A DNA stretch of 64,000 nucleotides from Edaphocola aurantiacus (GTDB lineage: Bacteria; Bacteroidota; Bacteroidia; Chitinophagales; Chitinophagaceae): NCBI RefSeq assembly GCF_019797745.1, contig NZ_VOSI01000003.1, forward strand, positions 434,001 through 498,000. The letters run 5' to 3'. Position numbers and translations under genes: made by a program. Below, one piece after another: positions 1 through 64,000 of the stretch. The notes beneath the pieces are model-generated. The model did not search any database. It was not told the DNA's origin and saw only the letters and a program-made list of their open reading frames with translations. Position 1 is the first letter of the stretch. Each line of letters opens with the position of its first letter.

Positions 1-1513
1 CGGTATTTTCAGCTGGTGCATAACGCAGGTGCAGCCGAGGCGTAAGGAAAGCCCCGAATAGATTATGATAATCGGCCCTCAGTCCGGCTACCATATTGAA
101 TTTGTTCAGGTACTTATACGCATATTCTGCAAATACTCCCGGTACCACTTCGGTACGTTTCAGTGGCGTACCGGTAAATGTTTCCTGGTAGGCATCATAT
201 TGAGCGCTTGCCCCACCTTTGACCGTATGATTGGTATTATTGATTATAGTCTGGTAGATATAGTTGGCATAAAAGCTCTGCTGACGGCCATTATAACTAC
301 GGGCACCATATTGATTATCCTGTTCGTGAATGGTTGCGGCAAGCTGCAACCCCATACTTTTATAAGGCTTTGCCGGAAATACTTTGCCGATCTTGGCCCA
401 GCCTTCCAGACGATTCACCTTATTTTCATAACCCCATGGATTACCGGCTACCTGTGGTGTACCTTCGGCGTAATTAGTCTGTCCGCCAATAGTATTCAGG
501 TTAACGACTTTAATGCCGCCCTGGATTTCGAGGCCACGGTCTCCGAAATAAAACCAGCGGTTACTGCCGACAAAGTTATTCCCTCTCGGGTTGTCCAGGA
601 AGCCATCATTATTCATATCCACCTTCATCCAGTCGGAACGGCCATGGAGCAATACACTTGTACTTAAATGCTTGTTGAAATTATGATTATACACCAGGTT
701 GCCTTCGGAACGGCCCTGTGTGCTCTGGTAGCCATTGATGAGCCATTTAGGGGCCTTATCTTCAAATGGTTTGATCCATTCCACATTGATCTGTCCGGCA
801 GTACCCTCATAACCATTTACCACACTACCGGTACCTTTGCTCAGCTGCATGCTTTCGACAAATGTACCCGGAGTAAAGCTAAGGCCGGTAATGGAAGCCA
901 GTCCGCGGATATCAGGTATATTTTCTCTGGTAAATGTTGTGTATGCTCCCGCCAGACCCAGCATCTGGATTTGCTTATAGCCACTTACTGCATCGGTAAA
1001 GCCGACATCAACAGAAGGAGTAGTTTCAAAACTTTCGCTCAGGTTACAGCAGGCTGCCTTCATCAGTTCGCCGCTGCCGATCTTCTCTACTTTCATAGCG
1101 CCACTCAGGCCGATCTCTGTTGTCTTACGGCGGCTGGTTACCTCTACAGTACCCAGCTCCTTACCTTCTTTAAGGCTGGCCTCCTGCATCTTCACCTCTA
1201 TGGCAGCAGTACCCGCAGCAAGGGAAACCGTTTCTGTGCGGTAGCCCATAAAACTGAATATCAGTTGGCTGGTACCGGCAGGTACCTGTATGGTGAAGGC
1301 TCCGTTCTCGTCCGTAATCTGGTGGTGACGATTGTCCGGGGTATGTATGGTCACACCGATCATACCATCTTTCTGCTGAGCATCAAATACATGACCCGTA
1401 ACTGTTTGCATAGCTACGATCGTGTCTGCCACTGCATCCTGCGCAGATGCCTGGCTGACTGTACCCGATAAACCCAGGGCAAAGACAAAGCTTAATGGGA
1501 TTGCTTTATGCAT
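1..1513 (-). CDS. TonB-dependent outer-membrane receptor, metal-associated type (3' end outside window)
   Basis: Partial gene: the ATG is at 1513 and the frame stays open to the window edge, giving about 504 residues. A signal peptide (MHKAIPLSFVFALGLSGTVS) is followed by a carboxypeptidase-regulatory-like Ig fold (around residues 35-110, containing PDNRHHQITDENGAFTI) and a TonB plug. The plug carries AACCNLSESFETTPSVDV and later QIQMLGL, a signature I associate with Bacteroidota receptors found beside heavy-metal-binding proteins. The start codon overlaps the stop of the upstream HMA-domain gene (TAATG), so the two are probably translationally coupled. The likely role is TonB-energised uptake across the outer membrane. 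The metal (copper being one candidate) is inferred from neighbours only. Confidence 0.88.
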   Translation of the reverse strand, partial: MHKAIPLSFVFALGLSGTVSQASAQDAVADTIVAMQTVTGHVFDAQQKDGMIGVTIHTPDNRHHQITDENGAFTIQVPAGTSQLIFSFMGYRTETVSLAAGTAAIEVKMQEASLKEGKELGTVEVTSRRKTTEIGLSGAMKVEKIGSGELMKAACCNLSESFETTPSVDVGFTDAVSGYKQIQMLGLAGAYTTFTRENIPDIRGLASITGLSFTPGTFVESMQLSKGTGSVVNGYEGTAGQINVEWIKPFEDKAPKWLINGYQSTQGRSEGNLVYNHNFNKHLSTSVLLHGRSDWMKVDMNNDGFLDNPRGNNFVGSNRWFYFGDRGLEIQGGIKVVNLNTIGGQTNYAEGTPQVAGNPWGYENKVNRLEGWAKIGKVFPAKPYKSMGLQLAATIHEQDNQYGARSYNGRQQSFYANYIYQTIINNTNHTVKGGASAQYDAYQETFTGTPLKRTEVVPGVFAEYAYKYLNKFNMVAGLRADYHNLFGAFLTPRLHLRYAPAENT

Positions 1514-1875
1514 TAATGGGCGCATTCAGCACCATCATTATATGCGCAGCAGGAAGGAAGTTTTTTGTACTGATCCTTATCGGCCAGTATATCTCCGGCA
1601 TCGTGTCCTTTGCGGGCTATACTTTGTTCGATTGTTTTCAGATCGGTTTTGTCTGAATTATATACCAGTTTCAGTTCCTGGGTTTTCTGATCCCAATCGG
1701 CACGTTTAACTCCTTTAATGTACGCGGCATCTTCAATACGTTTTTTACACATACTGCATACACCTTTTACCTTAATGGTTTCAGATTTGATCTTTGAAGA
1801 CTCCTGTGCAAATGAGGAGATTGGGGTAGAATATATTGTAAATAGGGCCGTTAAGGCTATAATAGACTGTCTCAT
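1513..1875 (-). CDS. secreted heavy-metal-associated (HMA) domain protein
   Basis: 120 residues. An N-terminal signal peptide ends near SSFAQ (residue 24), so the protein is exported to the periplasm or is a surface protein. The rest is one HMA fold. The metal-binding loop is GVCSMCKK with Cys40 and Cys43, followed by the usual helix (RIEDAAY) and the KGV...ADWD strand. The C-terminal tail adds a CC pair (SCCAYND) and a final Cys118, extra ligands not present in plain CopZ-type domains. It probably binds Cu(I) or another soft metal and works with the TonB receptor whose start codon overlaps its stop. Which metal it binds cannot be read from the sequence. Confidence 0.85.
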   Translation of the reverse strand: MRQSIIALTALFTIYSTPISSFAQESSKIKSETIKVKGVCSMCKKRIEDAAYIKGVKRADWDQKTQELKLVYNSDKTDLKTIEQSIARKGHDAGDILADKDQYKKLPSCCAYNDGAECAH

Positions 1876-1942
1876 TGTTTAATGAATTATGTATCGGGTT
1901 AGTAAAAAGATTCAAATGAATAATAAACATTCAAGTGAAGCT

Positions 1943-2377
1943 TTAACCGTAATACACAATGCGCTGAAACAATTTATATAAAGGAATGTCCTGCCAGAGC
2001 CCGGGTGGAGGGGCATTGGCATCATATGATGCCTGCTCTACTCCGGTCACATAGGGAGCCTCATATACGGCATAATGCAGTAATGGTGGCACGGCGGCTA
2101 CTGTCTGCAGTAATTGTAACTGTTTGGCAGCCTCTACATGCTGGTCGGCACTGATTTTTAAAGAAATGGCTACATTGTCGCAGCAGTCCTTATCCTGTTT
2201 GCTGATATGCTGATCCGCAGATTTATCTTTTGCAGCAGCTGCACAACAACATGATTTGTTCGACTCCAGGAAACTGATTGACTCTATTTCCTGCCCGCAG
2301 AAATGCATTTGTACTACCGATCCGGAAACGGACAGGCTGTACATAAACAGCATTAATATGGCGAACATTTTTTTCAT
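1943..2377 (-). CDS. small exported Cys-rich protein with HxC, CC and PPP motifs (HYC_CC_PP-like)
   Basis: 144 residues with an N-terminal signal sequence (MKKMFAILMLFMYSLSVSGS). Conserved-looking elements in order are HFC just after the signal peptide, a CCC run near residue 44, a CC pair around residue 66, and APPPG near the C-terminus. This spacing matches a Bacteroidota small-protein family that I know under the descriptive name HYC_CC_PP; the match is from memory and was not searched. It is the first gene of the minus-strand group HYC-like / HMA / TonB receptor, with 67 bp before the HMA gene. Clustered Cys and His suggest metal binding or delivery in the periplasm; this is inference. 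Confidence 0.65.
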   Translation of the reverse strand: MKKMFAILMLFMYSLSVSGSVVQMHFCGQEIESISFLESNKSCCCAAAAKDKSADQHISKQDKDCCDNVAISLKISADQHVEAAKQLQLLQTVAAVPPLLHYAVYEAPYVTGVEQASYDANAPPPGLWQDIPLYKLFQRIVYYG

Positions 2378-2485
2378 TCACAGCGAAAATAGGAAATAAA
2401 ACAGCCCGATGAAACTAATATTGTGATTTTATAAATTTTTAACTAATATAGATGTTGTATTTTCGCGGTTTAAATTTTTGAATGT

Positions 2486-3556
2486 ATGCATACAGAAGAA
2501 TGGGAAGACGAGGAATTGACGGAAAGTGAAGACGGTGAACAGGAGCAGGAGCTGGAAGAACGCCTCCGCATCATAGTAGACAAAGGGCAGGAACCCCTGC
2601 GTGTAGATAAATTCGTCATGAATCGTGTGGAAGGTGCTACGCGGAATAAGGTACAGATTGCTATTGACGAAGGCCACGTACTGGTTGATGGCAAAACGGT
2701 GAAGTCTAACTTTAAGGTAAAGCCGGGTATGGAAGTTGTTGTTTTTGACAACCGCCGTCCGGACCGTACTGATATTATACCAGAACCAATGGATCTGGAA
2801 ATTTTCTATGAAGATGATGATGTATTGGTGATCAATAAGCAGGCTGGTATTGTGGTGCACCCTGGCAGCGGTAACTATTCCGGTACGCTGGTCAATGGTG
2901 TAGCCTGGTACCTGAATCCTCCTGAGGATAAAGGCCGTATTATAGAACTGCCAAGAGTAGGGCTGGTACACCGTATTGATAAAGATACGAGTGGCCTGAT
3001 CCTTGTGGCTAAAAACGAAGCGGCAGCCAAACACCTGTCTTTACAGTTTCAGGCACATACCATCCACCGTCGTTATATTGCGCTGGCATGGGGCCACTTC
3101 GAACAGCCGGAGGGTACAATTACTGCCAACATCGGTCGCAACATGCGCTTTCGCAAAAAGATGGATGCTTTCCCTGACGGAGATTATGGTAAGCATGCTG
3201 TAACACACTATAAAGTACTGGAACAATTCCATTATGTTTCTCTGCTGGAGTTCAGACTGGAGACCGGCCGTACGCACCAGATCCGTGTACACAGCCGCCT
3301 GATAGGCCATCCGCTGTTTAATGATGAAACTTATGGTGGAGATCGTATTGTAAGAGGAACGGTTTATTCCAAATACAAACAGTTTGTAGATAACTGCTTC
3401 AAATTAATGCCGCGTCAGGCGCTGCATGCCAAAGAGCTGGGATTTGTGCATCCGGCTACCGGGGAGCAAATGCTCTTCAGCTCCGAACTACCGGACGATA
3501 TGGTTGCAGTGATCGACAAATGGAGAAAATATATCGTTAAAGAAAACCAAGCTTAA
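2486..3556 (+). CDS. rluD: RluA-family 23S rRNA pseudouridine synthase (RluD-like)
   Basis: 356 residues. Residues ~1-30 are a highly acidic extension. Residues ~37-85 are an S4 RNA-binding domain (LRVDKFVMNRVEGATRNKVQ). The catalytic domain follows, with the family signature GLVHRIDKDTSGLILVAKN holding the catalytic Asp, and later LETGRTHQIRVH. RluD-type enzymes convert uridines in helix 69 of 23S rRNA to pseudouridine; RluA and RluC relatives are the alternative, but the S4 domain plus overall length favours RluD. The start at 2486 directly follows an A+T-rich leader. The next gene begins 10 bp after the stop, so they are likely co-transcribed. Confidence 0.92.
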   Translation: MHTEEWEDEELTESEDGEQEQELEERLRIIVDKGQEPLRVDKFVMNRVEGATRNKVQIAIDEGHVLVDGKTVKSNFKVKPGMEVVVFDNRRPDRTDIIPEPMDLEIFYEDDDVLVINKQAGIVVHPGSGNYSGTLVNGVAWYLNPPEDKGRIIELPRVGLVHRIDKDTSGLILVAKNEAAAKHLSLQFQAHTIHRRYIALAWGHFEQPEGTITANIGRNMRFRKKMDAFPDGDYGKHAVTHYKVLEQFHYVSLLEFRLETGRTHQIRVHSRLIGHPLFNDETYGGDRIVRGTVYSKYKQFVDNCFKLMPRQALHAKELGFVHPATGEQMLFSSELPDDMVAVIDKWRKYIVKENQA

Positions 3557-3566
3557 CTAATATTAC

Positions 3567-4709
3567 ATGAGTACACGCTTTTATGCAATATTGCTGTTGT
3601 TATCCAGCTCATCACTGGCACATGCCCAGATCAGTAACAAGCCAGAGCAGCTGGATATGCGCGCACTGCGAAAACTGGACGATGGATTGTACTTCAGCGT
3701 GTACTCTAATAATTTTTTCAAGAATAATGAGTACTTCCTGCCTTCACTGAGCGGGTATACATTATTCGGTACCCAGAATACTTTTGCCCTCACTTATAAG
3801 CCCAATAAGCATGTAAGCCTGCAGGGCGGGATATATCTCAAAAAAGATTTCGGCACCGATGGTCTGGTTAAGGTAGCCCCATGGTACCAGCTGGACTTGC
3901 ATCGTAATGGCTACAGCCTCACTTTCGGCAACCTCGCCGGGAATATCGGCCATGGCATGATAGATCCAATGTATGGGTATGAACGACTGATGACTAATTA
4001 CCAGGAGCATGGCATCCAGTTGAAAGCCGATAAAAAACACATCTACACCGACCTTTGGGTAGACTGGCAAAAGCAGCAGTACTACGGGGTAAACTATAAT
4101 GAACGGTTTACAGTGGGTAACCATACCCGTATTAAACTATCCTCCAGAGATAAAGCACATCGCTTCAGTATACCGGTACAATTATTGGCCAGCCATAACG
4201 GGGGCCAGTGGGATACGACCAGTGCGCCGACTGTAACCCTGTTTAATGCAGCGGTTGGTCTGGACTGGGCACATAAACTTAAATCAGGAAATATTGTCAA
4301 AGGAATAGGCGCAAATGCCTATTATCTCTACTATAAAGATCTTGCAGGTAACAGCGATATGCCTTACCGTAACGGTTCTGGTATTTATGCCAATGCCAAT
4401 GTGCGCTTCAAAGACGGATTTTACGCTACGTTGAGCTACTGGCAGGGGAGACAATTCATTTCACCAACAGGAGGAGTCCTGTTCCAGTCCCAGAGCTTTA
4501 ATCCCAACAAGCAGGAGCTGCCGGCACGAGAGCGAAAGTTGATCACCCTGGGTCTGGCATACCAGCGCAAGGTGATGAAAGAGATTGACCTCGATGTACG
4601 CCTTGAACCTTTCTATGATCTTAACTATCAGAAGCTTAACTACAACTATAGTCTTTTCCTGACTTATCAGCCTCATTTCTTGTTGAAGAAGGGTAAGCTA
4701 TCTAATTAA
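3567..4709 (+). CDS. predicted outer-membrane beta-barrel protein, function unknown
   Basis: 380 residues. A clear signal peptide (MSTRFYAILLLLSSSSLAHAQ) is followed by alternating aromatic/hydrophobic strands (YFSVYSNNFF, HVSLQGGIYL, GFYATLSYWQ, DLDVRLEPFYDLNYQ) and an ending of short strands (YSLFLTYQPHFLL), all typical of an outer-membrane barrel. I do not recognise a specific family. It starts 10 bp after the rluD-like gene, suggesting one transcript, although no functional link is evident. It could be a small porin or a structural outer-membrane protein. Confidence 0.7.
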   Translation: MSTRFYAILLLLSSSSLAHAQISNKPEQLDMRALRKLDDGLYFSVYSNNFFKNNEYFLPSLSGYTLFGTQNTFALTYKPNKHVSLQGGIYLKKDFGTDGLVKVAPWYQLDLHRNGYSLTFGNLAGNIGHGMIDPMYGYERLMTNYQEHGIQLKADKKHIYTDLWVDWQKQQYYGVNYNERFTVGNHTRIKLSSRDKAHRFSIPVQLLASHNGGQWDTTSAPTVTLFNAAVGLDWAHKLKSGNIVKGIGANAYYLYYKDLAGNSDMPYRNGSGIYANANVRFKDGFYATLSYWQGRQFISPTGGVLFQSQSFNPNKQELPARERKLITLGLAYQRKVMKEIDLDVRLEPFYDLNYQKLNYNYSLFLTYQPHFLLKKGKLSN

Positions 4710-4881
4710 TTAACAATGGTTAACAAAACTGATTAACATAGGTTAACTCCGCTCATTTTCTTTGCAAAAATGCCCCGCTTAACGCAAACATAATTGACAT
4801 TGCTATATATGTGTTGTAAATTTATAGAACTTTAACATATTAAGGTTTTAACATTTTTTTTCAACTACATTTTACAGGGGT

Positions 4882-7800
4882 ATGGCAAAGCATCTACATT
4901 TACTAGTATTGTTTTGCCTGGTATGTTTTTCTTCTAAGGCACAACTAGGCATGACGGTTACGGACACAACAGTTTGTAAGACAACAACATTTTCAGTTTG
5001 CGCGACACCACCGGCCAGCACATTGCCAAACATCGACATGGATGATAAATTCTCATCAGCGATCAGCATTGGCTTTCCATTTACATTTTACGGCCAAACG
5101 TTTACGCAACTGGTAATTTCAGACAACAATTTTATCTCCTTTAATACCAGTCTGGCAGGACAGGTAAGCCTGTTTAAGTACCAGGATGCCTTAGGTGCCG
5201 GTCAACTGGATAATGTGATTATGTTTCCTTTCCAGGATCTGAACCCTTCTAACAGCAATGGTATAATTCGTTATAAAACCATTGGCAGTGCACCAAACAG
5301 GAAGTTTATCATTGAGTTTTGTAATGTTGGATACTATAGTTGTAACAGTATTACGGCTACCGATCAGCTGATACTGAGCGAGGGTACGAATACTATTGAG
5401 ATGCATATTGCACAGAAACAGGAATGTGCAACCTGGCCAATCGGTACTTCGGTTGGAAAGGGAGTACAGGGAGTACGGGCTACCTCAAATGCAACTGCGG
5501 TATTTGCAGCGGGCAGGGGCCCTGCAAGTACAACCTGGACTGCATCCGGAGAAGGTATGCGTTTTACGCCATCCGGCAGTTCAAGCTACACTGTAAGCAA
5601 TATCGGCTATAATCAGGAACCTTTCTTTAACCCTGGCGGAACATTTGCCTGGTATGCCCAGGGCAGCAGTACGCCATTTGCAACGACCAACTGTGTCAGT
5701 ATTACGACGAATCCGGCTGTAAATTATTATGTGGCGGTGTATACCGGTACGATCGGCTGTAATTCCAGTGTTACCATGACGGCGCAGGATACCGTATTTG
5801 TACATCATAATAATATCACTGCAACCAAAACGCTGACCTACTGCCAGGCAGCATTACCCGTAACATGGAATGGCTTGACCATTCCTGCAGGTACTACCAG
5901 TCAGAATAACTTTGGTACCGTACTGGTCACCGGAGGCACCTGCGATACTACATTTACAGTAAACCTGAATATTATCCCGGCAGTTACTCCTGCTTTTACG
6001 CAGGTAGATACGATTTGTTATCTTGCCGCTTTAGCGCCACTCCCAACCACTTCCAATAACGGAGTCAGCGGTACCTGGAGTCCGGCAATCAATAATACTG
6101 CGACCACTACTTATACTTTTACTCCAAATGCCGGCACCTGTGCGGTACCTGTGACGATGACCATAGCAGTGAAACCAAATGTGCAACCATTTTTTACACA
6201 GCTGGGGCCATTCTGTATCGGAGCGACTATTCCACCTTTGCCGACCACAGACCTGAGCGGAACGATCAGCGGCTACTGGACACCGTCTCCTGTAAGCAAT
6301 ACTGTTTCTGATCTATATACATTTCATCCGACTTCTCAGCAATGTGCGCTTACCTTCCCGATGTTCATACAGATCAATAATAATACGGTACCTACCTTTA
6401 ACCAGGTAGATCCTATTTGTATCGGCGGACCATTAGGAGCATTGCCAACCACCTCTACCAATAATATACATGGTAGCTGGAGTCCGGCTATGAATAACCA
6501 GGCGACTACTACCTATACATTTACACCGGACGCGGGACAATGTGCAGTACCTACTACTATGACCGTACAGGTATTGCCCATCCTGGAGCCTACATTTACA
6601 CAGGTACCTCCTGTATGTCTCGGTGGTGTGCTGGGACCTTTGCCGACAACTTCCAATAATGGATTTGGCGGTACCTGGAGCCCGGCCCCTAACAGTGGTG
6701 CTACAACTACCTATACCTTTACGCCGAATCCGGGACAGTGTGCCGATACTGCAACGATGACTATTGTGGTATTACCCAATACAATCACACCTACCTTCAA
6801 TGCCATTCCACCGGTTTGTTATGGCAGCACAACTAATCCGCTACCTCCAACCTCTACAAACGGCATTAACGGAGGCTGGAGTCCGGCCTGGAATAATACA
6901 GCAACCACAACTTATACCTTTATACCTGAGCCCGGACAATGTGCCATCAATACCACAATGACTGTGACGGTAAACAGTGTAACGCCAACCTTTGCACCGA
7001 TACCTGCGGTATGTTACGGTGCGCCTAATCCACTGCAGTCGACTTCTACCAATGGTATCAGTGGTACCTGGAGTCCTGCCTGGAATAATGCAGCAACCAC
7101 TACTTATACCTTTACCGCTAATCCGGGACAATGTGCCATAGGAAATGTAAGCCTTACGGTAGTTGTAAACAGTACTACTCCGTCATTTACACAGGTAGGA
7201 CCTATATGCCAGGGGGCTACTGTAGCTCCGTTGCCTACAACCTCCAACAATGGTATCACCGGTACCTGGAGTCCTGCGGCGATCAACAACAACACGACTA
7301 CTACATACACCTTTACTCCAACAGCGGGACAATGTGCTGCCACTGCTACGATGACGATTGTCGTAAACAGTGCAACACCATTATTTACGCAGGTGCCTGC
7401 TATCTGTGCGGGCGCACCGCTGGCGGCATTGCCTACAACGTCCAACAATGGTATCACCGGTACCTGGAGCCCGGCTATAAACAACAACACTACAACGACC
7501 TATACCTTTACCCCAACTGCCGGACAGTGTGCTGCTGCTACAACCATGACCATTACGGTAAATCCGGTTGTGGTGCCACAGTTTGCACAGGAACCTTCAG
7601 TGTGTCTGGGTACCAAGATCAATCCGATACCCACTACCTCTCTGAATGGTGTACATGGTACCTGGAGCCCGGTAGCCAACAGTAATGTAACTACTACCTA
7701 TACGTTTACCCCTAATGCCGGACAGTGTGCTACTACGACCACTATGACCATCGTAGTGAACCCGATTGTGAACCCTGTATTTACACAAGTGGCTCCGATC

Positions 7801-10800
7801 TGTGCAGGCAGCACTTTAAATCCATTACCGACTACAGCCAACAACGGTATTACCGGTAGCTGGAGTCCGGCTATAAACAATACGGCGACAACAACCTATA
7901 CCTTTATCCCGGATACTACACAATGTGCCAATCCTGCCCAGATGACCATTACGGTAAATCCTCTGATTACACCGGCTTTTACCCAGGTCAATTCAATCTG
8001 TGCCGGCGCAACACTGAGTCCTTTGCCTACAACGTCTACGAATGGTATCAATGGTACCTGGGCGCCTGCACTGAACAATGCAGCGACCACTACGTATACG
8101 TTTACACCAACAGCCGGACAGTGTGCTACCACAACAACCATGACCATTGCCGTAAATAATAATACAGCACCTACCTTTACGCAAGTAGCACCTGTATGTG
8201 CGGGAGCGACTTTAAGTCCTTTACCAACGACGTCTACTAATAGCATTACCGGTACCTGGTCACCAGCGCTGAATAATACAGCGACCACTACCTATACCTT
8301 TACACCAACAGCCGGTCAATGTGCGAATACCACAACGATGACCATTACGGTAAACCCGATCGTTACCCCAACGTTTACAGCAGTCGGACCGGTATGTGCG
8401 GGTACTTCATTGGGAGCCTTACCTACTACGTCTAATAATGGCATCAGCGGTACATGGTCACCGGCACTGAACAATACCACGACTACTACGTATACGTTCA
8501 CGCCAACAGCAGGACAGTGCGCTGCTACTACTACGATGACTATTACGGCAAATCCTCTGGTGGCACCGGCCTTTACCCAGGTCAATTCAATCTGTGCCGG
8601 CGCAACTTTGAGTCCTTTGCCGACAACGTCTACGAATGGTGTCAGCGGCACATGGGCACCAGCACTGAATAATACGGCGACCACTACCTATACTTTTACG
8701 CCAACTGCAGGTCAATGTGCCAGCACTGCAACCATGACGATTGCTGTAAATAATAATACAGCACCTACCTTTACGCAAGTAGCACCTGTATGTGCGGGAG
8801 CGACTTTAAGTCCTTTACCAACGACATCTACTAATAGCATTACCGGTACCTGGGCACCAGCGCTGAATAATACAGCGACCACTACCTATACCTTTACACC
8901 AACAGCAGGTCAATGTGCGACGACCACAACGATGACCATTACGGTAAATCCGGTCGTTACACCGACGTTTACTGCGGTTGGGCCGGTATGTTCGGGAGCT
9001 GCACTGAGCGCCTTACCTACAACATCTACCAACGGTGTTAGCGGTACCTGGGCACCAGCACTGAACAATACAGCGACCACAACCTATACATTTACACCAG
9101 CTGCTGGACAGTGTGCGACAACTACAACGATGACCATTACGGTAAATCCGAATGTTGCTCCTGCGTTTACACAAGTAGCTCCAATCTGTTCGGGAGGCGT
9201 CTTGAGTGCCTTACCTACCACATCTACCAATGGTATCAGCGGTACCTGGGCACCGGCACTGAACAATACAACGACTACTACGTATACCTTCACGCCAACT
9301 GCAGGACAGTGCGCTGCTACTGCAACGATGACCATTACGGTGAACCCTAACCTGGCACCGGCATTCACTCAGGTGGCACCGATCTGTAGCGGAGGTACGT
9401 TAAATGCCTTGCCTATAACATCGACTAATGGTATCAGCGGTACATGGGCACCTGCACTGAATAATACGGCTACAACTACCTATACGTTCACACCAACAGC
9501 AGGTCAATGTGCGAATACCACAACCATGACCATCACGGTAAACCCAATCGTTACACCAACATTTACAGCAGTTGGGCCGGTATGTGCCGGTACTTCTTTA
9601 AGTGCCTTACCAGCCACTTCCCTGAATGGTATTAACGGTAGCTGGAGTCCGGCCATCAATAATATGGCGACCACAACCTATACATTCACACCGGCTGCGG
9701 GACAATGTGCCATCAGTACCACAATGACGATTGTGATCACTCCAAGTACGACACCTGCTTTTGTACAGGTAAATCCGATCTGTAGTGGTGCACCGCTTGC
9801 TGCTTTACCTACGGTTTCGACCAACGGTATCAGTGGTAGCTGGAGCCCTGCTATCAATAATACAACTACAACTACTTATACGTTTACTCCTGCTGCCGGC
9901 CAGTGTGCCTTACCGACAACCATGACGATTACTGTAAATCCGAATGTAATACCGGTATTTACGCCAGTTGGACCGGTTTGTGCAGGAACGCCAATCAGTC
10001 CCTTAGCTACCACATCTACTAACGGAGTAACCGGAACATGGTCTCCGGCCATAAACAATATGGCTACTACAACCTACACCTTTACTCCTGTTAGCAACGG
10101 ACAATGTTCTGGCAGTACCACCATGACCATTGTCATTAATCCATACCTGACGGGCACACGTAATGTATCTATGTGCGAAGGCGGTAGTTATACCTTTAAC
10201 GGTCTTGTCTACACCGCTTCTGTAAACGGCGTTAAGGATACTATTCCTAATCAGAATACCTGTGACAGTATCATCACCCTGAACCTGAATGTATATCCGA
10301 AAACATATGGTACCCAAACGGCAACCATCTGCCAGGGCAATACTTATGTATTCAACGGAGTGAGCTATACTACATCCAACAGCACGGCGAAAGATACACT
10401 GGTCAACAGTCATGGCTGTGACAGTATTGTTACGCTGAACTTAACGGTAGTGCCGGTTAACCCGATCAGCGCTACTTATAATCTGACAGGATGTGGTACT
10501 GTATACTTCAACGGACAACCTTATAACAACAATGCAGTGGTACACGATACTTTGCATACTCAATTGGGTTGTGACAGTCTGTACCGCACCACAAACATTA
10601 CGGTGTATCCGGAATACCACTACGGACAAACGATCGATACTATAGCCTGTGGTAAACTGGTATATGATGGGGTTACTTACACGGAAAGTGTTACCATAAA
10701 AGATACCTTATATACCATACATGGTTGTGACAGTGTGATCAATAACATTAATATACAGATCGTCAATTTTGAATTACAGGCGACCGTAACACCAGAAGAT

Positions 10801-11292
10801 CCTTATGAAGGCGAAGAAGTACATATTCAGACTTCAGGCAACATGCCATATGCTGTAATTTCCTGGACACCGTTCTCCTTCTTTAGCGATCAGACGGCAT
10901 TGTCGCAAACCTTTACAGCCACAACCGGACAGCATGTAATCATTACCGGGGTAGGTCCGGGAGGTTGTCGCGATACCGCTGTGGTGGACTTTAAAGTAAG
11001 ACCTTACCAACCGGAGATTATGATCCCGAATGCCTTTACACCAAACGGTGATGGACAAAACGATGTGTTCATGCCGGTGCTGAGCATTGATAGAGGATAC
11101 CAGTTAACAGACTTCAGAATATTCAACCGCTGGGGCCAGTTACTGTTCTCTACATCACATGTCAATATAGGCTGGGACGGTACCTTTAAAGGAGCGCTGC
11201 AAAGCCAGGATGTATACTTCTACGCAGTAACTATTGTGCTGATGGATGGTACGAAGAAATTCTATAAAGGAGATGTAACGCTGCTCAGATAA
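4882..11292 (+). CDS. giant repeat adhesin with T9SS type B sorting domain (21 Ig-like repeats)
   Basis: 2136 residues. Signal peptide 1-21 (ends SSKAQ); a ~340-residue N-terminal globular region with NIDO-like strands (IGFPFTFYGQTFTQLVISDN); then 21 tandem repeats of about 66 residues (nucleotides ~5982-10146). Each repeat follows the pattern FTQV.PIC.G..L..LPTTS.NGI.GTW.PA.NN..TTTYTFTP.AGQCA...TMTITV. Most units have two Cys, probably one disulfide each. Next come four CDSI-type modules (CDSIITLNL, CDSIVTLNL, CDSLYRTTN, CDSVINNIN), a PKD-like module and the C-terminal IPNAFTPNGDGQNDVF...NRWGQ domain of gliding-associated type B T9SS cargo. The protein is therefore predicted to be exported and surface-attached, acting in adhesion or gliding. 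A paralogue lies 650 bp downstream. Confidence 0.93.
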   Translation: MAKHLHLLVLFCLVCFSSKAQLGMTVTDTTVCKTTTFSVCATPPASTLPNIDMDDKFSSAISIGFPFTFYGQTFTQLVISDNNFISFNTSLAGQVSLFKYQDALGAGQLDNVIMFPFQDLNPSNSNGIIRYKTIGSAPNRKFIIEFCNVGYYSCNSITATDQLILSEGTNTIEMHIAQKQECATWPIGTSVGKGVQGVRATSNATAVFAAGRGPASTTWTASGEGMRFTPSGSSSYTVSNIGYNQEPFFNPGGTFAWYAQGSSTPFATTNCVSITTNPAVNYYVAVYTGTIGCNSSVTMTAQDTVFVHHNNITATKTLTYCQAALPVTWNGLTIPAGTTSQNNFGTVLVTGGTCDTTFTVNLNIIPAVTPAFTQVDTICYLAALAPLPTTSNNGVSGTWSPAINNTATTTYTFTPNAGTCAVPVTMTIAVKPNVQPFFTQLGPFCIGATIPPLPTTDLSGTISGYWTPSPVSNTVSDLYTFHPTSQQCALTFPMFIQINNNTVPTFNQVDPICIGGPLGALPTTSTNNIHGSWSPAMNNQATTTYTFTPDAGQCAVPTTMTVQVLPILEPTFTQVPPVCLGGVLGPLPTTSNNGFGGTWSPAPNSGATTTYTFTPNPGQCADTATMTIVVLPNTITPTFNAIPPVCYGSTTNPLPPTSTNGINGGWSPAWNNTATTTYTFIPEPGQCAINTTMTVTVNSVTPTFAPIPAVCYGAPNPLQSTSTNGISGTWSPAWNNAATTTYTFTANPGQCAIGNVSLTVVVNSTTPSFTQVGPICQGATVAPLPTTSNNGITGTWSPAAINNNTTTTYTFTPTAGQCAATATMTIVVNSATPLFTQVPAICAGAPLAALPTTSNNGITGTWSPAINNNTTTTYTFTPTAGQCAAATTMTITVNPVVVPQFAQEPSVCLGTKINPIPTTSLNGVHGTWSPVANSNVTTTYTFTPNAGQCATTTTMTIVVNPIVNPVFTQVAPICAGSTLNPLPTTANNGITGSWSPAINNTATTTYTFIPDTTQCANPAQMTITVNPLITPAFTQVNSICAGATLSPLPTTSTNGINGTWAPALNNAATTTYTFTPTAGQCATTTTMTIAVNNNTAPTFTQVAPVCAGATLSPLPTTSTNSITGTWSPALNNTATTTYTFTPTAGQCANTTTMTITVNPIVTPTFTAVGPVCAGTSLGALPTTSNNGISGTWSPALNNTTTTTYTFTPTAGQCAATTTMTITANPLVAPAFTQVNSICAGATLSPLPTTSTNGVSGTWAPALNNTATTTYTFTPTAGQCASTATMTIAVNNNTAPTFTQVAPVCAGATLSPLPTTSTNSITGTWAPALNNTATTTYTFTPTAGQCATTTTMTITVNPVVTPTFTAVGPVCSGAALSALPTTSTNGVSGTWAPALNNTATTTYTFTPAAGQCATTTTMTITVNPNVAPAFTQVAPICSGGVLSALPTTSTNGISGTWAPALNNTTTTTYTFTPTAGQCAATATMTITVNPNLAPAFTQVAPICSGGTLNALPITSTNGISGTWAPALNNTATTTYTFTPTAGQCANTTTMTITVNPIVTPTFTAVGPVCAGTSLSALPATSLNGINGSWSPAINNMATTTYTFTPAAGQCAISTTMTIVITPSTTPAFVQVNPICSGAPLAALPTVSTNGISGSWSPAINNTTTTTYTFTPAAGQCALPTTMTITVNPNVIPVFTPVGPVCAGTPISPLATTSTNGVTGTWSPAINNMATTTYTFTPVSNGQCSGSTTMTIVINPYLTGTRNVSMCEGGSYTFNGLVYTASVNGVKDTIPNQNTCDSIITLNLNVYPKTYGTQTATICQGNTYVFNGVSYTTSNSTAKDTLVNSHGCDSIVTLNLTVVPVNPISATYNLTGCGTVYFNGQPYNNNAVVHDTLHTQLGCDSLYRTTNITVYPEYHYGQTIDTIACGKLVYDGVTYTESVTIKDTLYTIHGCDSVINNINIQIVNFELQATVTPEDPYEGEEVHIQTSGNMPYAVISWTPFSFFSDQTALSQTFTATTGQHVIITGVGPGGCRDTAVVDFKVRPYQPEIMIPNAFTPNGDGQNDVFMPVLSIDRGYQLTDFRIFNRWGQLLFSTSHVNIGWDGTFKGALQSQDVYFYAVTIVLMDGTKKFYKGDVTLLR
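5982..10146 (+). repeat. 21 tandem 198-bp coding repeats
   Basis: In-frame direct repeats of about 198 bp (66 codons) with GGTACCTGG or a close variant in nearly every unit. Units 11-13 and 14-16 form a higher-order duplication with a 594-bp period. For example, the block beginning at 8155 recurs at 8749 with only a few differences. This arrangement is expected to change copy number by recombination. Confidence 0.92.
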
Positions 11293-11307
11293 ATTAATCT
11301 TTAAAAA

Positions 11308-11341
11308 ATAAAAGGGCCCTGTGAGAACGGGGCCCTTTTAT
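11308..11341 (+). terminator. intrinsic terminator of the first adhesin gene
   Basis: 12-bp stem ATAAAAGGGCCC / GGGCCCTTTTAT, just 16 bp past the adhesin stop codon, ending in a T-rich tract. Confidence 0.85.
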
Positions 11342-11350
11342 TTAACATTT

Positions 11351-11832
11351 ACGGAGTGTCCGCCTAAAGGAAACAAAGACTAGCATTATGATTTAAGTAG
11401 CTTATATATTTATTGCTACCTTTTGCCTTGATGCAAAAGGTACCGCCAAAAAATCAAGGCTGTATAAATCCCTGGCTAAAAATCAATGTGTCGGTCGGTC
11501 GCAAACGCAAACTCGCTGCGCTCAGACAGTGGTTTGCGACTTTATCGACCGAGTCAATGATTTTATTAACGCCGGATTTATAATGCCATTTTGAGCGATC
11601 TGTATGGTACGGATCACTTATTGTTTTCATTACAGCGATAGCCATTTTGGAGTGGAGCTGCGATCGTTGAGCAGCGAACGCGTTACACGTTAAGCTCAAA
11701 CGATCAGTGCACGCAACGGTACAAAATGGCGGTGCTTTGCAATCGCCTTGATGAAAACAAAGGCATTTTTGGTCCTTTTGTTGCCGGACACAAGGACGAA
11801 TGAAATAATTGACTACATGCGGATATGCAGTT
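11351..11832 (+). repeat. dispersed structured intergenic element, full copy 1
   Basis: About 482 bp, collinear and highly similar to 32204-32686, running from GAGTGTCCGCCTAAAGGAAA to CTACATGCGGATATGCAGTT. It contains several inverted repeats: GGTCGCAAAC..GTTTGCGACTTTATCGACC around 11500-11550, AGCGATCTGTATGGTACGGATC, GATCGTTGAGC..GCTCAAACGATC, and a partly decayed GTCCTTTTGTTGCCGGACACAAGGAC. I see no credible ORF; short frames through it have no recognisable motifs. It fills the whole gap between the two adhesin genes after the terminator. It could be a non-autonomous mobile element or a structured regulatory repeat. Confidence 0.85.
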
Positions 11833-11941
11833 AACATTTTTTAACCTGCATAACGCATTGATACACCTCAAAAATGCTTTCTTTTTTAACATATTATAAT
11901 ATCTTTATAGAATATAAAAGTGTAAAAATACCCTTCCATAT

Positions 11942-14900
11942 ATGACAAAACGCTGCTATGGTATATTCTGGATACTGCTATTGATATGCAGCTTTACCGT
12001 CCATGCCCAGATGGATATTACGATCAGTGATACGACTGTATGTAAGGCCACCACATTTAATGTTTGTGCGGCAACCCCTTCCAGTACCTTATCCAATATC
12101 AGTTTTGATGATGAGTTCTCTACGGTGATCAATATAGGTTTTCCTTTCAATTTTTACGGGCAAAACTATAGTCAGTGTGTTATTTCAGACAATAACTTCA
12201 TTTCTTTCAATACAGCACTTGCCGGTCAGCACAGTGACTATGTATATGCCAGCGCAGAGACAGCGGGAGAACTGAATAATGTGATCATGTTCCCATTCCA
12301 GGACCTGAATGTAGCTACTTACCCGGCCAGTACGATCCGGTATATGACTACGGGCAAAGCCCCGAACAGGCGATTTGTGGTTGAGTTCTGCAGGGTAGGG
12401 TATTACCAGTGCACCAGTATGGAGACGATCAATCAATTGATCTTATATGAGACCAGCAATGTGATTGAAATGCACATCAATAAAAAACAAAATTGTACCA
12501 GCTGGCCCAGTACTACCGCCTTAGGTAAAGGAGTGCAGGGAGTAAGGGGAATGACTAGTGCATCGGGGGTATTTATTGCCGGCAGGGGGCCAACCAGTGC
12601 CGCCTGGACCGTAACCGTACCAGAAGCACAACGATTCACTCCATCGGGTAGTACCTATACCACCAGCAGTATTAGCTATGCACCGGTACTATTCTTCAAT
12701 GCAGGCGGTAGCTATACCTGGTATAAAGGCAATAGTACTACACCATATGCTAACACAAACTGTGTGTCCATTACCACTGATACGGCAACGGATTATTATA
12801 TAGCCAAATACACGGGTACTATAGGCTGTAACTCTACAACAGTCACTACCTTGTATGATACACTGAATATAAATTACCTGAATCCGTATGTACCCATTAC
12901 GCTTTCCTATTGCAGCAATCAGCTACCTGTAACATGGAATGGGCTTACAATTCCTGCCGGAACTACAACACAGTCTAATTATGATACGATCAATGTAACC
13001 GGAGCCAATATATGTGATACCAATTTTGTCATCAACCTGAATATCCAGCAGGCCGTTACACCGGCATTTACACCGGTGGCACCGATCTGTAGCGGAGGTG
13101 CTCTGGCGGCATTGCCCACAACTGCTACTAACGGTATTAGCGGTACCTGGAGTCCGGCTTTGAATAATACGGCAACCACCACCTATACTTTTACCCCGAG
13201 CGCAGGCTCCTGTGCGACAACAGCAAGCATGACTGTTACGGTGAACCCGAATGTAACACCAACATTTACACAAGTCGCACCCATCTGTGCGGGAGGTACA
13301 TTGGCGGCTCTGCCGACTACGTCCACTAATAACATTACCGGTACCTGGAGTCCGGCATTAAACAATACGGCAACCACAACCTATACCTTTACCCCGAGCG
13401 CAGGCTCCTGTGCGACAACAGCGAGCATGACTGTTACGGTAAACCCGAATATAACGCCAACCTTTACACAGGTAGCACCCATCTGTGCCGGAGGCACATT
13501 AAGTGCATTACCCACTACTTCATTGAACGGATATACCGGTACCTGGAGTCCGGCATTGAACAATAATGCGACCACGACGTATACCTTTACGCCGACGGCG
13601 GGACTATGCGCTACAACCGCAAGTATGACCATTATCGTCAACCCGAATGTCACGCCCACGTTCACACAAGTAGCACAGGTATGTGCCGGAACGGCAGCAT
13701 CACCATTAGTCAATACCTCCACCAACGGAATCAGTGGTACCTGGGCACCAGCCTGGAATAACGCCACCACCACTACCTATACCTTTACGCCGAATGCCGG
13801 TTTATGTGCGACCAGCACCACAATGACGGTGACCGTCAATCCGAATATTAACCCAACCTTTACCCAGGTACCACCGGTATGTGTGGGTACGACTTTAGCA
13901 CCCTTGCCGACTACCTCGCTGAACGGATATACCGGCACCTGGAGCCCGGCATTGAACAATACGGTAACCACAACGTATACCTTTACCCCAACAGCGGGAC
14001 AATGCACTACTACAGCGACGATGACGATACAGATCAACAATAATATACTACCTGCATTTACACAGGTGGCACCGATCTGTTCCGGAGCTACATTGAATGC
14101 ATTGCCGGTAACCTCAACAAACGGAATCAACGGCACATGGGCTCCTGCATTGAATAATACCGCAACTACAACCTATACATTCACGCCATCGGCCGGACAG
14201 TGTGCAATACCGGCGACTATGACAATAGTAGTGAATCCTATTCTGATACCCGTGTTTACGCAAGTGGGACCGATCTGTTCCGGAGCGGCACTTGCAGCAT
14301 TGCCTCTCAGCTCCACCAATGGGATCAGCGGCACCTGGACACCTGTATTGAACAATACTGCTACCACTACCTATACCTTTACGCCCAATGCCGGTCAGTG
14401 TGCCAATAGCACAACTATGACCATTACGGTGAATCCGAATACGACACCTACATTCACACCCGTGGCACCCATCTGTGCCGGAGCTGCTCTGAATGCATTG
14501 CCCACGATTTCTAATAATGGGATCAGCGGTACATGGACACCTGCTATTAATAATACCGTAACCACTACCTATACGTTTACCCCCGTAGCCGGTGTATGCG
14601 CCACCACTGCGACGATGACTATTGTGGTGAATCCGCCAACCGTTCCGGCATTTACCCAGATACCACCGGTATGTATCAATACGCCATTGGCTACATTGCC
14701 AACTACGTCAAATAACAGCATTAGTGGCACCTGGAGCCCGGCTATCAATAATACAGCAACCACAACATATACTTTCACTCCGACTGCAGGACAATGTGCT
14801 ACCACCACAACCATGACTATTGTCATCAAGCCATACCTTACGGGTAACCGGAATGTGCATATTTGTGAAGGGAATAGCTACACGTTTAATGGCATTACCT

Positions 14901-15988
14901 ATACTGCATCTGTAAGCGGGGTCAAAGACACCATACCGAATGCCAATGCCTGCGACAGTATCATCACCCTGAACCTGGCAGTCCATTCCAAAACTTATGG
15001 CATACAGCAAGCCACAATCTGTGCCGGTAACAGCTATACGTTTAACGGCATTGTGTATACCACTCCGAATAATACCGCAAAGGACACCTTGATCAATGCC
15101 AATGGCTGTGACAGTATTGTTACCCTTAACCTGAATGTCGTACCGGTAAACCCGGTAACTGCTAGTCAGTCACTGACCAGCTGCGGCAGCATTATCTTTA
15201 ACGGTGTTACCTATACCGGCAATGCAACCGTACAGGATACCCTACATACCATATATGGCTGCGATAGCATATATCGTACTACTCAGCTTACGGTATATCC
15301 CGAATACCATATCACCCAGATTATTGATACCACCAGTTGTGCTAATTTTGTGTACAATGGAGTGACCTATACCCAGGATGCACTGGTGAAAGATACCTTC
15401 AAAACATCGCATGGCTGCGACAGTACGATCCGGGATATCAATATCCGTATCGTACATTTTGATCTGCAGGCCAGCATCAATCTGGACAATCCTTATGAAG
15501 GGCAGGAGGTGACGATCAGCACCCACAGTGCAGACGGACAACCGTACTCGATATATTCCTGGACACCGGCCAGCGCCTTTTCCGATCAGCAAAGTCTCTC
15601 CCAGAGTTTTAAAGCAACAACTGGCATGACGGTGATCATTTCCGGCACCAGTGAAGAGGGCTGTACCGATACCGCTAAAGTAAGCTTTGCCGTAAGGCCA
15701 TACCGTCCTGAGGTTATGATGCCTAATGCCTTTACGCCTAACGGAGATGGGATTAATGATGTTTTCATGCCGGTCCTGGCTATAGACGATGGTTACCAGC
15801 TGACCGATTTCAGAATTGTGAACCGCTGGGGACAATTACTCTTTTCTACTGCACATGTCAATATTGGCTGGGATGGTACCTTCAAAGGACAGCTTCAGAG
15901 CCAGGATGTGTATTGCTACCTCGTCACGATTGTATTCCTGGATGGCTCTACCAAAACATTCAAGGGAGATGTAACGCTGTTGCGATAA
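11942..15988 (+). CDS. repeat adhesin paralogue with T9SS type B sorting domain (9 Ig-like repeats)
   Basis: 1348 residues with the same architecture as the upstream 2136-residue adhesin: signal peptide (ends TVHAQ), NIDO-like N-terminal region (IGFPFNFYGQNYSQCVISDN), Ig-like repeats, four CDSI-type modules, PKD-like module and the type B T9SS tail (MPNAFTPNGDGINDVFMPVL). It has only nine repeat units (nucleotides ~13054-14835). The length difference, 788 residues, is almost exactly twelve 66-residue units, so the two genes are a tandem duplication that differs mainly in repeat number. It is predicted to be surface-anchored. It has no obvious terminator directly after the stop; one lies ~410 bp downstream beyond a dispersed repeat. 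Confidence 0.92.
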   Translation: MTKRCYGIFWILLLICSFTVHAQMDITISDTTVCKATTFNVCAATPSSTLSNISFDDEFSTVINIGFPFNFYGQNYSQCVISDNNFISFNTALAGQHSDYVYASAETAGELNNVIMFPFQDLNVATYPASTIRYMTTGKAPNRRFVVEFCRVGYYQCTSMETINQLILYETSNVIEMHINKKQNCTSWPSTTALGKGVQGVRGMTSASGVFIAGRGPTSAAWTVTVPEAQRFTPSGSTYTTSSISYAPVLFFNAGGSYTWYKGNSTTPYANTNCVSITTDTATDYYIAKYTGTIGCNSTTVTTLYDTLNINYLNPYVPITLSYCSNQLPVTWNGLTIPAGTTTQSNYDTINVTGANICDTNFVINLNIQQAVTPAFTPVAPICSGGALAALPTTATNGISGTWSPALNNTATTTYTFTPSAGSCATTASMTVTVNPNVTPTFTQVAPICAGGTLAALPTTSTNNITGTWSPALNNTATTTYTFTPSAGSCATTASMTVTVNPNITPTFTQVAPICAGGTLSALPTTSLNGYTGTWSPALNNNATTTYTFTPTAGLCATTASMTIIVNPNVTPTFTQVAQVCAGTAASPLVNTSTNGISGTWAPAWNNATTTTYTFTPNAGLCATSTTMTVTVNPNINPTFTQVPPVCVGTTLAPLPTTSLNGYTGTWSPALNNTVTTTYTFTPTAGQCTTTATMTIQINNNILPAFTQVAPICSGATLNALPVTSTNGINGTWAPALNNTATTTYTFTPSAGQCAIPATMTIVVNPILIPVFTQVGPICSGAALAALPLSSTNGISGTWTPVLNNTATTTYTFTPNAGQCANSTTMTITVNPNTTPTFTPVAPICAGAALNALPTISNNGISGTWTPAINNTVTTTYTFTPVAGVCATTATMTIVVNPPTVPAFTQIPPVCINTPLATLPTTSNNSISGTWSPAINNTATTTYTFTPTAGQCATTTTMTIVIKPYLTGNRNVHICEGNSYTFNGITYTASVSGVKDTIPNANACDSIITLNLAVHSKTYGIQQATICAGNSYTFNGIVYTTPNNTAKDTLINANGCDSIVTLNLNVVPVNPVTASQSLTSCGSIIFNGVTYTGNATVQDTLHTIYGCDSIYRTTQLTVYPEYHITQIIDTTSCANFVYNGVTYTQDALVKDTFKTSHGCDSTIRDINIRIVHFDLQASINLDNPYEGQEVTISTHSADGQPYSIYSWTPASAFSDQQSLSQSFKATTGMTVIISGTSEEGCTDTAKVSFAVRPYRPEVMMPNAFTPNGDGINDVFMPVLAIDDGYQLTDFRIVNRWGQLLFSTAHVNIGWDGTFKGQLQSQDVYCYLVTIVFLDGSTKTFKGDVTLLR
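13054..14835 (+). repeat. nine tandem 198-bp coding repeats
   Basis: Nine in-frame ~198-bp units homologous to the 21 units of the upstream gene. Units 1 and 2 are nearly identical over their second halves (compare 13186-13260 with 13384-13458), a sign of recent unit-level duplication or gene conversion. Confidence 0.9.
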
Positions 15989-16002
15989 AGCTGAAAATAT
16001 AT

Positions 16003-16322
16003 TTAACTGCCTATCCGCATGTAGTCAGCTATTTTATTCGTCCTTTTGTCGGGCAACAAAAGGATTAAAATATTGCTGTTTTTCTATTGACACTCCGTCA
16101 TTTCGAGTACAGCGCAGCGGCGTCGAGAAATTTCCCTTTCCCTGTACAAATGAGATATCTCCATTCCGCTCCGCTTCAGTCGATATGACGAAGCGATCCG
16201 TACCATACAGATCGCTCAAAACAGCCTTATAAATCCGGCGTTCATAAAATCGTTGGCTCGGCGTCGACACATTGATTTTCAGCCAGTGATTTGTGCAGCC
16301 TTGATTTTTTGGTGCTACCTTA
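16003..16322 (-). repeat. dispersed structured element, partial copy 3, inverted and rearranged
   Basis: Read on the minus strand, both ends match the full copies at 11351 and 32204: AAAAAATCAAGGCTG at 16296-16310 and CTACATGCGGATAGGCAGTT at 16003-16022. GCGATCCGTACCATACAGATCGCTC (positions 16193-16217) and CCTTATAAATCCGGCGTT are also shared. The centre is replaced by a different repeat of the form CGTCATTTCGAGTACAGCGC...GTCGAGAAATTTCC (16087-16132). It separates the second adhesin gene from its terminator. No ORF with recognisable content. Confidence 0.75.
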
Positions 16323-16399
16323 AATGGTTGCAATAATCAAATGGAAGCTAAAGAATAAGGGAAGTCCTTATTTACTAAAAGTGTATACGTAACAATATT

Positions 16400-16431
16400 C
16401 AAGGCCCTGTCTTATAGGCAGGGCCTTGTTA
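16400..16431 (+). terminator. intrinsic terminator-like hairpin
   Basis: Stem CAAGGCCCTG / CAGGGCCTTG with a 9-nt loop, followed by TTAT. Probably the original terminator of the second adhesin gene, now ~410 bp past its stop codon. Confidence 0.65.
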
Positions 16432-16523
16432 TACAAGGGATACTGCCAATCAATGTAAATCCAAAAAGGGTGAAATATGAGGGGATATATTTTCATTGCC
16501 ATCTCCGTTTAAAAATTCTCCGC

Positions 16524-16531
16524 TATCTTTG
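16524..16531 (+). promoter_or_regulatory. Bacteroidota -7 element (TATCTTTG)
   Basis: TATCTTTG matches TAnnTTTG and lies 54 bp before the ATG of the ABC ATPase gene. No well-spaced TTG (-33) is visible, so this is a weak call. Confidence 0.45.
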
Positions 16532-16585
16532 AGTGATTGCCATCGCGCAATAAGATTTATTCTGTACACTAAGGATTTACGCATA

Positions 16586-17521
16586 ATGCAAGACAACAAC
16601 ATTTTACTTTCTGTTCGTAACCTGAGCAAATCGTACGCTGCACATAAGGCTGTAGACGACATTAGTTTTGATATTGAACGTGGCAGCATCTTCGGATTGC
16701 TGGGACCGAACGGGGCAGGGAAGAGCACCCTCCTGCGCATGATCACCGGTATCTTTTACCCGGATTCCGGCTCCATTACCCTGGACGGAGAGCCGTTTGA
16801 AGGATTGAAAAATACAGCCATGATCGGCTATATGCCCGAGGAGCGTGGCTTATATAAAAAAATGAAAGTAGGGGAGCACATTCTCTACCTGGCACAGCTG
16901 AAAGGCCTGAGCAAAGAAGAGGCTATTAAGCGGGCCAAATACTGGATCGAGCGCCTGGAGATGGGCAGCTGGTGGAACAAAAAGGTGGAAGACCTGAGTA
17001 AAGGGATGAGCCAGAAACTGCAGTTCGTTGCTACGGTAATTCATGAGCCGAAACTCCTGATCCTGGACGAACCGTTTAGCGGACTGGACCCGGTTAATGC
17101 AGAGGTGATCAAAAATGAGATCTTCCGCCTGGCCAAAGAAGGGACCACCATTATCTTCAGTACCCACCGTATGGAGCAGGTAGAAGAGATCTGCGACAAG
17201 ATCGTACTCATCAACCTCGGACACAAACTGCTCGACGGTAGCGTATACCAGATAAAACAGGATTATAAAGAACATATCTTCAACCTGCACCTGTCTCAAC
17301 CCGCGCAGACGGTACCAGCAGATATTACCGTGCTGGATCGCAAGGAAAATACCTTACGTTTCCAGTTACCGGCAGAGCGTTCGGCCAATGATGTGTTACT
17401 GCATTACATCCAGCAGCAGAACAATATCCTGGCATTTCAGGAGCACCTGCCTTCACTGAACGAGATCTTTATACGCCTGGTTGGTACTACACCGACAGCC
17501 CGTCCTTTTGACAGCAATTAA
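16586..17521 (+). CDS. ABC transporter ATP-binding protein (NatA-like)
   Basis: 311 residues from the ATG at 16586 (MQDNNILLSVRNLSKSY); an in-frame ATG 90 bp upstream would add residues with no homology-like content. Walker A is GPNGAGKST, the signature is LSKGMSQKLQ, Walker B plus D-loop is LLILDEPFSGLDP, and the switch is STHRMEQ. The C-terminal ~90 residues match the DUF4162-like extension of NatA/CcmA-type ATPases (AFQEHLPSLNEIFIRLV). It powers the permease encoded 24 bp downstream; together they form an ABC-2-type exporter. The substrate is unknown (Na+ in NatAB of Bacillus, but this family is broad). Confidence 0.92.
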   Translation: MQDNNILLSVRNLSKSYAAHKAVDDISFDIERGSIFGLLGPNGAGKSTLLRMITGIFYPDSGSITLDGEPFEGLKNTAMIGYMPEERGLYKKMKVGEHILYLAQLKGLSKEEAIKRAKYWIERLEMGSWWNKKVEDLSKGMSQKLQFVATVIHEPKLLILDEPFSGLDPVNAEVIKNEIFRLAKEGTTIIFSTHRMEQVEEICDKIVLINLGHKLLDGSVYQIKQDYKEHIFNLHLSQPAQTVPADITVLDRKENTLRFQLPAERSANDVLLHYIQQQNNILAFQEHLPSLNEIFIRLVGTTPTARPFDSN

Positions 17522-17545
17522 GTTTCCCTTTAAACAATACTTCCA

Positions 17546-18838
17546 ATGAAAACAGGAATCATTATAAAACGCGAATACCTGACCCGTGTCAAGAAACGCT
17601 CTTTTATCATTACCACCTTATTATTACCCTTATTATTCATCGGTTTCAGTGCACTGACCACTTACCTGACCGTAAAGAGCTCCAGCGCAAAAACCGTTAA
17701 GATTGTTGATGACAGCCATCACTTCGTCAATAAAATAAAATCAACCAAGAATATTGCTTTCGAATTCAGTCTTAGTCCGCTCGATTCCCTGAAGAACCAG
17801 TTAAAAGCAGGGGAGTTCGATGCTCTGGTATATGTGCCGGCATTCGACATCCAACAGAAACAGACGGTAAATATTTTCAGTAACGAGCAACTCGGTATCG
17901 AAGTAGAAAACGAACTGTCTGATCAGATGAATGATCAGTTGCGTAACGAACGCCTGCAAAGCGCGGGTATCAATCAGCAGCAGTATGAAGCCGCAAGCCG
18001 CTCCACACTTACATTTGAAAACAAAGTAGGGCAGGAGGAGAAAAAATCTAACTCTGCTATTGCCAGTGGGATCTCTACCGTATCCGGCTTCCTTTTATAC
18101 TTCTTTATGCTCCTTTATGGCATGAGTGTGATGCGCAGTGTGATGGAAGAAAAAACCAATCGCATTGCAGAGATCATCATCAGCTCTGTAAAACCATTCC
18201 AGCTCATGATGGGTAAGATTGTAGGCGTAGCCCTGGTAGGACTCACACAGGTATTGATCTGGGTTGTATTCCTGGGCGTAATCTTTATCGGATTCGGATC
18301 TATGATGACCGGAAAGATCGATGCACAGCAGGCTACACAGATCGCACAAGCTGCACAGGGTAGCGGTAAGGCCGAAATGATGCAGATGATCAGTACCACA
18401 CTGGGTGGCATCAACTGGTTCAGTATTGCAGGCTGGTTTATCTTTTATTTCCTGGGCGGATACTTCCTGTACGCAGCATTGTTTGCAGCAGTGGGTAGCC
18501 TGGTAAACGAAGATCAGCAGGATGCACAGCAGTTTACCACCATCATTACGTTACCGATTATCTTCAGCTTTATCCTGATGACTGCAGTGATCAAAGACCC
18601 CAACAGTGGTATGGCCGTATTTGGCAGTATCTTCCCGCTGACCTCACCGATTGTGATGATGGCGCGTATACCGTTTGGCGTACCGACCTGGCAGTTGCTC
18701 ACCTCCGCAGCCTGTCTGGTACTGGGTTTCATCGGTACCACCGCAATGGCCGGAAAGATCTACCGTACCGGTATCCTGATGTATGGTAAGAAAGTAACCT
18801 TTAAGGAAGTGGGCAAATGGATTTTCCGTAAAGGATAA
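17546..18838 (+). CDS. ABC-2 type transporter permease (NatB-like)
   Basis: 430 residues. One N-terminal membrane segment (SFIITTLLLPLLFIGFSALT) is followed by a ~140-residue extracytoplasmic domain (SSSAKTVKIVDDSHHFVNKI onward). A membrane block of five or so helices begins at SGFLLYFFMLLYGMSVMRSV and contains the typical EEKTNRIAEIIISSVKPFQLMMGKI loop. This layout is that of NatB and other ABC2_membrane_3 permeases. It follows its ATPase by 24 bp and forms one operon with it. A small hydrophilic insert (DAQQATQIAQAAQGSGKAEM) lies between two helices. Confidence 0.9.
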   Translation: MKTGIIIKREYLTRVKKRSFIITTLLLPLLFIGFSALTTYLTVKSSSAKTVKIVDDSHHFVNKIKSTKNIAFEFSLSPLDSLKNQLKAGEFDALVYVPAFDIQQKQTVNIFSNEQLGIEVENELSDQMNDQLRNERLQSAGINQQQYEAASRSTLTFENKVGQEEKKSNSAIASGISTVSGFLLYFFMLLYGMSVMRSVMEEKTNRIAEIIISSVKPFQLMMGKIVGVALVGLTQVLIWVVFLGVIFIGFGSMMTGKIDAQQATQIAQAAQGSGKAEMMQMISTTLGGINWFSIAGWFIFYFLGGYFLYAALFAAVGSLVNEDQQDAQQFTTIITLPIIFSFILMTAVIKDPNSGMAVFGSIFPLTSPIVMMARIPFGVPTWQLLTSAACLVLGFIGTTAMAGKIYRTGILMYGKKVTFKEVGKWIFRKG

Positions 18839-18903
18839 ACGGAAATATAAAAAAAGCATTACCTTTAAGCATTCAATATTCATAAAGCATACCTAAAGAT
18901 ATT

Positions 18904-19431
18904 ATGGCTATACAGCGTCCCTTTAACCTGAACAAATGGATCGATGAACACCGTCACCTGCTGAAACCACCGGTAGGTAATCAGCAAGTGTACAAGCAGG
19001 TAGATGATTTTATCGTAATGGTCGTAGGAGGCCCCAACAGCCGTAAAGACTTTCACTACAACGAAACAGAAGAGCTGTTTTATCAGCTGGAAGGCGATGT
19101 AGTGGTACGCATCATTGAAGACGGAAAGATCGTACCTATTGAAATTAAGGAAGGGGATATGTTCCTGCTGCCGGCACGTGTACCACACTCACCGCAGCGC
19201 GGACCCAATACAGTAGGCCTGGTAATTGAACGCGTTCGTCCCGATACCATGCTCGATTCTTTTGCCTGGTATTGCGAGAACTGTTCTCATAAGTTATACG
19301 AAGAATTCCTGCCGGTAGCCGATATCGTAACGCAGTTACCGCCGGTAATGAATGCCTTTTATGCAGACGAAGCAAAACGTACCTGCACAGAGTGTGGCAC
19401 CATTATGGAGCCGCCACAGAAACTGGCATAA
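18904..19431 (+). CDS. nbaC: 3-hydroxyanthranilate 3,4-dioxygenase
   Basis: 175 residues, a cupin. Catalytic iron ligands His51, Glu57 and His95 fall at the same positions as in the Cupriavidus enzyme, and a C-terminal rubredoxin-like iron site is present as Cys124/Cys127 (CENC) and Cys161/Cys164 (CTEC). It opens the ring of 3-hydroxyanthranilate to 2-amino-3-carboxymuconate semialdehyde in the kynurenine route of tryptophan breakdown or de novo NAD synthesis. No other kynurenine gene is next to it. It starts 65 bp after the ABC permease, so co-transcription is possible but not required by spacing. Confidence 0.95.
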   Translation: MAIQRPFNLNKWIDEHRHLLKPPVGNQQVYKQVDDFIVMVVGGPNSRKDFHYNETEELFYQLEGDVVVRIIEDGKIVPIEIKEGDMFLLPARVPHSPQRGPNTVGLVIERVRPDTMLDSFAWYCENCSHKLYEEFLPVADIVTQLPPVMNAFYADEAKRTCTECGTIMEPPQKLA

Positions 19432-19448
19432 TCAAAAATATTGCCTCG

Positions 19449-19497
19449 AAAAAAATATGCTGCAGAGCCGTAAAACGTTCCTGTGGCATATTTTTTT
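19449..19497 (+). terminator. long hairpin after the dioxygenase gene
   Basis: Stem AAAAAAATATGC (19449-19460) / GCATATTTTTTT (19486-19497), extended inward by CAG/CTG and two wobble pairs. It lies 18 bp past the stop codon and ends in seven T. Confidence 0.7.
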
Positions 19498-19529
19498 GCG
19501 TCCGATATCGTACCCTGAGGACATCGAAG

Positions 19530-19727
19530 GGTGCTATCGCTGTGATGAAAACAAGAAAGCGATCCGTACCGTACAGATCGCTTAGGATGGCCTTATAAAT
19601 CCGGCGTTACGAAACAGTCTTTTTCACGCATAACAGACTTTATCCTCCTCGTCATTTCGAGCACAGCGTAGCGACGTCGGGAAATCTCCTCATTTAATTA
19701 CCATAAGAGCAAAAGGTAGCAATCAGA
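19530..19727 (-). repeat. dispersed element fragments
   Basis: Mosaic of pieces of the ~480-bp element in reverse orientation: GCTATCGCTGTGATGAAAAC near 19532, GCGATCCGTACCGTACAGATCGCTT near 19559 and CCTTATAAATCCGGCGTT near 19591. These are followed by the separate short repeat TCATTTCGAGCACAGCG...GGGAAATCTCC (19651-19692) and a trailing GCAAAAGGTAGC. It fills most of the gap between the dioxygenase gene and the next gene. No coding potential seen. Confidence 0.65.
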
Positions 19728-19787
19728 CACCGGGAAATGAATTTAAAATGTTTCTAAAGGGGAGCCTTCTATATTATGTTAAGTAGC

Positions 19788-20138
19788 TTACTTGAACATA
19801 AATACCATCACCTGTTCATCACCTTCCAATTTGCGCTCCCGGATAATAATCCCTTCCGCTTTAGGATATTTCTGCTTGACCTGCAGTGTAACTGTATCAA
19901 TCGGTTTCTTAGGTACGCGACCTTGTCGCAGTAGTTTTACCAGCTCCGCATCAGCTTTGAAAGAATCCACCACCACAAAAGCATCTTCAGGCTCTTCGTG
20001 TATATACACCCAAAGCTCATTAGATTCAATCAGGGCAGATACACCAATAGTCACCACAGCAGATTTCAGTGCAGGCTTCTGCGCATACAACACTGTAGTG
20101 CCGCACAGGAACAAAAATGAAAAGAATACAGACTTCAT
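19788..20138 (-). CDS. small secreted protein of unknown function
   Basis: 116 residues from the ATG at 20138, chosen because it gives a clean signal peptide (MKSVFFSFLFLCGTTVLYAQ); an upstream in-frame ATG would add 30 residues before it. The mature part has an alpha/beta pattern (VVTIGVSALIESNELWVYI, AFVVVDSFKADAELVKLLRQ) and ends in VMVFMFK. I do not recognise the family. It is a lone gene, flanked by a repeat-filled gap on one side and a long A+T-rich spacer on the other. Confidence 0.6.
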   Translation of the reverse strand: MKSVFFSFLFLCGTTVLYAQKPALKSAVVTIGVSALIESNELWVYIHEEPEDAFVVVDSFKADAELVKLLRQGRVPKKPIDTVTLQVKQKYPKAEGIIIRERKLEGDEQVMVFMFK

Positions 20139-20714
20139 ACCACACAATAATACAACAAAAGGTGAGTTTAATCTCATAATGAAAAAGTAAAATTGGAAAT
20201 AGTAAGCAGGAGCTTTTAGAAACAGCACTGAGATGTAGTTAGAGGTGGCTGTAGGGCAATACAGAAGATTAGCGTATGGAAAGGTATAGGAGTGGTGTTT
20301 TATAATTCATTACTTAACATAATGTAAATTATAGGACAAGGAGTGGAAATAATATTAATGCTGTATAATTAAACACCCATACAGAGAAATATAAGAGTTT
20401 GCCAGCTTCCCTATAATGTGTATTTTACAGCTGTAAAAATAATTAAATTTGCCCTTATTAATTTTTTGAATTTTCGAAATAATTACGAAAATGTTGCTTA
20501 CAAAGTACAACAAATGTAGCCTAGTTAACAATGCAATGGAAAATGCTCTTACATCTTAATCATGAATAGTTGAATTGTATTTGTATATATGAAACTGTTA
20601 TTAAATGAGAATCTGGGAGTAAAAATAACAAGTAAAAAAAACGGATAAAAAAACAGTATATTTCACGTTTTTGTACCTGAAATATATTTTAATTTTATTA
20701 CTGGAGACTTACAT
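20139..20714. other. A+T-rich spacer before the restriction/defence island
   Basis: About 575 bp with no credible gene. Composition becomes clearly more A+T-rich toward the right, matching the island that follows. The last ~60 bp hold TATATTTC and TTTTTGTACC, possible promoter pieces for the Vsr gene, but nothing definite. No integrase, tRNA or direct repeat marking an island boundary was seen. Confidence 0.6.
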
Positions 20715-21143
20715 ATGGCCGATGTACACTCTAAAGAGATAAGAAGTTTTAATATGAGCCGCATAAAGGGCAAGGATACCAAACCTGAAATGCTGGTGCG
20801 TAAATTTTTGTTTTCGAAAGGATTACGCTATAAACTGCATGATAAAACGCTACCGGGTAAACCAGACATAGTTTTTCCTAAGTACAAAACAGTGCTGTTT
20901 ATACATGGTTGTTTCTGGCATGGGCACGAAGGTTGCAAATATTATGTGGTACCTAAAACAAAAACAGAATGGTGGCTTACCAAAATAAATGGCAATATCC
21001 GAAAGGATGCAGATAGTATTGCGAGGCTACAGCAACTGGGCTGGAAAGTAATAGTAGTGTGGGAATGTGAGCTTAAGCCCGGTAAGCTGGATGACACATT
21101 ACAAAATCTAATGAAAACGTTTAAACAAAACAATGAGTCTTAA
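20715..21143 (+). CDS. vsr: very short patch repair endonuclease Vsr
   Basis: 142 residues. The family pattern is clear: N-terminal RSFNMSRIKGKDTKPEMLVR, then the catalytic PGKPDIVF with Asp51, His64 and the HGCFWHGHEGC block with His69. Asp51 and His69 carry the same numbers as in E. coli Vsr. The WWLTKINGNIRKD motif follows. Vsr nicks DNA beside T:G mismatches arising from deamination of 5-methylcytosine, and is nearly always encoded beside the matching cytosine methyltransferase, as here (11-bp overlap). It is the first gene of a four-gene overlapping operon in A+T-rich DNA, consistent with horizontal transfer. Confidence 0.96.
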   Translation: MADVHSKEIRSFNMSRIKGKDTKPEMLVRKFLFSKGLRYKLHDKTLPGKPDIVFPKYKTVLFIHGCFWHGHEGCKYYVVPKTKTEWWLTKINGNIRKDADSIARLQQLGWKVIVVWECELKPGKLDDTLQNLMKTFKQNNES

Positions 21144-22383
21144 ATATATTGATCTGTTTGCCGGTGCCGGTGGTTTGTCCGAGGGATTTATCCGTGCGGG
21201 CTTTAAACCTGTGGCCCATGTGGAAATGGATAAAGCAGCGTGCTATACACTGCAAACCCGTGTAGCATATCATTATCTGAAATCAGAAAACCGCTTTTCA
21301 GAATATGTTTCTTACCTTAAAGGAGAGATATCAAGAAAAGAACTTTATAGTAGAATACCTGCAGAGTTCCTGGGCTCTGTTATTAATCTTCCTGTTGGTG
21401 CTGAAAATAATCCTGCTATTCATAAAGCTATAGAAAAACAGTTAAAAGACGAAGAAGTTGATTTAATTATTGGTGGCCCACCCTGCCAGGCTTACTCGTT
21501 AGCTGGACGTGCGCGTTCAAAGAACGGGATGAAAGGAGACAAGAGAAATTACCTGTATGTACAATATGGGAAATACCTGGAAAGATATAAACCCAAAATG
21601 TTTGTATTTGAAAATGTCCTGGGCCTGTTATCTGCCGGAAAAGGTGTTTATCTCGAAAATATGAGAAAGCTTTTTCTTAAAAAAGGCTATGATATGAAGG
21701 TGTTCCGGTTAGAGGCCAATGATTTTGGGGTTTTACAAAACAGAAAACGTATTATTATAATTGGCTGGAAAAGTGAGCTGGATATAGAAGTGCCAGATCT
21801 TGAAATGGTTAAGATGGCTACAGCTCATACAGTACAATCTCTGTTCAACGATCTGCCTAAAATACAGGCAGGAGAAGGTAGTAGATATCTTAATTATAGT
21901 TCAAAAACCAACGAGTACCTTTCAGGGAAAGCAATACGCAATGGTATAGACATTCTTACACAGCATATTGCTCGTCCTCATACAGATCAGGATAAAGAGA
22001 TATATCGTATTGCAGTACAAAAATGGAATACCGAAAAAGCCCGGTTAAATTATAACGATCTGCCGGAAAAATTAAAGACACACCAAAACAGGAGTTCATT
22101 TTTTGACAGGTTTAAAGTAGTGGCACCAAATGAACCTTTTTCGCAGACTGTGGTTGCACATATTGCCAAGGATGGTCATTATTATATACATCCCGATATA
22201 GAACAAAATCGTTCAATTACGATTCGTGAAGCCGCAAGGTTACAATCTTTCCCGGATGATTACTTTTTTGAAGGTGTAAAAGATGGCATTAACCGTACTC
22301 CTGCATTTAAACAAATAGGCAATGCTGTACCTCCATTAATGGCATATGAGATTGCAAATAAAGTGAGAGAAATATTATTATGA
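21133..22383 (+). CDS. DNA (cytosine-5) methyltransferase
   Basis: 416 residues with all main C5-methyltransferase motifs in order: I (DLFAGAGGLSEGF), IV (GGPPCQAYS, catalytic Cys118), VI (FENVLGL, Glu160-Val162), VIII (QNRKRIIIIGW), IX (REAARLQSFPD) and X (QIGNAVPPLMA). The stretch between VIII and IX is the target-recognition region; its sequence specificity cannot be predicted by eye. It methylates cytosine at C5 and presumably protects the host against a partner restriction activity. It overlaps vsr by 11 bp and the following ATPase gene by 4 bp (ATGA). No classical restriction endonuclease gene is adjacent. Confidence 0.96.
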   Translation: MSLKYIDLFAGAGGLSEGFIRAGFKPVAHVEMDKAACYTLQTRVAYHYLKSENRFSEYVSYLKGEISRKELYSRIPAEFLGSVINLPVGAENNPAIHKAIEKQLKDEEVDLIIGGPPCQAYSLAGRARSKNGMKGDKRNYLYVQYGKYLERYKPKMFVFENVLGLLSAGKGVYLENMRKLFLKKGYDMKVFRLEANDFGVLQNRKRIIIIGWKSELDIEVPDLEMVKMATAHTVQSLFNDLPKIQAGEGSRYLNYSSKTNEYLSGKAIRNGIDILTQHIARPHTDQDKEIYRIAVQKWNTEKARLNYNDLPEKLKTHQNRSSFFDRFKVVAPNEPFSQTVVAHIAKDGHYYIHPDIEQNRSITIREAARLQSFPDDYFFEGVKDGINRTPAFKQIGNAVPPLMAYEIANKVREILL

Positions 22384-24539
22384 CAGATTCTAAAAAACAT
22401 AACATAAAAGCCAAGAGTCATATCCTAAGCCTATTGGGTGATGAACTTATAGGTAGTGATAGCCTCGCTATTTTTGAGTTAGTGAAAAATGCTTATGATG
22501 CCGATGCTGAAAATGTTACTGTCGAATTTATAGACTTAAATCAGGAAAATCAGCAAATAATCATTGAGGACGACGGACATGGTATGAATAATTCCGTTAT
22601 TCAAGATGTATGGTTGACTATTGGCACAGACTTTAAAAGAGGCAAAAACAGAAAGGAAAGTGAAAAGTATAAAAGAGTTTCATTTGGTAACAAAGGTGTT
22701 GGACGGCTAGCTGTTCATAAATTGGCCAAAAAAATTACTCTTGAAACACAGGCAGAAGGTGAGGCTCTCGCTAGTCGTCTGATAATTGATTGGGCTGAAT
22801 TAATAGCATCAAAAGAATTTATCCAAGAGCTAGAAGTAAATATACAAACGGTTTCAGGAATATCTTTCCCCAAGGGTAAAGGCACAAGAATTATTTTAGA
22901 TAATCTGACAACAAAAAGGTGGACAAAGAAGGCACTGAAAGACTTAGTAAGAAAAATAGAAAATATTAAAAATCCTTTTACACCTAATCCGGATTTTAAT
23001 ATTAAAATTAAAGCAAACGATTTTCATCAGGAATGGATAAACGAGGTAGCTGGTACTACGAATATATTAAACGACAGCCTTTATAAATTCTCTTTTAAGG
23101 TTAAAGTTAGCAGCGAAAACCCTGATGATTTTGCAAAATTCATATGGCTTTATTATTTTAATCCACCTGTGCAAATAAAGGTTGATAAGAGAATATCAAG
23201 AAACAGAGAAACTACTGATTTTCACATTGGGGAGTTATTTAAGGAAATTGATGGTGAAGAGGATTATTGTATGTTTCTGAGAAATAAAGACCTAAAAGGA
23301 ATAGGTACTTTCAAAGGAAATTTTTTTGTGTTTAATCAAAGCTCTGTTATATTAAAACAGAATTTCGGAGGACAGGTTAATGCAGTAAAACAGTTTATCA
23401 AAGAAAATTCAGGCGTTAAAATATTTCGTGATAATATAAGAGTATATAATTACGGAGAACCTTATGATGACTGGCTTGGACTTGATTTAGATAAAATACA
23501 AAGAACTGGAGATCACTTTGGAAAAAAAGTAACCGTAGGAGCTATTGAATTGGATTTGAAAAGCAGTAACGAAGGTTTAGTTGAAAAAACAAACCGGGAA
23601 GGCTTTACTGATAATGAAACCTATAATCGCTTCCATCTTTTAACCAAAGAAGTCTATAATTTTTTTGAAAGAGAGGCAGAGAGGGATAAAGATTTAGTTG
23701 AAGAGTATATTCAGGGAACAAGGCCAATAAAAAAAGTAGGTTTTAGCGAAACTATAAAAGAGCTTGAAGAGAAAATTAAAGATAAGAATCTTGAAAAAGA
23801 ACTAAAGCCTCTGCTAACCCGTGTTGATAAAGACTATACAGAAATGCGCGATATAATGGTGAACTCTGGTATGACCGGATTGAACTTAGGTATAGCCTTT
23901 CATGAAGTTGACAGAGAAATAAGATTTATTAATGCAGACCTAAATGCCGATCATATAGACATAAACGGAGTAAAAGATAAAGTTAGAAATTTGATTCAGA
24001 TTCTCGAAAGTTTATCGCCTATCCTAAGGCAAAATAAACCTGCGTTATCTTCTGCTAAGAAAATTCTGGAAATAGCCAAAAGACGTAATGAGAACAGATT
24101 TGCTTATCACAAAATAATTTTTTCTTGTCCTGTATTGACCGGAGAAAACGAAGACTTCAATGTTAAAGTACCTACGAATCTTCTGATATCTGCTGTTTCC
24201 AATCTAATAGATAATGCCATATATTGGGCAAGATCAAAGCGGGATCAGCAACGAAACGACAAATCCTATAAGCCTGCGATTTATATAGGAACTGATCTCT
24301 ATACATTTGAAGGCCCCGCTATTATTGTATGTGATAACGGCCCTGGTTTTTCAGTAGAGCCGGAATACCTTACTCAACCTTTTAAAACCAAAAAAGAAGG
24401 AGGCATGGGATTAGGTTTGTATTTTGCTGATCTTGTAATGAATATGATTGGCGGCAAACTTATCTTTCCTGATGCATCCGACCTCGAAATTCCTGCAGCA
24501 TATAATGGAGCTTGTATTGTTTTAGTATTCCCCAAATAA
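22380..24539 (+). CDS. two-module GHKL ATPase, histidine-kinase-like, in the methyltransferase operon
   Basis: 719 residues. An N-terminal GHKL/HSP90-like ATPase (Glu33..Asn37 in FELVKNAYDAD; EDDGHGM at 63-69; FGNKGVGRLA at 102-111) is followed by a ~250-residue middle region and a coiled stretch rich in E/K (ETIKELEEKIKDKN). A second, histidine-kinase-type module comes last: an H-box-like GIAFHEVDREI with His508, N-box NLIDNAI with Asn612, CDNGPGF (651-657), and a G2 box GGMGLGLYFAD. Having both a MORC/HSP90-type and a kinase-type GHKL fold in one chain is unusual. It overlaps the methyltransferase gene by 4 bp, and a receiver-like protein starts 11 bp after it. Role inferred: ATP-driven sensor or signalling part of a defence cassette. 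Confidence 0.8.
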   Translation: MTDSKKHNIKAKSHILSLLGDELIGSDSLAIFELVKNAYDADAENVTVEFIDLNQENQQIIIEDDGHGMNNSVIQDVWLTIGTDFKRGKNRKESEKYKRVSFGNKGVGRLAVHKLAKKITLETQAEGEALASRLIIDWAELIASKEFIQELEVNIQTVSGISFPKGKGTRIILDNLTTKRWTKKALKDLVRKIENIKNPFTPNPDFNIKIKANDFHQEWINEVAGTTNILNDSLYKFSFKVKVSSENPDDFAKFIWLYYFNPPVQIKVDKRISRNRETTDFHIGELFKEIDGEEDYCMFLRNKDLKGIGTFKGNFFVFNQSSVILKQNFGGQVNAVKQFIKENSGVKIFRDNIRVYNYGEPYDDWLGLDLDKIQRTGDHFGKKVTVGAIELDLKSSNEGLVEKTNREGFTDNETYNRFHLLTKEVYNFFEREAERDKDLVEEYIQGTRPIKKVGFSETIKELEEKIKDKNLEKELKPLLTRVDKDYTEMRDIMVNSGMTGLNLGIAFHEVDREIRFINADLNADHIDINGVKDKVRNLIQILESLSPILRQNKPALSSAKKILEIAKRRNENRFAYHKIIFSCPVLTGENEDFNVKVPTNLLISAVSNLIDNAIYWARSKRDQQRNDKSYKPAIYIGTDLYTFEGPAIIVCDNGPGFSVEPEYLTQPFKTKKEGGMGLGLYFADLVMNMIGGKLIFPDASDLEIPAAYNGACIVLVFPK

Positions 24540-24550
24540 ACCAGAAAAAA

Positions 24551-25930
24551 ATGTTAGAAAAGCAAAATAAAATAATCATCGTTGATAATATAAAGGAACA
24601 ATTAGAAATACTTGGAAAATCATTTTTTGAAAATGGTTTAGGCTGTCGTACTTTTTTATATGATCCCACCTACGATGAGCCATTAAAAAATGTGAGAATT
24701 GCCTTTTTTGATATCAACCTAACTGAAATAGCGGTAGACACAGCATATGATTCTGATGAAGATATTTTAAAACATAATTCTAGTGTCTTTAATGCATTAG
24801 CAGATGCAATAAATCTTTATATAGCAAAAGATAATGGTCCTTATGTTTTAATTTTCTGGACCGCAAATAAAAAAGTGGTTAATGCATTTAAGCTTTTCAT
24901 GCAAGACGACGAAAGAGGCTTCAAAGATACAGCATCGCCCATTCTTATAGAGAGTATTGACAAAGCTGAATATAACATTGATGGTAGCGGTAAAAATTTA
25001 GCCGAAACTGTACTTGAAATGCTTAATGCAGACAATAGGATAAAGTTTTTATTTGATCTGGAAGATAACGCACGTATTGCAGGCGAAAATACACTCAATA
25101 GACTATATAGTATTTTGCCTAAAAGTGATAAATGGGGAGAAAGCATACAAGTGTTTGAAAATTTGGATAAAGTTTTATCAAAAATTGCAGCTTCAGCTTT
25201 AGGTTTTCAGCACGCAAAAGAAAACCCTAAAAAAGCAGTGTATGAGGGTTTAATGCCTGTGGTGAATTATGAATTTTTAAATAGTGAAAGTTCATTGGAC
25301 TGGAATCAAATAGTTAAACAATTAAATGGGGCCACTAAAGTTGGTGACCTGGTAAGCCCAGATAATGAAATTCAGAATAAAGTAAATACTTTTTATCATA
25401 TAGAAGACTTCAACGGTCATTCAAAGGATGTTCGTGGTTGCTTATTAGAGATTGACAAAGCTGTTCATGCTACATTGGATTCGTTCAATATTGCTGATAT
25501 TGACGTTTGGATAACCAAATTATTGGCAATTAAGGAAGGTAATGCAACACATCAAGCCAGAAAAACTTCTATTTTACAAAATTCAAAATTAATTGCAGTT
25601 GAAATTAGTGCTGCATGTGACTATTCAAATAAAAAAGAGAGAATCAATAAGTATATTTTGGGTGTATTAACTTCAAATTTGAATTCAAACATTGAACTTG
25701 ATTTAAATTTAAAAAGCAGGCCAGAAGCTTGTTATCACCTAGGAGGATGCAGTTTCAATCACAATGGCTCTAATTATCATATTTGGCTTAATCTTAATTA
25801 TGTTTTTGGAGCAAAACCAGATGATCCTCGTTTGGGGCAGCCATTGTTTATTTTAAAGAAGGAAATAATGGATATGCTTGGTAATAAATATGCGAGTCAC
25901 ATCTCCAGAATTGGCATAACAAGCTTTTAA
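24551..25930 (+). CDS. receiver-like N-terminal domain fused to an unknown C-terminal region
   Basis: 459 residues from the ATG at 24551 (MLEKQNKIIIVDN), preferred over one 39 bp upstream because that would run back into the ATPase gene. Residues ~6-150 resemble a response-regulator receiver: IIIVDN with Asp12, FFDINL with Asp54 in the phospho-acceptor position, FWTAN with the switch Thr, and ESIDKAEY with the conserved Lys, although a long insert separates strands 3 and 4. The remaining ~300 residues match nothing I know. There is no recognisable DNA-binding or nuclease motif; GGCSFNHNG and a Cys-poor alpha/beta pattern are visible. Given its place after the kinase-like ATPase, it is probably the signalling partner or the effector. 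Confidence 0.65.
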   Translation: MLEKQNKIIIVDNIKEQLEILGKSFFENGLGCRTFLYDPTYDEPLKNVRIAFFDINLTEIAVDTAYDSDEDILKHNSSVFNALADAINLYIAKDNGPYVLIFWTANKKVVNAFKLFMQDDERGFKDTASPILIESIDKAEYNIDGSGKNLAETVLEMLNADNRIKFLFDLEDNARIAGENTLNRLYSILPKSDKWGESIQVFENLDKVLSKIAASALGFQHAKENPKKAVYEGLMPVVNYEFLNSESSLDWNQIVKQLNGATKVGDLVSPDNEIQNKVNTFYHIEDFNGHSKDVRGCLLEIDKAVHATLDSFNIADIDVWITKLLAIKEGNATHQARKTSILQNSKLIAVEISAACDYSNKKERINKYILGVLTSNLNSNIELDLNLKSRPEACYHLGGCSFNHNGSNYHIWLNLNYVFGAKPDDPRLGQPLFILKKEIMDMLGNKYASHISRIGITSF

Positions 25931-26088
25931 ACATCGTAATAATCTATCTTCAGCGGGATATCCGCTGCTATCCCTCACGCACTCAAAATAAGTAAAGCCC
26001 CTACCCCGCAAAACCTGCGCAGGCTTTCACCATTTTTTATAAACATGATATGTAAAGATTGATCTGTTATTATTATTTAGCTCCGTCA

Positions 26089-27237
26089 CTAAAACATACC
26101 CCTCCTCCTCCAAAACGCTTCCCCACTCCATCTCCGCTCCTGACGGTAAAAGAGATCCTTATGCCGCAGATATTGCTGCCAAATGGCATTCATTTGGTTG
26201 GTGTATGTAGTATGGAATAAGTCAAGGTTTTTTAAATTATGTTCTGTCAGTACCTGGGTCTGCTGTATCAGTTCGGTCAGCTGCATGGCTCCGGCCATGG
26301 CATTGTACATACCTTGTGAGGATAAGGGATCGAAGCTCATGGCGGCATCGCCCAGGGCTACCCATTGCGGCCCGGCGAACTGTTCCAGGCAACTGGAATT
26401 GGCGGCTACAGTGCCTCTATAATCAATAGCGCCATCAACACGCTCCAGTAAGGCGCTGATCTGTGGATTGTCCTGTGTCAGATCCAGGTAACCGCTGGTG
26501 TTGCGGAGTGCCGCACGGTCGACCAGGTCAGCATCGGTCTGGAAAGCCAGCACCCGCTTATTTCCGGGTAAGGCGGAACTATACCACCAGCCATTGGCAG
26601 CTGCAGAAATGGTGCTTAGTTTATGGTCTTCCTTATCGGGCAATACAGCCCAGCAGGAAATCAGTTTGTCTTGTATTTGTCGCGCCACACCGGCTTTACG
26701 GGCAAAGTGTGATGACCGGCCACTGGCATCGATCACCAGTCTGGCTTCTATATGATGCATTTCCCTGCCGTTTAAGGCCATATCATCTACAGTCGTAATA
26801 TGCCAGCGCTGCTGCTCATAGTGTGCACTATGCAGTTTTGCAGGCCAGATGGCCTGTACGCCCCGCTCCAGGGCGGTTTTGCGCAGATATACTTCAAAGG
26901 CCTGTCTGTCCAGGTGCCAGCCAAATCCATCGGGATTGCGCAGGTGATCTGCAATCTGCACACGATCGCTGCCCCAGTAGGATTGTATGCCCATACTATT
27001 AATCGAGGAGACCTGCCCTGCCCCATCCTGTGCCCAGTTTTCGGGCAGACCCAGTCGCCTGAAGATGCGCCGGGCAGCAGGTGGCAGACATTCACCAACG
27101 CGCGCTACAGGCGCCGCCAGCTTATCGATCAGCACGACATTATAGTGCCCGGAGAGGGCGATAGCGGCTGTACAGCCGGCCACGCCCCCTCCGATGATCA
27201 CTATTTCTGCTTTGTTTTTGTTGTTTATAACATTCAT
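26089..27237 (-). CDS. LodB-like FAD-dependent oxidoreductase for CTQ biogenesis
   Basis: 382 residues. An N-terminal dinucleotide-binding motif GGGVAGCTAAIAL is followed by GECLPP (residues ~48-53) and GDAAMSFDPLSSQG near residue 300, the pattern of flavin monooxygenases related to tryptophan halogenases. In LodA/LodB systems this flavoprotein is needed to build the cysteine tryptophylquinone cofactor in the partner oxidase. The partner gene lies directly upstream; its stop codon overlaps this start (TAATG), so the pair is translationally coupled. A free-standing halogenase is less likely because of this pairing and the absence of other natural-product genes here. Confidence 0.88.
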   Translation of the reverse strand: MNVINNKNKAEIVIIGGGVAGCTAAIALSGHYNVVLIDKLAAPVARVGECLPPAARRIFRRLGLPENWAQDGAGQVSSINSMGIQSYWGSDRVQIADHLRNPDGFGWHLDRQAFEVYLRKTALERGVQAIWPAKLHSAHYEQQRWHITTVDDMALNGREMHHIEARLVIDASGRSSHFARKAGVARQIQDKLISCWAVLPDKEDHKLSTISAAANGWWYSSALPGNKRVLAFQTDADLVDRAALRNTSGYLDLTQDNPQISALLERVDGAIDYRGTVAANSSCLEQFAGPQWVALGDAAMSFDPLSSQGMYNAMAGAMQLTELIQQTQVLTEHNLKNLDLFHTTYTNQMNAIWQQYLRHKDLFYRQERRWSGEAFWRRRGMF

Positions 27238-30200
27238 TAATTGCGGGTATCGGGTACGAAATTGGTGAAACGATCGAGCTCGCGTACGCCGGCACCGACT
27301 TTCTTCGGTAGCTCCGGTTTCACGGTTACCGGTTTCGGTTCTTTCGTAGCCAGCAGTTTGAGCAGTTTCTGTACCGCAGGAGTAGATTTATAATCGGTCT
27401 CCAGCATATGCTCAGCCAGGGCTTCCAGCTGATCTTTGGCTGTACTCACCAGGTCTTGCTCATTGAGCAGGTTTTCGGTAGACAGATGATCCACCACAGT
27501 ACCCAGCAGTGTTCTTGTAGCAGGGCTTGCACCTTTACGGGCAATAATACCTTGCAGTTCGGCCATAGACTCTTCCAGCAGTGCCTGATCCTGTGCAGCA
27601 TTCGGTACAATACCCACCTGCATCTGTGCCGGGAAGTAAGGATTACCAGGCACACCCGGACGTGGCTGTACGATGGCCAGTTTGTCAAAGTACTTGATCA
27701 TGGAATTGATCTGGTTGGTATAATTCGGCGCTTGTCCGTCCAGTGGCAGATCATTGAGCCAGGCAGCACGGTAGGCAAAGGCCAGGCGGCGGGTCTCTTC
27801 AGACATATTAGGGTCCATGGTCTCGTGATAACGTGTCTCGTCCAGGATATTATTCGGTACCCTTGCCGGCCAGAAGGTAGGCACATAAGGATCGTATGAA
27901 GAAGTATATCCATCGCGGCAACTAGCGGTATCGGTCTGCCATGGAATGGCCATCCAGCGGGTAATGCCACCAGCAACCTGTCCGCCTATTAAAGGGCCTT
28001 TGGCCAGGGTAAATACATCGCTGTTCATTACCGGGCCATAATACCAGGAGTTCACCGGAGGTGTTTTGGGCGCATGCTTGAATCGGAACGGTGCCATATA
28101 CATACCCGCACTGCGCACCGGCCAGGTCATTTCACAACCCGGGTGGAAGGCATCGGCCAGACAGAAGTCCATAGCGGCTTTGGTGAGCATATCGGGCTGA
28201 TCGGCCACCGGAAGTTTATCTATAGTCATAGGTTCCGGTACATGCGGACAACCGGTGCGGTCGATAAAGTCGGCATCGAAGTCACCTTTAACCCATTGAT
28301 CCAGGAAGGATAATTGTAAGGGAGATAAGGCTGCATGCTGGCGTACCGAACCCTGTGTTGGGATGCTGATGGCATCGCCATACAACCAAGGCCAGAGCTG
28401 TGGAGCTTCGGCACCGGATACATCGTAACGGCGGAAATTGTTAGAAATCGTACGGCGCATTTCCATATTGGCCGCAGAAGGATCGTTCAGTTTTTTGATC
28501 CATTGGGTCGTAGTATAGTCAAACTGACCACCCCAGCCAAAGGCTGCGGCAAAACCGGCATTCACCCATTGCAGATCGGTCATACGCTGAAATATCGGCA
28601 GGATATCTTTAGTGAAAGAAGGACGAGCCGGACGCGGCATCATACCTGCAGTAATGGCTACATCGCGCATCAAATCCCACATGGTGCGTACCGATTTTTG
28701 CATGGGTGCATAATCCGGCGGAGCACAGATTACCCAGGCTGGATCTACTTTCAGGGCCACACCGCCATAGGTTACTTCGGCGGTAACCGGACCATCAGAA
28801 ATATCATCGTACCAGCCTTCATTATTGGCAAAAGTGATGGCAATATCGCCGTCCACATTGGCCGCTACCCCACGTCCGCCCAGCATCACCAGACGGCCTT
28901 TATCATCCGTGTGCATCTCGCCCAGGTAAACCGGTATGCCCTGGAATTCTCCATTAAATTCATGACCACTGTTAATATTCTTGCCTTTTACCGAACGCGC
29001 CCCGCCATCAATCAGCAACGATTTACGATCGGCCACATTGATATTGCGTAGCATAGAAGCCGGTGCAGTAGCTGCGTCCGGGATGTCCAGCGCCATCTGG
29101 AACTGGTACCAGGATGATTTCTGATTGGCCAGATGACTGTGCCAGATAATCTCGGCATTATCGGCTGTCAGCTCTTTCACAGCCTTACCTGCAGCATTGA
29201 AGCCATAGATTCGGAATTGTGCCGCCTGGCGCTTCAGCGCACCGGTATGGTCACGATAGGCATAATCATCGGTTTTTACCTCCGGCTCATCAACCAATGG
29301 TCCGATAAAATATTCTCTTTCACTATTACCCACGCGCATTACGCCAATCGGCGGATAAATGCCTGCGGTAACAATACACTCGCTATCCTCATCGGTATTG
29401 CCCTCAAATTTAGGGTTGACGATGTTGGGTTCCTGCAATTGCTGACCATTCGCCTGATGACGTGCCTCCGCACTGGCTGCATATACCGTTTTACGTACAT
29501 GGGCAATCGAACCTAAGGGCTCATGCTCCGCCAAAGTGCGCCAGATATTAAAGGCAAGATTGCTGCCGAATTCGGGCTGACCGATCGCGCAGATATCCTG
29601 CTGTGGCAGGTGCAGTTCTGCAATCGCGATATAAGGACTCTCCTCCACGCTCCATACCTGTTGCGCATCGTTAATCAGCATGTTGTCATTGGTACGCAGC
29701 TGGATTTCGAAACGGAAGGTAGCCGGCTTATTGCGCAGGCGTTGCTGCAGGTCCAGGGCCAGGTAATTATTATTATCTACAGGTGCGCCACGGTCCGTAT
29801 CTACCGGTACCAGGCGGTATTTTACAATCTGCGTTTCGCCCAGTTTGAATGGCAGGATAGCCCAGTAGCCGGCACTGAGGCAGCTCGCCTCCACCTTGTT
29901 CATAGCATTGAGGATCTCCGCCAGTTCAGGGTGCTTGTCAATATAGGCGTCGTAATTATGGTCGATCACCCCCGCAGTGGTAAAGCTGCACATCTGCTGT
30001 GCATCACGGGCAAAAAAGCGGTCTATATTCTGAAAGATGAAATCAGCAGTATCGCCCTCTCCCTCCAGTTTAGGTCCTTCAACACCGAACAGCTTCAAGC
30101 CCAGTCCCAGCGTGGTATGTAAGTCCGGAGCCGTAGGTGCGGTATCACTCGAAAAGCGCACTACGCATTCATAGTGATCACCGGCAAAGATACCCTTGCG

Positions 30201-30491
30201 AAAAGCCGGATTAATATCCTTGTTTACCGTGAAGGTACCATAAGCTATTCCGTGTTGCTTACGGAACACAGCGCGCTCAGCAGGCTTCTGTCCCGTTTCA
30301 ATACGGGTCTTCTGCCCCATCTCCACAAACATTTCTTTGAGGCGTTGGGTTACGATGTCCAGGCTGCCTTCGCTATCCCAGCAAGGCACATCATTGGCCG
30401 TAGGCTGTGATAAAGGGTCCAGATTATTTTGAGATCCGGGTACAGCACCGGAAGCAGCCTCTTTTGAGGATCGTTTGTTGAATGCGTTCAT
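27237..30491 (-). CDS. LodA/GoxA-type CTQ amino-acid oxidase fused to an N-terminal catalase-like domain
   Basis: 1084 residues. Residues ~40-350 are a catalase-family fold: His80 in KQHGIAYGTF, RFSSDTAP near 112, FFARDAQQM near 160, EHEPLGSI near 322, and R333-x3-Y337-x6-R344 matching the proximal haem-ligand pattern of catalases. From ~372 it is a LodA-like quinoprotein (GIYPPIGVMRVGNSEREYFI). The predicted cysteine tryptophylquinone residues are Cys786 (HPGCEMTW) and Trp851 (IPWQTD), 65 residues apart, the same spacing as Cys516/Trp581 in Marinomonas LodA. LodA enzymes oxidise amino acids with release of H2O2, so the fusion pairs a peroxide producer with a peroxide-handling domain. No signal peptide is evident. 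Family members usually have ~650-750 residues. Confidence 0.88.
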   Translation of the reverse strand: MNAFNKRSSKEAASGAVPGSQNNLDPLSQPTANDVPCWDSEGSLDIVTQRLKEMFVEMGQKTRIETGQKPAERAVFRKQHGIAYGTFTVNKDINPAFRKGIFAGDHYECVVRFSSDTAPTAPDLHTTLGLGLKLFGVEGPKLEGEGDTADFIFQNIDRFFARDAQQMCSFTTAGVIDHNYDAYIDKHPELAEILNAMNKVEASCLSAGYWAILPFKLGETQIVKYRLVPVDTDRGAPVDNNNYLALDLQQRLRNKPATFRFEIQLRTNDNMLINDAQQVWSVEESPYIAIAELHLPQQDICAIGQPEFGSNLAFNIWRTLAEHEPLGSIAHVRKTVYAASAEARHQANGQQLQEPNIVNPKFEGNTDEDSECIVTAGIYPPIGVMRVGNSEREYFIGPLVDEPEVKTDDYAYRDHTGALKRQAAQFRIYGFNAAGKAVKELTADNAEIIWHSHLANQKSSWYQFQMALDIPDAATAPASMLRNINVADRKSLLIDGGARSVKGKNINSGHEFNGEFQGIPVYLGEMHTDDKGRLVMLGGRGVAANVDGDIAITFANNEGWYDDISDGPVTAEVTYGGVALKVDPAWVICAPPDYAPMQKSVRTMWDLMRDVAITAGMMPRPARPSFTKDILPIFQRMTDLQWVNAGFAAAFGWGGQFDYTTTQWIKKLNDPSAANMEMRRTISNNFRRYDVSGAEAPQLWPWLYGDAISIPTQGSVRQHAALSPLQLSFLDQWVKGDFDADFIDRTGCPHVPEPMTIDKLPVADQPDMLTKAAMDFCLADAFHPGCEMTWPVRSAGMYMAPFRFKHAPKTPPVNSWYYGPVMNSDVFTLAKGPLIGGQVAGGITRWMAIPWQTDTASCRDGYTSSYDPYVPTFWPARVPNNILDETRYHETMDPNMSEETRRLAFAYRAAWLNDLPLDGQAPNYTNQINSMIKYFDKLAIVQPRPGVPGNPYFPAQMQVGIVPNAAQDQALLEESMAELQGIIARKGASPATRTLLGTVVDHLSTENLLNEQDLVSTAKDQLEALAEHMLETDYKSTPAVQKLLKLLATKEPKPVTVKPELPKKVGAGVRELDRFTNFVPDTRN

Positions 30492-30772
30492 GAAGAATAA
30501 TTATTTAGTTTGTGAATTATTCAGCAAAGTACGATCCTGCCCTTTGTCATAAAAGGGTAAAAACACCTGTTTTGGAAGGGGGAATGGGCGGTAAAGAGAT
30601 TAGGGGAAACAAAAGGGAATTAAAGCAAAATCTATCTTACGTGTTTTTTACTGAGAATATATGGGTGTTTTTCCTGTTTCAAATTATTTATACCTATTAT
30701 ATTTTACAAACGCAAATTAAAAGAGAGAAAGTTCTCGCTCTCATTTTTCGAGGACAAATTAATATTTAAGAA

Positions 30773-30934
30773 ATGGCAGTAGGAAGAACAGCCAGCACAG
30801 GTCAAACCTGTCCAGAAAGTGGAGTTTGGAAAGTACAAGGTAGTCCTAGTACGACAGCTCCAATTGCTAAAGGTAACACGATGCCCCCATATGGAGGAAA
30901 AGCAGTTACATGGATTTTAATCCAGCTAGCATAA
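30773..30934 (+). CDS. 53-residue conserved-looking small protein
   Basis: An ATG at 30773 opens a 53-residue frame that is not a shadow of any other gene. Motifs: TCPESGVWKVQG, then STTAPIAKGNTMPPYGGKAV, then TWILIQLA. The Cys-Pro-x-Ser-Gly-x-Trp start and the MPPY...W ending recall a family of tiny bacterial proteins of about this size whose function I cannot name; the resemblance is from memory. An A-rich tract precedes the ATG, and a perfect 20-bp hairpin terminator overlaps the stop codon, which supports a real, separately ended transcript. It lies between the divergent LodA gene and a DUF2200 gene. Confidence 0.7.
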   Translation: MAVGRTASTGQTCPESGVWKVQGSPSTTAPIAKGNTMPPYGGKAVTWILIQLA

Positions 30935-30969
30935 AAATAGGGAGATTTATCTCCCTATTTTTATGCTAG
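30926..30969 (+). terminator. 20-bp perfect-stem hairpin terminator
   Basis: CTAGCATAAAAATAGGGAGA / TCTCCCTATTTTTATGCTAG with a TTTA loop. It overlaps the last codons of the 53-residue gene. Confidence 0.85.
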
Positions 30970-31029
30970 TATTTCAGGGAATTTTTATTGCATCGCATAT
31001 GTCTCGTATCTTTACTCAAACATTCTACC

Positions 31030-31389
31030 ATGCACGAAAAAAACGTTGAACGCGTCTATAAAATGTCCTTTGCCGGGGTATACCCGCATTATATTGCTAA
31101 GGCGGAAAAGAAAGGCCGTACTAAAGAAGAACTGGATGAGATCATTTTCTGGCTGACGGGCTATGATGCTAAAGGATTGCAGGAAGTGCTGGATCATAAA
31201 ATCAATATAGAAACTTTCTTTACCCAGGCGCCGCAGATTAATCCGAATGCGGTTAAGATCACTGGTATGATCTGTGGTTATCGTGTAGAGGAGATTGAGG
31301 ATCCGCTCATACGCCAGATACGCTACCTGGATAAGCTGGTCGATGAACTGGCCAAGGGTAAGACCATGGAGAAGATTTTAAGATCATAA
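31030..31389 (+). CDS. DUF2200 domain protein
   Basis: 119 residues from the ATG at 31030 ([14 protein letters not shown]); an in-frame ATG 42 bp upstream gives an extension that does not look like the family. The whole chain matches DUF2200: [34 protein letters not shown], and [25 protein letters not shown]2200 proteins are cytoplasmic, about this length, and of unknown role. A TATCTTTA -7-like sequence lies ~20 bp upstream, and a strong hairpin follows 12 bp after the stop. Confidence 0.88.
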
Positions 31390-31400
31390 ATAATTTCTAC

Positions 31401-31440
31401 TAATGAATAGGGCCGGATGAATCTCCGGCCCTATTCATTA
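31401..31440. terminator. bidirectional hairpin between convergent genes
   Basis: 16-bp perfect stem TAATGAATAGGGCCGG / CCGGCCCTATTCATTA, loop 8 nt, directly after the DUF2200 gene. Confidence 0.75.
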
Positions 31441-31470
31441 CTTAAATACCTCAGCGTAAGTATCCTTCCC

Positions 31471-31556
31471 GTCATTTCGAATATTGTAGATCGGCGTCGA
31501 GCAGTCTGAAAATACTACAGCAATAGAGATGGCTCCATTACGGCCGACATGACGAT
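31471..31556. repeat. short TCATTTCGA-type dispersed repeat
   Basis: GTCATTTCGAATATTG...GGCGTCGAGCAGTCTG, related to the pieces at 16087-16132 and 19651-19692 (TCATTTCGAG..CAGCG..GTCG(A/G)GAAAT). Similar GTCATTnCGAG palindromic repeats are widespread in bacterial intergenic DNA. Confidence 0.6.
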
Positions 31557-31563
31557 AACAAAA

Positions 31564-32127
31564 TTATATTCCCTGCACCGTCCTACCCTTTCCCGCATAA
31601 TGAAACAAAGCTCCGGCTATGGCATAGAGCCCGGCAAAGAAACCACATATGCCAATAATCTCTTTGGCTGAGGTGCCGGGATACTGATCCATATTGCCCA
31701 GTAAAGCGATCACGGCCAGTACCGCCAGGCTCAGGGCTGTGGCATACATGCTCTTTTCCATTCCGGATGCTGTAAAGCCGGAACGGACCGAACCGAAAAT
31801 AAGGATAAATACTACGGCGATAAACATCAGGTTAGCGGCATTGGGCCCGGCACCGATTAAGCCTGCAGCCAGGTTGGCCCAGATCATCAGGAAGGTAGTG
31901 CCCACGGCCATAGCAGCGGCCAGCTTAAATATAATATGCATACTGCTACTCAGCAGTACATAGGCCATACCGGTACTGAAAATGAGTGCACCCATAATCA
32001 GGAAGTCTCCAACACCCCAGTTTACTTCAGCCGTAAACTGCATAGCGATAAAAGGAATAGCAAGGAGTAATAAGGTTACCAGCCCTACAATGCCGGCAGA
32101 ACGAGATACATTTATTGACTTTTTCAT
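31564..32127 (-). CDS. predicted six-helix inner-membrane protein, function unknown
   Basis: 187 residues with about six hydrophobic helices: AGIVGLVTLLLLAIPFIAMQ, GDFLIMGALIFSTGMAYVLL, FKLAAAMAVGTTFLMIWANL, LMFIAVVFILIFGSV, MYATALSLAVLAVIALLG and IGICGFFAGLYAIAGALFHY. There are no catalytic motifs. It resembles small integral membrane proteins of unknown role in other Bacteroidota. It is a single gene, convergent with the DUF2200 gene, and transcribed away from a full dispersed element that lies in its upstream region. Confidence 0.75.
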   Translation of the reverse strand: MKKSINVSRSAGIVGLVTLLLLAIPFIAMQFTAEVNWGVGDFLIMGALIFSTGMAYVLLSSSMHIIFKLAAAMAVGTTFLMIWANLAAGLIGAGPNAANLMFIAVVFILIFGSVRSGFTASGMEKSMYATALSLAVLAVIALLGNMDQYPGTSAKEIIGICGFFAGLYAIAGALFHYAGKGRTVQGI

Positions 32128-32203
32128 GATTCTTTGTTTTAATTTCTAATTCAAAAGTACTTTGTATTTCAAAGTAATCAAAGAAAAAGGCATTTTTTTT
32201 TAA

Positions 32204-32686
32204 CTGAGTATTCCGCTTAAAGGAAACAAAGTTTAGCATTATGATTTAAATAGTCTATTTATATCTTTTGCTACCTTTTGCCTTGATGCAAAAGGTAGCG
32301 CCAAAAAATCAAGGCTGTATAAATCCCTGGCTAAAAATCAATGTGTCGGCCGGTCGCAAACCAGACTCGCTACGCTCAGACAGTGGTTTCCGACTTTATC
32401 GACCGAGCCAATGATTTTCTTAACGCCGGATTTATAAGGCCGTTCGAGCGATCTGTTCTGTACGGATCGCTTATTGTTTTCATCACAGCGATAGCCATTT
32501 TGGAGTGGAGCTGCGATCGTTGAGCACCGAACGGATCACATGTTAAGCTCAAACGATCAATGCACGCAACGGTACAAAATGACGGTGCTATGCAATCGCC
32601 TTGATGAAAACAAAGGCACTTTTGGTCCTTTTGTTGCCGGACAAAAGGACGAATAAAAGAGTTGCCTACATGCGGGTAGTCAGTTT
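32204..32686 (+). repeat. dispersed structured intergenic element, full copy 2
   Basis: About 483 bp, collinear with 11351-11832. Perfect or near-perfect hairpins: GCTACCTTTTGC (32270-32281) with GCAAAAGGTAGC (32288-32299); AGCGATCTGT with ACGGATCGCT around 32446-32470; TTGTTTTCATCA..GCGATAGCCATTTT (from 32476) with AAAATG..GCAATCGCC.TGATGAAAACAA (to ~32612); and GTCCTTTTGT (32625-32634) with ACAAAAGGAC (32641-32650). No coding frame of note. It sits between the membrane-protein gene and the aspartyl-protease gene. The left half overlaps the region upstream of the membrane-protein gene. Confidence 0.85.
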
Positions 32687-32842
32687 TTTTTATATGAACG
32701 GCTGGGAATGTACCCCTTGATAGCCTCAGGGTATGAGTTCATAAGGCGTAATGGAAAAATTAGCAAATTATCACCACATGGTGATACAAACATTTACTAA
32801 CTTTACCTGATCCTATTATTCATTCCCATAAGCTGATTATAC

Positions 32843-34003
32843 ATGAAAACATCCATGCTTGCTACCCTCATTAGTTTATCCACTCCTGCATTTGCACAGG
32901 AATCACTACCAGTGATCAGGGCGACATCTGCCAAAGCGGCGATCTATATGCAGGATCGTCCCGGCAGGCGCTGGAATATTGAACCGGCTCAAAAACTGGA
33001 TGTGTTTGAAACACCCAAGATGGCAAGACCAGAACAGATCCGTTTTAAAACAGACAGCGATTCTATTGCCTTTACCCTGAAACCCGGTACCCATAAGGAC
33101 TTCATCGTGCTACTGAATGATAAAGATTCCTGCCTGACCCGCATACAATGTCCGGCATCACTGGATTTCAGCCAGCAGTACCCTGCCCTGCATGATACCA
33201 TTCCGATGTATATCAACGAATACAATACCATGTATATAGCGGCGGTATTGAACGGAACAGATACGCTCTGGCTCAATTTCGATACCGGTTCCAGTGATAT
33301 AACACTCAAGGAAGAAACAATCGCAAAGCTAAAAACGCCTTTGGACCTGTACCGCAAGCCATATGATCTGCAGATTGGTACGCGGCATTATACCAGTACG
33401 GTCTCTGACACTAAGCTGTCAGGACATGGTACAGAAGGACGTTTCGGCTGGAACCTCTTTGACGGTTATGTCGTGGAACTGAACTACGATAAGGGTATTA
33501 TGGTGGTGCACGGACAGTTGCCACAAGGAATATCCTCCGACAAAAAGTATAGCCAGCTTCCGATGCATTATGTAGATAATATATTTCTGGTCCGAAGCAG
33601 TCTGCAACAGGGCAAGGCAAAGCTGCCTTTCTGGTTCCTCTACGACAGCGGATACCAGCGTACGGCTATGCTGGATAATGATCTGCTGAAAGAGACGCAA
33701 TTTCCTGCGGCTCAGATGAAGGAACTGAACAGGGTAATAATGAGAGATGGACGGAACAATGAGATCCCGGTTATTACGGCAAACCTTGATCAGTTGCGCC
33801 TGGGTAAATATACACTGAAACAAGTGCCGGTACAGGTACAGACGGCGAATAAGCCTGTAGTAGGGCTGAATATTCACATCCTGGGTAATGAGGTCCTCAA
33901 GCGTTTTAATACCGTTCTGGACTTTCAGCACAATGTAGTGTACATGAAGCCTGGTAAGTATTTCAACGACCCGTATATTGTACAGAAGCCGGGTAAGTCT
34001 TAA
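32843..34003 (+). CDS. secreted retropepsin/pepsin-like aspartyl protease
   Basis: 386 residues. Signal peptide MKTSMLATLISLSTPAFAQ. Two aspartyl-protease half-sites are visible: NFDTGSSDITL with Asp147 and LYDSGYQRTAML with Asp268, each followed by the hydrophobic strands expected of the fold (LGNEVLKRFNTVLDFQHNVV near the C-terminus). This arrangement matches the aspartyl-protease-like exported proteins common in Bacteroidota. Targets are unknown. It is a single gene; TAACTTTA, a -7-like sequence, lies ~45 bp upstream of the ATG. Confidence 0.85.
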   Translation: MKTSMLATLISLSTPAFAQESLPVIRATSAKAAIYMQDRPGRRWNIEPAQKLDVFETPKMARPEQIRFKTDSDSIAFTLKPGTHKDFIVLLNDKDSCLTRIQCPASLDFSQQYPALHDTIPMYINEYNTMYIAAVLNGTDTLWLNFDTGSSDITLKEETIAKLKTPLDLYRKPYDLQIGTRHYTSTVSDTKLSGHGTEGRFGWNLFDGYVVELNYDKGIMVVHGQLPQGISSDKKYSQLPMHYVDNIFLVRSSLQQGKAKLPFWFLYDSGYQRTAMLDNDLLKETQFPAAQMKELNRVIMRDGRNNEIPVITANLDQLRLGKYTLKQVPVQVQTANKPVVGLNIHILGNEVLKRFNTVLDFQHNVVYMKPGKYFNDPYIVQKPGKS

Positions 34004-34488
34004 GTTGCTCAAGAAGCAATATGGGTAAATATTAAAGCTCCATTTCTTTTGATATGATGGATGTGCTTACTTTTTACTTAAAGCTGCCTGCCGGAACATG
34101 CACCGCTTAAACCGGTATACCAACCCAAATGGTGATGGTATACCGGTTTTGTCGCCTGCGGGCAATTTTTGGGAATAGTTGAAGTGCTTTTCTGGTGTGC
34201 GAAGAAATGTATTTCGTGCCTAATCAGAGTGTTATATAAGCAGAGGCTTATAGGAGCGCAAAAGCGTGCCACAACTACACCTGAAAGCCAAAAGAGTAAT
34301 GTGATTTCCGTTGGATAATTAATTTGGACCTTAAGATATTTTGTCTTTATTTCGCCCCACAATAAAGGATTTTGCATTTAAATGTAATGTCTTTATTAAG
34401 CCGTTTCATGTTTGAGATTTAATTGATGTATAAAACAATTTGTTTATGCATTGAAATTTATTTTCTAAAATCAATAAAACACCTCAAT
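34004..34488. other. intergenic region with one hairpin
   Basis: 485 bp between the aspartyl protease and the S8 protease. Apart from the terminator at 34109-34152 I see no gene or named element; the last ~150 bp are A+T-rich and presumably carry the promoter of the S8 protease. Confidence 0.6.
34109..34152 (+). terminator. 14-bp perfect-stem hairpin
   Basis: AAACCGGTATACCA / TGGTATACCGGTTT with a 12-nt loop and trailing TTG, ~105 bp past the aspartyl protease stop. Confidence 0.65.
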
Positions 34489-37400
34489 ATGAAACACGCT
34501 TTACACACCCTGCTCCTTGGAGCAGCGGTTGCAGGTTCTGTGCTGCAGGCCTCCGGGCAGCAGCTATTTACGGACAAAGGAACCCTCCCGCTCCAATCCC
34601 GATCCGCTACACAATTTTTAACTATGCGTACCGTAGATTTCGGTACCAAAGAAAAGCACTATGTACTCTTGTCCTTCAATCATATACTATCTGCCGAAGA
34701 GCGCAGCCGTATAGAGGCCACAGGTGTACAGTTGAAAGACTGGTATCCCGGCAATAGTTATATCGCCCAGATCAGTAACCTGTCTCAAAACCTCGATCAG
34801 CTGCAGTCGCTGGCAGGTAAGCGACTTATTCCCCTGACAGGAGTTAATGATCTGCCCACTGCCGTAAAGATCAGTACAACACTACAGGAGCTACAGGATG
34901 CAAGCACAGCACAGCTTATGGTCTCTGTATATGACAAGGCAGATATCTCTTCCCTGCAGCAATACCTCGAGACAACAGGCCTGAAATATACCCGCGAAGA
35001 CTATTGTGGCGATAATGCCTTGGTGTTGAGCGGCCTCAGTCAGGAACAAATACAATCCATAGCCCGGCTTTCCTTTGTCGCGTCTGTTGAAATATATGCA
35101 GGCGAACCTCAGAATACATTGGCAGGTGGGATGTTTGCCAATCAGGTATTTGCGGCCAATTATCAATATAATCTTGGTGCAGCCGGTAATGGTGTTTATT
35201 TTGGTAATTATGAAACGTTCGGAGAAGACACTTTATACGATTTAAACATGAGGGGACGGCAGCATCCGCAATATTTCGGAACGGGTGTAGGTGCACATGG
35301 TACAACCATTGCAGCAATTGTAGGTGCTGCCAATAATTACAATGAGTTTGATGACCGCGGTACGGCACCGGGCGTTACCTCTCTGTATGTAGGCTGGTAC
35401 AATACTGCAGAAAATTATTACCTGAACAATAATGTCAAACCAATGCTGAGTAACCACTCCGTGGGTTGGGGTGATGGTCAGGTAACCTATAATAATGATG
35501 CCCGGGAACTGGACCGCATAGCCCGAACCCTGGGCGGATACCTGCACAGCTACTCGGCAGGTAACAGCGGAGGTTCAGGACCTTTCCTGGGATATCCTGC
35601 CGGATGGGCCAATCTGACGGGGGATATTAAAGTCAGCAAAAACAATTTTACTGTACACTCTTCCGCAAAGCCGGGTGAGCATTGCGATTGGACCAGTAAA
35701 GGCCCGACAAGAGATGGCCGTCTGAAGCCTGATATATGCGCAGAAGGCATAAATGGCAGCTCGTATGCAGCTCCCGCCATATCGGGGTTTGCAGCCTTAC
35801 TGTTTGAGGTGTATAATACAACTTATGGCACAACGGTGCCGCGTAGCGATGTGGTAAAAGCCGTAATGCTGAATACCGCCTACGATATAGATAAGAAAGG
35901 GATAGACTTTAAAACCGGCTTTGGTACCATGAATCCTTTACGGGCAAAAAGAGCTATAGAGCAACAGCACCTGATGACGGGCTCAATGCCACAAGGATCT
36001 GGTGGTGCTGCCCAATATACGATCGCCGTACCGGCGGGCACCAGCGAAGCCAAGTTTATGCTGTACTGGCACGATTACCAGGGGGCTGTAGGTGCGGTAA
36101 AAGCATTGGTCAATAACCTGGATGTTTTTGTGATCAGTCCTGTGGGCGATACCCTGCGGCCCTGGGTACTGAACCCGACAGGGGCTACCGTTTATGATCT
36201 TCCTTTGCGAAAAACAGATACCCTGAATAATGTAGAACAGGTAACCATAGATAATCCGCTTGCGGGTAATTATACGGTTTATGTTAAGGGTATAGCAGTA
36301 CCTCAGGGACCTCAGCCTTATGCACTGACCTACGATATGGTTCCGTACCAGATTGAGATTACCAGTCCGGTTGCAGCGTACCGTATGCCTAAGGGTAATG
36401 GACTCATGATGACCTGGAATATCAGTAACCAGCAGGCGGGTACAGCAGATAGCCTGGAGGTATACCTGCAGCGCAGCAGTGCCGAGTCATTTACACAACT
36501 TGCCACTCTGGATTATAATAAACGATATTATGAGTATACCGTACCTACCTCTTTTCCGAATAGTGCCACAGCGCGTATCGTTGTCAAACAGCGCAATACC
36601 GGTCTGGTAGATACCAGTGATTATTTTCATGTAATGGTTACACCAACTAATCTTTCTCTGACCCGCATGTGTACCGATACCATAGGCCTGCGCTGGGATA
36701 CGGTGGCTGCTAATGCAGGAGGTAAATATATTATCTACAGGCTTGGAAATAAATACATGGAGCCGGTAGATAGTGTACTGCATCCGGCAAATAAAGCATT
36801 ACTGTCTGCCGCTACTGTTTTGGGAGCAGGGCAGCAATGGAATGGAACACAGTATTTTGCTGTAGCAGCAAGGCATAGCAGCGGCGCACTTAGTGTACGT
36901 ACCTTACCGATCAGTACTATACTTACAGATCCGATCAACAGCGGCAGCACCCCGGCATTATCAACCCTCTGTTATGAAGATACAGTGAAATGGGGCATTG
37001 GTAATTTACAATACGATAGTGTACGTTGGTATAATGCCGCTAACAACGCCCAGGTATCAACGGCAGTGCAGTTGTCGCGGACGTTTGCGGATACCGGCAA
37101 CTTTTATTTCCGCACTTTCCTGAACGGATGTATCTATACCAGTCCTACCTATACCATAAAGCGCGGAGAGGCCAATATTGCTGACATGGCACTTTGGGGT
37201 AACTTTAAATGGCTTGTTTCTGCCTATAGCGTAGGTAATACCAGTAGTAATCCATTCTATGGGGCCAATCCCAAATATTATGGACAGTTCAGTACCGACA
37301 GCCTGGGCTTTAACAGTAATGACTATTATACATGGTACGGCACTGGGCCACATAATGCTCCCGGTTACCATGGCTGTGCTTTTTCAACCGCATCTGCTGT

Positions 37401-38178
37401 TACAACAGTATATAAGCGAAAAGGATTTACGAGAGGCATCTACCAGATCAACCTCTTGAGGGCAGCCGGCAAATTGAAAATGACCATTAATAATGGCACA
37501 ACTACACAGTATATAAGTCCTAATAATGCATTTACCATAAATAATATCTGGACTGGTATACTGGATACTAATAGCACGATCAGAGTAGAGGCCTATGCCG
37601 AACATAATAATATTCAGATTGTACTTTTGCCCATTCCATTGCCCGCCAGTCTGAATCATTTCGAGGCAAAAGCCATTGCTAATAATCGCGTTCAGCTTGA
37701 TTTTATCATGAATGCCACTTCTCCGGATATTACATTGTATGCCAGCCAGGGAACGGATGCACGGCATTTTGACCGAACAGTAGCTTCTGTAAAATTATCT
37801 GAGGGTACAAATACATATCAGATCATAGATGATTATCCTTCAAAAGGGATGAATTATTATCGTTTGTACTGGAAGAATAATGATGGGTATATTAAATACA
37901 GCCCTGTACTGAATGTGAAGATTAAAGAAGGTGCAGAAGGAATCAGCGTTTTTCCTACAATAACGAAAGACGGCCAGGTTACTATTCAACTGCATGAAGG
38001 TTGGGAAGAGGCAGAATGTAAGGTGCTGAATATATTAGGACAGCAGGTAGCGGCGGTAATTACCGGAGCGAAAGAGCATAAAGAAATTTCTTTGAAATCT
38101 TTACCACCGGGAACCTATTTGCTCACCTTCAAAGATCATGAACGCCAGCTCGTATACAAAGTTGTTTATCAACCTTAA
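34489..38178 (+). CDS. secreted S8-family (subtilisin-like) protease with T9SS type A tail
   Basis: 1229 residues from the ATG at 34489, chosen because MKHALHTLLLGAAVAGSVLQ is a proper signal peptide; an upstream ATG adds 22 residues. A propeptide-like region (to ~215) precedes the S8 domain: His270 in GAHGTTIAAIVGA, oxyanion Asn359 in SAGNSGGSG, and catalytic Ser425 in GSSYAAP. The strand that normally ends in the catalytic Asp reads VYFGNYETFG, with Glu242 there. Downstream are proprotein-convertase-like and fibronectin-type regions. The last ~80 residues are a type A T9SS sorting domain (ISVFPTITKDGQVTIQL, then LKSLPPGTYLLTF). It is predicted to be secreted or surface-anchored, degrading or processing extracellular protein. 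Confidence 0.88.
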   Translation: MKHALHTLLLGAAVAGSVLQASGQQLFTDKGTLPLQSRSATQFLTMRTVDFGTKEKHYVLLSFNHILSAEERSRIEATGVQLKDWYPGNSYIAQISNLSQNLDQLQSLAGKRLIPLTGVNDLPTAVKISTTLQELQDASTAQLMVSVYDKADISSLQQYLETTGLKYTREDYCGDNALVLSGLSQEQIQSIARLSFVASVEIYAGEPQNTLAGGMFANQVFAANYQYNLGAAGNGVYFGNYETFGEDTLYDLNMRGRQHPQYFGTGVGAHGTTIAAIVGAANNYNEFDDRGTAPGVTSLYVGWYNTAENYYLNNNVKPMLSNHSVGWGDGQVTYNNDARELDRIARTLGGYLHSYSAGNSGGSGPFLGYPAGWANLTGDIKVSKNNFTVHSSAKPGEHCDWTSKGPTRDGRLKPDICAEGINGSSYAAPAISGFAALLFEVYNTTYGTTVPRSDVVKAVMLNTAYDIDKKGIDFKTGFGTMNPLRAKRAIEQQHLMTGSMPQGSGGAAQYTIAVPAGTSEAKFMLYWHDYQGAVGAVKALVNNLDVFVISPVGDTLRPWVLNPTGATVYDLPLRKTDTLNNVEQVTIDNPLAGNYTVYVKGIAVPQGPQPYALTYDMVPYQIEITSPVAAYRMPKGNGLMMTWNISNQQAGTADSLEVYLQRSSAESFTQLATLDYNKRYYEYTVPTSFPNSATARIVVKQRNTGLVDTSDYFHVMVTPTNLSLTRMCTDTIGLRWDTVAANAGGKYIIYRLGNKYMEPVDSVLHPANKALLSAATVLGAGQQWNGTQYFAVAARHSSGALSVRTLPISTILTDPINSGSTPALSTLCYEDTVKWGIGNLQYDSVRWYNAANNAQVSTAVQLSRTFADTGNFYFRTFLNGCIYTSPTYTIKRGEANIADMALWGNFKWLVSAYSVGNTSSNPFYGANPKYYGQFSTDSLGFNSNDYYTWYGTGPHNAPGYHGCAFSTASAVTTVYKRKGFTRGIYQINLLRAAGKLKMTINNGTTTQYISPNNAFTINNIWTGILDTNSTIRVEAYAEHNNIQIVLLPIPLPASLNHFEAKAIANNRVQLDFIMNATSPDITLYASQGTDARHFDRTVASVKLSEGTNTYQIIDDYPSKGMNYYRLYWKNNDGYIKYSPVLNVKIKEGAEGISVFPTITKDGQVTIQLHEGWEEAECKVLNILGQQVAAVITGAKEHKEISLKSLPPGTYLLTFKDHERQLVYKVVYQP

Positions 38179-38202
38179 CATAAAAGTATGGTATAAAAGA
38201 TG

Positions 38203-38236
38203 AGGAGTCAAAGTTTCTACTTTGACTCCTTTTTTC
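38203..38236 (+). terminator. intrinsic terminator of the S8 protease gene
   Basis: 12-bp stem AGGAGTCAAAGT / ACTTTGACTCCT, loop TTCT, followed by TTTTTTC. Confidence 0.9.
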
Positions 38237-38539
38237 ATTTAACCTCTGATAGAAAGCTGGCTATTTTATAGAGTATTTACTCCTTTATGTGTTCCGTTTT
38301 GGACAATCTGGCTTTTCGCTTTGGAAAATGATCGTGTAATGCTCCGGTCTATGTGAAAATAAGGGAGTATCCGGCTTTAAGAAACTGGTATAGTTCCCCT
38401 ACTGGCGTATTCTTTTCACTTATTCCCTGTTAAGGTAATTTTATTTCTTTTGTAAGCAAACGTTAATCCTGCTCCATTTTGCTGATTAGCAAACAAAAAG
38501 CAATAATTTTAGTAAAAATTCATTATCCACCTTTCAAAA
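38237..38539. other. gene-free stretch
   Basis: About 300 bp with no ORF or structured element that I can support. It presumably contains the promoter of the following YtxH-like gene. Confidence 0.5.
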
Positions 38540-38914
38540 ATGAGTACTATGAACGTAAAACCAAAACACATTGCTACCTTCCTCTTAGGTGTAGCGGCAG
38601 GTGCTGCGGCATTGAAGTATGCGACCATGAGTGAAGAAGATAAAGAAAAGCTGACCGATAATCTGAAGAATAAGGCAAACAAGATTAAAGATGATGCCGA
38701 GACTTCTTTTGATAAGGCCAAGGAGTATTTTGCAGAGCTGAGTACCAAAGGTACCGATGCGCTGAAGGAATACTGGGCCGAGGCAGAGACCTATATCAAG
38801 GATCTGATCAATAAAAAAGAGAAAGCCGCTGATATCGCTGCTGATGCCGTTAAGGACATGAAAAATACTGCTAAAAATGCCGGAAATGATATTAAGGGTG
38901 CTATGCAGTCTTAA
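38540..38914 (+). CDS. YtxH-like small membrane-anchored protein
   Basis: 124 residues. One glycine/alanine-rich N-terminal membrane segment (ATFLLGVAAGAAALKYA) is followed by a long, highly charged amphipathic helix region (SEEDKEKLTDNLKNKANKIK, ETSFDKAKEYFAELS, KDMKNTAKNAGNDIKGAM). This is the YtxH-type layout, often seen in stress-related or late-embryogenesis-abundant-like proteins. The function is not defined. It is a single gene ending in its own terminator. Confidence 0.8.
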   Translation: MSTMNVKPKHIATFLLGVAAGAAALKYATMSEEDKEKLTDNLKNKANKIKDDAETSFDKAKEYFAELSTKGTDALKEYWAEAETYIKDLINKKEKAADIAADAVKDMKNTAKNAGNDIKGAMQS

Positions 38915-38936
38915 TATCAGATAATGGTTTTGTAGA

Positions 38937-38965
38937 AAAGGATAGCCTGGCTATCCTTTTTTTAT
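38937..38965 (+). terminator. intrinsic terminator of the YtxH-like gene
   Basis: AGGATAGCC-T-GGCTATCCT hairpin followed by seven T and an A. Confidence 0.85.
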
Positions 38966-38977
38966 TGCCCTGTTTTC

Positions 38978-39008
38978 TTGCAGAACAGGATATTTGTGAG
39001 TAGCTTTG
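38978..39008 (+). promoter_or_regulatory. Bacteroidota promoter of the thiamine receptor transcript
   Basis: TTG (38978-38980), exactly 20 bp, then TAGCTTTG (39001-39008). This fits the -33 / -7 consensus of the Bacteroidota primary sigma factor and places transcription start just before the riboswitch. Confidence 0.75.
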
Positions 39009-39015
39009 CAGCGCA

Positions 39016-39112
39016 AGATCCTTCGGGATCGACCACGGGGTGCCTTACTATCAGGCTGAGATCATACTCGTAGAACCTGGACCAGGTAATGCTGGTTAGG
39101 AATGGGAAGTAC
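39016..39112 (+). promoter_or_regulatory. TPP (THI-element) riboswitch
   Basis: The conserved THI core is present in order: GGGGTGCC (39037-39044), CTGAGA (39056-39061), then ACCTGGACCAGGTAATGCTGG (39075-39095) and the closing TTAGGAATGGGAAG. These are the pyrimidine- and pyrophosphate-sensing parts of the thiamine pyrophosphate aptamer. It starts right after a consensus promoter and ends ~97 bp before the ATG of the TonB receptor, so TPP is expected to lower receptor synthesis. Whether control is by termination or by masking translation is not clear. Confidence 0.93.
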
Positions 39113-39208
39113 TAAAGTTTTAGCTGACATACTTACTCATTACACAGGACAGGAGACTGTACCGTGCCCCCGTATGCATACGTCAATAATTGTAATTGTG
39201 TAATAGAT

Positions 39209-41383
39209 ATGAAGAAACAAGCCTCAATTCTTGTGGCAGGCCTGGCCTGCACTACTGCTGTACAGGCACAGCAGGACACTACCCGTAACCGGGAGCTGAC
39301 TCCTGTAGAGGTAATTGCCCTGAGGGCCAGTACCAAAGCACCATTTGCCGCCACTACCCTCAACCGCCAGGACATTGCCAAAGGTAATGATGGCCGTGAT
39401 GTAATCAATCTCCTGGATCAGACGCCTTCGGTACTGATCAATTCCGATGCCGGTAACGGGCTTGGTTATACCGATATACGGGTGCGTGGTACGGATGGGC
39501 AAAGAATCAATTTTACCATTAATGGTATACCGGTGAACGATGCGGAATCGCAGGGCTCGTTTATGGTCAATATACCTGATCTTATCTCTTCTGCCGGAAG
39601 TATACAGATACAGCGTGGTGTGGGCTCCAGTACTAATGGTAGCGGTGCCTTCGGTGGTACGGTCAATATCAGTAATATGGATCAGCAGAACCAGGCATCG
39701 GCCCGCGCGATCAATACGGTAGGCTCGTTCAATACCTTAAGACATACACTGATGGCCGGAAGCGGCCGTCTGAAAGGCGGCTTTAATATAGATGTGCGCC
39801 TGTCCAAACTCTCCAGCGATGGTTATGTTGACCGCAGTGCATCTGATCTGAAATCGGCACAGTTACTGGCCGGATGGACCAGTCGTAATGAGCGTACCAA
39901 TATTAAGTTCAACCTCTTTACCGGTAAGGAAAAGACCGGTCAGTCCTGGAATGGTGTACCACAGGATTCTTTAGCAACCAATCGTACATACAATGAGCTG
40001 GGCCTGAAAGATGACGGTACGTATTATAACAACCAGACCGATAATTACCAGCAGGATTTCTATCAATTGTTCTTTAATCATAAGTTCAATAATTCCCTGA
40101 AACTGAATGCAGGTCTGTACCTGACCCGCGGCAGAGGGTATTATAATGAATACCGCATGGGAGAAAGCTATAGTACTTATGGCTTACCAGACAGGATTGT
40201 GGGCTCCGATACCATGACTGAAACATCCCTGACCCGCCAGTTATGGCTGGACAACTACAACTATGGTGCGGTGGCTTCCCTGATGTATACCAGGGGCAGA
40301 ACGCAGCTGGTACTGGGTGGTGCCTTATCGCAATATGATGCCAAGCACTATGGTTATGTAACCTGGGCACAGGAAGGTGGTGTGCCGGCCGATTACCGCT
40401 GGTACAACCTTACCGCGCATAAAACAGATGCTAATATCTATGCCAAGCTGGAACAGCAGCTGGCTACTCATCTATACGGATATGCTGACCTGCAGCTGAG
40501 ATCGGTGCAATACAAGATCAACGGCTTCCGCAAAAATCCGGGTGTATCTACCGACGAGCAATACCTGTTCTTTAACCCGAAGTTTGGTCTGAGCTATATC
40601 CAGGGTGCACATAAAGTATTTGGTTCTTATGCGATGGCTAATAAAGAGCCTAATCGTGATGATTTTGAAGCTGGTGTAAACCAGATTCCTAAGCCGGAGC
40701 AGCTGAATGATATTGAACTGGGCTACCAGTACAACAACGGCCGTACCAGTCTGGGGGCACAGCTGTATTATATGCTGTATAAAGACCAACTGGTGGCTAC
40801 CGGTAAGATCAATGATGTAGGTGCGTATACCCGCAGCAATGTAGGTCAGAGCTATCGTCGTGGTCTGGAGCTGTTCGGTTCTTCGCAAGTATCTCCGTGG
40901 CTGAGCGTACAGGCTAACCTGACTTTGTCTCAGAACAAGATCAAATCATTTACCGAATATATTGATGACTATGATAACGGCGGGCAACTGGAAGTGCAGC
41001 ACAGCAATACAGACATTGCCCTGTCGCCTAATACCATCGCGGGTGCTACCCTATCCTTCTGTCCGTTTGAGATGGATATAGACCAGGACTTCACCATAGA
41101 CCTGATCGGTAAGTATGTGGGCCGTCAGTACCTGGACAATACGTCTAATACTGCACGCAGCATTGACCCTTACGCACTGGCTAATGTACGCCTGAACTAC
41201 TCGATCCGTAACCGCTGGGTCAAAGAAGCGGGCATCAGCCTTTCTGTAAATAATATCCTGGACAAGAAATATGAATCTAAGGGTTATACCTTCAGTTACC
41301 TGTATGGTGGTATGCAAACATTTAATTACTACTTCCCTCAGGCAGGCCGCAATTATTTGCTGACCCTGACTTTAGGGTTTTAG
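39209..41383 (+). CDS. TonB-dependent receptor for thiamine (Omr1-type)
   Basis: 724 residues from the ATG at 39209, which gives a signal peptide (MKKQASILVAGLACTTAVQA). The plug domain follows (ALRASTKAPFAATTLNRQDI, GRDVINLLDQTPSVLINSD, GLGYTDIRVRGTDGQRINFT) and then a 22-strand-type barrel ending in the aromatic-terminated strand NYLLTLTLGF. There is no carboxypeptidase-regulatory-like extension. The TPP riboswitch upstream identifies the substrate as thiamine or a derivative; THI-controlled outer-membrane receptors of this kind are known in Bacteroidota. It is monocistronic: a dispersed-element remnant and a large palindromic terminator follow, with no pnuT-like gene adjacent. Confidence 0.9.
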   Translation: MKKQASILVAGLACTTAVQAQQDTTRNRELTPVEVIALRASTKAPFAATTLNRQDIAKGNDGRDVINLLDQTPSVLINSDAGNGLGYTDIRVRGTDGQRINFTINGIPVNDAESQGSFMVNIPDLISSAGSIQIQRGVGSSTNGSGAFGGTVNISNMDQQNQASARAINTVGSFNTLRHTLMAGSGRLKGGFNIDVRLSKLSSDGYVDRSASDLKSAQLLAGWTSRNERTNIKFNLFTGKEKTGQSWNGVPQDSLATNRTYNELGLKDDGTYYNNQTDNYQQDFYQLFFNHKFNNSLKLNAGLYLTRGRGYYNEYRMGESYSTYGLPDRIVGSDTMTETSLTRQLWLDNYNYGAVASLMYTRGRTQLVLGGALSQYDAKHYGYVTWAQEGGVPADYRWYNLTAHKTDANIYAKLEQQLATHLYGYADLQLRSVQYKINGFRKNPGVSTDEQYLFFNPKFGLSYIQGAHKVFGSYAMANKEPNRDDFEAGVNQIPKPEQLNDIELGYQYNNGRTSLGAQLYYMLYKDQLVATGKINDVGAYTRSNVGQSYRRGLELFGSSQVSPWLSVQANLTLSQNKIKSFTEYIDDYDNGGQLEVQHSNTDIALSPNTIAGATLSFCPFEMDIDQDFTIDLIGKYVGRQYLDNTSNTARSIDPYALANVRLNYSIRNRWVKEAGISLSVNNILDKKYESKGYTFSYLYGGMQTFNYYFPQAGRNYLLTLTLGF

Positions 41384-41393
41384 TTGAGGCATT

Positions 41394-41516
41394 GAATGTC
41401 GGTCGGTCTCAAACCAGAACGCTGCGCTCAGACAGTGGTTTACGGCTTTATCGACCGAGCCAATGATTTTCTTAACGCCGGACAAAAGGGCGAATAAAAG
41501 AGTTGCCTACATGCGA
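41394..41516 (+). repeat. dispersed structured element, deletion derivative
   Basis: Matches the full copy at 32204-32686 from AATGTCGGTCGG through AACGCCGGA, then jumps directly to CAAAAGGGCGAATAAAAGAG. The missing ~211 bp lie between two GCCGGA direct repeats in the full copy (32425-32430 and 32636-32641). It sits between the thiamine receptor stop codon and its terminator. Confidence 0.8.
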
Positions 41517-41522
41517 TGGCCC

Positions 41523-41579
41523 TAATATATAAACAGACAAGGCTCCGGAATTTCCGGAGCCTTGTCTGTTTATATATTA
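41523..41579. terminator. 57-bp near-perfect palindrome between convergent genes
   Basis: 28-bp stem: TAATATATAAACAGACAAGG continuing to CTCCGGAA, then its exact complement. It ends the plus-strand thiamine receptor and the minus-strand M16 peptidase (stop at 41589), so it works in both directions. Confidence 0.85.
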
Positions 41580-41588
41580 ATTATGATA

Positions 41589-42845
41589 CTATTCTGCAAT
41601 CGGTTCATTGGTTTGCTTCAGGTAGTGCAATGTATTACTATTGCCCGGTCTGAAAATTTCCCTGGCTACTTCTTTTACCTCAGCAGCAGTTACCAGTGCA
41701 TATTTCGTCATTTCGGTATTCATCATATCGGCATCACCCAGCAGTTCATAAAACGCCAGGTTATTGGCACGGGCCAGCAGGTTCATATCTTCGAAAGCAA
41801 CCATAGATTCCAGTCTGTTGATGGATTTATGCAGTTCTTCTTCCGTAATACCTTTGTCCTGTAGTGTTTTCAGGGCTGCATCCACAGCCGCTTCTGCATC
41901 TTCAATAGCCACACCCTCTACCAGCTTACCTTCTACCACGATAATGCCCGGATCTATACTGCCGGTATGATAACAGCTGATGTTGCTGAACAGGCGTTGT
42001 TCCTTAACCAGCTCCTGGTACATACGGGACGATTGTCCGCTGCCCATTACTTCTGTAATAATATCAGCCGCATGGTATTGATTATCTAAACGGTTACCGA
42101 TATGCCAGGTTTTATATAGTGCATTCAGGGGTACATCTGCCGTAATGGTTTCTCTGCGATCTTCGGTTTGCACCGGTTCTGCAGGCAGTTGACGGGTATA
42201 TTTCTCTCCGGAAGGGATATTTCCAAACCACTTCTCTACCAGTACTTTTATCGCTTCGGTCTCTACATCGCCCGCTACACACAAGATCGCATTTAACGGA
42301 TTGTAGTGCTTTTGGAAGAATGCTTTTACATCTCCAAGCTGCGCCTCTTCTATATGACTGAGCTCTTTACCGATGGTCATCCATTTATAAGGATGGGTAG
42401 TATAGGTCAGCTCGCGTACATGCTTCCAGGCATCACCATAAGGCTTGTTGATATAGTGTTCTTTAAACTCTTCGCACACCACCTTACGCTGCACTTCCAG
42501 GCTCTTTTCACTAAATGCCAGGGAAAGCATACGATCACTCTCCAGCCACAAAGCCGTTTCGATATTCTCTTTTGGTAATTGAATGTAGTAGTTGGTGAAA
42601 TCGTTAGTCGTATAGGCATTATTCTCACCACCGGCCATCTGTAATGGCTCATCATATTCAGGAATGTTGACAGAACCGCCAAACATCAGGTGTTCAAATA
42701 AGTGTGCAAATCCTGTTCTGTGCTCCTCTTCATCACGTGCGCCCACATCATACAGTACATTTACGGCCACCATAGGGGTGGTTTCGTCTTTATGTACGAT
42801 CACGCGGAGACCGTTGGCTAAAGTAAATTTATCGAATTGAATCAT
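41589..42845 (-). CDS. M16-family zinc metallopeptidase
   Basis: 418 residues from the ATG at 42845 (MIQFDKFTLANGLRVIVHKD); an upstream ATG would add 19 residues overlapping the previous gene. It has the inverted zinc motif HLFEHLMF (HxxEH) with the downstream Glu region expected of pitrilysin/mitochondrial-processing-peptidase-like enzymes, and a C-terminal M16 half (AVDAALKTLQDKGITEEEL). No signal peptide is visible. It starts 22 bp after the ABC permease gene, so it is probably in one operon with it and bshA. Substrates are short or unfolded peptides in known relatives. Confidence 0.9.
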   Translation of the reverse strand: MIQFDKFTLANGLRVIVHKDETTPMVAVNVLYDVGARDEEEHRTGFAHLFEHLMFGGSVNIPEYDEPLQMAGGENNAYTTNDFTNYYIQLPKENIETALWLESDRMLSLAFSEKSLEVQRKVVCEEFKEHYINKPYGDAWKHVRELTYTTHPYKWMTIGKELSHIEEAQLGDVKAFFQKHYNPLNAILCVAGDVETEAIKVLVEKWFGNIPSGEKYTRQLPAEPVQTEDRRETITADVPLNALYKTWHIGNRLDNQYHAADIITEVMGSGQSSRMYQELVKEQRLFSNISCYHTGSIDPGIIVVEGKLVEGVAIEDAEAAVDAALKTLQDKGITEEELHKSINRLESMVAFEDMNLLARANNLAFYELLGDADMMNTEMTKYALVTAAEVKEVAREIFRPGNSNTLHYLKQTNEPIAE

Positions 42846-42867
42846 AATTGTCTTTTTAAAATTTGTG

Positions 42868-43983
42868 TTACTCCCACTTAAAGAGCTTGGCTGCAAGACC
42901 ATACCCGATCACGCCCCAGATCAGCAGCACCAGGATCTCCCATTTCACCTGCCAGAGGCTGGCTCCGTCAAAGGCAATCGCCCGCAGTGCATTGTTGTAA
43001 TAGGTCAATGGCATCAGTTTAGCAAAGAACTGCAACCATTTCGGTAAAGCATCTATAGAGAAGAAAGTGCCGGCCAGTAAGAACTGCGGCAGTGTAAAGA
43101 TATTGGCTAATGGTGGAATAGTTGCATCGCTTTTGGCAATACCGCTGATCACAAAGCCAAAGCTCATGAATACCAGCAGGGCAATAGCCGAAACCACCAG
43201 CATCGAAAATACGGTACTCGCCCCGTTGACCAGGGTGTAATCAAAGAAATATTTACCGATCAGGATGATGAGTAATGCGCCCAATAACTGGAAGATCAGC
43301 CGGGCTACCCCCTCGCTCAGGAGCATATTGCTGCGTCGGATAGGTGTGGCGAAGAAGCGCTTCAGTACCAGCATCTGGCGTAAATGGAAAAATACGAATG
43401 CTGTGCCAAATACGCTGGCTGCCAATAAGGAGAACCCCAATTGTCCGGGTAATATAAAGTCTATGGTTTTGAACTGGCGGGACTGGATAACGGTTTTGTT
43501 TACCGCTACAATTTCCGCAGAACGATGGTGCAGTAAGGAGTCTTCATCCAGCATCGATTGATTGATAATAGCCTGCAGTTGTTCTGCATTGGCCATCTTC
43601 GCTACATTGGAATGGATATCTACGATATACCTGCCGTTTTGCTTTGTGTCTTTACGGATATTTAATACCGTAGCCAGGGCACCTTTTTGTAATTGTGCAT
43701 TCAGCTCAGCGGTGTCTTTGATATCCCGGTTGAATTTTACAATCGGGTTATGACTCAGCTCCCTGTATATAGGATTTAAAGTATCACTGTTAGGGTTGAG
43801 CGCCACGCTGATGCTGTTCCTGCTACCCCCCATAAATCCGAATACCAGGATAAAGACCAGTGGGAATGCCAGGCTGAATACCACCGATGAGGGGCTCTTC
43901 AGCATTGACTTAATAGAGGCTTTGGTTAAAGCCAGGAATGCCCGGAACTGGCTGTATGGTTTTGGTGCTGGAGGTACACTCAT
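42868..43983 (-). CDS. ABC-2 type transporter permease
   Basis: 371 residues. A short cytoplasmic N-terminus precedes one membrane segment (PSSVVFSLAFPLVFILVFGF), then a ~150-residue extracytoplasmic domain, then five or so membrane helices (LGFSLLAASVFGTAFVFFHL, FSMLVVSAIALLVFMSFGFV, NIFTLPQFLLAGTFFSIDAL, and so on). It contains the RRSNMLLSEGVARLIFQLLG loop typical of the family. No ATPase gene is adjacent, so the ATP-binding partner must be encoded elsewhere. It starts 8 bp after the bshA stop. The substrate is unknown; a link to bacillithiol is only positional. Confidence 0.87.
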   Translation of the reverse strand: MSVPPAPKPYSQFRAFLALTKASIKSMLKSPSSVVFSLAFPLVFILVFGFMGGSRNSISVALNPNSDTLNPIYRELSHNPIVKFNRDIKDTAELNAQLQKGALATVLNIRKDTKQNGRYIVDIHSNVAKMANAEQLQAIINQSMLDEDSLLHHRSAEIVAVNKTVIQSRQFKTIDFILPGQLGFSLLAASVFGTAFVFFHLRQMLVLKRFFATPIRRSNMLLSEGVARLIFQLLGALLIILIGKYFFDYTLVNGASTVFSMLVVSAIALLVFMSFGFVISGIAKSDATIPPLANIFTLPQFLLAGTFFSIDALPKWLQFFAKLMPLTYYNNALRAIAFDGASLWQVKWEILVLLIWGVIGYGLAAKLFKWE

Positions 43984-43991
43984 GAAAAAAA

Positions 43992-45137
43992 TTACTTGCT
44001 TTTTTTGTATTCGTCGATCACACGGTTGTATAAGGCTTCATATTGAGGAACTACTTTATCAATTGTGAAGCTGTGAGCGCGATTATACGCATTTTCTTTC
44101 ATTTTGCTCAGTAAATCTTCATTGCCCAGCAATTTAATGCCCCAGTCTGCCATATCATCTACATCACCAACATCGCTCAGGTACCCTGTTTCACCATGAG
44201 TATTGATCTCTGGCAAACCGCCTGCATTGCTGGAAATAACCGGTATACCACAGGCCATAGCTTCCAGTGCGGCAAGCCCGAAACTCTCGTATGCTGATGG
44301 CAGCAGGAAGAGGTCCGTTACACTGAATATCTCTTCAACCTGTTCCTGTTTACCCAGGAAGCGAACGTCCGTCTGCAGGTTACAGAACTGTTTTACCAGC
44401 TCTTCTGCCTCGATACGCTCCGGTCCGTCACCGATCATCAGTAATTTACTGGGCACCTCTTTACGGATCTTTTCAAAGATCTTGATCACATCATCTACCC
44501 TTTTTACCTTACGGAAGTTAGAGACATGGGCAATGATCTTCTCTCCGTTCGGAGCAATCATTTTTTTGAAATGAGATTTGTCTTTACGCTGGAAGCGATC
44601 CACATCAACGAAGTTGTAGATTACATCGATCTCCTTCTCAATCTTGAAGTAAGCCAGCGTTTCGTCTTTAAGGTTGTTCGATACTGCCGTAATCGCCGAA
44701 GACTGGTTCATGGAGAACGTTACTACTGGCGCATAGGTCTTGTCGCGGCCTACGAGGGTAATATCTGTACCATGCAGTGTGGTAATGTAAGGTAAACCTT
44801 TGCCGCCTTTCTCCAGGATCTGCTGGGCAAAGTATGCTGCAGAGGCATGTGGAATGGCGTAGTGTACATGCAGTACATCCAGGTCATAGTTATTTACTAC
44901 ACTTACCAGGGTGCTGACCAGTGCTGTCTCATACGGCGGAAAGTCAAACAGCGGGTAAACCGGCACGCTGACTTCGTGGAAAAAGATATTCGGTCTGAAA
45001 CTATTGATCAGCCTAACCGGCTGCTGATAAGTAATAAAGTGTACATCGTGGCCTTTGTCGGCCAATGCTATACCCAATTCTGTCGCCAACACACCGCTCC
45101 CTCCAAACGTAGGATAGCACACAATACCTATTTTCAT
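43992..45137 (-). CDS. bshA: N-acetyl-alpha-D-glucosaminyl L-malate synthase
   Basis: 381 residues from the ATG at 45137 (MKIGIVCYPTFGGSGVLATE), the canonical BshA start; longer in-frame starts lack homology. GT4 glycosyltransferase features: the N-terminal GGSG loop, HFITYQQPVRL, the GDGPERIEAE donor-site segment, and ESFGLAALEAMACGIPVISS. It joins GlcNAc from UDP-GlcNAc to L-malate, the first step of bacillithiol synthesis. Downstream in the same direction are an ABC permease and an M16 peptidase. bshB and bshC are not in the window. Confidence 0.93.
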   Translation of the reverse strand: MKIGIVCYPTFGGSGVLATELGIALADKGHDVHFITYQQPVRLINSFRPNIFFHEVSVPVYPLFDFPPYETALVSTLVSVVNNYDLDVLHVHYAIPHASAAYFAQQILEKGGKGLPYITTLHGTDITLVGRDKTYAPVVTFSMNQSSAITAVSNNLKDETLAYFKIEKEIDVIYNFVDVDRFQRKDKSHFKKMIAPNGEKIIAHVSNFRKVKRVDDVIKIFEKIRKEVPSKLLMIGDGPERIEAEELVKQFCNLQTDVRFLGKQEQVEEIFSVTDLFLLPSAYESFGLAALEAMACGIPVISSNAGGLPEINTHGETGYLSDVGDVDDMADWGIKLLGNEDLLSKMKENAYNRAHSFTIDKVVPQYEALYNRVIDEYKKSK

Positions 45138-45187
45138 AAAGAAAGATAAAAGATAACAATATTGTTTTGCCCCGCAAAGATATAAAA

Positions 45188-45214
45188 AAAGGTTGCTCAT
45201 ATAAAGCAACCTTT
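45188..45214 (-). terminator. intrinsic terminator after the DUF5689 lipoprotein
   Basis: 10-bp stem AAAGGTTGCT / AGCAACCTTT; on the minus strand it is followed by TTTTTATA. It separates this gene from bshA. Confidence 0.85.
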
Positions 45215-45236
45215 ATCACAATAATTTATAGGAATA

Positions 45237-46559
45237 TTAGTTTCCTAATACTTTGATATCATCAACCTCAAAAGTACCTGTTGCACCACTGGAACTACCG
45301 GTATATTTAAAACCGATATATACCTGCTGACCTGCGAAAGATGCCGGAATACTCACATTAATATCTTTCCATGCCCAGTTAGCCTGTCCGGATACAGTAA
45401 TCGCATCCAGCTCTGTCCATGAAGAAGCCGCCGGGTCACCATTATAGCTTGTTGTTACATAAGCTTTAAGTGTTGCCGCATCAGGGAAGCCATAAGTAGA
45501 CCTCAGGGATAAAGCATACGTGCTGTACCCGCTTAAGTTTACAGCTGGTGTGATCAGCCATGATTTTACATCAGACTGTCCCGATTGGTAAGCGGTGATC
45601 TTAGCATACGGATTAGAACCACCATATACATATTGCATACTTCCTGCTTCGGCTACATTAGCCCAGCCGGTTAAGCTTACAATCGCATTGGCTGCACCAC
45701 CGGTAAAATCTTCACTGAATAAGGTTACCCCATTAGCCGATCCGCATCTCGCACCAGAGAAGCGTACGTCAGTTGTATCTCTGATGAATAACTGCGGTGT
45801 GCTGCGGCTGCCGGAAACGAATTTGGTATACAGACCCACAATAACACCACTACCTGTCGGAGTAGTCATTGGCTGAAAGCGGGAGTAGTTACTTGTTCTT
45901 AATACAATACCGGTACCAGAGGCCCCACAACCTTCCAGGTCTCTGTTGGTTGTTCCGCTTGGTGCAGCATAAGGCTGACCAGGATTGGTAAACTGCGTAT
46001 TTCTGATGGCTACAAGCGTATTCAGGCGGGCTCCGTTTGCTTCAGCATTAGCCAGCTCATCATAAGAGAATGTATCCACCTTGATCGGGTTCGGATAATT
46101 AGCCTTTACGATAAAGTTATCGGCCATTGCAAATGGAATAGCTACGATAGACTGTCTTTCATCGAGACCATAGCCCAGTTGAATCATACCACCATAAGTA
46201 CCCATTGTCAGGCCCTTACATTTAATATATACTTTACGACCTACAGGATAATCATTATATATATTATTCTGATCCAGGTTGATTTCCAGTCCGCCGGTTT
46301 CATCCTGGATAACGAACTTTTTATAATAGTTACCACTGCGGTCATCCATTACTACAATACCGGATACCACAACATCTGCCGTAATAGCTGTACCAATCGG
46401 CATGGCTAATACTTGTGCAATTGTATGGGTAACAGGAATCTTAGGATCATTTCCTGTATTGTCAATAGGTTCGTCATGTCCTTTTTTAACGCAGGCGTTA
46501 AAGGTTAATGTGGATGCAGCAAGCGTACCACAGAGCAACAGTAGAGATAATTTTTTCAT
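45237..46559 (-). CDS. DUF5689 lipoprotein with choice-of-anchor-J-like C-terminus
   Basis: 440 residues. Lipobox TFNAC gives Cys23 as the lipidated residue. Residues ~40-260 match DUF5689 (VSGIVVMDDRSGNYYKKFVI, QDETGGLEINLDQ, GRKVYIKCKGL), an OB-fold-like domain found in Bacteroidota surface and nuclease-associated proteins. Residues ~275-440 form a jelly-roll of the choice-of-anchor J type (LFSEDFTGG, SWLITPAVNLSGYSTYALSL, FEVDDIKVLGN). It is probably an outer-membrane surface lipoprotein binding carbohydrate or another polymer. It is a single gene between two terminators. Confidence 0.85.
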   Translation of the reverse strand: MKKLSLLLLCGTLAASTLTFNACVKKGHDEPIDNTGNDPKIPVTHTIAQVLAMPIGTAITADVVVSGIVVMDDRSGNYYKKFVIQDETGGLEINLDQNNIYNDYPVGRKVYIKCKGLTMGTYGGMIQLGYGLDERQSIVAIPFAMADNFIVKANYPNPIKVDTFSYDELANAEANGARLNTLVAIRNTQFTNPGQPYAAPSGTTNRDLEGCGASGTGIVLRTSNYSRFQPMTTPTGSGVIVGLYTKFVSGSRSTPQLFIRDTTDVRFSGARCGSANGVTLFSEDFTGGAANAIVSLTGWANVAEAGSMQYVYGGSNPYAKITAYQSGQSDVKSWLITPAVNLSGYSTYALSLRSTYGFPDAATLKAYVTTSYNGDPAASSWTELDAITVSGQANWAWKDINVSIPASFAGQQVYIGFKYTGSSSGATGTFEVDDIKVLGN

Positions 46560-46736
46560 ATTATAATTGAACTGAATCGCAAAATTAGACCAATATTTAA
46601 ATTATGATTCACTTGAGCAGGGAAACAACAATTTATTAATATACAGGCACTTATATCCTTAACGATAAGATAATATGCTTACTGTTGCTGATGTATATAT
46701 GATGTAATATGTTAATGTGATTTTGCAGCCTTCTGA

Positions 46737-46775
46737 AAATAAAAATATCCGGTAGCATACCGGATATTTTTATTT
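46737..46775 (-). terminator. terminator of the RiPP-like operon
   Basis: 18-bp stem around CCGGTA / TACCGG with A/T-rich arms (46737-46754 and 46758-46775), loop GCA, immediately after the stop codon of the barrel gene on the minus strand. Confidence 0.85.
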
Positions 46776-46776
46776 T

Positions 46777-48915
46777 TTACTGAACAATATTGGTTGGTGT
46801 TTCCGTTCTTGGCTGCTCTTCTATAAACTGATCTTCCTTGGTTTTTTTGGAGTGACTGGAGCGGAATTTATAGCTGAGGGATAGTCCGACTCTCCTGGTG
46901 TCATACTTGCTGTAATAGCTTACACCAGAACCCATATCCTGTAGCGCATTCCGGTTGGTATTGAACAGGTCATACACAAATACAGATGCCGAGAGGTTAT
47001 TATTCCAGAAACGGCGCGACAGATTCAGGTCAAACTGGTTATTCAATGGCTGCTGTATCATGAAGTAATAATGATTACCGCCTTTCGATGAGGAATAATA
47101 CTGTGCCATCAGTTTTACTTTCAATGGCAGTACCAGCTGTGTCGTGAGGTGCAGGTTCCAGATGGATTTAGAGGTAATGCCTTCAATATTAAAACGATTG
47201 TTTCCGGCCTGGGCATACAGAAAATTCATTTCATCAGGGTTAAAGTTGAATCGCAACGTCTGCTTGAGTCCTTTAGTGAAGATCATGAACGGAACAGGAA
47301 TACCGATATTGAAATTATAATGCATCAGCTCCGGAACATTCACCATAACATTATTTACCGTGCTATTGACATCAACCAACCTGTCGGTGATGAAGTTACG
47401 GGCATGTCTTATATTATAGGACACGAAAAAGTAATTGAATGCACTCAGCTTCACTTCATAGTTGTCAGAAAGTGTAGGCGCCAATCCCGGATTACCACCG
47501 AAGGATAAATTAGGGTTTACATAATTGACATTATTCGGGTTCAGCGCTGCCAGGTTAGGTAAGGTAATCTTACTGTTATAATTCATGTTGAGGTGTATCC
47601 CCTTCATGATATTATACTGGAGGGTAGCATTAGGATAATACCGCAGCTTATTGTAGGAAGGTACCTTGTCTGTGATGAACGTACCGGTTATATCATATTT
47701 TTCCAGGCGGTTGCCCAGGATGAAATCCCATTTATGGTAAGAACCTTTAAGTTCCAGGTATGCAGCCAGTGTATTTCTCTGGTATTTAAAATTCCTGATC
47801 TCGAAACTGCTGGCTCTGAAATCGACACCTTCCATCAGCAATCCTCCGTTAATGCTGGACTCGCGCAGGCCGCCGATTGTAAGACTCTGGCTGTAATCGA
47901 TTTTGGCGAGCAGGATTTCGCTTATGTTTTCATTGTCGAGCAATGCTGGAGTGTTCTGCTGTTTAGACTCCAGGTTATTGAGGTTACGGTTGGTGTTGTA
48001 GCTCAGGTTAACATCCAGGGTCTGACCAGGATGTTTAAATCTTTTCTGATAGGTCGCCGCAAGGTCATGGTTATTCCGGTTGGCCAGGCCATTGTCGTCG
48101 GACTGGAAACCGGTACTGAAGGAGTATATAGATGACTTGTCCCGGTTATGACTCAGCCTGTAGTTCAGGATAAGACGGTCTCTTTTGAAATAATATTTCA
48201 GGCCGGCATTCAGGAAAGTGTAATTGAGTGTACGGTCAACATCATTCGTTGAATAAGTGTTTTGCTCTTTAAAGAAACGGCTGTTTTGCGTTTGCTCAAT
48301 ATGGTTCTGCCCGATCTGCAATTGCAGTCCTACATTGTTTATCCTTGAATTGAGGGAAAGATTATTATTAAATCTCAGGTTTTTACTATCGGGTGCATAA
48401 CTGATGCCATTGCCATAGGTAGCCGAGAAATAGTCCATAGAATTATTGGACGTAATAATATTAACGATGGCTCCCCCACCTGTAGCCGGAAATTCAGCCC
48501 CGGGTTGGGTAATTACCTCTACCCTGTCTACCGAGTTGCCGGGCATTCCTTCCAGGTAATTGTTCAGGTCGCCGGAGGAGAGATTCACCGGTCTGCCATC
48601 TACATACACCGTGAGTTGTTTGCCCTGGTATACCACACCCGTCACATCAGAAACCAGTAATCCGGGTAATTTTTTTAATCCTTCTAGGGTAGATCCGTTG
48701 GTCAGAAAATCATGACCGGCAAAATTGAAGATTGTCCGGTCAGCTTTTACGATGGCAAGGCTGCGACGGCCTTCAACGACCACTTCTTTCATTTTCTGGC
48801 CTTTGATCATCTGGCTGGTATCTGCGGTAGATGCAATCGTATCATTATTCTGGGCATATCCGGTCACAAGGAATAAGCTGGCGGCACCGGTAGTCAGTAT
48901 TACTTTATAATTCAT
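46777..48915 (-). CDS. outer-membrane beta-barrel receptor-like protein, last gene of the RiPP-like operon
   Basis: 712 residues. Signal peptide (MNYKVILTTGAASLFLVTGYAQ), then a TonB-plug-like domain (VVEGRRSLAIVKADRTIFNF, LEGLKKLPGLLVSDVTGVVY, SVDRVEVITQPGAEFPATGG). The long barrel is of the OMP_b-brl_3 type (LSLNSRINNVGLQLQIGQN, FILGNRLEKYDITG). No N-terminal carboxypeptidase-like domain is present. It begins 8 bp after the DUF2807 gene in a run of closely spaced genes that starts with the acyltransferase-like gene, and a strong terminator follows. In this setting it may move the modified peptide across the outer membrane, or take it up; inference only. Confidence 0.85.
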   Translation of the reverse strand: MNYKVILTTGAASLFLVTGYAQNNDTIASTADTSQMIKGQKMKEVVVEGRRSLAIVKADRTIFNFAGHDFLTNGSTLEGLKKLPGLLVSDVTGVVYQGKQLTVYVDGRPVNLSSGDLNNYLEGMPGNSVDRVEVITQPGAEFPATGGGAIVNIITSNNSMDYFSATYGNGISYAPDSKNLRFNNNLSLNSRINNVGLQLQIGQNHIEQTQNSRFFKEQNTYSTNDVDRTLNYTFLNAGLKYYFKRDRLILNYRLSHNRDKSSIYSFSTGFQSDDNGLANRNNHDLAATYQKRFKHPGQTLDVNLSYNTNRNLNNLESKQQNTPALLDNENISEILLAKIDYSQSLTIGGLRESSINGGLLMEGVDFRASSFEIRNFKYQRNTLAAYLELKGSYHKWDFILGNRLEKYDITGTFITDKVPSYNKLRYYPNATLQYNIMKGIHLNMNYNSKITLPNLAALNPNNVNYVNPNLSFGGNPGLAPTLSDNYEVKLSAFNYFFVSYNIRHARNFITDRLVDVNSTVNNVMVNVPELMHYNFNIGIPVPFMIFTKGLKQTLRFNFNPDEMNFLYAQAGNNRFNIEGITSKSIWNLHLTTQLVLPLKVKLMAQYYSSSKGGNHYYFMIQQPLNNQFDLNLSRRFWNNNLSASVFVYDLFNTNRNALQDMGSGVSYYSKYDTRRVGLSLSYKFRSSHSKKTKEDQFIEEQPRTETPTNIVQ

Positions 48916-48923
48916 GTAAGGTT

Positions 48924-49562
48924 TTATTTTAAGATCACTAAGCGTTCGGTATTGATGTCGGCATTATTGTCTGAATTGTGTACTCTGGTCGTTCCCTCCA
49001 GCAGGATATCGCCGTTACCATTCAAGGTTGTATTGATGGTCTGCGCTTCGATCTGGTTGAAGGCTATATCTCCGTTTCCGCTCAGGGTCATGGTACAGGT
49101 ACCGACTTTTGTTTTGTAAGGACTTGAAATGTCCCCATTGCCATTCAGACTTAAGGTAAGCTCACTGAGGTCAAAGCTGTCGGCCAGGATAATGTCACCA
49201 TTTCTTAATAACTCCAGGTTTAAGCTGGTCGTTTTTTTGGGCACACGAAACTCTATACGCGGGTATTGATCTTTCTCTGTTGTGGCTTTTGATTGTCCCT
49301 TTCCCGGTTCCTGGTACAGGTATACCTCAGAACCGGTTCTGGATACCTTGTATTTATCCTCATTTAAAATGCGGATGCTCGCGGTATCATCGTCTGTGCG
49401 CAATACAGTAATTGTTGCATTGCCTTTAAGCGATAGCTGGTTATTGCTGTATTTAATTTCGTTTACATTGGTCTTGTCATTGCCATTACTGAAAAAGCGG
49501 CAGGCACTCAGCGATCCGGCAGCGCAGGCCAGCATCAGGTATACAATATAACGTTTGCTCAT
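48924..49562 (-). CDS. DUF2807 (head-GIN) lipoprotein
   Basis: 212 residues. Lipobox SLSAC gives Cys21. The body has the repeated beta-helix motif of the DUF2807 / putative autotransporter head GIN domain: LRNGDIILADS, LNGNGDISSPYK, LSGNGDIAFNQ, LNGNGDILLEG. Such proteins are periplasmic or surface lipoproteins of unknown role, common in Bacteroidota. Here it lies 1 bp after the M50 protease gene and 8 bp before the barrel gene, so it is inside the RiPP-like operon, perhaps as a scaffold between protease and barrel. Confidence 0.88.
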   Translation of the reverse strand: MSKRYIVYLMLACAAGSLSACRFFSNGNDKTNVNEIKYSNNQLSLKGNATITVLRTDDDTASIRILNEDKYKVSRTGSEVYLYQEPGKGQSKATTEKDQYPRIEFRVPKKTTSLNLELLRNGDIILADSFDLSELTLSLNGNGDISSPYKTKVGTCTMTLSGNGDIAFNQIEAQTINTTLNGNGDILLEGTTRVHNSDNNADINTERLVILK

Positions 49563-49563
49563 T

Positions 49564-50634
49564 TTATGATTTGAATTTACTGATGATACTATTAATAAGA
49601 AAGTATACGAATATCAAAGAGTATATGCCTTTGAACAGGGATACATAAGTGATATTATGGAAGTCTATGTCCAATACACCGGACATATTGCGTATAAATA
49701 TACTCAATACATAAAAGATAAAAATGAAATGTGCAATGCTGTAGAAAAAGTAGAACAGATCAAACTTCACTTCTTTCTTGAATAATTTATAGAGGTACTG
49801 ATTAGAATTTTCAAAGAGATTGGGCTTGCCAAAGAAATCTGATAATACCCAGTACCCGTCTGTTTTAATAAAAGGAAACAGGGAAAAGAAGATTACCGCA
49901 ATATTGATATTATACAATACAAACAGGAATTCTTTATGAGCAAAGAAAATAATACTCATGACCAGTGTGAAAAACAGCTGGAAGAAGATTCCCGAAAGGT
50001 TGACGATGATTCTCTTTTCCTTATTCAGCACCCATATACAACTGATATTGGAATATAATACCGGCAGGATAAAGAAGAGTCCGAAACCGATTTCGCGTGG
50101 TGCCAGATTGAATCTCTTGGTGGCCACCGAATGGCCCAGTTCATGAATGATGAGGGTACACAGAAAGATGGGATAAAGGATATAATAGTTTACCCCTGTC
50201 ACCTTTGTGATATGCCCTTTCAGGTAATAATACATCCCGATATACATAGCCACTACAGCCAGCAAGCCTATGATAAACTGCAGCAGGCTGGGTCTGATCA
50301 GGAATTTGAGCTTGTCGGATATAATATTGACATACCGGGCATTCAGTAAAGTGATCTTTAACTTAACCGAACTTTTGTGTTCTGTGCTGATGATGTCATG
50401 CACCTCATTGTTCAGGTTCTCTACAATAAAAGTAGTCTCTTCGGGACTTAACTGAAATTGATTTCCGATACTGCCGTAATTAAGACCCGGATTCTTTTTG
50501 ACGTATTCTATAAAGCCGAAAGTGAACTCACTGATGAGGAAAAAATTATTATTGAACTCGATAAAATAACGCTCCTCAGACTGGTTATGGTGAAGTTGTA
50601 CTGCTGCAACATTTTCTGTAAATCGCTCTAACAT
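49564..50634 (-). CDS. M50-type membrane metalloprotease with N-terminal winged-helix-like domain
   Basis: 356 residues. Residues 1-90 form a small alpha/beta domain (FLISEFTFGFIEYVKKN, LSPEETTFIVENL) resembling PqqD/RRE-like peptide-binding modules. Then several membrane helices with HELGH (His164, Glu165, His168) in LCTLIIHELGHSVATKRF, and a distal FIKTDGYWVL (Asp of the second zinc motif). This is site-2-protease architecture, as in YydH of the Bacillus epipeptide locus. It overlaps the acyltransferase-like gene by 7 bp. The likely job is cleavage or export of the precursor peptides encoded upstream; the RRE reading is tentative. Confidence 0.82.
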   Translation of the reverse strand: MLERFTENVAAVQLHHNQSEERYFIEFNNNFFLISEFTFGFIEYVKKNPGLNYGSIGNQFQLSPEETTFIVENLNNEVHDIISTEHKSSVKLKITLLNARYVNIISDKLKFLIRPSLLQFIIGLLAVVAMYIGMYYYLKGHITKVTGVNYYILYPIFLCTLIIHELGHSVATKRFNLAPREIGFGLFFILPVLYSNISCIWVLNKEKRIIVNLSGIFFQLFFTLVMSIIFFAHKEFLFVLYNINIAVIFFSLFPFIKTDGYWVLSDFFGKPNLFENSNQYLYKLFKKEVKFDLFYFFYSIAHFIFIFYVLSIFIRNMSGVLDIDFHNITYVSLFKGIYSLIFVYFLINSIISKFKS

Positions 50635-51611
50635 GTGCCTATAATTTTATATTTGATCAGGTCTGTTACAAATCCGTTGTGCTCAAACAGCTCCTCTATT
50701 TCGTCCAGTTTAAAAGTAAGGTTATTGGTCTCGCAGTACTCAATAATTTCTGTAGTGCGGTCACTGATCTTAAAGAAGGAGAAATACTCCTGTGTAAAAA
50801 GGTACTTATTGTCTTTGTCTTTAAGGATGTCATACCGGTCTTTGCAGAAGGTATAGTCCTGCTCCCGGGCAATATGGTCTGTATCGCCGGGCAGGGAAGG
50901 TTTCATAAATTTATATATAGTATGGTACGATTCCCATTGTTCTGGATATTGTACCAGCATTTTTTCAAAGTCTTTCCAGACAGCAGCCATAGAAAACTGT
51001 TCCGGCTCAATGTCCTTTAATTCGATATGCCGCTTCCCGTCTTTCCAGTAGCCAAGCCCCTGAGTAATCGGGTATTTCAGTTTGGCGGCGATCTCAAATA
51101 AGCTGTTGCGCACCAGCATTGTCTCGTGCAGCAACTCAATTTCTTTTACATTATTACTTTTGTCAATAGCATTCGATCCCGATCCGATATCAATCAGCGA
51201 GAATAAAGCTTTACCGGATTTCATGGCTTCTACAATCTGGCGGAAGCCTGTATACGAATCGGCGTATATAACCGTATTTTCATTAAACTTAAGATCTACC
51301 GTTTTAGAGAACTCAATAAAATGCTCAACCCTGTCGCGCGAATGCTGCGAGGCAATAAAAATAACATCTATCTCCATTCTTTTGATCAGGTGGTACAGAA
51401 TATACAAGAACGGCCCAAAGTGAAAAGAGAAATATAACCGGTTACCCAACTGGCTGTTGAGTGTAAATACATTCTCAAAATCATGCTCTTTCAGGCAATG
51501 TTCGTTATTGAATAACAGGTAGTCCTGATACCGTTCATAAATAGATTCATGATCCTCGCGGAAGAATCGCTTCAGCGTGGCCTTTGTCAGTGCTTCGTTA
51601 TATAAATTCAT
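50628..51611 (-). CDS. LpxL/HtrB-like acyltransferase-type protein in the RiPP-like locus
   Basis: 327 residues, no signal peptide. FSFHFGPFLYILYHLIKR (His64) resembles the HxxxxE/D active-site region of lauroyl acyltransferases, followed by VIFIASQ, a GKALFSLIDIGSGS segment and FEIAAKLKYPI. The usual acidic partner of His64 is not obvious, so either chemistry is altered or this is a distant homologue. It starts 300 bp after the last precursor peptide and overlaps the M50 protease gene by 7 bp. It may acylate the peptide, hold it, or act in lipid modification; alternatives cannot be separated by eye. Confidence 0.55.
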   Translation of the reverse strand: MNLYNEALTKATLKRFFREDHESIYERYQDYLLFNNEHCLKEHDFENVFTLNSQLGNRLYFSFHFGPFLYILYHLIKRMEIDVIFIASQHSRDRVEHFIEFSKTVDLKFNENTVIYADSYTGFRQIVEAMKSGKALFSLIDIGSGSNAIDKSNNVKEIELLHETMLVRNSLFEIAAKLKYPITQGLGYWKDGKRHIELKDIEPEQFSMAAVWKDFEKMLVQYPEQWESYHTIYKFMKPSLPGDTDHIAREQDYTFCKDRYDILKDKDNKYLFTQEYFSFFKISDRTTEIIEYCETNNLTFKLDEIEELFEHNGFVTDLIKYKIIGTC

Positions 51612-51654
51612 ACGTGCTGATATTAAGATGGTCGGTATAGTATGGTTAAAACAA

Positions 51655-51690
51655 GCCAGGGGCCACTTTATACAGTGGCGAACCCTGGCC
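51655..51690 (-). terminator. hairpin between precursor genes and downstream genes (possible attenuator)
   Basis: On the minus strand: GCCAGGG..GCCAC..GTGGC..CCCTGGC hairpin followed by TTGTTTTAA. It lies between the precursor cluster and the acyltransferase-like gene, so it would keep precursor transcripts in excess over the downstream genes. Confidence 0.7.
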
Positions 51691-51850
51691 GGTTTAGTAT
51701 CTTGGATAAAATCGTTTGCGCTGTTTAGTTGTGGCAGGTTTTCACGCTCAGGTTATGACCCGCACCTGTACGGATGCAGTATTGCTGCTATTGGGTACAG
51801 TTTATGAAGGGATTTATTGCGCCATTATACAGGCACTCCTTCATTATTTA

Positions 51851-51889
51851 CTACTTCAGGCAGCTTTTCAACTGTTCGAAATTATTCAT
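51851..51889 (-). pseudogene. remnant start of a fourth precursor peptide
   Basis: A 12-codon frame, MNNFEQLKSCLK then TAG, repeats the first residues of the neighbouring precursors (MNNSFEQLKKKL) and then stops. It lies 22 bp past the last intact precursor. Probably a decayed copy; too short to be sure. Confidence 0.4.
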
Positions 51890-51911
51890 GATAATAAGTG
51901 GTTATTCCGGA

Positions 51912-52097
51912 CTAGCCTTTAGTCGTAGGTGTCGGCTTAACTACCTCTTTAGGGTTACAGCTGGAGTCAGTCCATGAGCAACAGCCGTTGCTGCCTTCTT
52001 CTAAAGATTGTGATGGTACCAGTTGCACCATTTCCAGGCGCTCTTCCAGTTTTACTACTTCGAGTTTTTTCTTTAATTGATCGAAACTGTTGTTCAT
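51912..52097 (-). CDS. precursor peptide A (61 residues)
   Basis: Leader MNNSFDQLKKKLEVVKLEER, then LEMVQLVPSQSLEE, then the core region GSNGCCSWTDSSCNPKEVVK and tail PTPTTKG. It shares leader and core with two sister genes upstream (B and C). The leader is charged and helical; the core has three Cys (CC..C), Ser/Thr and Asn-Pro. There is no double-Gly cleavage site. It is the last intact precursor in the series, ahead of a hairpin. Predicted substrate of the radical SAM enzyme encoded upstream. Confidence 0.85.
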   Translation of the reverse strand: MNNSFDQLKKKLEVVKLEERLEMVQLVPSQSLEEGSNGCCSWTDSSCNPKEVVKPTPTTKG

Positions 52098-52127
52098 AGT
52101 TTTGTTGATTAAGGATTAGGAAAAAAA

Positions 52128-52304
52128 TTACTTAGTGGTTGGTTTTACAACTTCTTTAGGATTGCAGTTAGAATCGGTAAAAGAGCAACAGCCATTGTCA
52201 CCTTCCAGGGTGGCAGTTGATGCTACTAATTGTACCATTTCCAGGCGCTCTTCCAGCTTTACTACTTCCAGTTTTTTCTTCAGTTGTTCGAAACTGTTGT
52301 TCAT
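52128..52304 (-). CDS. precursor peptide B (58 residues)
   Basis: Start at 52304, stop TAA at 52128. Leader MNNSFEQLKKKLEVVKLEER is identical to A except for one residue. The variable joint is LVASTATLE and the core is GDNGCCSFTDSNCNPKEVVK with tail PTTK. Separated from A by 30 bp and from C by 32 bp, each gap A-rich on the coding strand as expected for a Bacteroidota ribosome site. The frame is under 60 codons but its conservation with A and C leaves little doubt. Confidence 0.88.
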   Translation of the reverse strand: MNNSFEQLKKKLEVVKLEERLEMVQLVASTATLEGDNGCCSFTDSNCNPKEVVKPTTK

Positions 52305-52336
52305 AATTGTTATTGTTTAGGGGTTAGGAATAAATA

Positions 52337-52510
52337 CTATTTCGGAGTTGGTTTTACAACTTCTTTAGGGTTACAGCTGGAGTCGGTGAAGGAGCAACAG
52401 CCGTTATCGCCTGCTTCTAAGGTTGCAGAAGGCACCATTTGTACCATTTCCAGGCGCTCTTCCAGCTTTACTACTTCCAGCTTTTTCTTCAGTTGTTCGA
52501 AACTGTTCAT
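52337..52510 (-). CDS. precursor peptide C (57 residues)
   Basis: Start at 52510, stop TAG at 52337. Leader MNSFEQLKKKLEVVKLEERL is one residue shorter than in A and B; joint MVPSATLEA; core GDNGCCSFTDSSCNPKEVVK with tail PTPK. It is the first precursor after the radical SAM gene (57-bp gap). All three cores keep Cys-Cys-Ser-x-Thr-Asp-Ser-x-Cys-Asn-Pro-Lys-Glu-Val-Val, so the modified residues probably lie there. Confidence 0.88.
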   Translation of the reverse strand: MNSFEQLKKKLEVVKLEERLEMVQMVPSATLEAGDNGCCSFTDSSCNPKEVVKPTPK

Positions 52511-52567
52511 AATTGATATGTATTTAGGGGGTTAGAAAATATCAGGTTGGTTGCCGGCAGTGCCGGT

Positions 52568-53953
52568 TTAGCCTATGCTCAGGTAGCTCACTTCATTCTT
52601 ATCCGCATCCAGCATATTATTGGCATAGAACTGTGCTACAATGCGGTCCGGGAAATTGAACTTCACAGACGGGCAGGCTTGTATACCCTCATGCCATAGC
52701 TTAGGGCATTGTCCGCCGCATATAGGTAGTATCTTGCATTTAGAGCAAGGCACCTCTCCGTTCAGGATAGTGTCGTTCCAGTTGCTGAACGGACGGAAGG
52801 TTTCATCGATCAGTTCGTTGGAAGAATGAGTGTATTGTGCAATGCGGTGCTGATGATTATTCGTCTCATATACCGGTACCTGAGATACTTCGGAACAGTT
52901 AAAGAGGTTGCCTTCGGCATCAAACAATTCCGCATTATCTTTCAGGCTCATGCACACAATATTTTTTTGCTGGCCGGGTACAAATTGTATCGGATAGCCT
53001 TTGGCCAGTAATTGCAGCTTCATCTCCAGCTCTATATCTGCAAATTCAGTATCAGAGAGCGAGGTAAAGTGTGCATCATTACCCCAGGAGTGGATCGGAG
53101 CCAGGTAGAACTTCGCGTACTTGAATATATTTTCCTGTTCCAGCAGTTCTACCAGTTCAGTAATGCTCTCGTAGTTATTCTTATCTATATTGGAACGAAT
53201 GATCATAGTTGGCTTATGCTGTGCAAACCGTTCATCATTTACAATAGATTTGAGGTTGTTGAGGATAATATCGAAGGTCTGGTTGCCTTCCTTGGTATGC
53301 CGGCGCTGGTCGTGATAGGTTGCCGTACCATCCAGCGTGATTTCAAACTCATCTACCTTATGGTTTAGTAGCAGGTCAAAAAAGATTTCACGTTTTAGAC
53401 TAAGCCCGTTGGTAACGATCTTTGCACTGTAGTCCAGTTGCTGCTCACGGCATAATTCCTGAAACCGGTTGCTCAGGCTGCGGATAGATTTGATCCCCAT
53501 CAGCGGCTCACCTCCAAACCAGCAAATGCCCAGTGCTTTATACTCCTTCTTAGTAAGGTTATGTACTACCCTGCTCAGGATCGCCTCTTCCTGGAAGAAT
53601 CCCATCGTCTTTTTGTTGTGAGACTGGCCGCAGTAACTGCATCCTAACTGGCAGTTCGCAGAGGGCTGTATAGACTGGTATAAGGTATAGCTGTCATTAT
53701 CGATAGCCTGCTTGTTTACCGTAATGTGCTCCTGCAGTTCGTTTGTTTCCGATAAACGTATGAACTTATCTTCCACCAGCTTATTCAGGATATTTTCCGG
53801 TATCTGTTCAAACTGTCCTTCTTCTATCAATCCGCCGATCTGTTGATCCAGGGCATATAGTTTATTGGATAAAGTGGAATAAATGATTTCATATTTTCCG
53901 CCGACAAGCACATTTCCTTTAATAAAGTAATAACTCTTTTTATACTGCATCAT
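52568..53953 (-). CDS. radical SAM / SPASM peptide-modifying enzyme
   Basis: 461 residues. The radical SAM cluster is CxxxCxxC: Cys101, Cys105, Cys108 in NCQLGCSYCGQ. Residues ~10-85 form a PqqD/RRE-like leader-binding-type domain (KLYALDQQIGGLIEEG, ILNKLVEDKFIRL). The C-terminal SPASM region has LFNCSEVS, then PCSKCKILPICGGQCPKLW and ACPS, enough Cys for two auxiliary [4Fe-4S] clusters. Such enzymes install thioether, epimer or C-C crosslinks in peptides. The three precursor genes directly downstream in the same direction are the obvious substrates. The upstream gap to the divergent purH gene carries the promoter. Confidence 0.92.
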   Translation of the reverse strand: MMQYKKSYYFIKGNVLVGGKYEIIYSTLSNKLYALDQQIGGLIEEGQFEQIPENILNKLVEDKFIRLSETNELQEHITVNKQAIDNDSYTLYQSIQPSANCQLGCSYCGQSHNKKTMGFFQEEAILSRVVHNLTKKEYKALGICWFGGEPLMGIKSIRSLSNRFQELCREQQLDYSAKIVTNGLSLKREIFFDLLLNHKVDEFEITLDGTATYHDQRRHTKEGNQTFDIILNNLKSIVNDERFAQHKPTMIIRSNIDKNNYESITELVELLEQENIFKYAKFYLAPIHSWGNDAHFTSLSDTEFADIELEMKLQLLAKGYPIQFVPGQQKNIVCMSLKDNAELFDAEGNLFNCSEVSQVPVYETNNHQHRIAQYTHSSNELIDETFRPFSNWNDTILNGEVPCSKCKILPICGGQCPKLWHEGIQACPSVKFNFPDRIVAQFYANNMLDADKNEVSYLSIG

Positions 53954-54391
53954 ATTGATTTTTTTCAGGCCTCAGTGATCAGTTTTACGCCTTTCTCTTT
54001 ATAAATCCGTTAACTAAAGCTAAGGTATATCATATAAATGTGAAATAAAACAGTACTGTGACAAATAATTCATGAAACAGAGAAAAAATAAAATAATTTA
54101 TTTTTGATAATTTATAATAAGATGGTTTTTATTAATTCATTTATTTGAGAAAAAATCTATTTTAATAAAAAAAATGCTGCTATCCTGTCAAATACACCTG
54201 AAAACAGCTCTTTTGTCCTGTTTCTGGAGCATTATTTATACATCAATGTGCTGATTAATGGAGTGCTGTAGTCTGCGGCGGCTTATGGCCGGATGTGATT
54301 AGTAGCCTGTTTAAGGTACTTTTTGAATACTTGCAAAAAATACCGAAATTTGCAGCCCAAAGCAATTGGCTAATATTTCAATATCAATTAT
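53954..54391. other. divergent promoter region, radical SAM locus / purH
   Basis: 438 bp, strongly A+T-rich in the middle (about 54040-54180). No gene seen. On the minus strand TAGCTTTA (54014-54021), ~60 bp before the radical SAM ATG, is a possible -7 element. Confidence 0.5.
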
Positions 54392-55906
54392 ATGTCTACA
54401 AAATCGATCAAATCGGCTTTAATTTCCGTATTCTACAAAGATGGTCTGGCACCGCTGGTGCAGGAACTGCACCGTCAGGGAGTAACCATTTACTCTACTG
54501 GTGGTACACAGCAGTTTATTGAAGACCTGAGCATCCCATGTGTTCCGGTAGAAAGCCTGACTACCTACCCTGCTATCCTGGGCGGCCGCGTGAAAACCCT
54601 GCACCCTGCAGTATTCGGTGGTATCCTGGGCAGAAGAAGCAATGAGCAGGATCTGGAAGAAATGAAAGAATACAATATCCCGGAGATCGACCTGGTGATT
54701 GTAGATCTGTATCCATTTGAAGAGACTTTAAAAAATACTAACGAAGAGCAACTGATCATCGAGAAAATCGATATCGGCGGACCTTCTATGATTCGTGCGG
54801 CGGCTAAAAACTTTAAAGATTTAGTGGTACTGGCCGATAAGAATGATTATACTGTACTGGAAAACATGCTGCGTGAGCAAAATGGTGAAACCAGTCTGGA
54901 ACAACGTAAAGCATTTGCTGCCAAAGCATTTGAAGTAGTAATGAACTACGATATTGCGATCAACAACTACTTTAACGGTACTATTTTACAACCGCTGAAA
55001 CATAAGCAGAGCCTGCGTTACGGTGAGAACCCTCATCAGTCTGCAAGCTTCTACGGTGACCTGAACGAAATCTTCAACCAGGTAAACGGTAAAGAACTGT
55101 CTTATAATAACCTGGTTGATGTTGATGCTGCTGTACAACTGATCAGCGATTTCAAAGCGGCTGATGATGCTGTATTTGCGATCATTAAGCATACCAATGT
55201 ATGTGGTGTGGCTGCAAGAGCTACTGTAAAAGAAGCCTGGGATGCTGCGCTGGCCGGTGATCCGGAAAGTGCTTTTGGTGGTGTACTGATTACCAATAAA
55301 ACTGTTGATGTAGCTACGGCTAATGCGATTAATGAGATCTTCTTTGAAGTATTAATGGCACCTTCTTTCGATGAAGAAGCACTGACGATCCTGAAATCTA
55401 AGAAAAACCGTATCCTACTGGCGATGAACGAGCAAACGGCTTCTTATGTAACCAACTTTAAGTCTATCCTGAACGGTACACTGGTACAGGACGCAGATCA
55501 GGGTAACTTCGAGAAATGGGAAGATGTTGGTGGCAGAACGGTTACCGAAGCCGAAAAAGCAGAACTGACGTTTGCTAACATCGTTTGTAAACACCTGAAA
55601 AGTAATGCAATCGCATTAGTAAAAGATAAACAACTGATTGGTAAAGGCTGTGGTCAGACCAGCCGTGTAGATGCTCTGCGTCATGCGATTGAGAAAGCCA
55701 AACAATTCAAGTTTGACCTGAATGGTGCTGTACTGGCATCTGATGCCTTCTTCCCGTTCAATGACTGTGTGGAGATGGCCGATAAAGAAGGTGTTGTTGC
55801 CTTTATCCAACCGGGTGGTTCTATCCGCGATAAAGACAGCATTGAATACTGTAAGGAGCATAACCTGGCTATGGTAATGACCGGTCAGAGACACTTCAGA
55901 CACTAG
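54392..55906 (+). CDS. purH: bifunctional AICAR formyltransferase / IMP cyclohydrolase
   Basis: 504 residues, full length for PurH. The N-terminal IMP cyclohydrolase (MGS-fold) part has VTIYSTGGTQQFIED and LGGRVKTLHPAVFGGIL. The C-terminal AICAR transformylase part has LRYGENPHQSASFYGDL, AIIKHTNVCGVA (Lys-His of the active site), ESAFGGVL and the ending MVMTGQRHFRH. It carries out the last two steps of IMP synthesis in the cytoplasm. No other purine gene is adjacent. Core-genome gene; it marks the right edge of the RiPP-like locus. Confidence 0.97.
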   Translation: MSTKSIKSALISVFYKDGLAPLVQELHRQGVTIYSTGGTQQFIEDLSIPCVPVESLTTYPAILGGRVKTLHPAVFGGILGRRSNEQDLEEMKEYNIPEIDLVIVDLYPFEETLKNTNEEQLIIEKIDIGGPSMIRAAAKNFKDLVVLADKNDYTVLENMLREQNGETSLEQRKAFAAKAFEVVMNYDIAINNYFNGTILQPLKHKQSLRYGENPHQSASFYGDLNEIFNQVNGKELSYNNLVDVDAAVQLISDFKAADDAVFAIIKHTNVCGVAARATVKEAWDAALAGDPESAFGGVLITNKTVDVATANAINEIFFEVLMAPSFDEEALTILKSKKNRILLAMNEQTASYVTNFKSILNGTLVQDADQGNFEKWEDVGGRTVTEAEKAELTFANIVCKHLKSNAIALVKDKQLIGKGCGQTSRVDALRHAIEKAKQFKFDLNGAVLASDAFFPFNDCVEMADKEGVVAFIQPGGSIRDKDSIEYCKEHNLAMVMTGQRHFRH

Positions 55907-55990
55907 TCTTTACTGATTAATATTTTTGATAATTCTGATTCAGCAACACCAGTTTACCTGGTGTTGTTGTGTTAACAAAACACCTGTTTT

Positions 55991-57172
55991 ATGCAACCTG
56001 CTTTAAATGACTTTTTTGCTGCCCTGGACCAGAGCATTGCTGACGATAGCCTGGTGAAGATCAGCTTGGGTAACTATCGTGGCACAGAGCCGCTGAAGAA
56101 TATCTATGTAAAAGCAGTGCTGATCAAGCAGAAAGCGATGCTGAGTTTTACGTATCGCTACAAGACCAGGGATATTGTAAAGAACTATACGCCGGAGGAG
56201 GCCCGTACAGAGCTGAGTACTCATATTGCTACAGATCAGTTTCGTATTGCCACCCTTTTTACCACTGCATTTGATGCCGTTCTGGAGTTTAATAAAAGCA
56301 ATACACTGACATTCCGCAAAGGCAAAGCCAGTCTGAACGTAGTGCCTGAGAAGTCTCATGACCGTACCAAGCAGCGTAAGCTGGAAGCCAATGGTAAGCA
56401 GTACCTGCATGAATTACAGATCACAGACGCAGAAGGAAAGGTATATAAAAGTGCGCAGGATAAATTCCGCCAGATCAATCACTATATAGAAATCTTAAGC
56501 ACCCTGCTGAAAGAGCTGCCGGCAAAGGATATGCTGCATGTAGCAGATATGGGTGCCGGTAAGGGATACCTGACCTTTGCCTTATATGATTACCTGACCA
56601 ATACCCTGCAGAAACCTGCAACCGTTACGGGTGTGGAGTATCGACAGGACCTGGTAGCACTGTGTAATAACATTGCCGGTAATGTAGGTTTTGATAAACT
56701 GCATTTTGAAGAAGGTACAATCGAAGCATACCAGCCCGAAGAGATCGATGTATTGATTGCCCTGCATGCCTGCGATACGGCCACGGACGATGCTATTGCG
56801 AAAGGAATTCATGGTGATGCAGACCTGATCGTAGTTGCGCCTTGTTGTCATAAGCAGATCCGCCGCGAGATGGAGCAGCATAAGGCAGATAATGACCTGG
56901 ACTTCCTGCTGAAGCATGGCATCTTCACCGAACGCCAGTCAGAAATGGTGACCGATGGGATACGCGCGCTGATCCTGGAATATTTCGGCTACCGTACCAA
57001 AGTGTTTGAATTTATATCTGATGCACATACGCCTAAAAATGTACTGATCGTAGGCGCTAAAAAAGGCCACCAGGACCCGGCACAGAAACAATTGCTGCTG
57101 GATAAAATAAAAAATGCCAAAGCGTACTTTGGCATTCAACAACATTATCTTGAAAAAGTAACGGGTATATAA
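55991..57172 (+). CDS. class I SAM-dependent methyltransferase (Methyltransf_32/GSTCD-like)
   Basis: 393 residues. An N-terminal ~150-residue substrate domain (NDFFAALDQSIADDSLVKIS, FRKGKASLNVVPEKSHDRTK) is followed by a Rossmann methyltransferase: motif I VADMGAGKGYLTFALYDYL, post-I VTGVEYRQDLV, and IDVLIALHACDTATDDAI, then VVAPCCHKQIRREM. The HACD...PCCHK pattern is that of the GSTCD-like / Methyltransf_32 group, thought to act on RNA, though the target is not established. Its stop codon touches the stop of the convergent META-domain gene with no spacer. Confidence 0.85.
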   Translation: MQPALNDFFAALDQSIADDSLVKISLGNYRGTEPLKNIYVKAVLIKQKAMLSFTYRYKTRDIVKNYTPEEARTELSTHIATDQFRIATLFTTAFDAVLEFNKSNTLTFRKGKASLNVVPEKSHDRTKQRKLEANGKQYLHELQITDAEGKVYKSAQDKFRQINHYIEILSTLLKELPAKDMLHVADMGAGKGYLTFALYDYLTNTLQKPATVTGVEYRQDLVALCNNIAGNVGFDKLHFEEGTIEAYQPEEIDVLIALHACDTATDDAIAKGIHGDADLIVVAPCCHKQIRREMEQHKADNDLDFLLKHGIFTERQSEMVTDGIRALILEYFGYRTKVFEFISDAHTPKNVLIVGAKKGHQDPAQKQLLLDKIKNAKAYFGIQQHYLEKVTGI

Positions 57173-57625
57173 TTAATCCCAGTCCGGTCTTACCGCTGTC
57201 AGGAATACTCCTTTGTTGTCTTTCAGATACAGGAAATGACCTTTGATCTCATAGCTCATTTCCTCTTTTACCCCGTGAGAGAAGGCACTCTCCATCTGTG
57301 TAATGCCTTCGCAGAACATCATAGTACTGATCACATTGCCGAATTTGATCTTACCTGCAGAGGGAATACTGTAATCAAAGCCCATGCCATTGCAGCCGAA
57401 GTTGGCCGCGCCTCTTGAATCTTCTTTGTTGAAGGTAATATAGGCTGCTTTTTTCAGCAGCATCTCATTATCTCCGCCTCTGATTTCTTTCACCATCCAT
57501 TTTTGTTTCAGTGCTTCAGCATTAGTAGTAACACTACTGTTGGTTTTGTTTTTCTTACCGGCAGCGCAGCTACCCAGCGAAATGGTAGCCATCAGGGCAC
57601 CGGCGATCAGGAACGAGTATCTCAT
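57173..57625 (-). CDS. META-domain (DUF306/HslJ-like) lipoprotein
   Basis: 150 residues. Lipobox SLGSC gives Cys20, followed by a short linker and a META domain: KWMVKEIRGGDNEML, YITFNKEDSRGAANFGCNGM, STMMFCEGITQMESAF, and the closing LYLKDNKGVFLTAVR. META lipoproteins are periplasmic-facing and often tied to stress or membrane integrity; a defined role is lacking. It is convergent with the methyltransferase gene, stop to stop, with zero spacing and no hairpin between them. Confidence 0.88.
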   Translation of the reverse strand: MRYSFLIAGALMATISLGSCAAGKKNKTNSSVTTNAEALKQKWMVKEIRGGDNEMLLKKAAYITFNKEDSRGAANFGCNGMGFDYSIPSAGKIKFGNVISTMMFCEGITQMESAFSHGVKEEMSYEIKGHFLYLKDNKGVFLTAVRPDWD

Positions 57626-57780
57626 GTTGTAATAATTTTATGTTTTAAGGATGTTTTAATTAAGATGCAGCAGGAGCTAAAGTTACATATAATACTACAA
57701 GGATTAACCAACGCTTAGGATTTTTTGCCCTTTTCATAAGCGTAAGGCTGTTGCTGTCAGCGGATTTAGACATAAAATAC

Positions 57781-57788
57781 TATCTTTG
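57781..57788 (+). promoter_or_regulatory. Bacteroidota -7 element upstream of yajQ
   Basis: TATCTTTG matches TAnnTTTG, 15 bp before the ATG. No well-spaced -33 TTG seen. Confidence 0.5.
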
Positions 57789-57803
57789 TGTAAACTTATT
57801 ATT

Positions 57804-58295
57804 ATGCCTTCTTTTGATATCAGTAGTAAAGTAGATTTACAAACTTTAGATAATGCTATTAACACCGCTAAAAAGGAAATCAGCACCCGTTATGATTTCA
57901 AAGGTTGTCATTGCGAAATAGATCTGGACAAGAAAAACTTCGTACTGAAACTGGAAATCGAGAGTGAAATGCAGTTAACACAGGCAGAAGATATTATCGT
58001 GACCAAAGCGATGCGCCAGGGCCTGGATGCAAAATGTTTTGACCTCAGTAAAGAGCATACTGCATCGGGTAAATATGTTAGAAAAGAAATCAAAATCCGT
58101 AATGGTATAGATCAGACCGATGCAAAAAAGATTGTGAAAATGATCAAAGACAGCGGCGCGAAAGTACAGGCAGCGATTATGGATGACATTATCCGTGTAA
58201 CGGGCAAAAAAATAGATGACCTGCAGGAAGTAATTGCGTTGTGCAGAAGCTCCGCACTGGAACTGCCCCTTCAATTTATCAATATGAAAAGCTAA
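57804..58295 (+). CDS. yajQ: YajQ-family (UPF0234) nucleotide-binding protein
   Basis: 163 residues from the ATG at 57804 (MPSFDISSKVDLQTLDNAIN), the canonical YajQ start. The family pattern runs throughout: KKEISTRYDFKGC, FVLKLEIESEMQL, RKEIKIRNGIDQTDAKKIVK, and the ending ELPLQFINMK. YajQ proteins are small cytoplasmic two-domain proteins that bind cyclic di-GMP in Xanthomonas and nucleic acid or nucleotides elsewhere. Whether c-di-GMP binding applies here is not known. Confidence 0.94.
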   Translation: MPSFDISSKVDLQTLDNAINTAKKEISTRYDFKGCHCEIDLDKKNFVLKLEIESEMQLTQAEDIIVTKAMRQGLDAKCFDLSKEHTASGKYVRKEIKIRNGIDQTDAKKIVKMIKDSGAKVQAAIMDDIIRVTGKKIDDLQEVIALCRSSALELPLQFINMKS

Positions 58296-58352
58296 CGCTT
58301 TTCATATTTTTTTGGTACCTACCCGATCTCATAACCTTAAGCATAAACTTAT

Positions 58353-59120
58353 ATGGACAAGCAAAACAGTACTACACGGTTCAGTGATCGCGTAGAAGAC
58401 TATAAGCGGTACCGGCCTGGTTATCCTGCTGCGATCGTACCGTTTCTGGAGCAGCATTATGGCTTATCTGCTGCGGAGTATAAAATTGCAGATATTGGTG
58501 CGGGTACCGGTATTTCCAGTCGTTTATTCCTCGACCATGGGTATACGGTTATTGGAGTAGAGCCCAATAAAGAGATGCGGCAGGCAGCGATTGCAGATCT
58601 GCAGCAGTTTGAAACCTTCAGTATACAGGATGGTACTGCAGAGCATACCGGATTGGACGATGATAGTATTGACGTGCTTATGGCTGCCCAGGCCTTTCAC
58701 TGGTTTGATAAGGCCGCGGTACGTAAAGAGTTTGCACGCATTCTAAAACCCGAAGGACTGGTTATTTTAATATGGAACGAACGCTTAATCCAAAGCCGGT
58801 TCGAGCAGGCATACGATGAGTTGATTCTCCGGTATGCAATAGACTATGTACAGGTGCAGCATCGTAATATTGAATATGCCGATATTAAAATGTTCTTTGC
58901 GCCCGGATTCTGTGTACAACATGAGTTTACCAATCAGCAGATTTTCGATTTTGAAGGACTGAAGGGAAGATTATTGTCTTCATCTTATATGCCCAAGGCA
59001 GGCCATCAGGCTTATGCAGCCATGATCGCAGAGCTAGAGCAATTGTTTGAACAATATCAGGAAGGTAATACCATTCAAATCAGTTATACTACTAAAATAT
59101 ATATAGGCCGGCTAAGATAA
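58353..59120 (+). CDS. class I SAM-dependent methyltransferase
   Basis: 255 residues. SAM-binding motif ADIGAGTGISSRLFLDHGYT, VIGVEPNKEM (acidic residue binding ribose), the LDDDSIDVLMAAQAFHWFDK motif IV/V region, and FARILKPEGLVILIWNER. This is the Methyltransf_11/25 type acting on small molecules; close relatives are annotated only as methyltransferases. It begins 57 bp after yajQ in the same direction and ends in a hairpin. The substrate is unknown. Confidence 0.88.
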   Translation: MDKQNSTTRFSDRVEDYKRYRPGYPAAIVPFLEQHYGLSAAEYKIADIGAGTGISSRLFLDHGYTVIGVEPNKEMRQAAIADLQQFETFSIQDGTAEHTGLDDDSIDVLMAAQAFHWFDKAAVRKEFARILKPEGLVILIWNERLIQSRFEQAYDELILRYAIDYVQVQHRNIEYADIKMFFAPGFCVQHEFTNQQIFDFEGLKGRLLSSSYMPKAGHQAYAAMIAELEQLFEQYQEGNTIQISYTTKIYIGRLR

Positions 59121-59136
59121 TATCCTGCCGGCCTAT
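59103..59136. terminator. hairpin between convergent genes
   Basis: 10-bp stem ATAGGCCGGC / GCCGGCCTAT overlapping the methyltransferase stop codon; faces the convergent ABC-F gene. Confidence 0.6.
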
Positions 59137-59159
59137 GCTTAAATGAGATTTTATATCTC

Positions 59160-61109
59160 TTACAATCCTTCTTCCAGTTCCATCAGCTTTTCAAAAGCAG
59201 TATCATACTGTGCCTGCAGGGTATCACATTGTGCGGATTGAGCACTGTAGCGATCTTCAGCCTGCTTGAACAGTATCTTATCTGCATAGATATCTGGGTT
59301 GCCCAGGTCACTTTCATATTGCGCTTTCAGTTTCACTGCTTCACTCAATTGCTGCTCCAGGCGTTCTACCGTTTTCTGTTGCTTTTGTACTTCTTTCTGC
59401 TGCGCGCGGTTTACCTGGTTATTATTATTGGTAACCACAGGTGTTTCCTTTACCACAGGCGCTTTCGGAGCATTCTTTTCTGCGGCCAGGGCTTCTTTTG
59501 CTTTAGCGGCTGTTTTCTCTTTCCAGTATATCCACTCATCGTACGGGCCTTCGAAGGATTTGATCTTGCCTTCTTCAATCTCCCAGTACTTATTCGCCGT
59601 TTTACTCACAAAGTAACGGTCATGCGAAATCAGGATAAGGGTACCTTCATACTGTTGGAGGGCCTCGATCAGCAGTTCTACAGACTGCATATCCAGGTGG
59701 TTCGTAGGCTCATCGAGCAGCAGGAAGTTGGCATTGCTGGTGATTACCTTCGCCAGTGCTACCCTCGCTTTTTCTCCTCCCGACAATACCTTGATCTTTT
59801 TAAACACATCATCGCCTGAGAAGAGGAAACAGCCCAGGAGCTGTCTCAGCTGCACCTCTGTCTTATTACTGCCACAGGATTTAAGCTCCTCCAGAATTGT
59901 ATTTTCAACATTCAGACTTTCCAGCTGGTGCTGCGCATAGAAGCTGGCAATTACATTATGCCATCCGGTACGCACCCCTTCAAATGATTCTGTACCGGTA
60001 ATGATGCGCATTAATGTAGATTTACCTTTACCATTGGCACCTACCAGCGCAATTTTATCGCCACGTATAATTTCTGCATCTGTATTTTTTAGCAGTTGCA
60101 GATCTCCATACGCTTTAGATACATTCTTCAGGTCACAGATAATCTTGCCCGGTGTCACAGACACTGCAAAGTTGATGTTCATGCGTGGTCCGCTATCTTC
60201 ATTCAACGCTATACGGTCCAGTTTTTCCAGGCGCTTGATCGCACTCTGTGCCTGTGCCGCTTTAGTAGCCTGTGCGCGGAAGCGCTCGATAAAGCGTTCC
60301 TGCTGTTTGATATATTTCTGCTGGTTCTCGTATTCGCGCTCCATAAACTCCATTCTGGTAGCTTTCTCCTCTTCGTAGAAAGAGTAGTTGCCGGAATAGA
60401 TATGCAGCTTCTGCTGGAAGAGTTCTACAATCTTGGTGACCATTCTGTCAAGGAAGTAACGGTCATGCGATACGATGATCACCGTGCCAGGATATGATTG
60501 CAGGTATTTTTCCAGCCATTCGATAGAGGGTAAATCCAGGTGGTTCGTAGGTTCATCGAGCAGTAGAATGTCGGGTTGCTGCAGCATGATTTTTGCCAGC
60601 AGTACACGCATTCTCCATCCGCCGGAAAACTGGTTGTATGGACGGTGCAAATCCTTGGTCTGGAAACCTAAACCTTCCAGCACCGCCGATGCTTTGTGCT
60701 CCATTTCATAACCGCCGGCCATTTCAAACTCATGCAGGGCTTCGCTGTATTGCAACAGCAGCGCCTCATCTTCATAATTAGTTTCCAGTTCTTTGGTCAG
60801 CTGCTCAATCTGTTTTTCCAATTCTGCAGCCTTCTCATAAGCCTGCATACATACAGAAACAATGCTGTCATCAGTCGAGAAGCTAAGCAGGTCCTGGTTG
60901 AAAAAGCCCAATGTGGTATCATTGGCTTTCTGCATATTGCCTGATTCAGCCCGGTATTCTCCGGTGATCAGTCTTAATAATGTAGATTTCCCGGCACCAT
61001 TAGGTCCGATTAGTCCGATACGTTCATTTTCTCCGATCTGCCAGCTAGCCTCATCAAGCATAGTGCGGGCTCCGAAAGAAAAGGTTATATTATTAAGTGC
61101 TAAAAGCAT
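59160..61109 (-). CDS. ABC-F family ATPase (Uup/EttA group)
   Basis: 649 residues, two ABC domains and no membrane segment. Domain 1: GPNGAGKSTLL, FSGGWRMRVLLAKIM, LLLDEPTNHLDLPSIEWL. Linker: EYENQQKYIKQQERFIERFR. Domain 2: GANGKGKSTLMR, LSGGEKARVALAKVI, LLLDEPTNHLDMQSVELL. The C-terminal region is a charged coiled coil (VQKQQKTVERLEQQLSEAVK, typical of Uup-like members). ABC-F proteins act on the ribosome in translation; some give antibiotic resistance by target protection. No drug-specific linker can be recognised here. It is divergent from the L,D-transpeptidase-like gene. Confidence 0.93.
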   Translation of the reverse strand: MLLALNNITFSFGARTMLDEASWQIGENERIGLIGPNGAGKSTLLRLITGEYRAESGNMQKANDTTLGFFNQDLLSFSTDDSIVSVCMQAYEKAAELEKQIEQLTKELETNYEDEALLLQYSEALHEFEMAGGYEMEHKASAVLEGLGFQTKDLHRPYNQFSGGWRMRVLLAKIMLQQPDILLLDEPTNHLDLPSIEWLEKYLQSYPGTVIIVSHDRYFLDRMVTKIVELFQQKLHIYSGNYSFYEEEKATRMEFMEREYENQQKYIKQQERFIERFRAQATKAAQAQSAIKRLEKLDRIALNEDSGPRMNINFAVSVTPGKIICDLKNVSKAYGDLQLLKNTDAEIIRGDKIALVGANGKGKSTLMRIITGTESFEGVRTGWHNVIASFYAQHQLESLNVENTILEELKSCGSNKTEVQLRQLLGCFLFSGDDVFKKIKVLSGGEKARVALAKVITSNANFLLLDEPTNHLDMQSVELLIEALQQYEGTLILISHDRYFVSKTANKYWEIEEGKIKSFEGPYDEWIYWKEKTAAKAKEALAAEKNAPKAPVVKETPVVTNNNNQVNRAQQKEVQKQQKTVERLEQQLSEAVKLKAQYESDLGNPDIYADKILFKQAEDRYSAQSAQCDTLQAQYDTAFEKLMELEEGL

Positions 61110-61202
61110 ATTACGTGGTGATTATATATTCGTACAAGTAAAAAGATTGCAAATTTAACCCTTTTGCAACAAAGGAATGGATAAATTGCAGTAATCATTA
61201 TT

Positions 61203-61856
61203 ATGAAAAAAGCATTGTTACTCGCTGGTGGCATTATTCTGGCCAGTGTACTTCTTTTTTGTGTCTTGCATTACCAACAGACTGCCAATTATTTATTCCG
61301 TAACCGTAATCCCGAGGCGAAACGGCCCCCTGTGGTTGATGTCTCCCTTCGCTCCGTACTGGACCGCCGTGCGACTAAGCTGCTGGGTTATGCCCGCAGG
61401 CATGGTTATGATACTGCAGTGGTACTGATGGCTGATATGCGGCTGCCCTCCGGAAGCAATCGCTTTTTTGTATATGATCTGCAAAAGAAAAGGGTTATAC
61501 AGCAAAGCCTTGTGGCACATGGCCGGTGTAACGAAACGGTACAGATCAGCAGGCGCTATGGCAATGAAGTGGGTTGTGGCTGTACCTCGCTGGGCCGCTA
61601 TATGATCGGTGCACCTTACCAGGGTAAATTCGGACTGGCTTATAAGCTGTACGGCCTGGACAGTACCAATAATAATGCCTTTGAACGGTTTGTCGTTTTA
61701 CATGCACATGAGTGCGTGCCCAGTGGAGAGGTTGCTCCCTATCCTATCTGCCAGAGCGATGGCTGCCCTACGCTGGCTCCTTCCTTCTTAAAGAAACTGG
61801 CCGTGGTTATTGACAAAGCAACACGCCCGGTGCTGCTCGAGATCTTTGATGAATGA
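61203..61856 (+). CDS. murein L,D-transpeptidase-like (YkuD_2) protein
   Basis: 217 residues. N-terminal membrane anchor or signal (LLLAGGIILASVLLFCVLHY). The catalytic-domain pattern of the Bacteroidota YkuD_2 family: FFVYDLQKKRVIQQSLVAHG, EVGCGCTSLGRYMIG, FVVLHAHECVPS, then QSDGCPTLAPSFLKKL. The Cys of SDGCP with His of HAHE are the expected catalytic pair. It acts in the periplasm, possibly cross-linking or trimming peptidoglycan. It is a single gene, convergent with the YraN gene 6 bp downstream. Confidence 0.88.
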   Translation: MKKALLLAGGIILASVLLFCVLHYQQTANYLFRNRNPEAKRPPVVDVSLRSVLDRRATKLLGYARRHGYDTAVVLMADMRLPSGSNRFFVYDLQKKRVIQQSLVAHGRCNETVQISRRYGNEVGCGCTSLGRYMIGAPYQGKFGLAYKLYGLDSTNNNAFERFVVLHAHECVPSGEVAPYPICQSDGCPTLAPSFLKKLAVVIDKATRPVLLEIFDE

Positions 61857-61862
61857 TCGGGT

Positions 61863-62210
61863 TCAGTAAAAAGCCCCTTCGATATGATGATATTCTACAG
61901 CCTTTCCGTTCTGTAATAGGATGCTGATTACATCAAATCGGATCTGCTTATACTCCGGATGTTCCTGTAAATAAGCTGCTGCAACGCTTTTGATATGTTC
62001 TTGTTTCTGTGGGGTAACGGCGGCTTCGGGATAGCCAAAATCAAAGCTTGTACGGGTTTTGACCTCTGTAAATATCAGCAGTGAGTCCTCCTGGGAAACG
62101 ATGTCCACCTCTCTGCGGCCAATGCGCAGGTTGGTATGCAGTATGGTATGCTGTTTTTCCTGCAGGTAGGCAACAGCCAGCTGTTCTCCGTAACTCCCCT
62201 TTGTAGCCAT
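61863..62210 (-). CDS. yraN: YraN family (UPF0102) endonuclease-fold protein
   Basis: 115 residues from the ATG at 62210 (MATKGSYGEQLAVAYLQEK), the usual YraN start; an upstream ATG would overlap the glycosyltransferase gene. The restriction-endonuclease-like core is visible: E in GEQLA, REVDIVSQ with the Asp, and FTEVKTRTS with the ExK motif. YraN proteins are small, widely conserved, and assumed to act on DNA, with no settled role. It follows the glycosyltransferase gene by 11 bp and is likely co-transcribed with it. Confidence 0.92.
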   Translation of the reverse strand: MATKGSYGEQLAVAYLQEKQHTILHTNLRIGRREVDIVSQEDSLLIFTEVKTRTSFDFGYPEAAVTPQKQEHIKSVAAAYLQEHPEYKQIRFDVISILLQNGKAVEYHHIEGAFY

Positions 62211-62221
62211 AGCGGGTTTGT

Positions 62222-63346
62222 TTATTCTACACAACGCATCATAGATGCCCATAGATTTTCCGCACTTTTATCCCAGCTGAATTTGCTGCTTTGTACAGGC
62301 GCCAGGCGTACCATGCGGTCACGCAACTGCTCATCTTTGTACATCTTCTCCATAGCGCTGGCAATATCATCTACATCAGATGGGTCTACCAGTATACCGG
62401 CATCTCCGGTTACCTCCGGCATAGAAGAAGTATTGGATGCAATAACTGGTACATTACAGGTCAGTGCCTCCAGGATAGGAATACCAAAGCCTTCAAACAA
62501 TGACGGATACAGCATTGCATAGGCAGCAGCGGTAATACGTGCCAGTTCCTCTACAGGCTTATATCCCAGCCAGATCACATCTTCTTTATAAGGCATGCGG
62601 TCTTTGGCTTCCTGTATCTCTTTGGAAAGCCAGGCCAGGCGGCCGACAATAACCAGCTTCATCGGGCTTTTCTGTCTCCTTTTGAACTTTACAAATGCCT
62701 TCAGCATATTGATAATGTTCTTGCGGGGATGCAGGGCACCGATAAACAGGAAAAATTCTTTACCCTCGGTATATTGTTCTTTTATTGCTTTACGCTCTTC
62801 GTAAGGTAAGGGTTTGTATTCGTCATGGGCGCCATTATACACCACATCGATCTTGTCTGCAGGTACCTTGTATTTTTCAACCAGGTCTTCTTTGGTAAAC
62901 GTCGAAACAGTGGCAATGCGGGTCGCTTTTGCGGCAAACTTGGGCATATAATGTTTATAATGCATCAGGTGAGACCGCTTGACAAATTTGGGATAGTGCT
63001 CGAAAGCCAGGTCATGAATAACGAGACAGGTAGGTACTTTAGTGCGCAGACTACCGTAGTTGTCCGGGGATAGGTAAAGGTCTATCTTGTATTTTTTCAG
63101 TGCATGAGGAATGCTCCATTCGCACCAGATATAAAATAAAATGGGATGGCGGGCTTGCGGGCCGATCACTACCGGGGTTATATTGGAGGCAAAGACAAAT
63201 TCCGGATCGTAAGGACGATCGAAGAAAAAGAAAAATTCATGTTCGGGATGATCCTGCACAATGCGTTTCAGGGTTTCATGTGCAAACCATCCTATGCCTT
63301 CCAGTTTTCCTTTTAGTAATAATCTTGTATTGACGCCGATTCTCAT
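62222..63346 (-). CDS. GT4-type glycosyltransferase
   Basis: 374 residues. GT-B fold features: MRIGVNTRLLLKGKLEGIGW at the N-terminus (substrate loop with the G-x-G-W segment), LVIHDLAFEHYP, IATVSTFTKEDLVEKY, EFFLFIGALHPRKNIINMLK, and the donor-site motif ESLFEGFGIPILEALTCNVP variant (PSLFEGFGIPILEALTCNV), where the two Glu of the E-x7-E motif lie. It is of the family that adds mannose or similar sugars to glycans or lipids. The acceptor is unknown. It is upstream of yraN in the same operon. Confidence 0.9.
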   Translation of the reverse strand: MRIGVNTRLLLKGKLEGIGWFAHETLKRIVQDHPEHEFFFFFDRPYDPEFVFASNITPVVIGPQARHPILFYIWCEWSIPHALKKYKIDLYLSPDNYGSLRTKVPTCLVIHDLAFEHYPKFVKRSHLMHYKHYMPKFAAKATRIATVSTFTKEDLVEKYKVPADKIDVVYNGAHDEYKPLPYEERKAIKEQYTEGKEFFLFIGALHPRKNIINMLKAFVKFKRRQKSPMKLVIVGRLAWLSKEIQEAKDRMPYKEDVIWLGYKPVEELARITAAAYAMLYPSLFEGFGIPILEALTCNVPVIASNTSSMPEVTGDAGILVDPSDVDDIASAMEKMYKDEQLRDRMVRLAPVQSSKFSWDKSAENLWASMMRCVE

Positions 63347-63412
63347 AAATAAAAATAAAGGATAATTTCTACGCGAAACTATCCCTGAATATGTTAAATT
63401 AAAAGAATTTTT

Positions 63413-63679
63413 TTAGAAAGATACCATAATGATGCTGGACAAAGGAATAATAATTCCGCCTTTCAGCTGAATATTCTTTTCGGTAACGGACCATACTGTC
63501 GTTTCAACAGTCAGCGGGCCTTCTGAGGATTGGAAGGTAATAATGGTTTTACCTTTATACTCATTACCCAATCTTACCGCATATTCTAATTCTTTGATTA
63601 AAGAAGTTGATTTGTCTTGTGCCGCAGGAACGATTAAATAATTTTCAATCTCTTCCTTTTGGATCATTTTTGATGTCAT
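63413..63679 (-). CDS. conserved hypothetical small protein
   Basis: 88 residues (a start at the second Met, position 63667, is equally possible: MIQKEEIENYLIV). Pattern of a short helix then beta strands: SLIKELEYAVRLGNEYKGKT, TIITFQSSEGPLTVETTVWS, GGIIIPLSSIIMVSF. Small proteins of this shape are seen in Bacteroidota genomes as hypothetical; I have no function for it. It lies 66 bp upstream of the glycosyltransferase gene on the same strand and is possibly in one transcript with it. Confidence 0.7.
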   Translation of the reverse strand: MTSKMIQKEEIENYLIVPAAQDKSTSLIKELEYAVRLGNEYKGKTIITFQSSEGPLTVETTVWSVTEKNIQLKGGIIIPLSSIIMVSF

Positions 63680-63792
63680 CTGTACTGGCGATTTAAAACG
63701 TGTGCAAAAGTAGTTAAATCATTTCATTTTAACAAAGTAATATAAATTTTATGTGTCTAATGGCGAATTTATGACATATGTAGGACTTATTG

Positions 63793-63800
63793 TACATTTG
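63793..63800 (+). promoter_or_regulatory. Bacteroidota -7 element upstream of the HAD phosphatase
   Basis: TACATTTG matches TAnnTTTG, 35 bp before the ATG at 63836. Confidence 0.5.
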
Positions 63801-63835
63801 ACCGACCCGCAATAATACCGGGAAGCTATTTTATT

Positions 63836-64000
63836 ATGATCCGATATGTCCTTTTTGACTTCGACGGCACCCTGGTCGATTCTAAAGATGCTGTGGTAAT
63901 TGCCTTTAACCGCATTGCCGACAAGTATCATTTCAAGACGATAAAGCCCGAAGAGCTGGACTATATCAATAGTCTGTCCATGCTGGACCGCTTCCTGTAC
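63836..64000 (+). CDS. HAD-family hydrolase (phosphoglycolate-phosphatase-like), 5' end only
   Basis: The first 55 codons are in the window. HAD motif I is complete: VLFDFDGTLVDSKDAVV, with the nucleophile Asp and the general acid Asp two residues later. This start (MIRYVLFDFDGTLVDS) is typical of Gph-like phosphatases and related HAD hydrolases. The substrate cannot be told from this part. The gene runs out of the window. Confidence 0.88.
   Translation, partial: MIRYVLFDFDGTLVDSKDAVVIAFNRIADKYHFKTIKPEELDYINSLSMLDRFLY

Follow-up and report, generated by a model that had tools for sequence, protein, structure and literature searches.

The 64,000-nucleotide stretch of Edaphocola aurantiacus DNA analysed here (hereafter, the window) carries on its minus strand a gene in which a catalase-fold domain is joined to a LodA/GoxA-type quinone (CTQ) oxidase, followed by a gene for a LodB/GoxB-like flavoprotein. 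The features of this gene pair are:

27237..30491, minus strand: fusion gene, catalase-fold domain plus LodA/GoxA-type CTQ oxidase; single open reading frame of 1084 aa (Pfam/NCBIfam)
29427..30359, minus strand: catalase-fold, putative haem domain, residues 45-355 (VIA, hhalign)
27612..29375, minus strand: LodA/GoxA-type oxidase domain, residues 373-960 (LodA_N, LodA_C, GoxA model)
26089..27237, minus strand: LodB/GoxB-like FAD protein of 382 aa, predicted CTQ maturase (NCBIfam); 1-base overlap with the fusion gene

The GC content of the pair is 52%, against 45% in the remainder of the window. Two Pfam domains mark the oxidase, LodA_N at residues 379-589 (E 1.4e-75; 254.4 bits against a cut-off of 26.3) and LodA_C at residues 713-874 (E 5.2e-38; 130.5 bits against a cut-off of 25). 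The presence of both, together with a Cys/Trp/Asp site (see below) and an adjacent lodB/goxB-like gene, places the protein in the LodA/GoxA family of CTQ oxidases. It shares the predicted CTQ residues, Asp854, the overall domain and a LodB/GoxB-like partner with GoxA (6byw) and LodA (2ymw, 3weu). Unlike GoxA and LodA proper, however, it lies under both NCBIfam equivalog cut-offs (GoxA model, E 5.3e-118 and 394.7 bits against 750; LodA model, 165.6 bits against 600) and is thus classed neither as the lysine oxidase LodA nor as the glycine oxidase GoxA. The 382-aa flavoprotein matches LodB (E 8.5e-65) and GoxB (E 3.2e-61), also under the cut-off of either NCBIfam model. In genome_contigs, 371 relatives of the fusion protein were identified, and the best 80 were analysed; a LodB-like ORF adjoins the gene in 77 of these 80 loci, the other three being cut by the end of the locus, and LodB-like flavoprotein genes adjoin unfused homologues as well. 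No third co-transcribed gene emerged, every other neighbour family occurring in at most 14 of the same 80 loci. At two loci (L064 and L095) the LodB-like gene is split over two ORFs, and the 2015 survey text describes a split LodB-like gene for Oceanospirillum beijerinckii (PMC4417212).

The architecture itself has been known since 2015, when Campillo-Brocal et al. (PMC4417212, Table 3) tabulated 21 LodA-like proteins in which a pfam00199/cd08152 (y4iL-like) domain is N-terminal; the window protein is one more of this kind. The text of that survey assigns the catalase-LodA fusions to group III, with no subgroup of their own, and states that such catalase domains need not have catalase activity and that their role needs experiments (PMC4417212). 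The group III fusions have the same domain order as the window protein, a lodB-like neighbour and the same size class (963-1072 aa in the survey; PMC4417212). Three of them were recognized in our set by strain and length, namely those of Tenacibaculum ovolyticum DSM 18103 (L040), Flavobacterium soli DSM 19725 (L073) and O. beijerinckii DSM 7166 (L095), and all three carry the residue Phe76 discussed below.

That a catalase-like domain is joined here to a LodA-type oxidase had been proposed in the initial annotation of this DNA, and the single 1084-aa frame, the LodA_N and LodA_C matches and the fold of the N-terminal part bear it out. The search it suggested, for the same domain order in other genomes, found that order in 77 of the best 80 of the 371 relatives, across phyla. 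An error of sequencing or joining was also considered and is rejected on the strength of this shared order and of the copy in the sister species Edaphocola flava (L039), the closest relative among the best 80 of 371, which is 97% identical. The fusion gene is genuine and conserved across phyla. Among the best 80 of the 371 relatives, 77 have the fusion, including L056, whose frame is broken, and three lack it; because the set was picked by likeness to a fused query, this ratio cannot be read as the frequency of fusion among LodA proteins generally. Phyla with the fusion include Bacteroidota, Pseudomonadota, Myxococcota and Acidobacteriota. The E. aurantiacus genome has a single copy, and one of four further Edaphocola genomes searched has the gene; LodA_N occurs in 10 of 395 genomes of the phylum, at 12 places, eight of them in frames of 1055-1087 aa. 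LodA_N also scored over cut-off in 13 of 385 sampled Alphaproteobacteria and nine of 369 Gammaproteobacteria genomes, and five of 20 regions fetched from these two classes were fused and 15 unfused. A separate catalase gene beside the unfused LodA gene was found neither in those 15 regions nor at L021, L022, L080, L081 and L092, some of these regions being short or at a contig end.

The residues of the quinone site were assigned with A2, a profile of 50 relatives aligned to the solved LodA and GoxA structures:

27918..27920, minus strand: Cys858, predicted CTQ cysteine (LodA Cys516); A2 profile, C in 62/62 readable rows
27870..27872, minus strand: Trp874, predicted CTQ tryptophan (GoxA Trp697); A2 profile, W in 50/50 rows of A2
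27930..27932, minus strand: Asp854, aspartate predicted to lie beside the quinone (GoxA Asp678); A2 profile, D in 62/62 readable rows

The profile alignment to 3weu stops with residue 516 paired to profile position 835, the equivalent of Cys858 in the window protein. In the alignment to GoxA, Asp678 pairs with Asp854, and Trp697, which we take to be the CTQ tryptophan of GoxA, pairs with Trp874. All three residues of the window protein are invariant in A2 (50/50), and Cys858 and Asp854 are kept in all 62 readable rows of a wider set of 63. According to the survey text, the CTQ of LodA is formed by Cys516 and Trp581 (PMC4417212), and the text of another study describes Asp678 as important in GoxA (PMC7876137). 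Thus, Cys858 and Trp874 are the predicted CTQ residues. The initial annotation had instead chosen Cys786 and Trp851, 65 residues apart as in LodA; that spacing is a coincidence, since position 786 varies (C, A, V or I in the 63-row set) whereas 858 is invariant, and Trp851, although fixed, is the Trp of a PWQxD motif and not the CTQ Trp.

The N-terminal domain (residues ~45-355) matches the Pfam catalase family (PF00199) only weakly, with 17.4 bits against a cut-off of 25. Its fold was compared with solved structures using an AlphaFold model with a mean pLDDT of 71.2, in which the catalase half is mostly at 75-95, residues 781-880 are below 50, the LodA half is poor and the geometry between the domains is unreliable. 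The best VIA match is 3e4y (Z 26.2, rmsd 3.1, 277 aligned residues), spanning about residues 45-363, followed within 1 Z by the coral allene oxide synthase (AOS) structures 3dy5 and 1u5u (Z 25.7 and 25.6); the ordinary catalases among the VIA matches listed score 24.1-25.1, which places the domain in the catalase fold. No LodA or GoxA structure is among the VIA matches listed; with the whole model, Foldseek ranks GoxA and LodA structures first. MAP-2744c, a 33-kDa catalase-related protein (3e4y, 3e4w), is thus the closest fold, tied within 1 Z with coral AOS, but has a single domain where the window protein has two, and it alone gave a full-stretch match to the A3 profile when HMMER was run against solved catalases (E 1.7e-10).

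By sequence, the nearest relatives of the domain are stand-alone catalase-like proteins of the y4iL type: hhalign to 16 of them gave a probability of 100 and E 2.4e-67, against E 1e-10 for true catalases. Many share the pair H80-G81 with the window protein; they differ from it in keeping the distal His (30/30) and in being unfused to LodA. The gene for y4iL itself (L023) has a di-haem cytochrome c peroxidase and a patatin-like phospholipase as neighbours; neighbours differ across L023, L159, L160 and L161, and also include an FdhF/YdeP oxidoreductase and a peroxidase family protein.

Residues of the haem site were counted in a single alignment with 83 fused rows, all distinct, together with 30 stand-alone relatives and eight true catalases. 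L056 (broken frame), L191 (without the distal region) and three unfused loci were left out, as were L030, L034, L055, L059 and L101, whose catalase domains duplicate those of other rows; L173, L174 and L196 were moved, by motif, from the stand-alone to the true-catalase set. Human numbering was read off the HMMER alignment, His75 lying in PERVVHAKG and Asn148 being the first Asn of VGNNTP. The positions of interest are:

30264..30266, minus strand: Phe76, column of the catalase distal His (human His75); F in 83/83 fused rows, H in 30/30 stand-alone relatives and 8/8 catalases
30252..30254, minus strand: His80, a second conserved His four residues on; H in 82/83 fused rows, 17/30 stand-alone relatives and 0/8 catalases
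30144..30146, minus strand: Asp116, column of the main-channel Val116; D in 83/83 fused rows and 0/30 stand-alone relatives, V in 8/8 catalases
30030..30032, minus strand: Gln154, column of catalase Asn148; Q in 83/83 fused rows and 0/30 stand-alone relatives, N in 8/8 catalases (HMMER register)
29460..29495, minus strand: proximal haem motif R333-x3-Y337-x6-R344; fixed in 83/83 fused rows

Catalases rely on a distal His to start the cleavage of peroxide. The column of this residue falls at position 76 by MAFFT (stand-alone relatives and catalases aligned together), by hhalign to either of these two sets and by HMMER against solved catalases; the VIA ranges agree, as residue 69 of the model pairs with human residue 68 and hence 76 with 75, assuming a gap-free stretch between. 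Accordingly, His80, taken for the catalase histidine in the initial annotation, is not in that column, where all fused rows have Phe. The sole fused row without His80 (L057) has Asp there, and the eight true catalases have S, T, V or A. Reading Arg77-x-x-His80 as the Arg-x-x-His of catalases, which the spacing would fit, was also considered and rejected: Arg73 is fixed in all three sets (83/83, 30/30 and 8/8), whereas position 77 varies among the 82 readable fused rows (R in 72, L in eight, K in two). Moreover, K78 and G81 align with stand-alone relatives that bear both His residues, which counts against His80 as the distal one.

On the proximal side the Arg-Tyr-Arg motif named in the initial annotation is present, so that of its overall observation the two-domain gene and this motif stand, whereas His80 and the Cys786/Trp851 pair do not. 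R333, Y337 and R344 are fixed in the 83 fused rows and in the 28 readable stand-alone rows (these columns are gapped in two of 30 stand-alone and three to four of eight catalase rows), and R73 and R112 are kept throughout the three sets. S114 is nearly so (82/83 fused, with Ala in L150; 26/30 stand-alone; 8/8 catalases), and F159 and F160 are fixed in all fused rows. Set against the haem catalases of PF00199, the domain therefore has the proximal Arg-x3-Tyr and the haem Arg set but Phe76 for the distal His and Gln154 in the column of the distal Asn148, although a one-residue shift of the fold could still present an Asn, which is at 155. The combination F76/D116/Q154 occurs in 83/83 fused rows and in 0/38 others. 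Phe76 is among only 37 of 311 columns fixed across fused rows down to 34% identity, and was also found in L056, read separately, and in four extra fused copies, three of these plasmid-borne, in which it was identified by motif. As the 83 rows are related, they reflect one or a few events held fixed rather than 83 independent ones. The ratio dN/dS is below 0.3 in both domains in nine of nine close pairs, indicative of purifying selection.

The seat of the haem has been kept and has not decayed, since R73, R112, R333, Y337 and R344 are all fixed. With every haem anchor retained and Phe in the distal-His column, the domain is unlikely to be an ordinary catalase and would be a haem protein of another kind; on these residues, it quite probably binds haem and has lost catalase activity. 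No report of the distal His-to-Phe change was found in the open PMC literature searched, and the available portion of the survey text (PMC4417212) has neither the word 'distal' nor a catalytic histidine. The assignments also correct the residues for later mutagenesis, which are Phe76/Asp116 and Cys858/Trp874 rather than His80 and Cys786/Trp851.

The history of the fusion was followed in two trees. The LodA tree was built from 63 selected rows, of which 36 belong to A2 (50 rows) and 27 do not. Its 40 fused rows all fall in one starred clade of 49, together with nine unfused rows in five places; six changes are counted, possible as one gain and five losses, of which the starred branches force only four, in a tree whose outgroup does not form one side of a branch and which carries long-branch warnings. 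In the tree of the catalase domain, one branch separates the 40 fused rows from 10 stand-alone relatives (SH-aLRT 94, unstarred). A single origin of the fusion is favoured, though not proved, by the one LodA clade, the catalase-domain branch and the F76/D116/Q154 set common to all; the simplest account would be one fusion that spread between phyla and was lost several times. Damaged copies, with parts in separate frames and Phe76 still readable in each, were seen on plasmids of Sinorhizobium medicae (L218, with the domains in separate annotated ORFs) and S. meliloti (L219) and in Flavobacterium tiangeerense (L056).

In the 2015 survey, no function was assigned to the catalase domain. The annotation 'catalase domain' suggests a built-in safety catch; the consistent absence of the distal His from the fused rows argues against one. 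The reading that we tentatively put first is that the haem site has been rebuilt so as to oxidize a substrate with peroxide from the attached oxidase. On this view, the two-domain enzyme would be matured by the adjacent LodB-like flavoprotein; the Cys858-Trp874 quinone would oxidize an amino acid or another primary amine with O2, releasing H2O2; and the N-terminal domain would hold haem through Tyr337 and the Arg73/112/333/344 set. The distal side would have been rebuilt, the essential His becoming Phe76, the channel Val Asp116 and the distal Asn Gln154, and the partner's peroxide would be spent in a peroxidase- or peroxygenase-type oxidation of the substrate, the product or another small molecule, with Asp116 as a candidate acid-base group. 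A carboxylate on the distal side is a known feature of some peroxidases and peroxygenases (chloroperoxidase, unspecific peroxygenases, DyP), and from its column Asp116 would sit in the channel with its carboxylate above the haem; the peroxide-using reaction and the role of Asp116 are a guess. In published accounts of catalases, Val116 is the narrowest point of the main channel, and its replacement by Ala raised the peroxidatic activity of yeast catalase A (text of PMC8773446). The more specific proposal of a self-supplied haem peroxygenase or peroxidase, in which the Asp116 carboxylate over a Phe-lined pocket replaces the His in acid-base work and peroxide is spent on a substrate rather than dismuted, is rather unlikely. 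Favouring the use of the oxidase's peroxide are the fixed F76/D116/Q154, the kept haem anchors, purifying selection and the fold of small catalase-related proteins, as well as the retention of the CTQ residues and of the LodB partner, the Val116 result in yeast catalase A and the layout of a coral enzyme; against it, five close unfused LodA groups lie inside the fused clade, which shows that the domain is dispensable for the oxidase.

The coral AOS/hydroperoxide lyase-8R-lipoxygenase fusions (3dy5, 1u5u) likewise place a catalase-fold haem domain on the N-terminal side of a partner that makes peroxide, all within a single polypeptide, but there the partner yields a lipid hydroperoxide, whereas in the window protein it is a CTQ oxidase. 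The coral enzymes keep the distal His67, with Thr66 and Asn137, where the window protein has Phe76, with Gln79-His80 nearby, and the coral His starts the cleavage of the peroxide (text of PMC5617202). As the distal His is kept there, the coral AOS-lipoxygenase is a precedent by analogy of layout, not of chemistry. If the more specific proposal of a self-supplied peroxygenase or peroxidase is true, the fusion would be a natural oxidase-peroxygenase found in four phyla or more. Engineers build by hand oxidases fused to peroxide-using haem enzymes, and a domain that spends the peroxide on a substrate would be a natural example of that design.

The main rival fits nearly as well: the domain may be a pseudo-catalase that serves through its haem or fold only, in assembly, stability, localization or the sensing of peroxide or NO, with no turnover. 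This alternative, somewhat doubtful in itself, agrees with the absence of the distal catalytic His from all 83 distinct fused rows, with the loss of the domain from several lineages in which oxidase and maturase are retained, and with its somewhat faster variation between Edaphocola species (dN 0.038, against 0.008 for the oxidase). However, the distal-side residues D116, Q154, F159 and F160 are fixed in 83/83 rows besides the haem anchors, which goes beyond what a plain scaffold would need.

Of the two roles offered in the initial annotation, a peroxide-using haem domain is likelier than a protective one. Disposal of the oxidase's H2O2, with His80 or another group replacing the distal His, is improbable. 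It would suit a partner that, by knowledge of its family, makes H2O2, the retention of His80 in 82/83 fused rows against 17/30 stand-alone relatives, and a host genome with no other PF00199 match; but most of its ground is lost because the distal His is replaced by Phe in 83/83 fused rows. Moreover, none of the eight true catalases has His at position 80 (S, T, V or A there), the host has a KatG-type peroxidase, ordinary catalases occur beside the fusion in three of seven genomes searched, and several lineages have oxidase and maturase but lack the domain. A part for the haem domain in quinone formation, comparable to that of the di-haem MauG in TTQ, has the precedent of CTQ and haem-using maturation in related systems, MauG being named in the text of PMC7876137, but is very improbable: a LodB-like gene is adjacent in 77 of the best 80 of 371 loci and adjoins unfused homologues too, so that CTQ formation in this family does not require the haem domain.

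The site beside the fusion gene is an exchange site for defence systems. Window positions 20715-25930 (plus strand) hold a low-GC (35%) cassette that codes for a Vsr endonuclease, a C5-cytosine methylase (best PADLOC match DrmMII), a GHKL-ATPase protein with a weak match to type II restriction endonucleases and a 472-aa protein with no Pfam or PADLOC match. At positions 14120-18168 of the E. flava locus L039, the counterpart of 20.3-26.1 kb of the window, a Gabija pair (GajB, E 4e-235; GajA, E 3e-282) replaces the methylase cassette, and the fusion gene and the outer flanks are common to both. A repeat of ~430 bases is found in the window at 11405-11832 and 32260-32685 (91-96% alike, 20.85 kb apart), and part of it also in L039 near 19135-19369. 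Lastly, positions 13120-14805 contain eight units repeated every 198 nt (66 aa) with 64-81% identity; this array lies in a 1348-aa ORF (11942-15988), the 3' end of which resembles the end of a 2136-aa ORF at 4882-11292.
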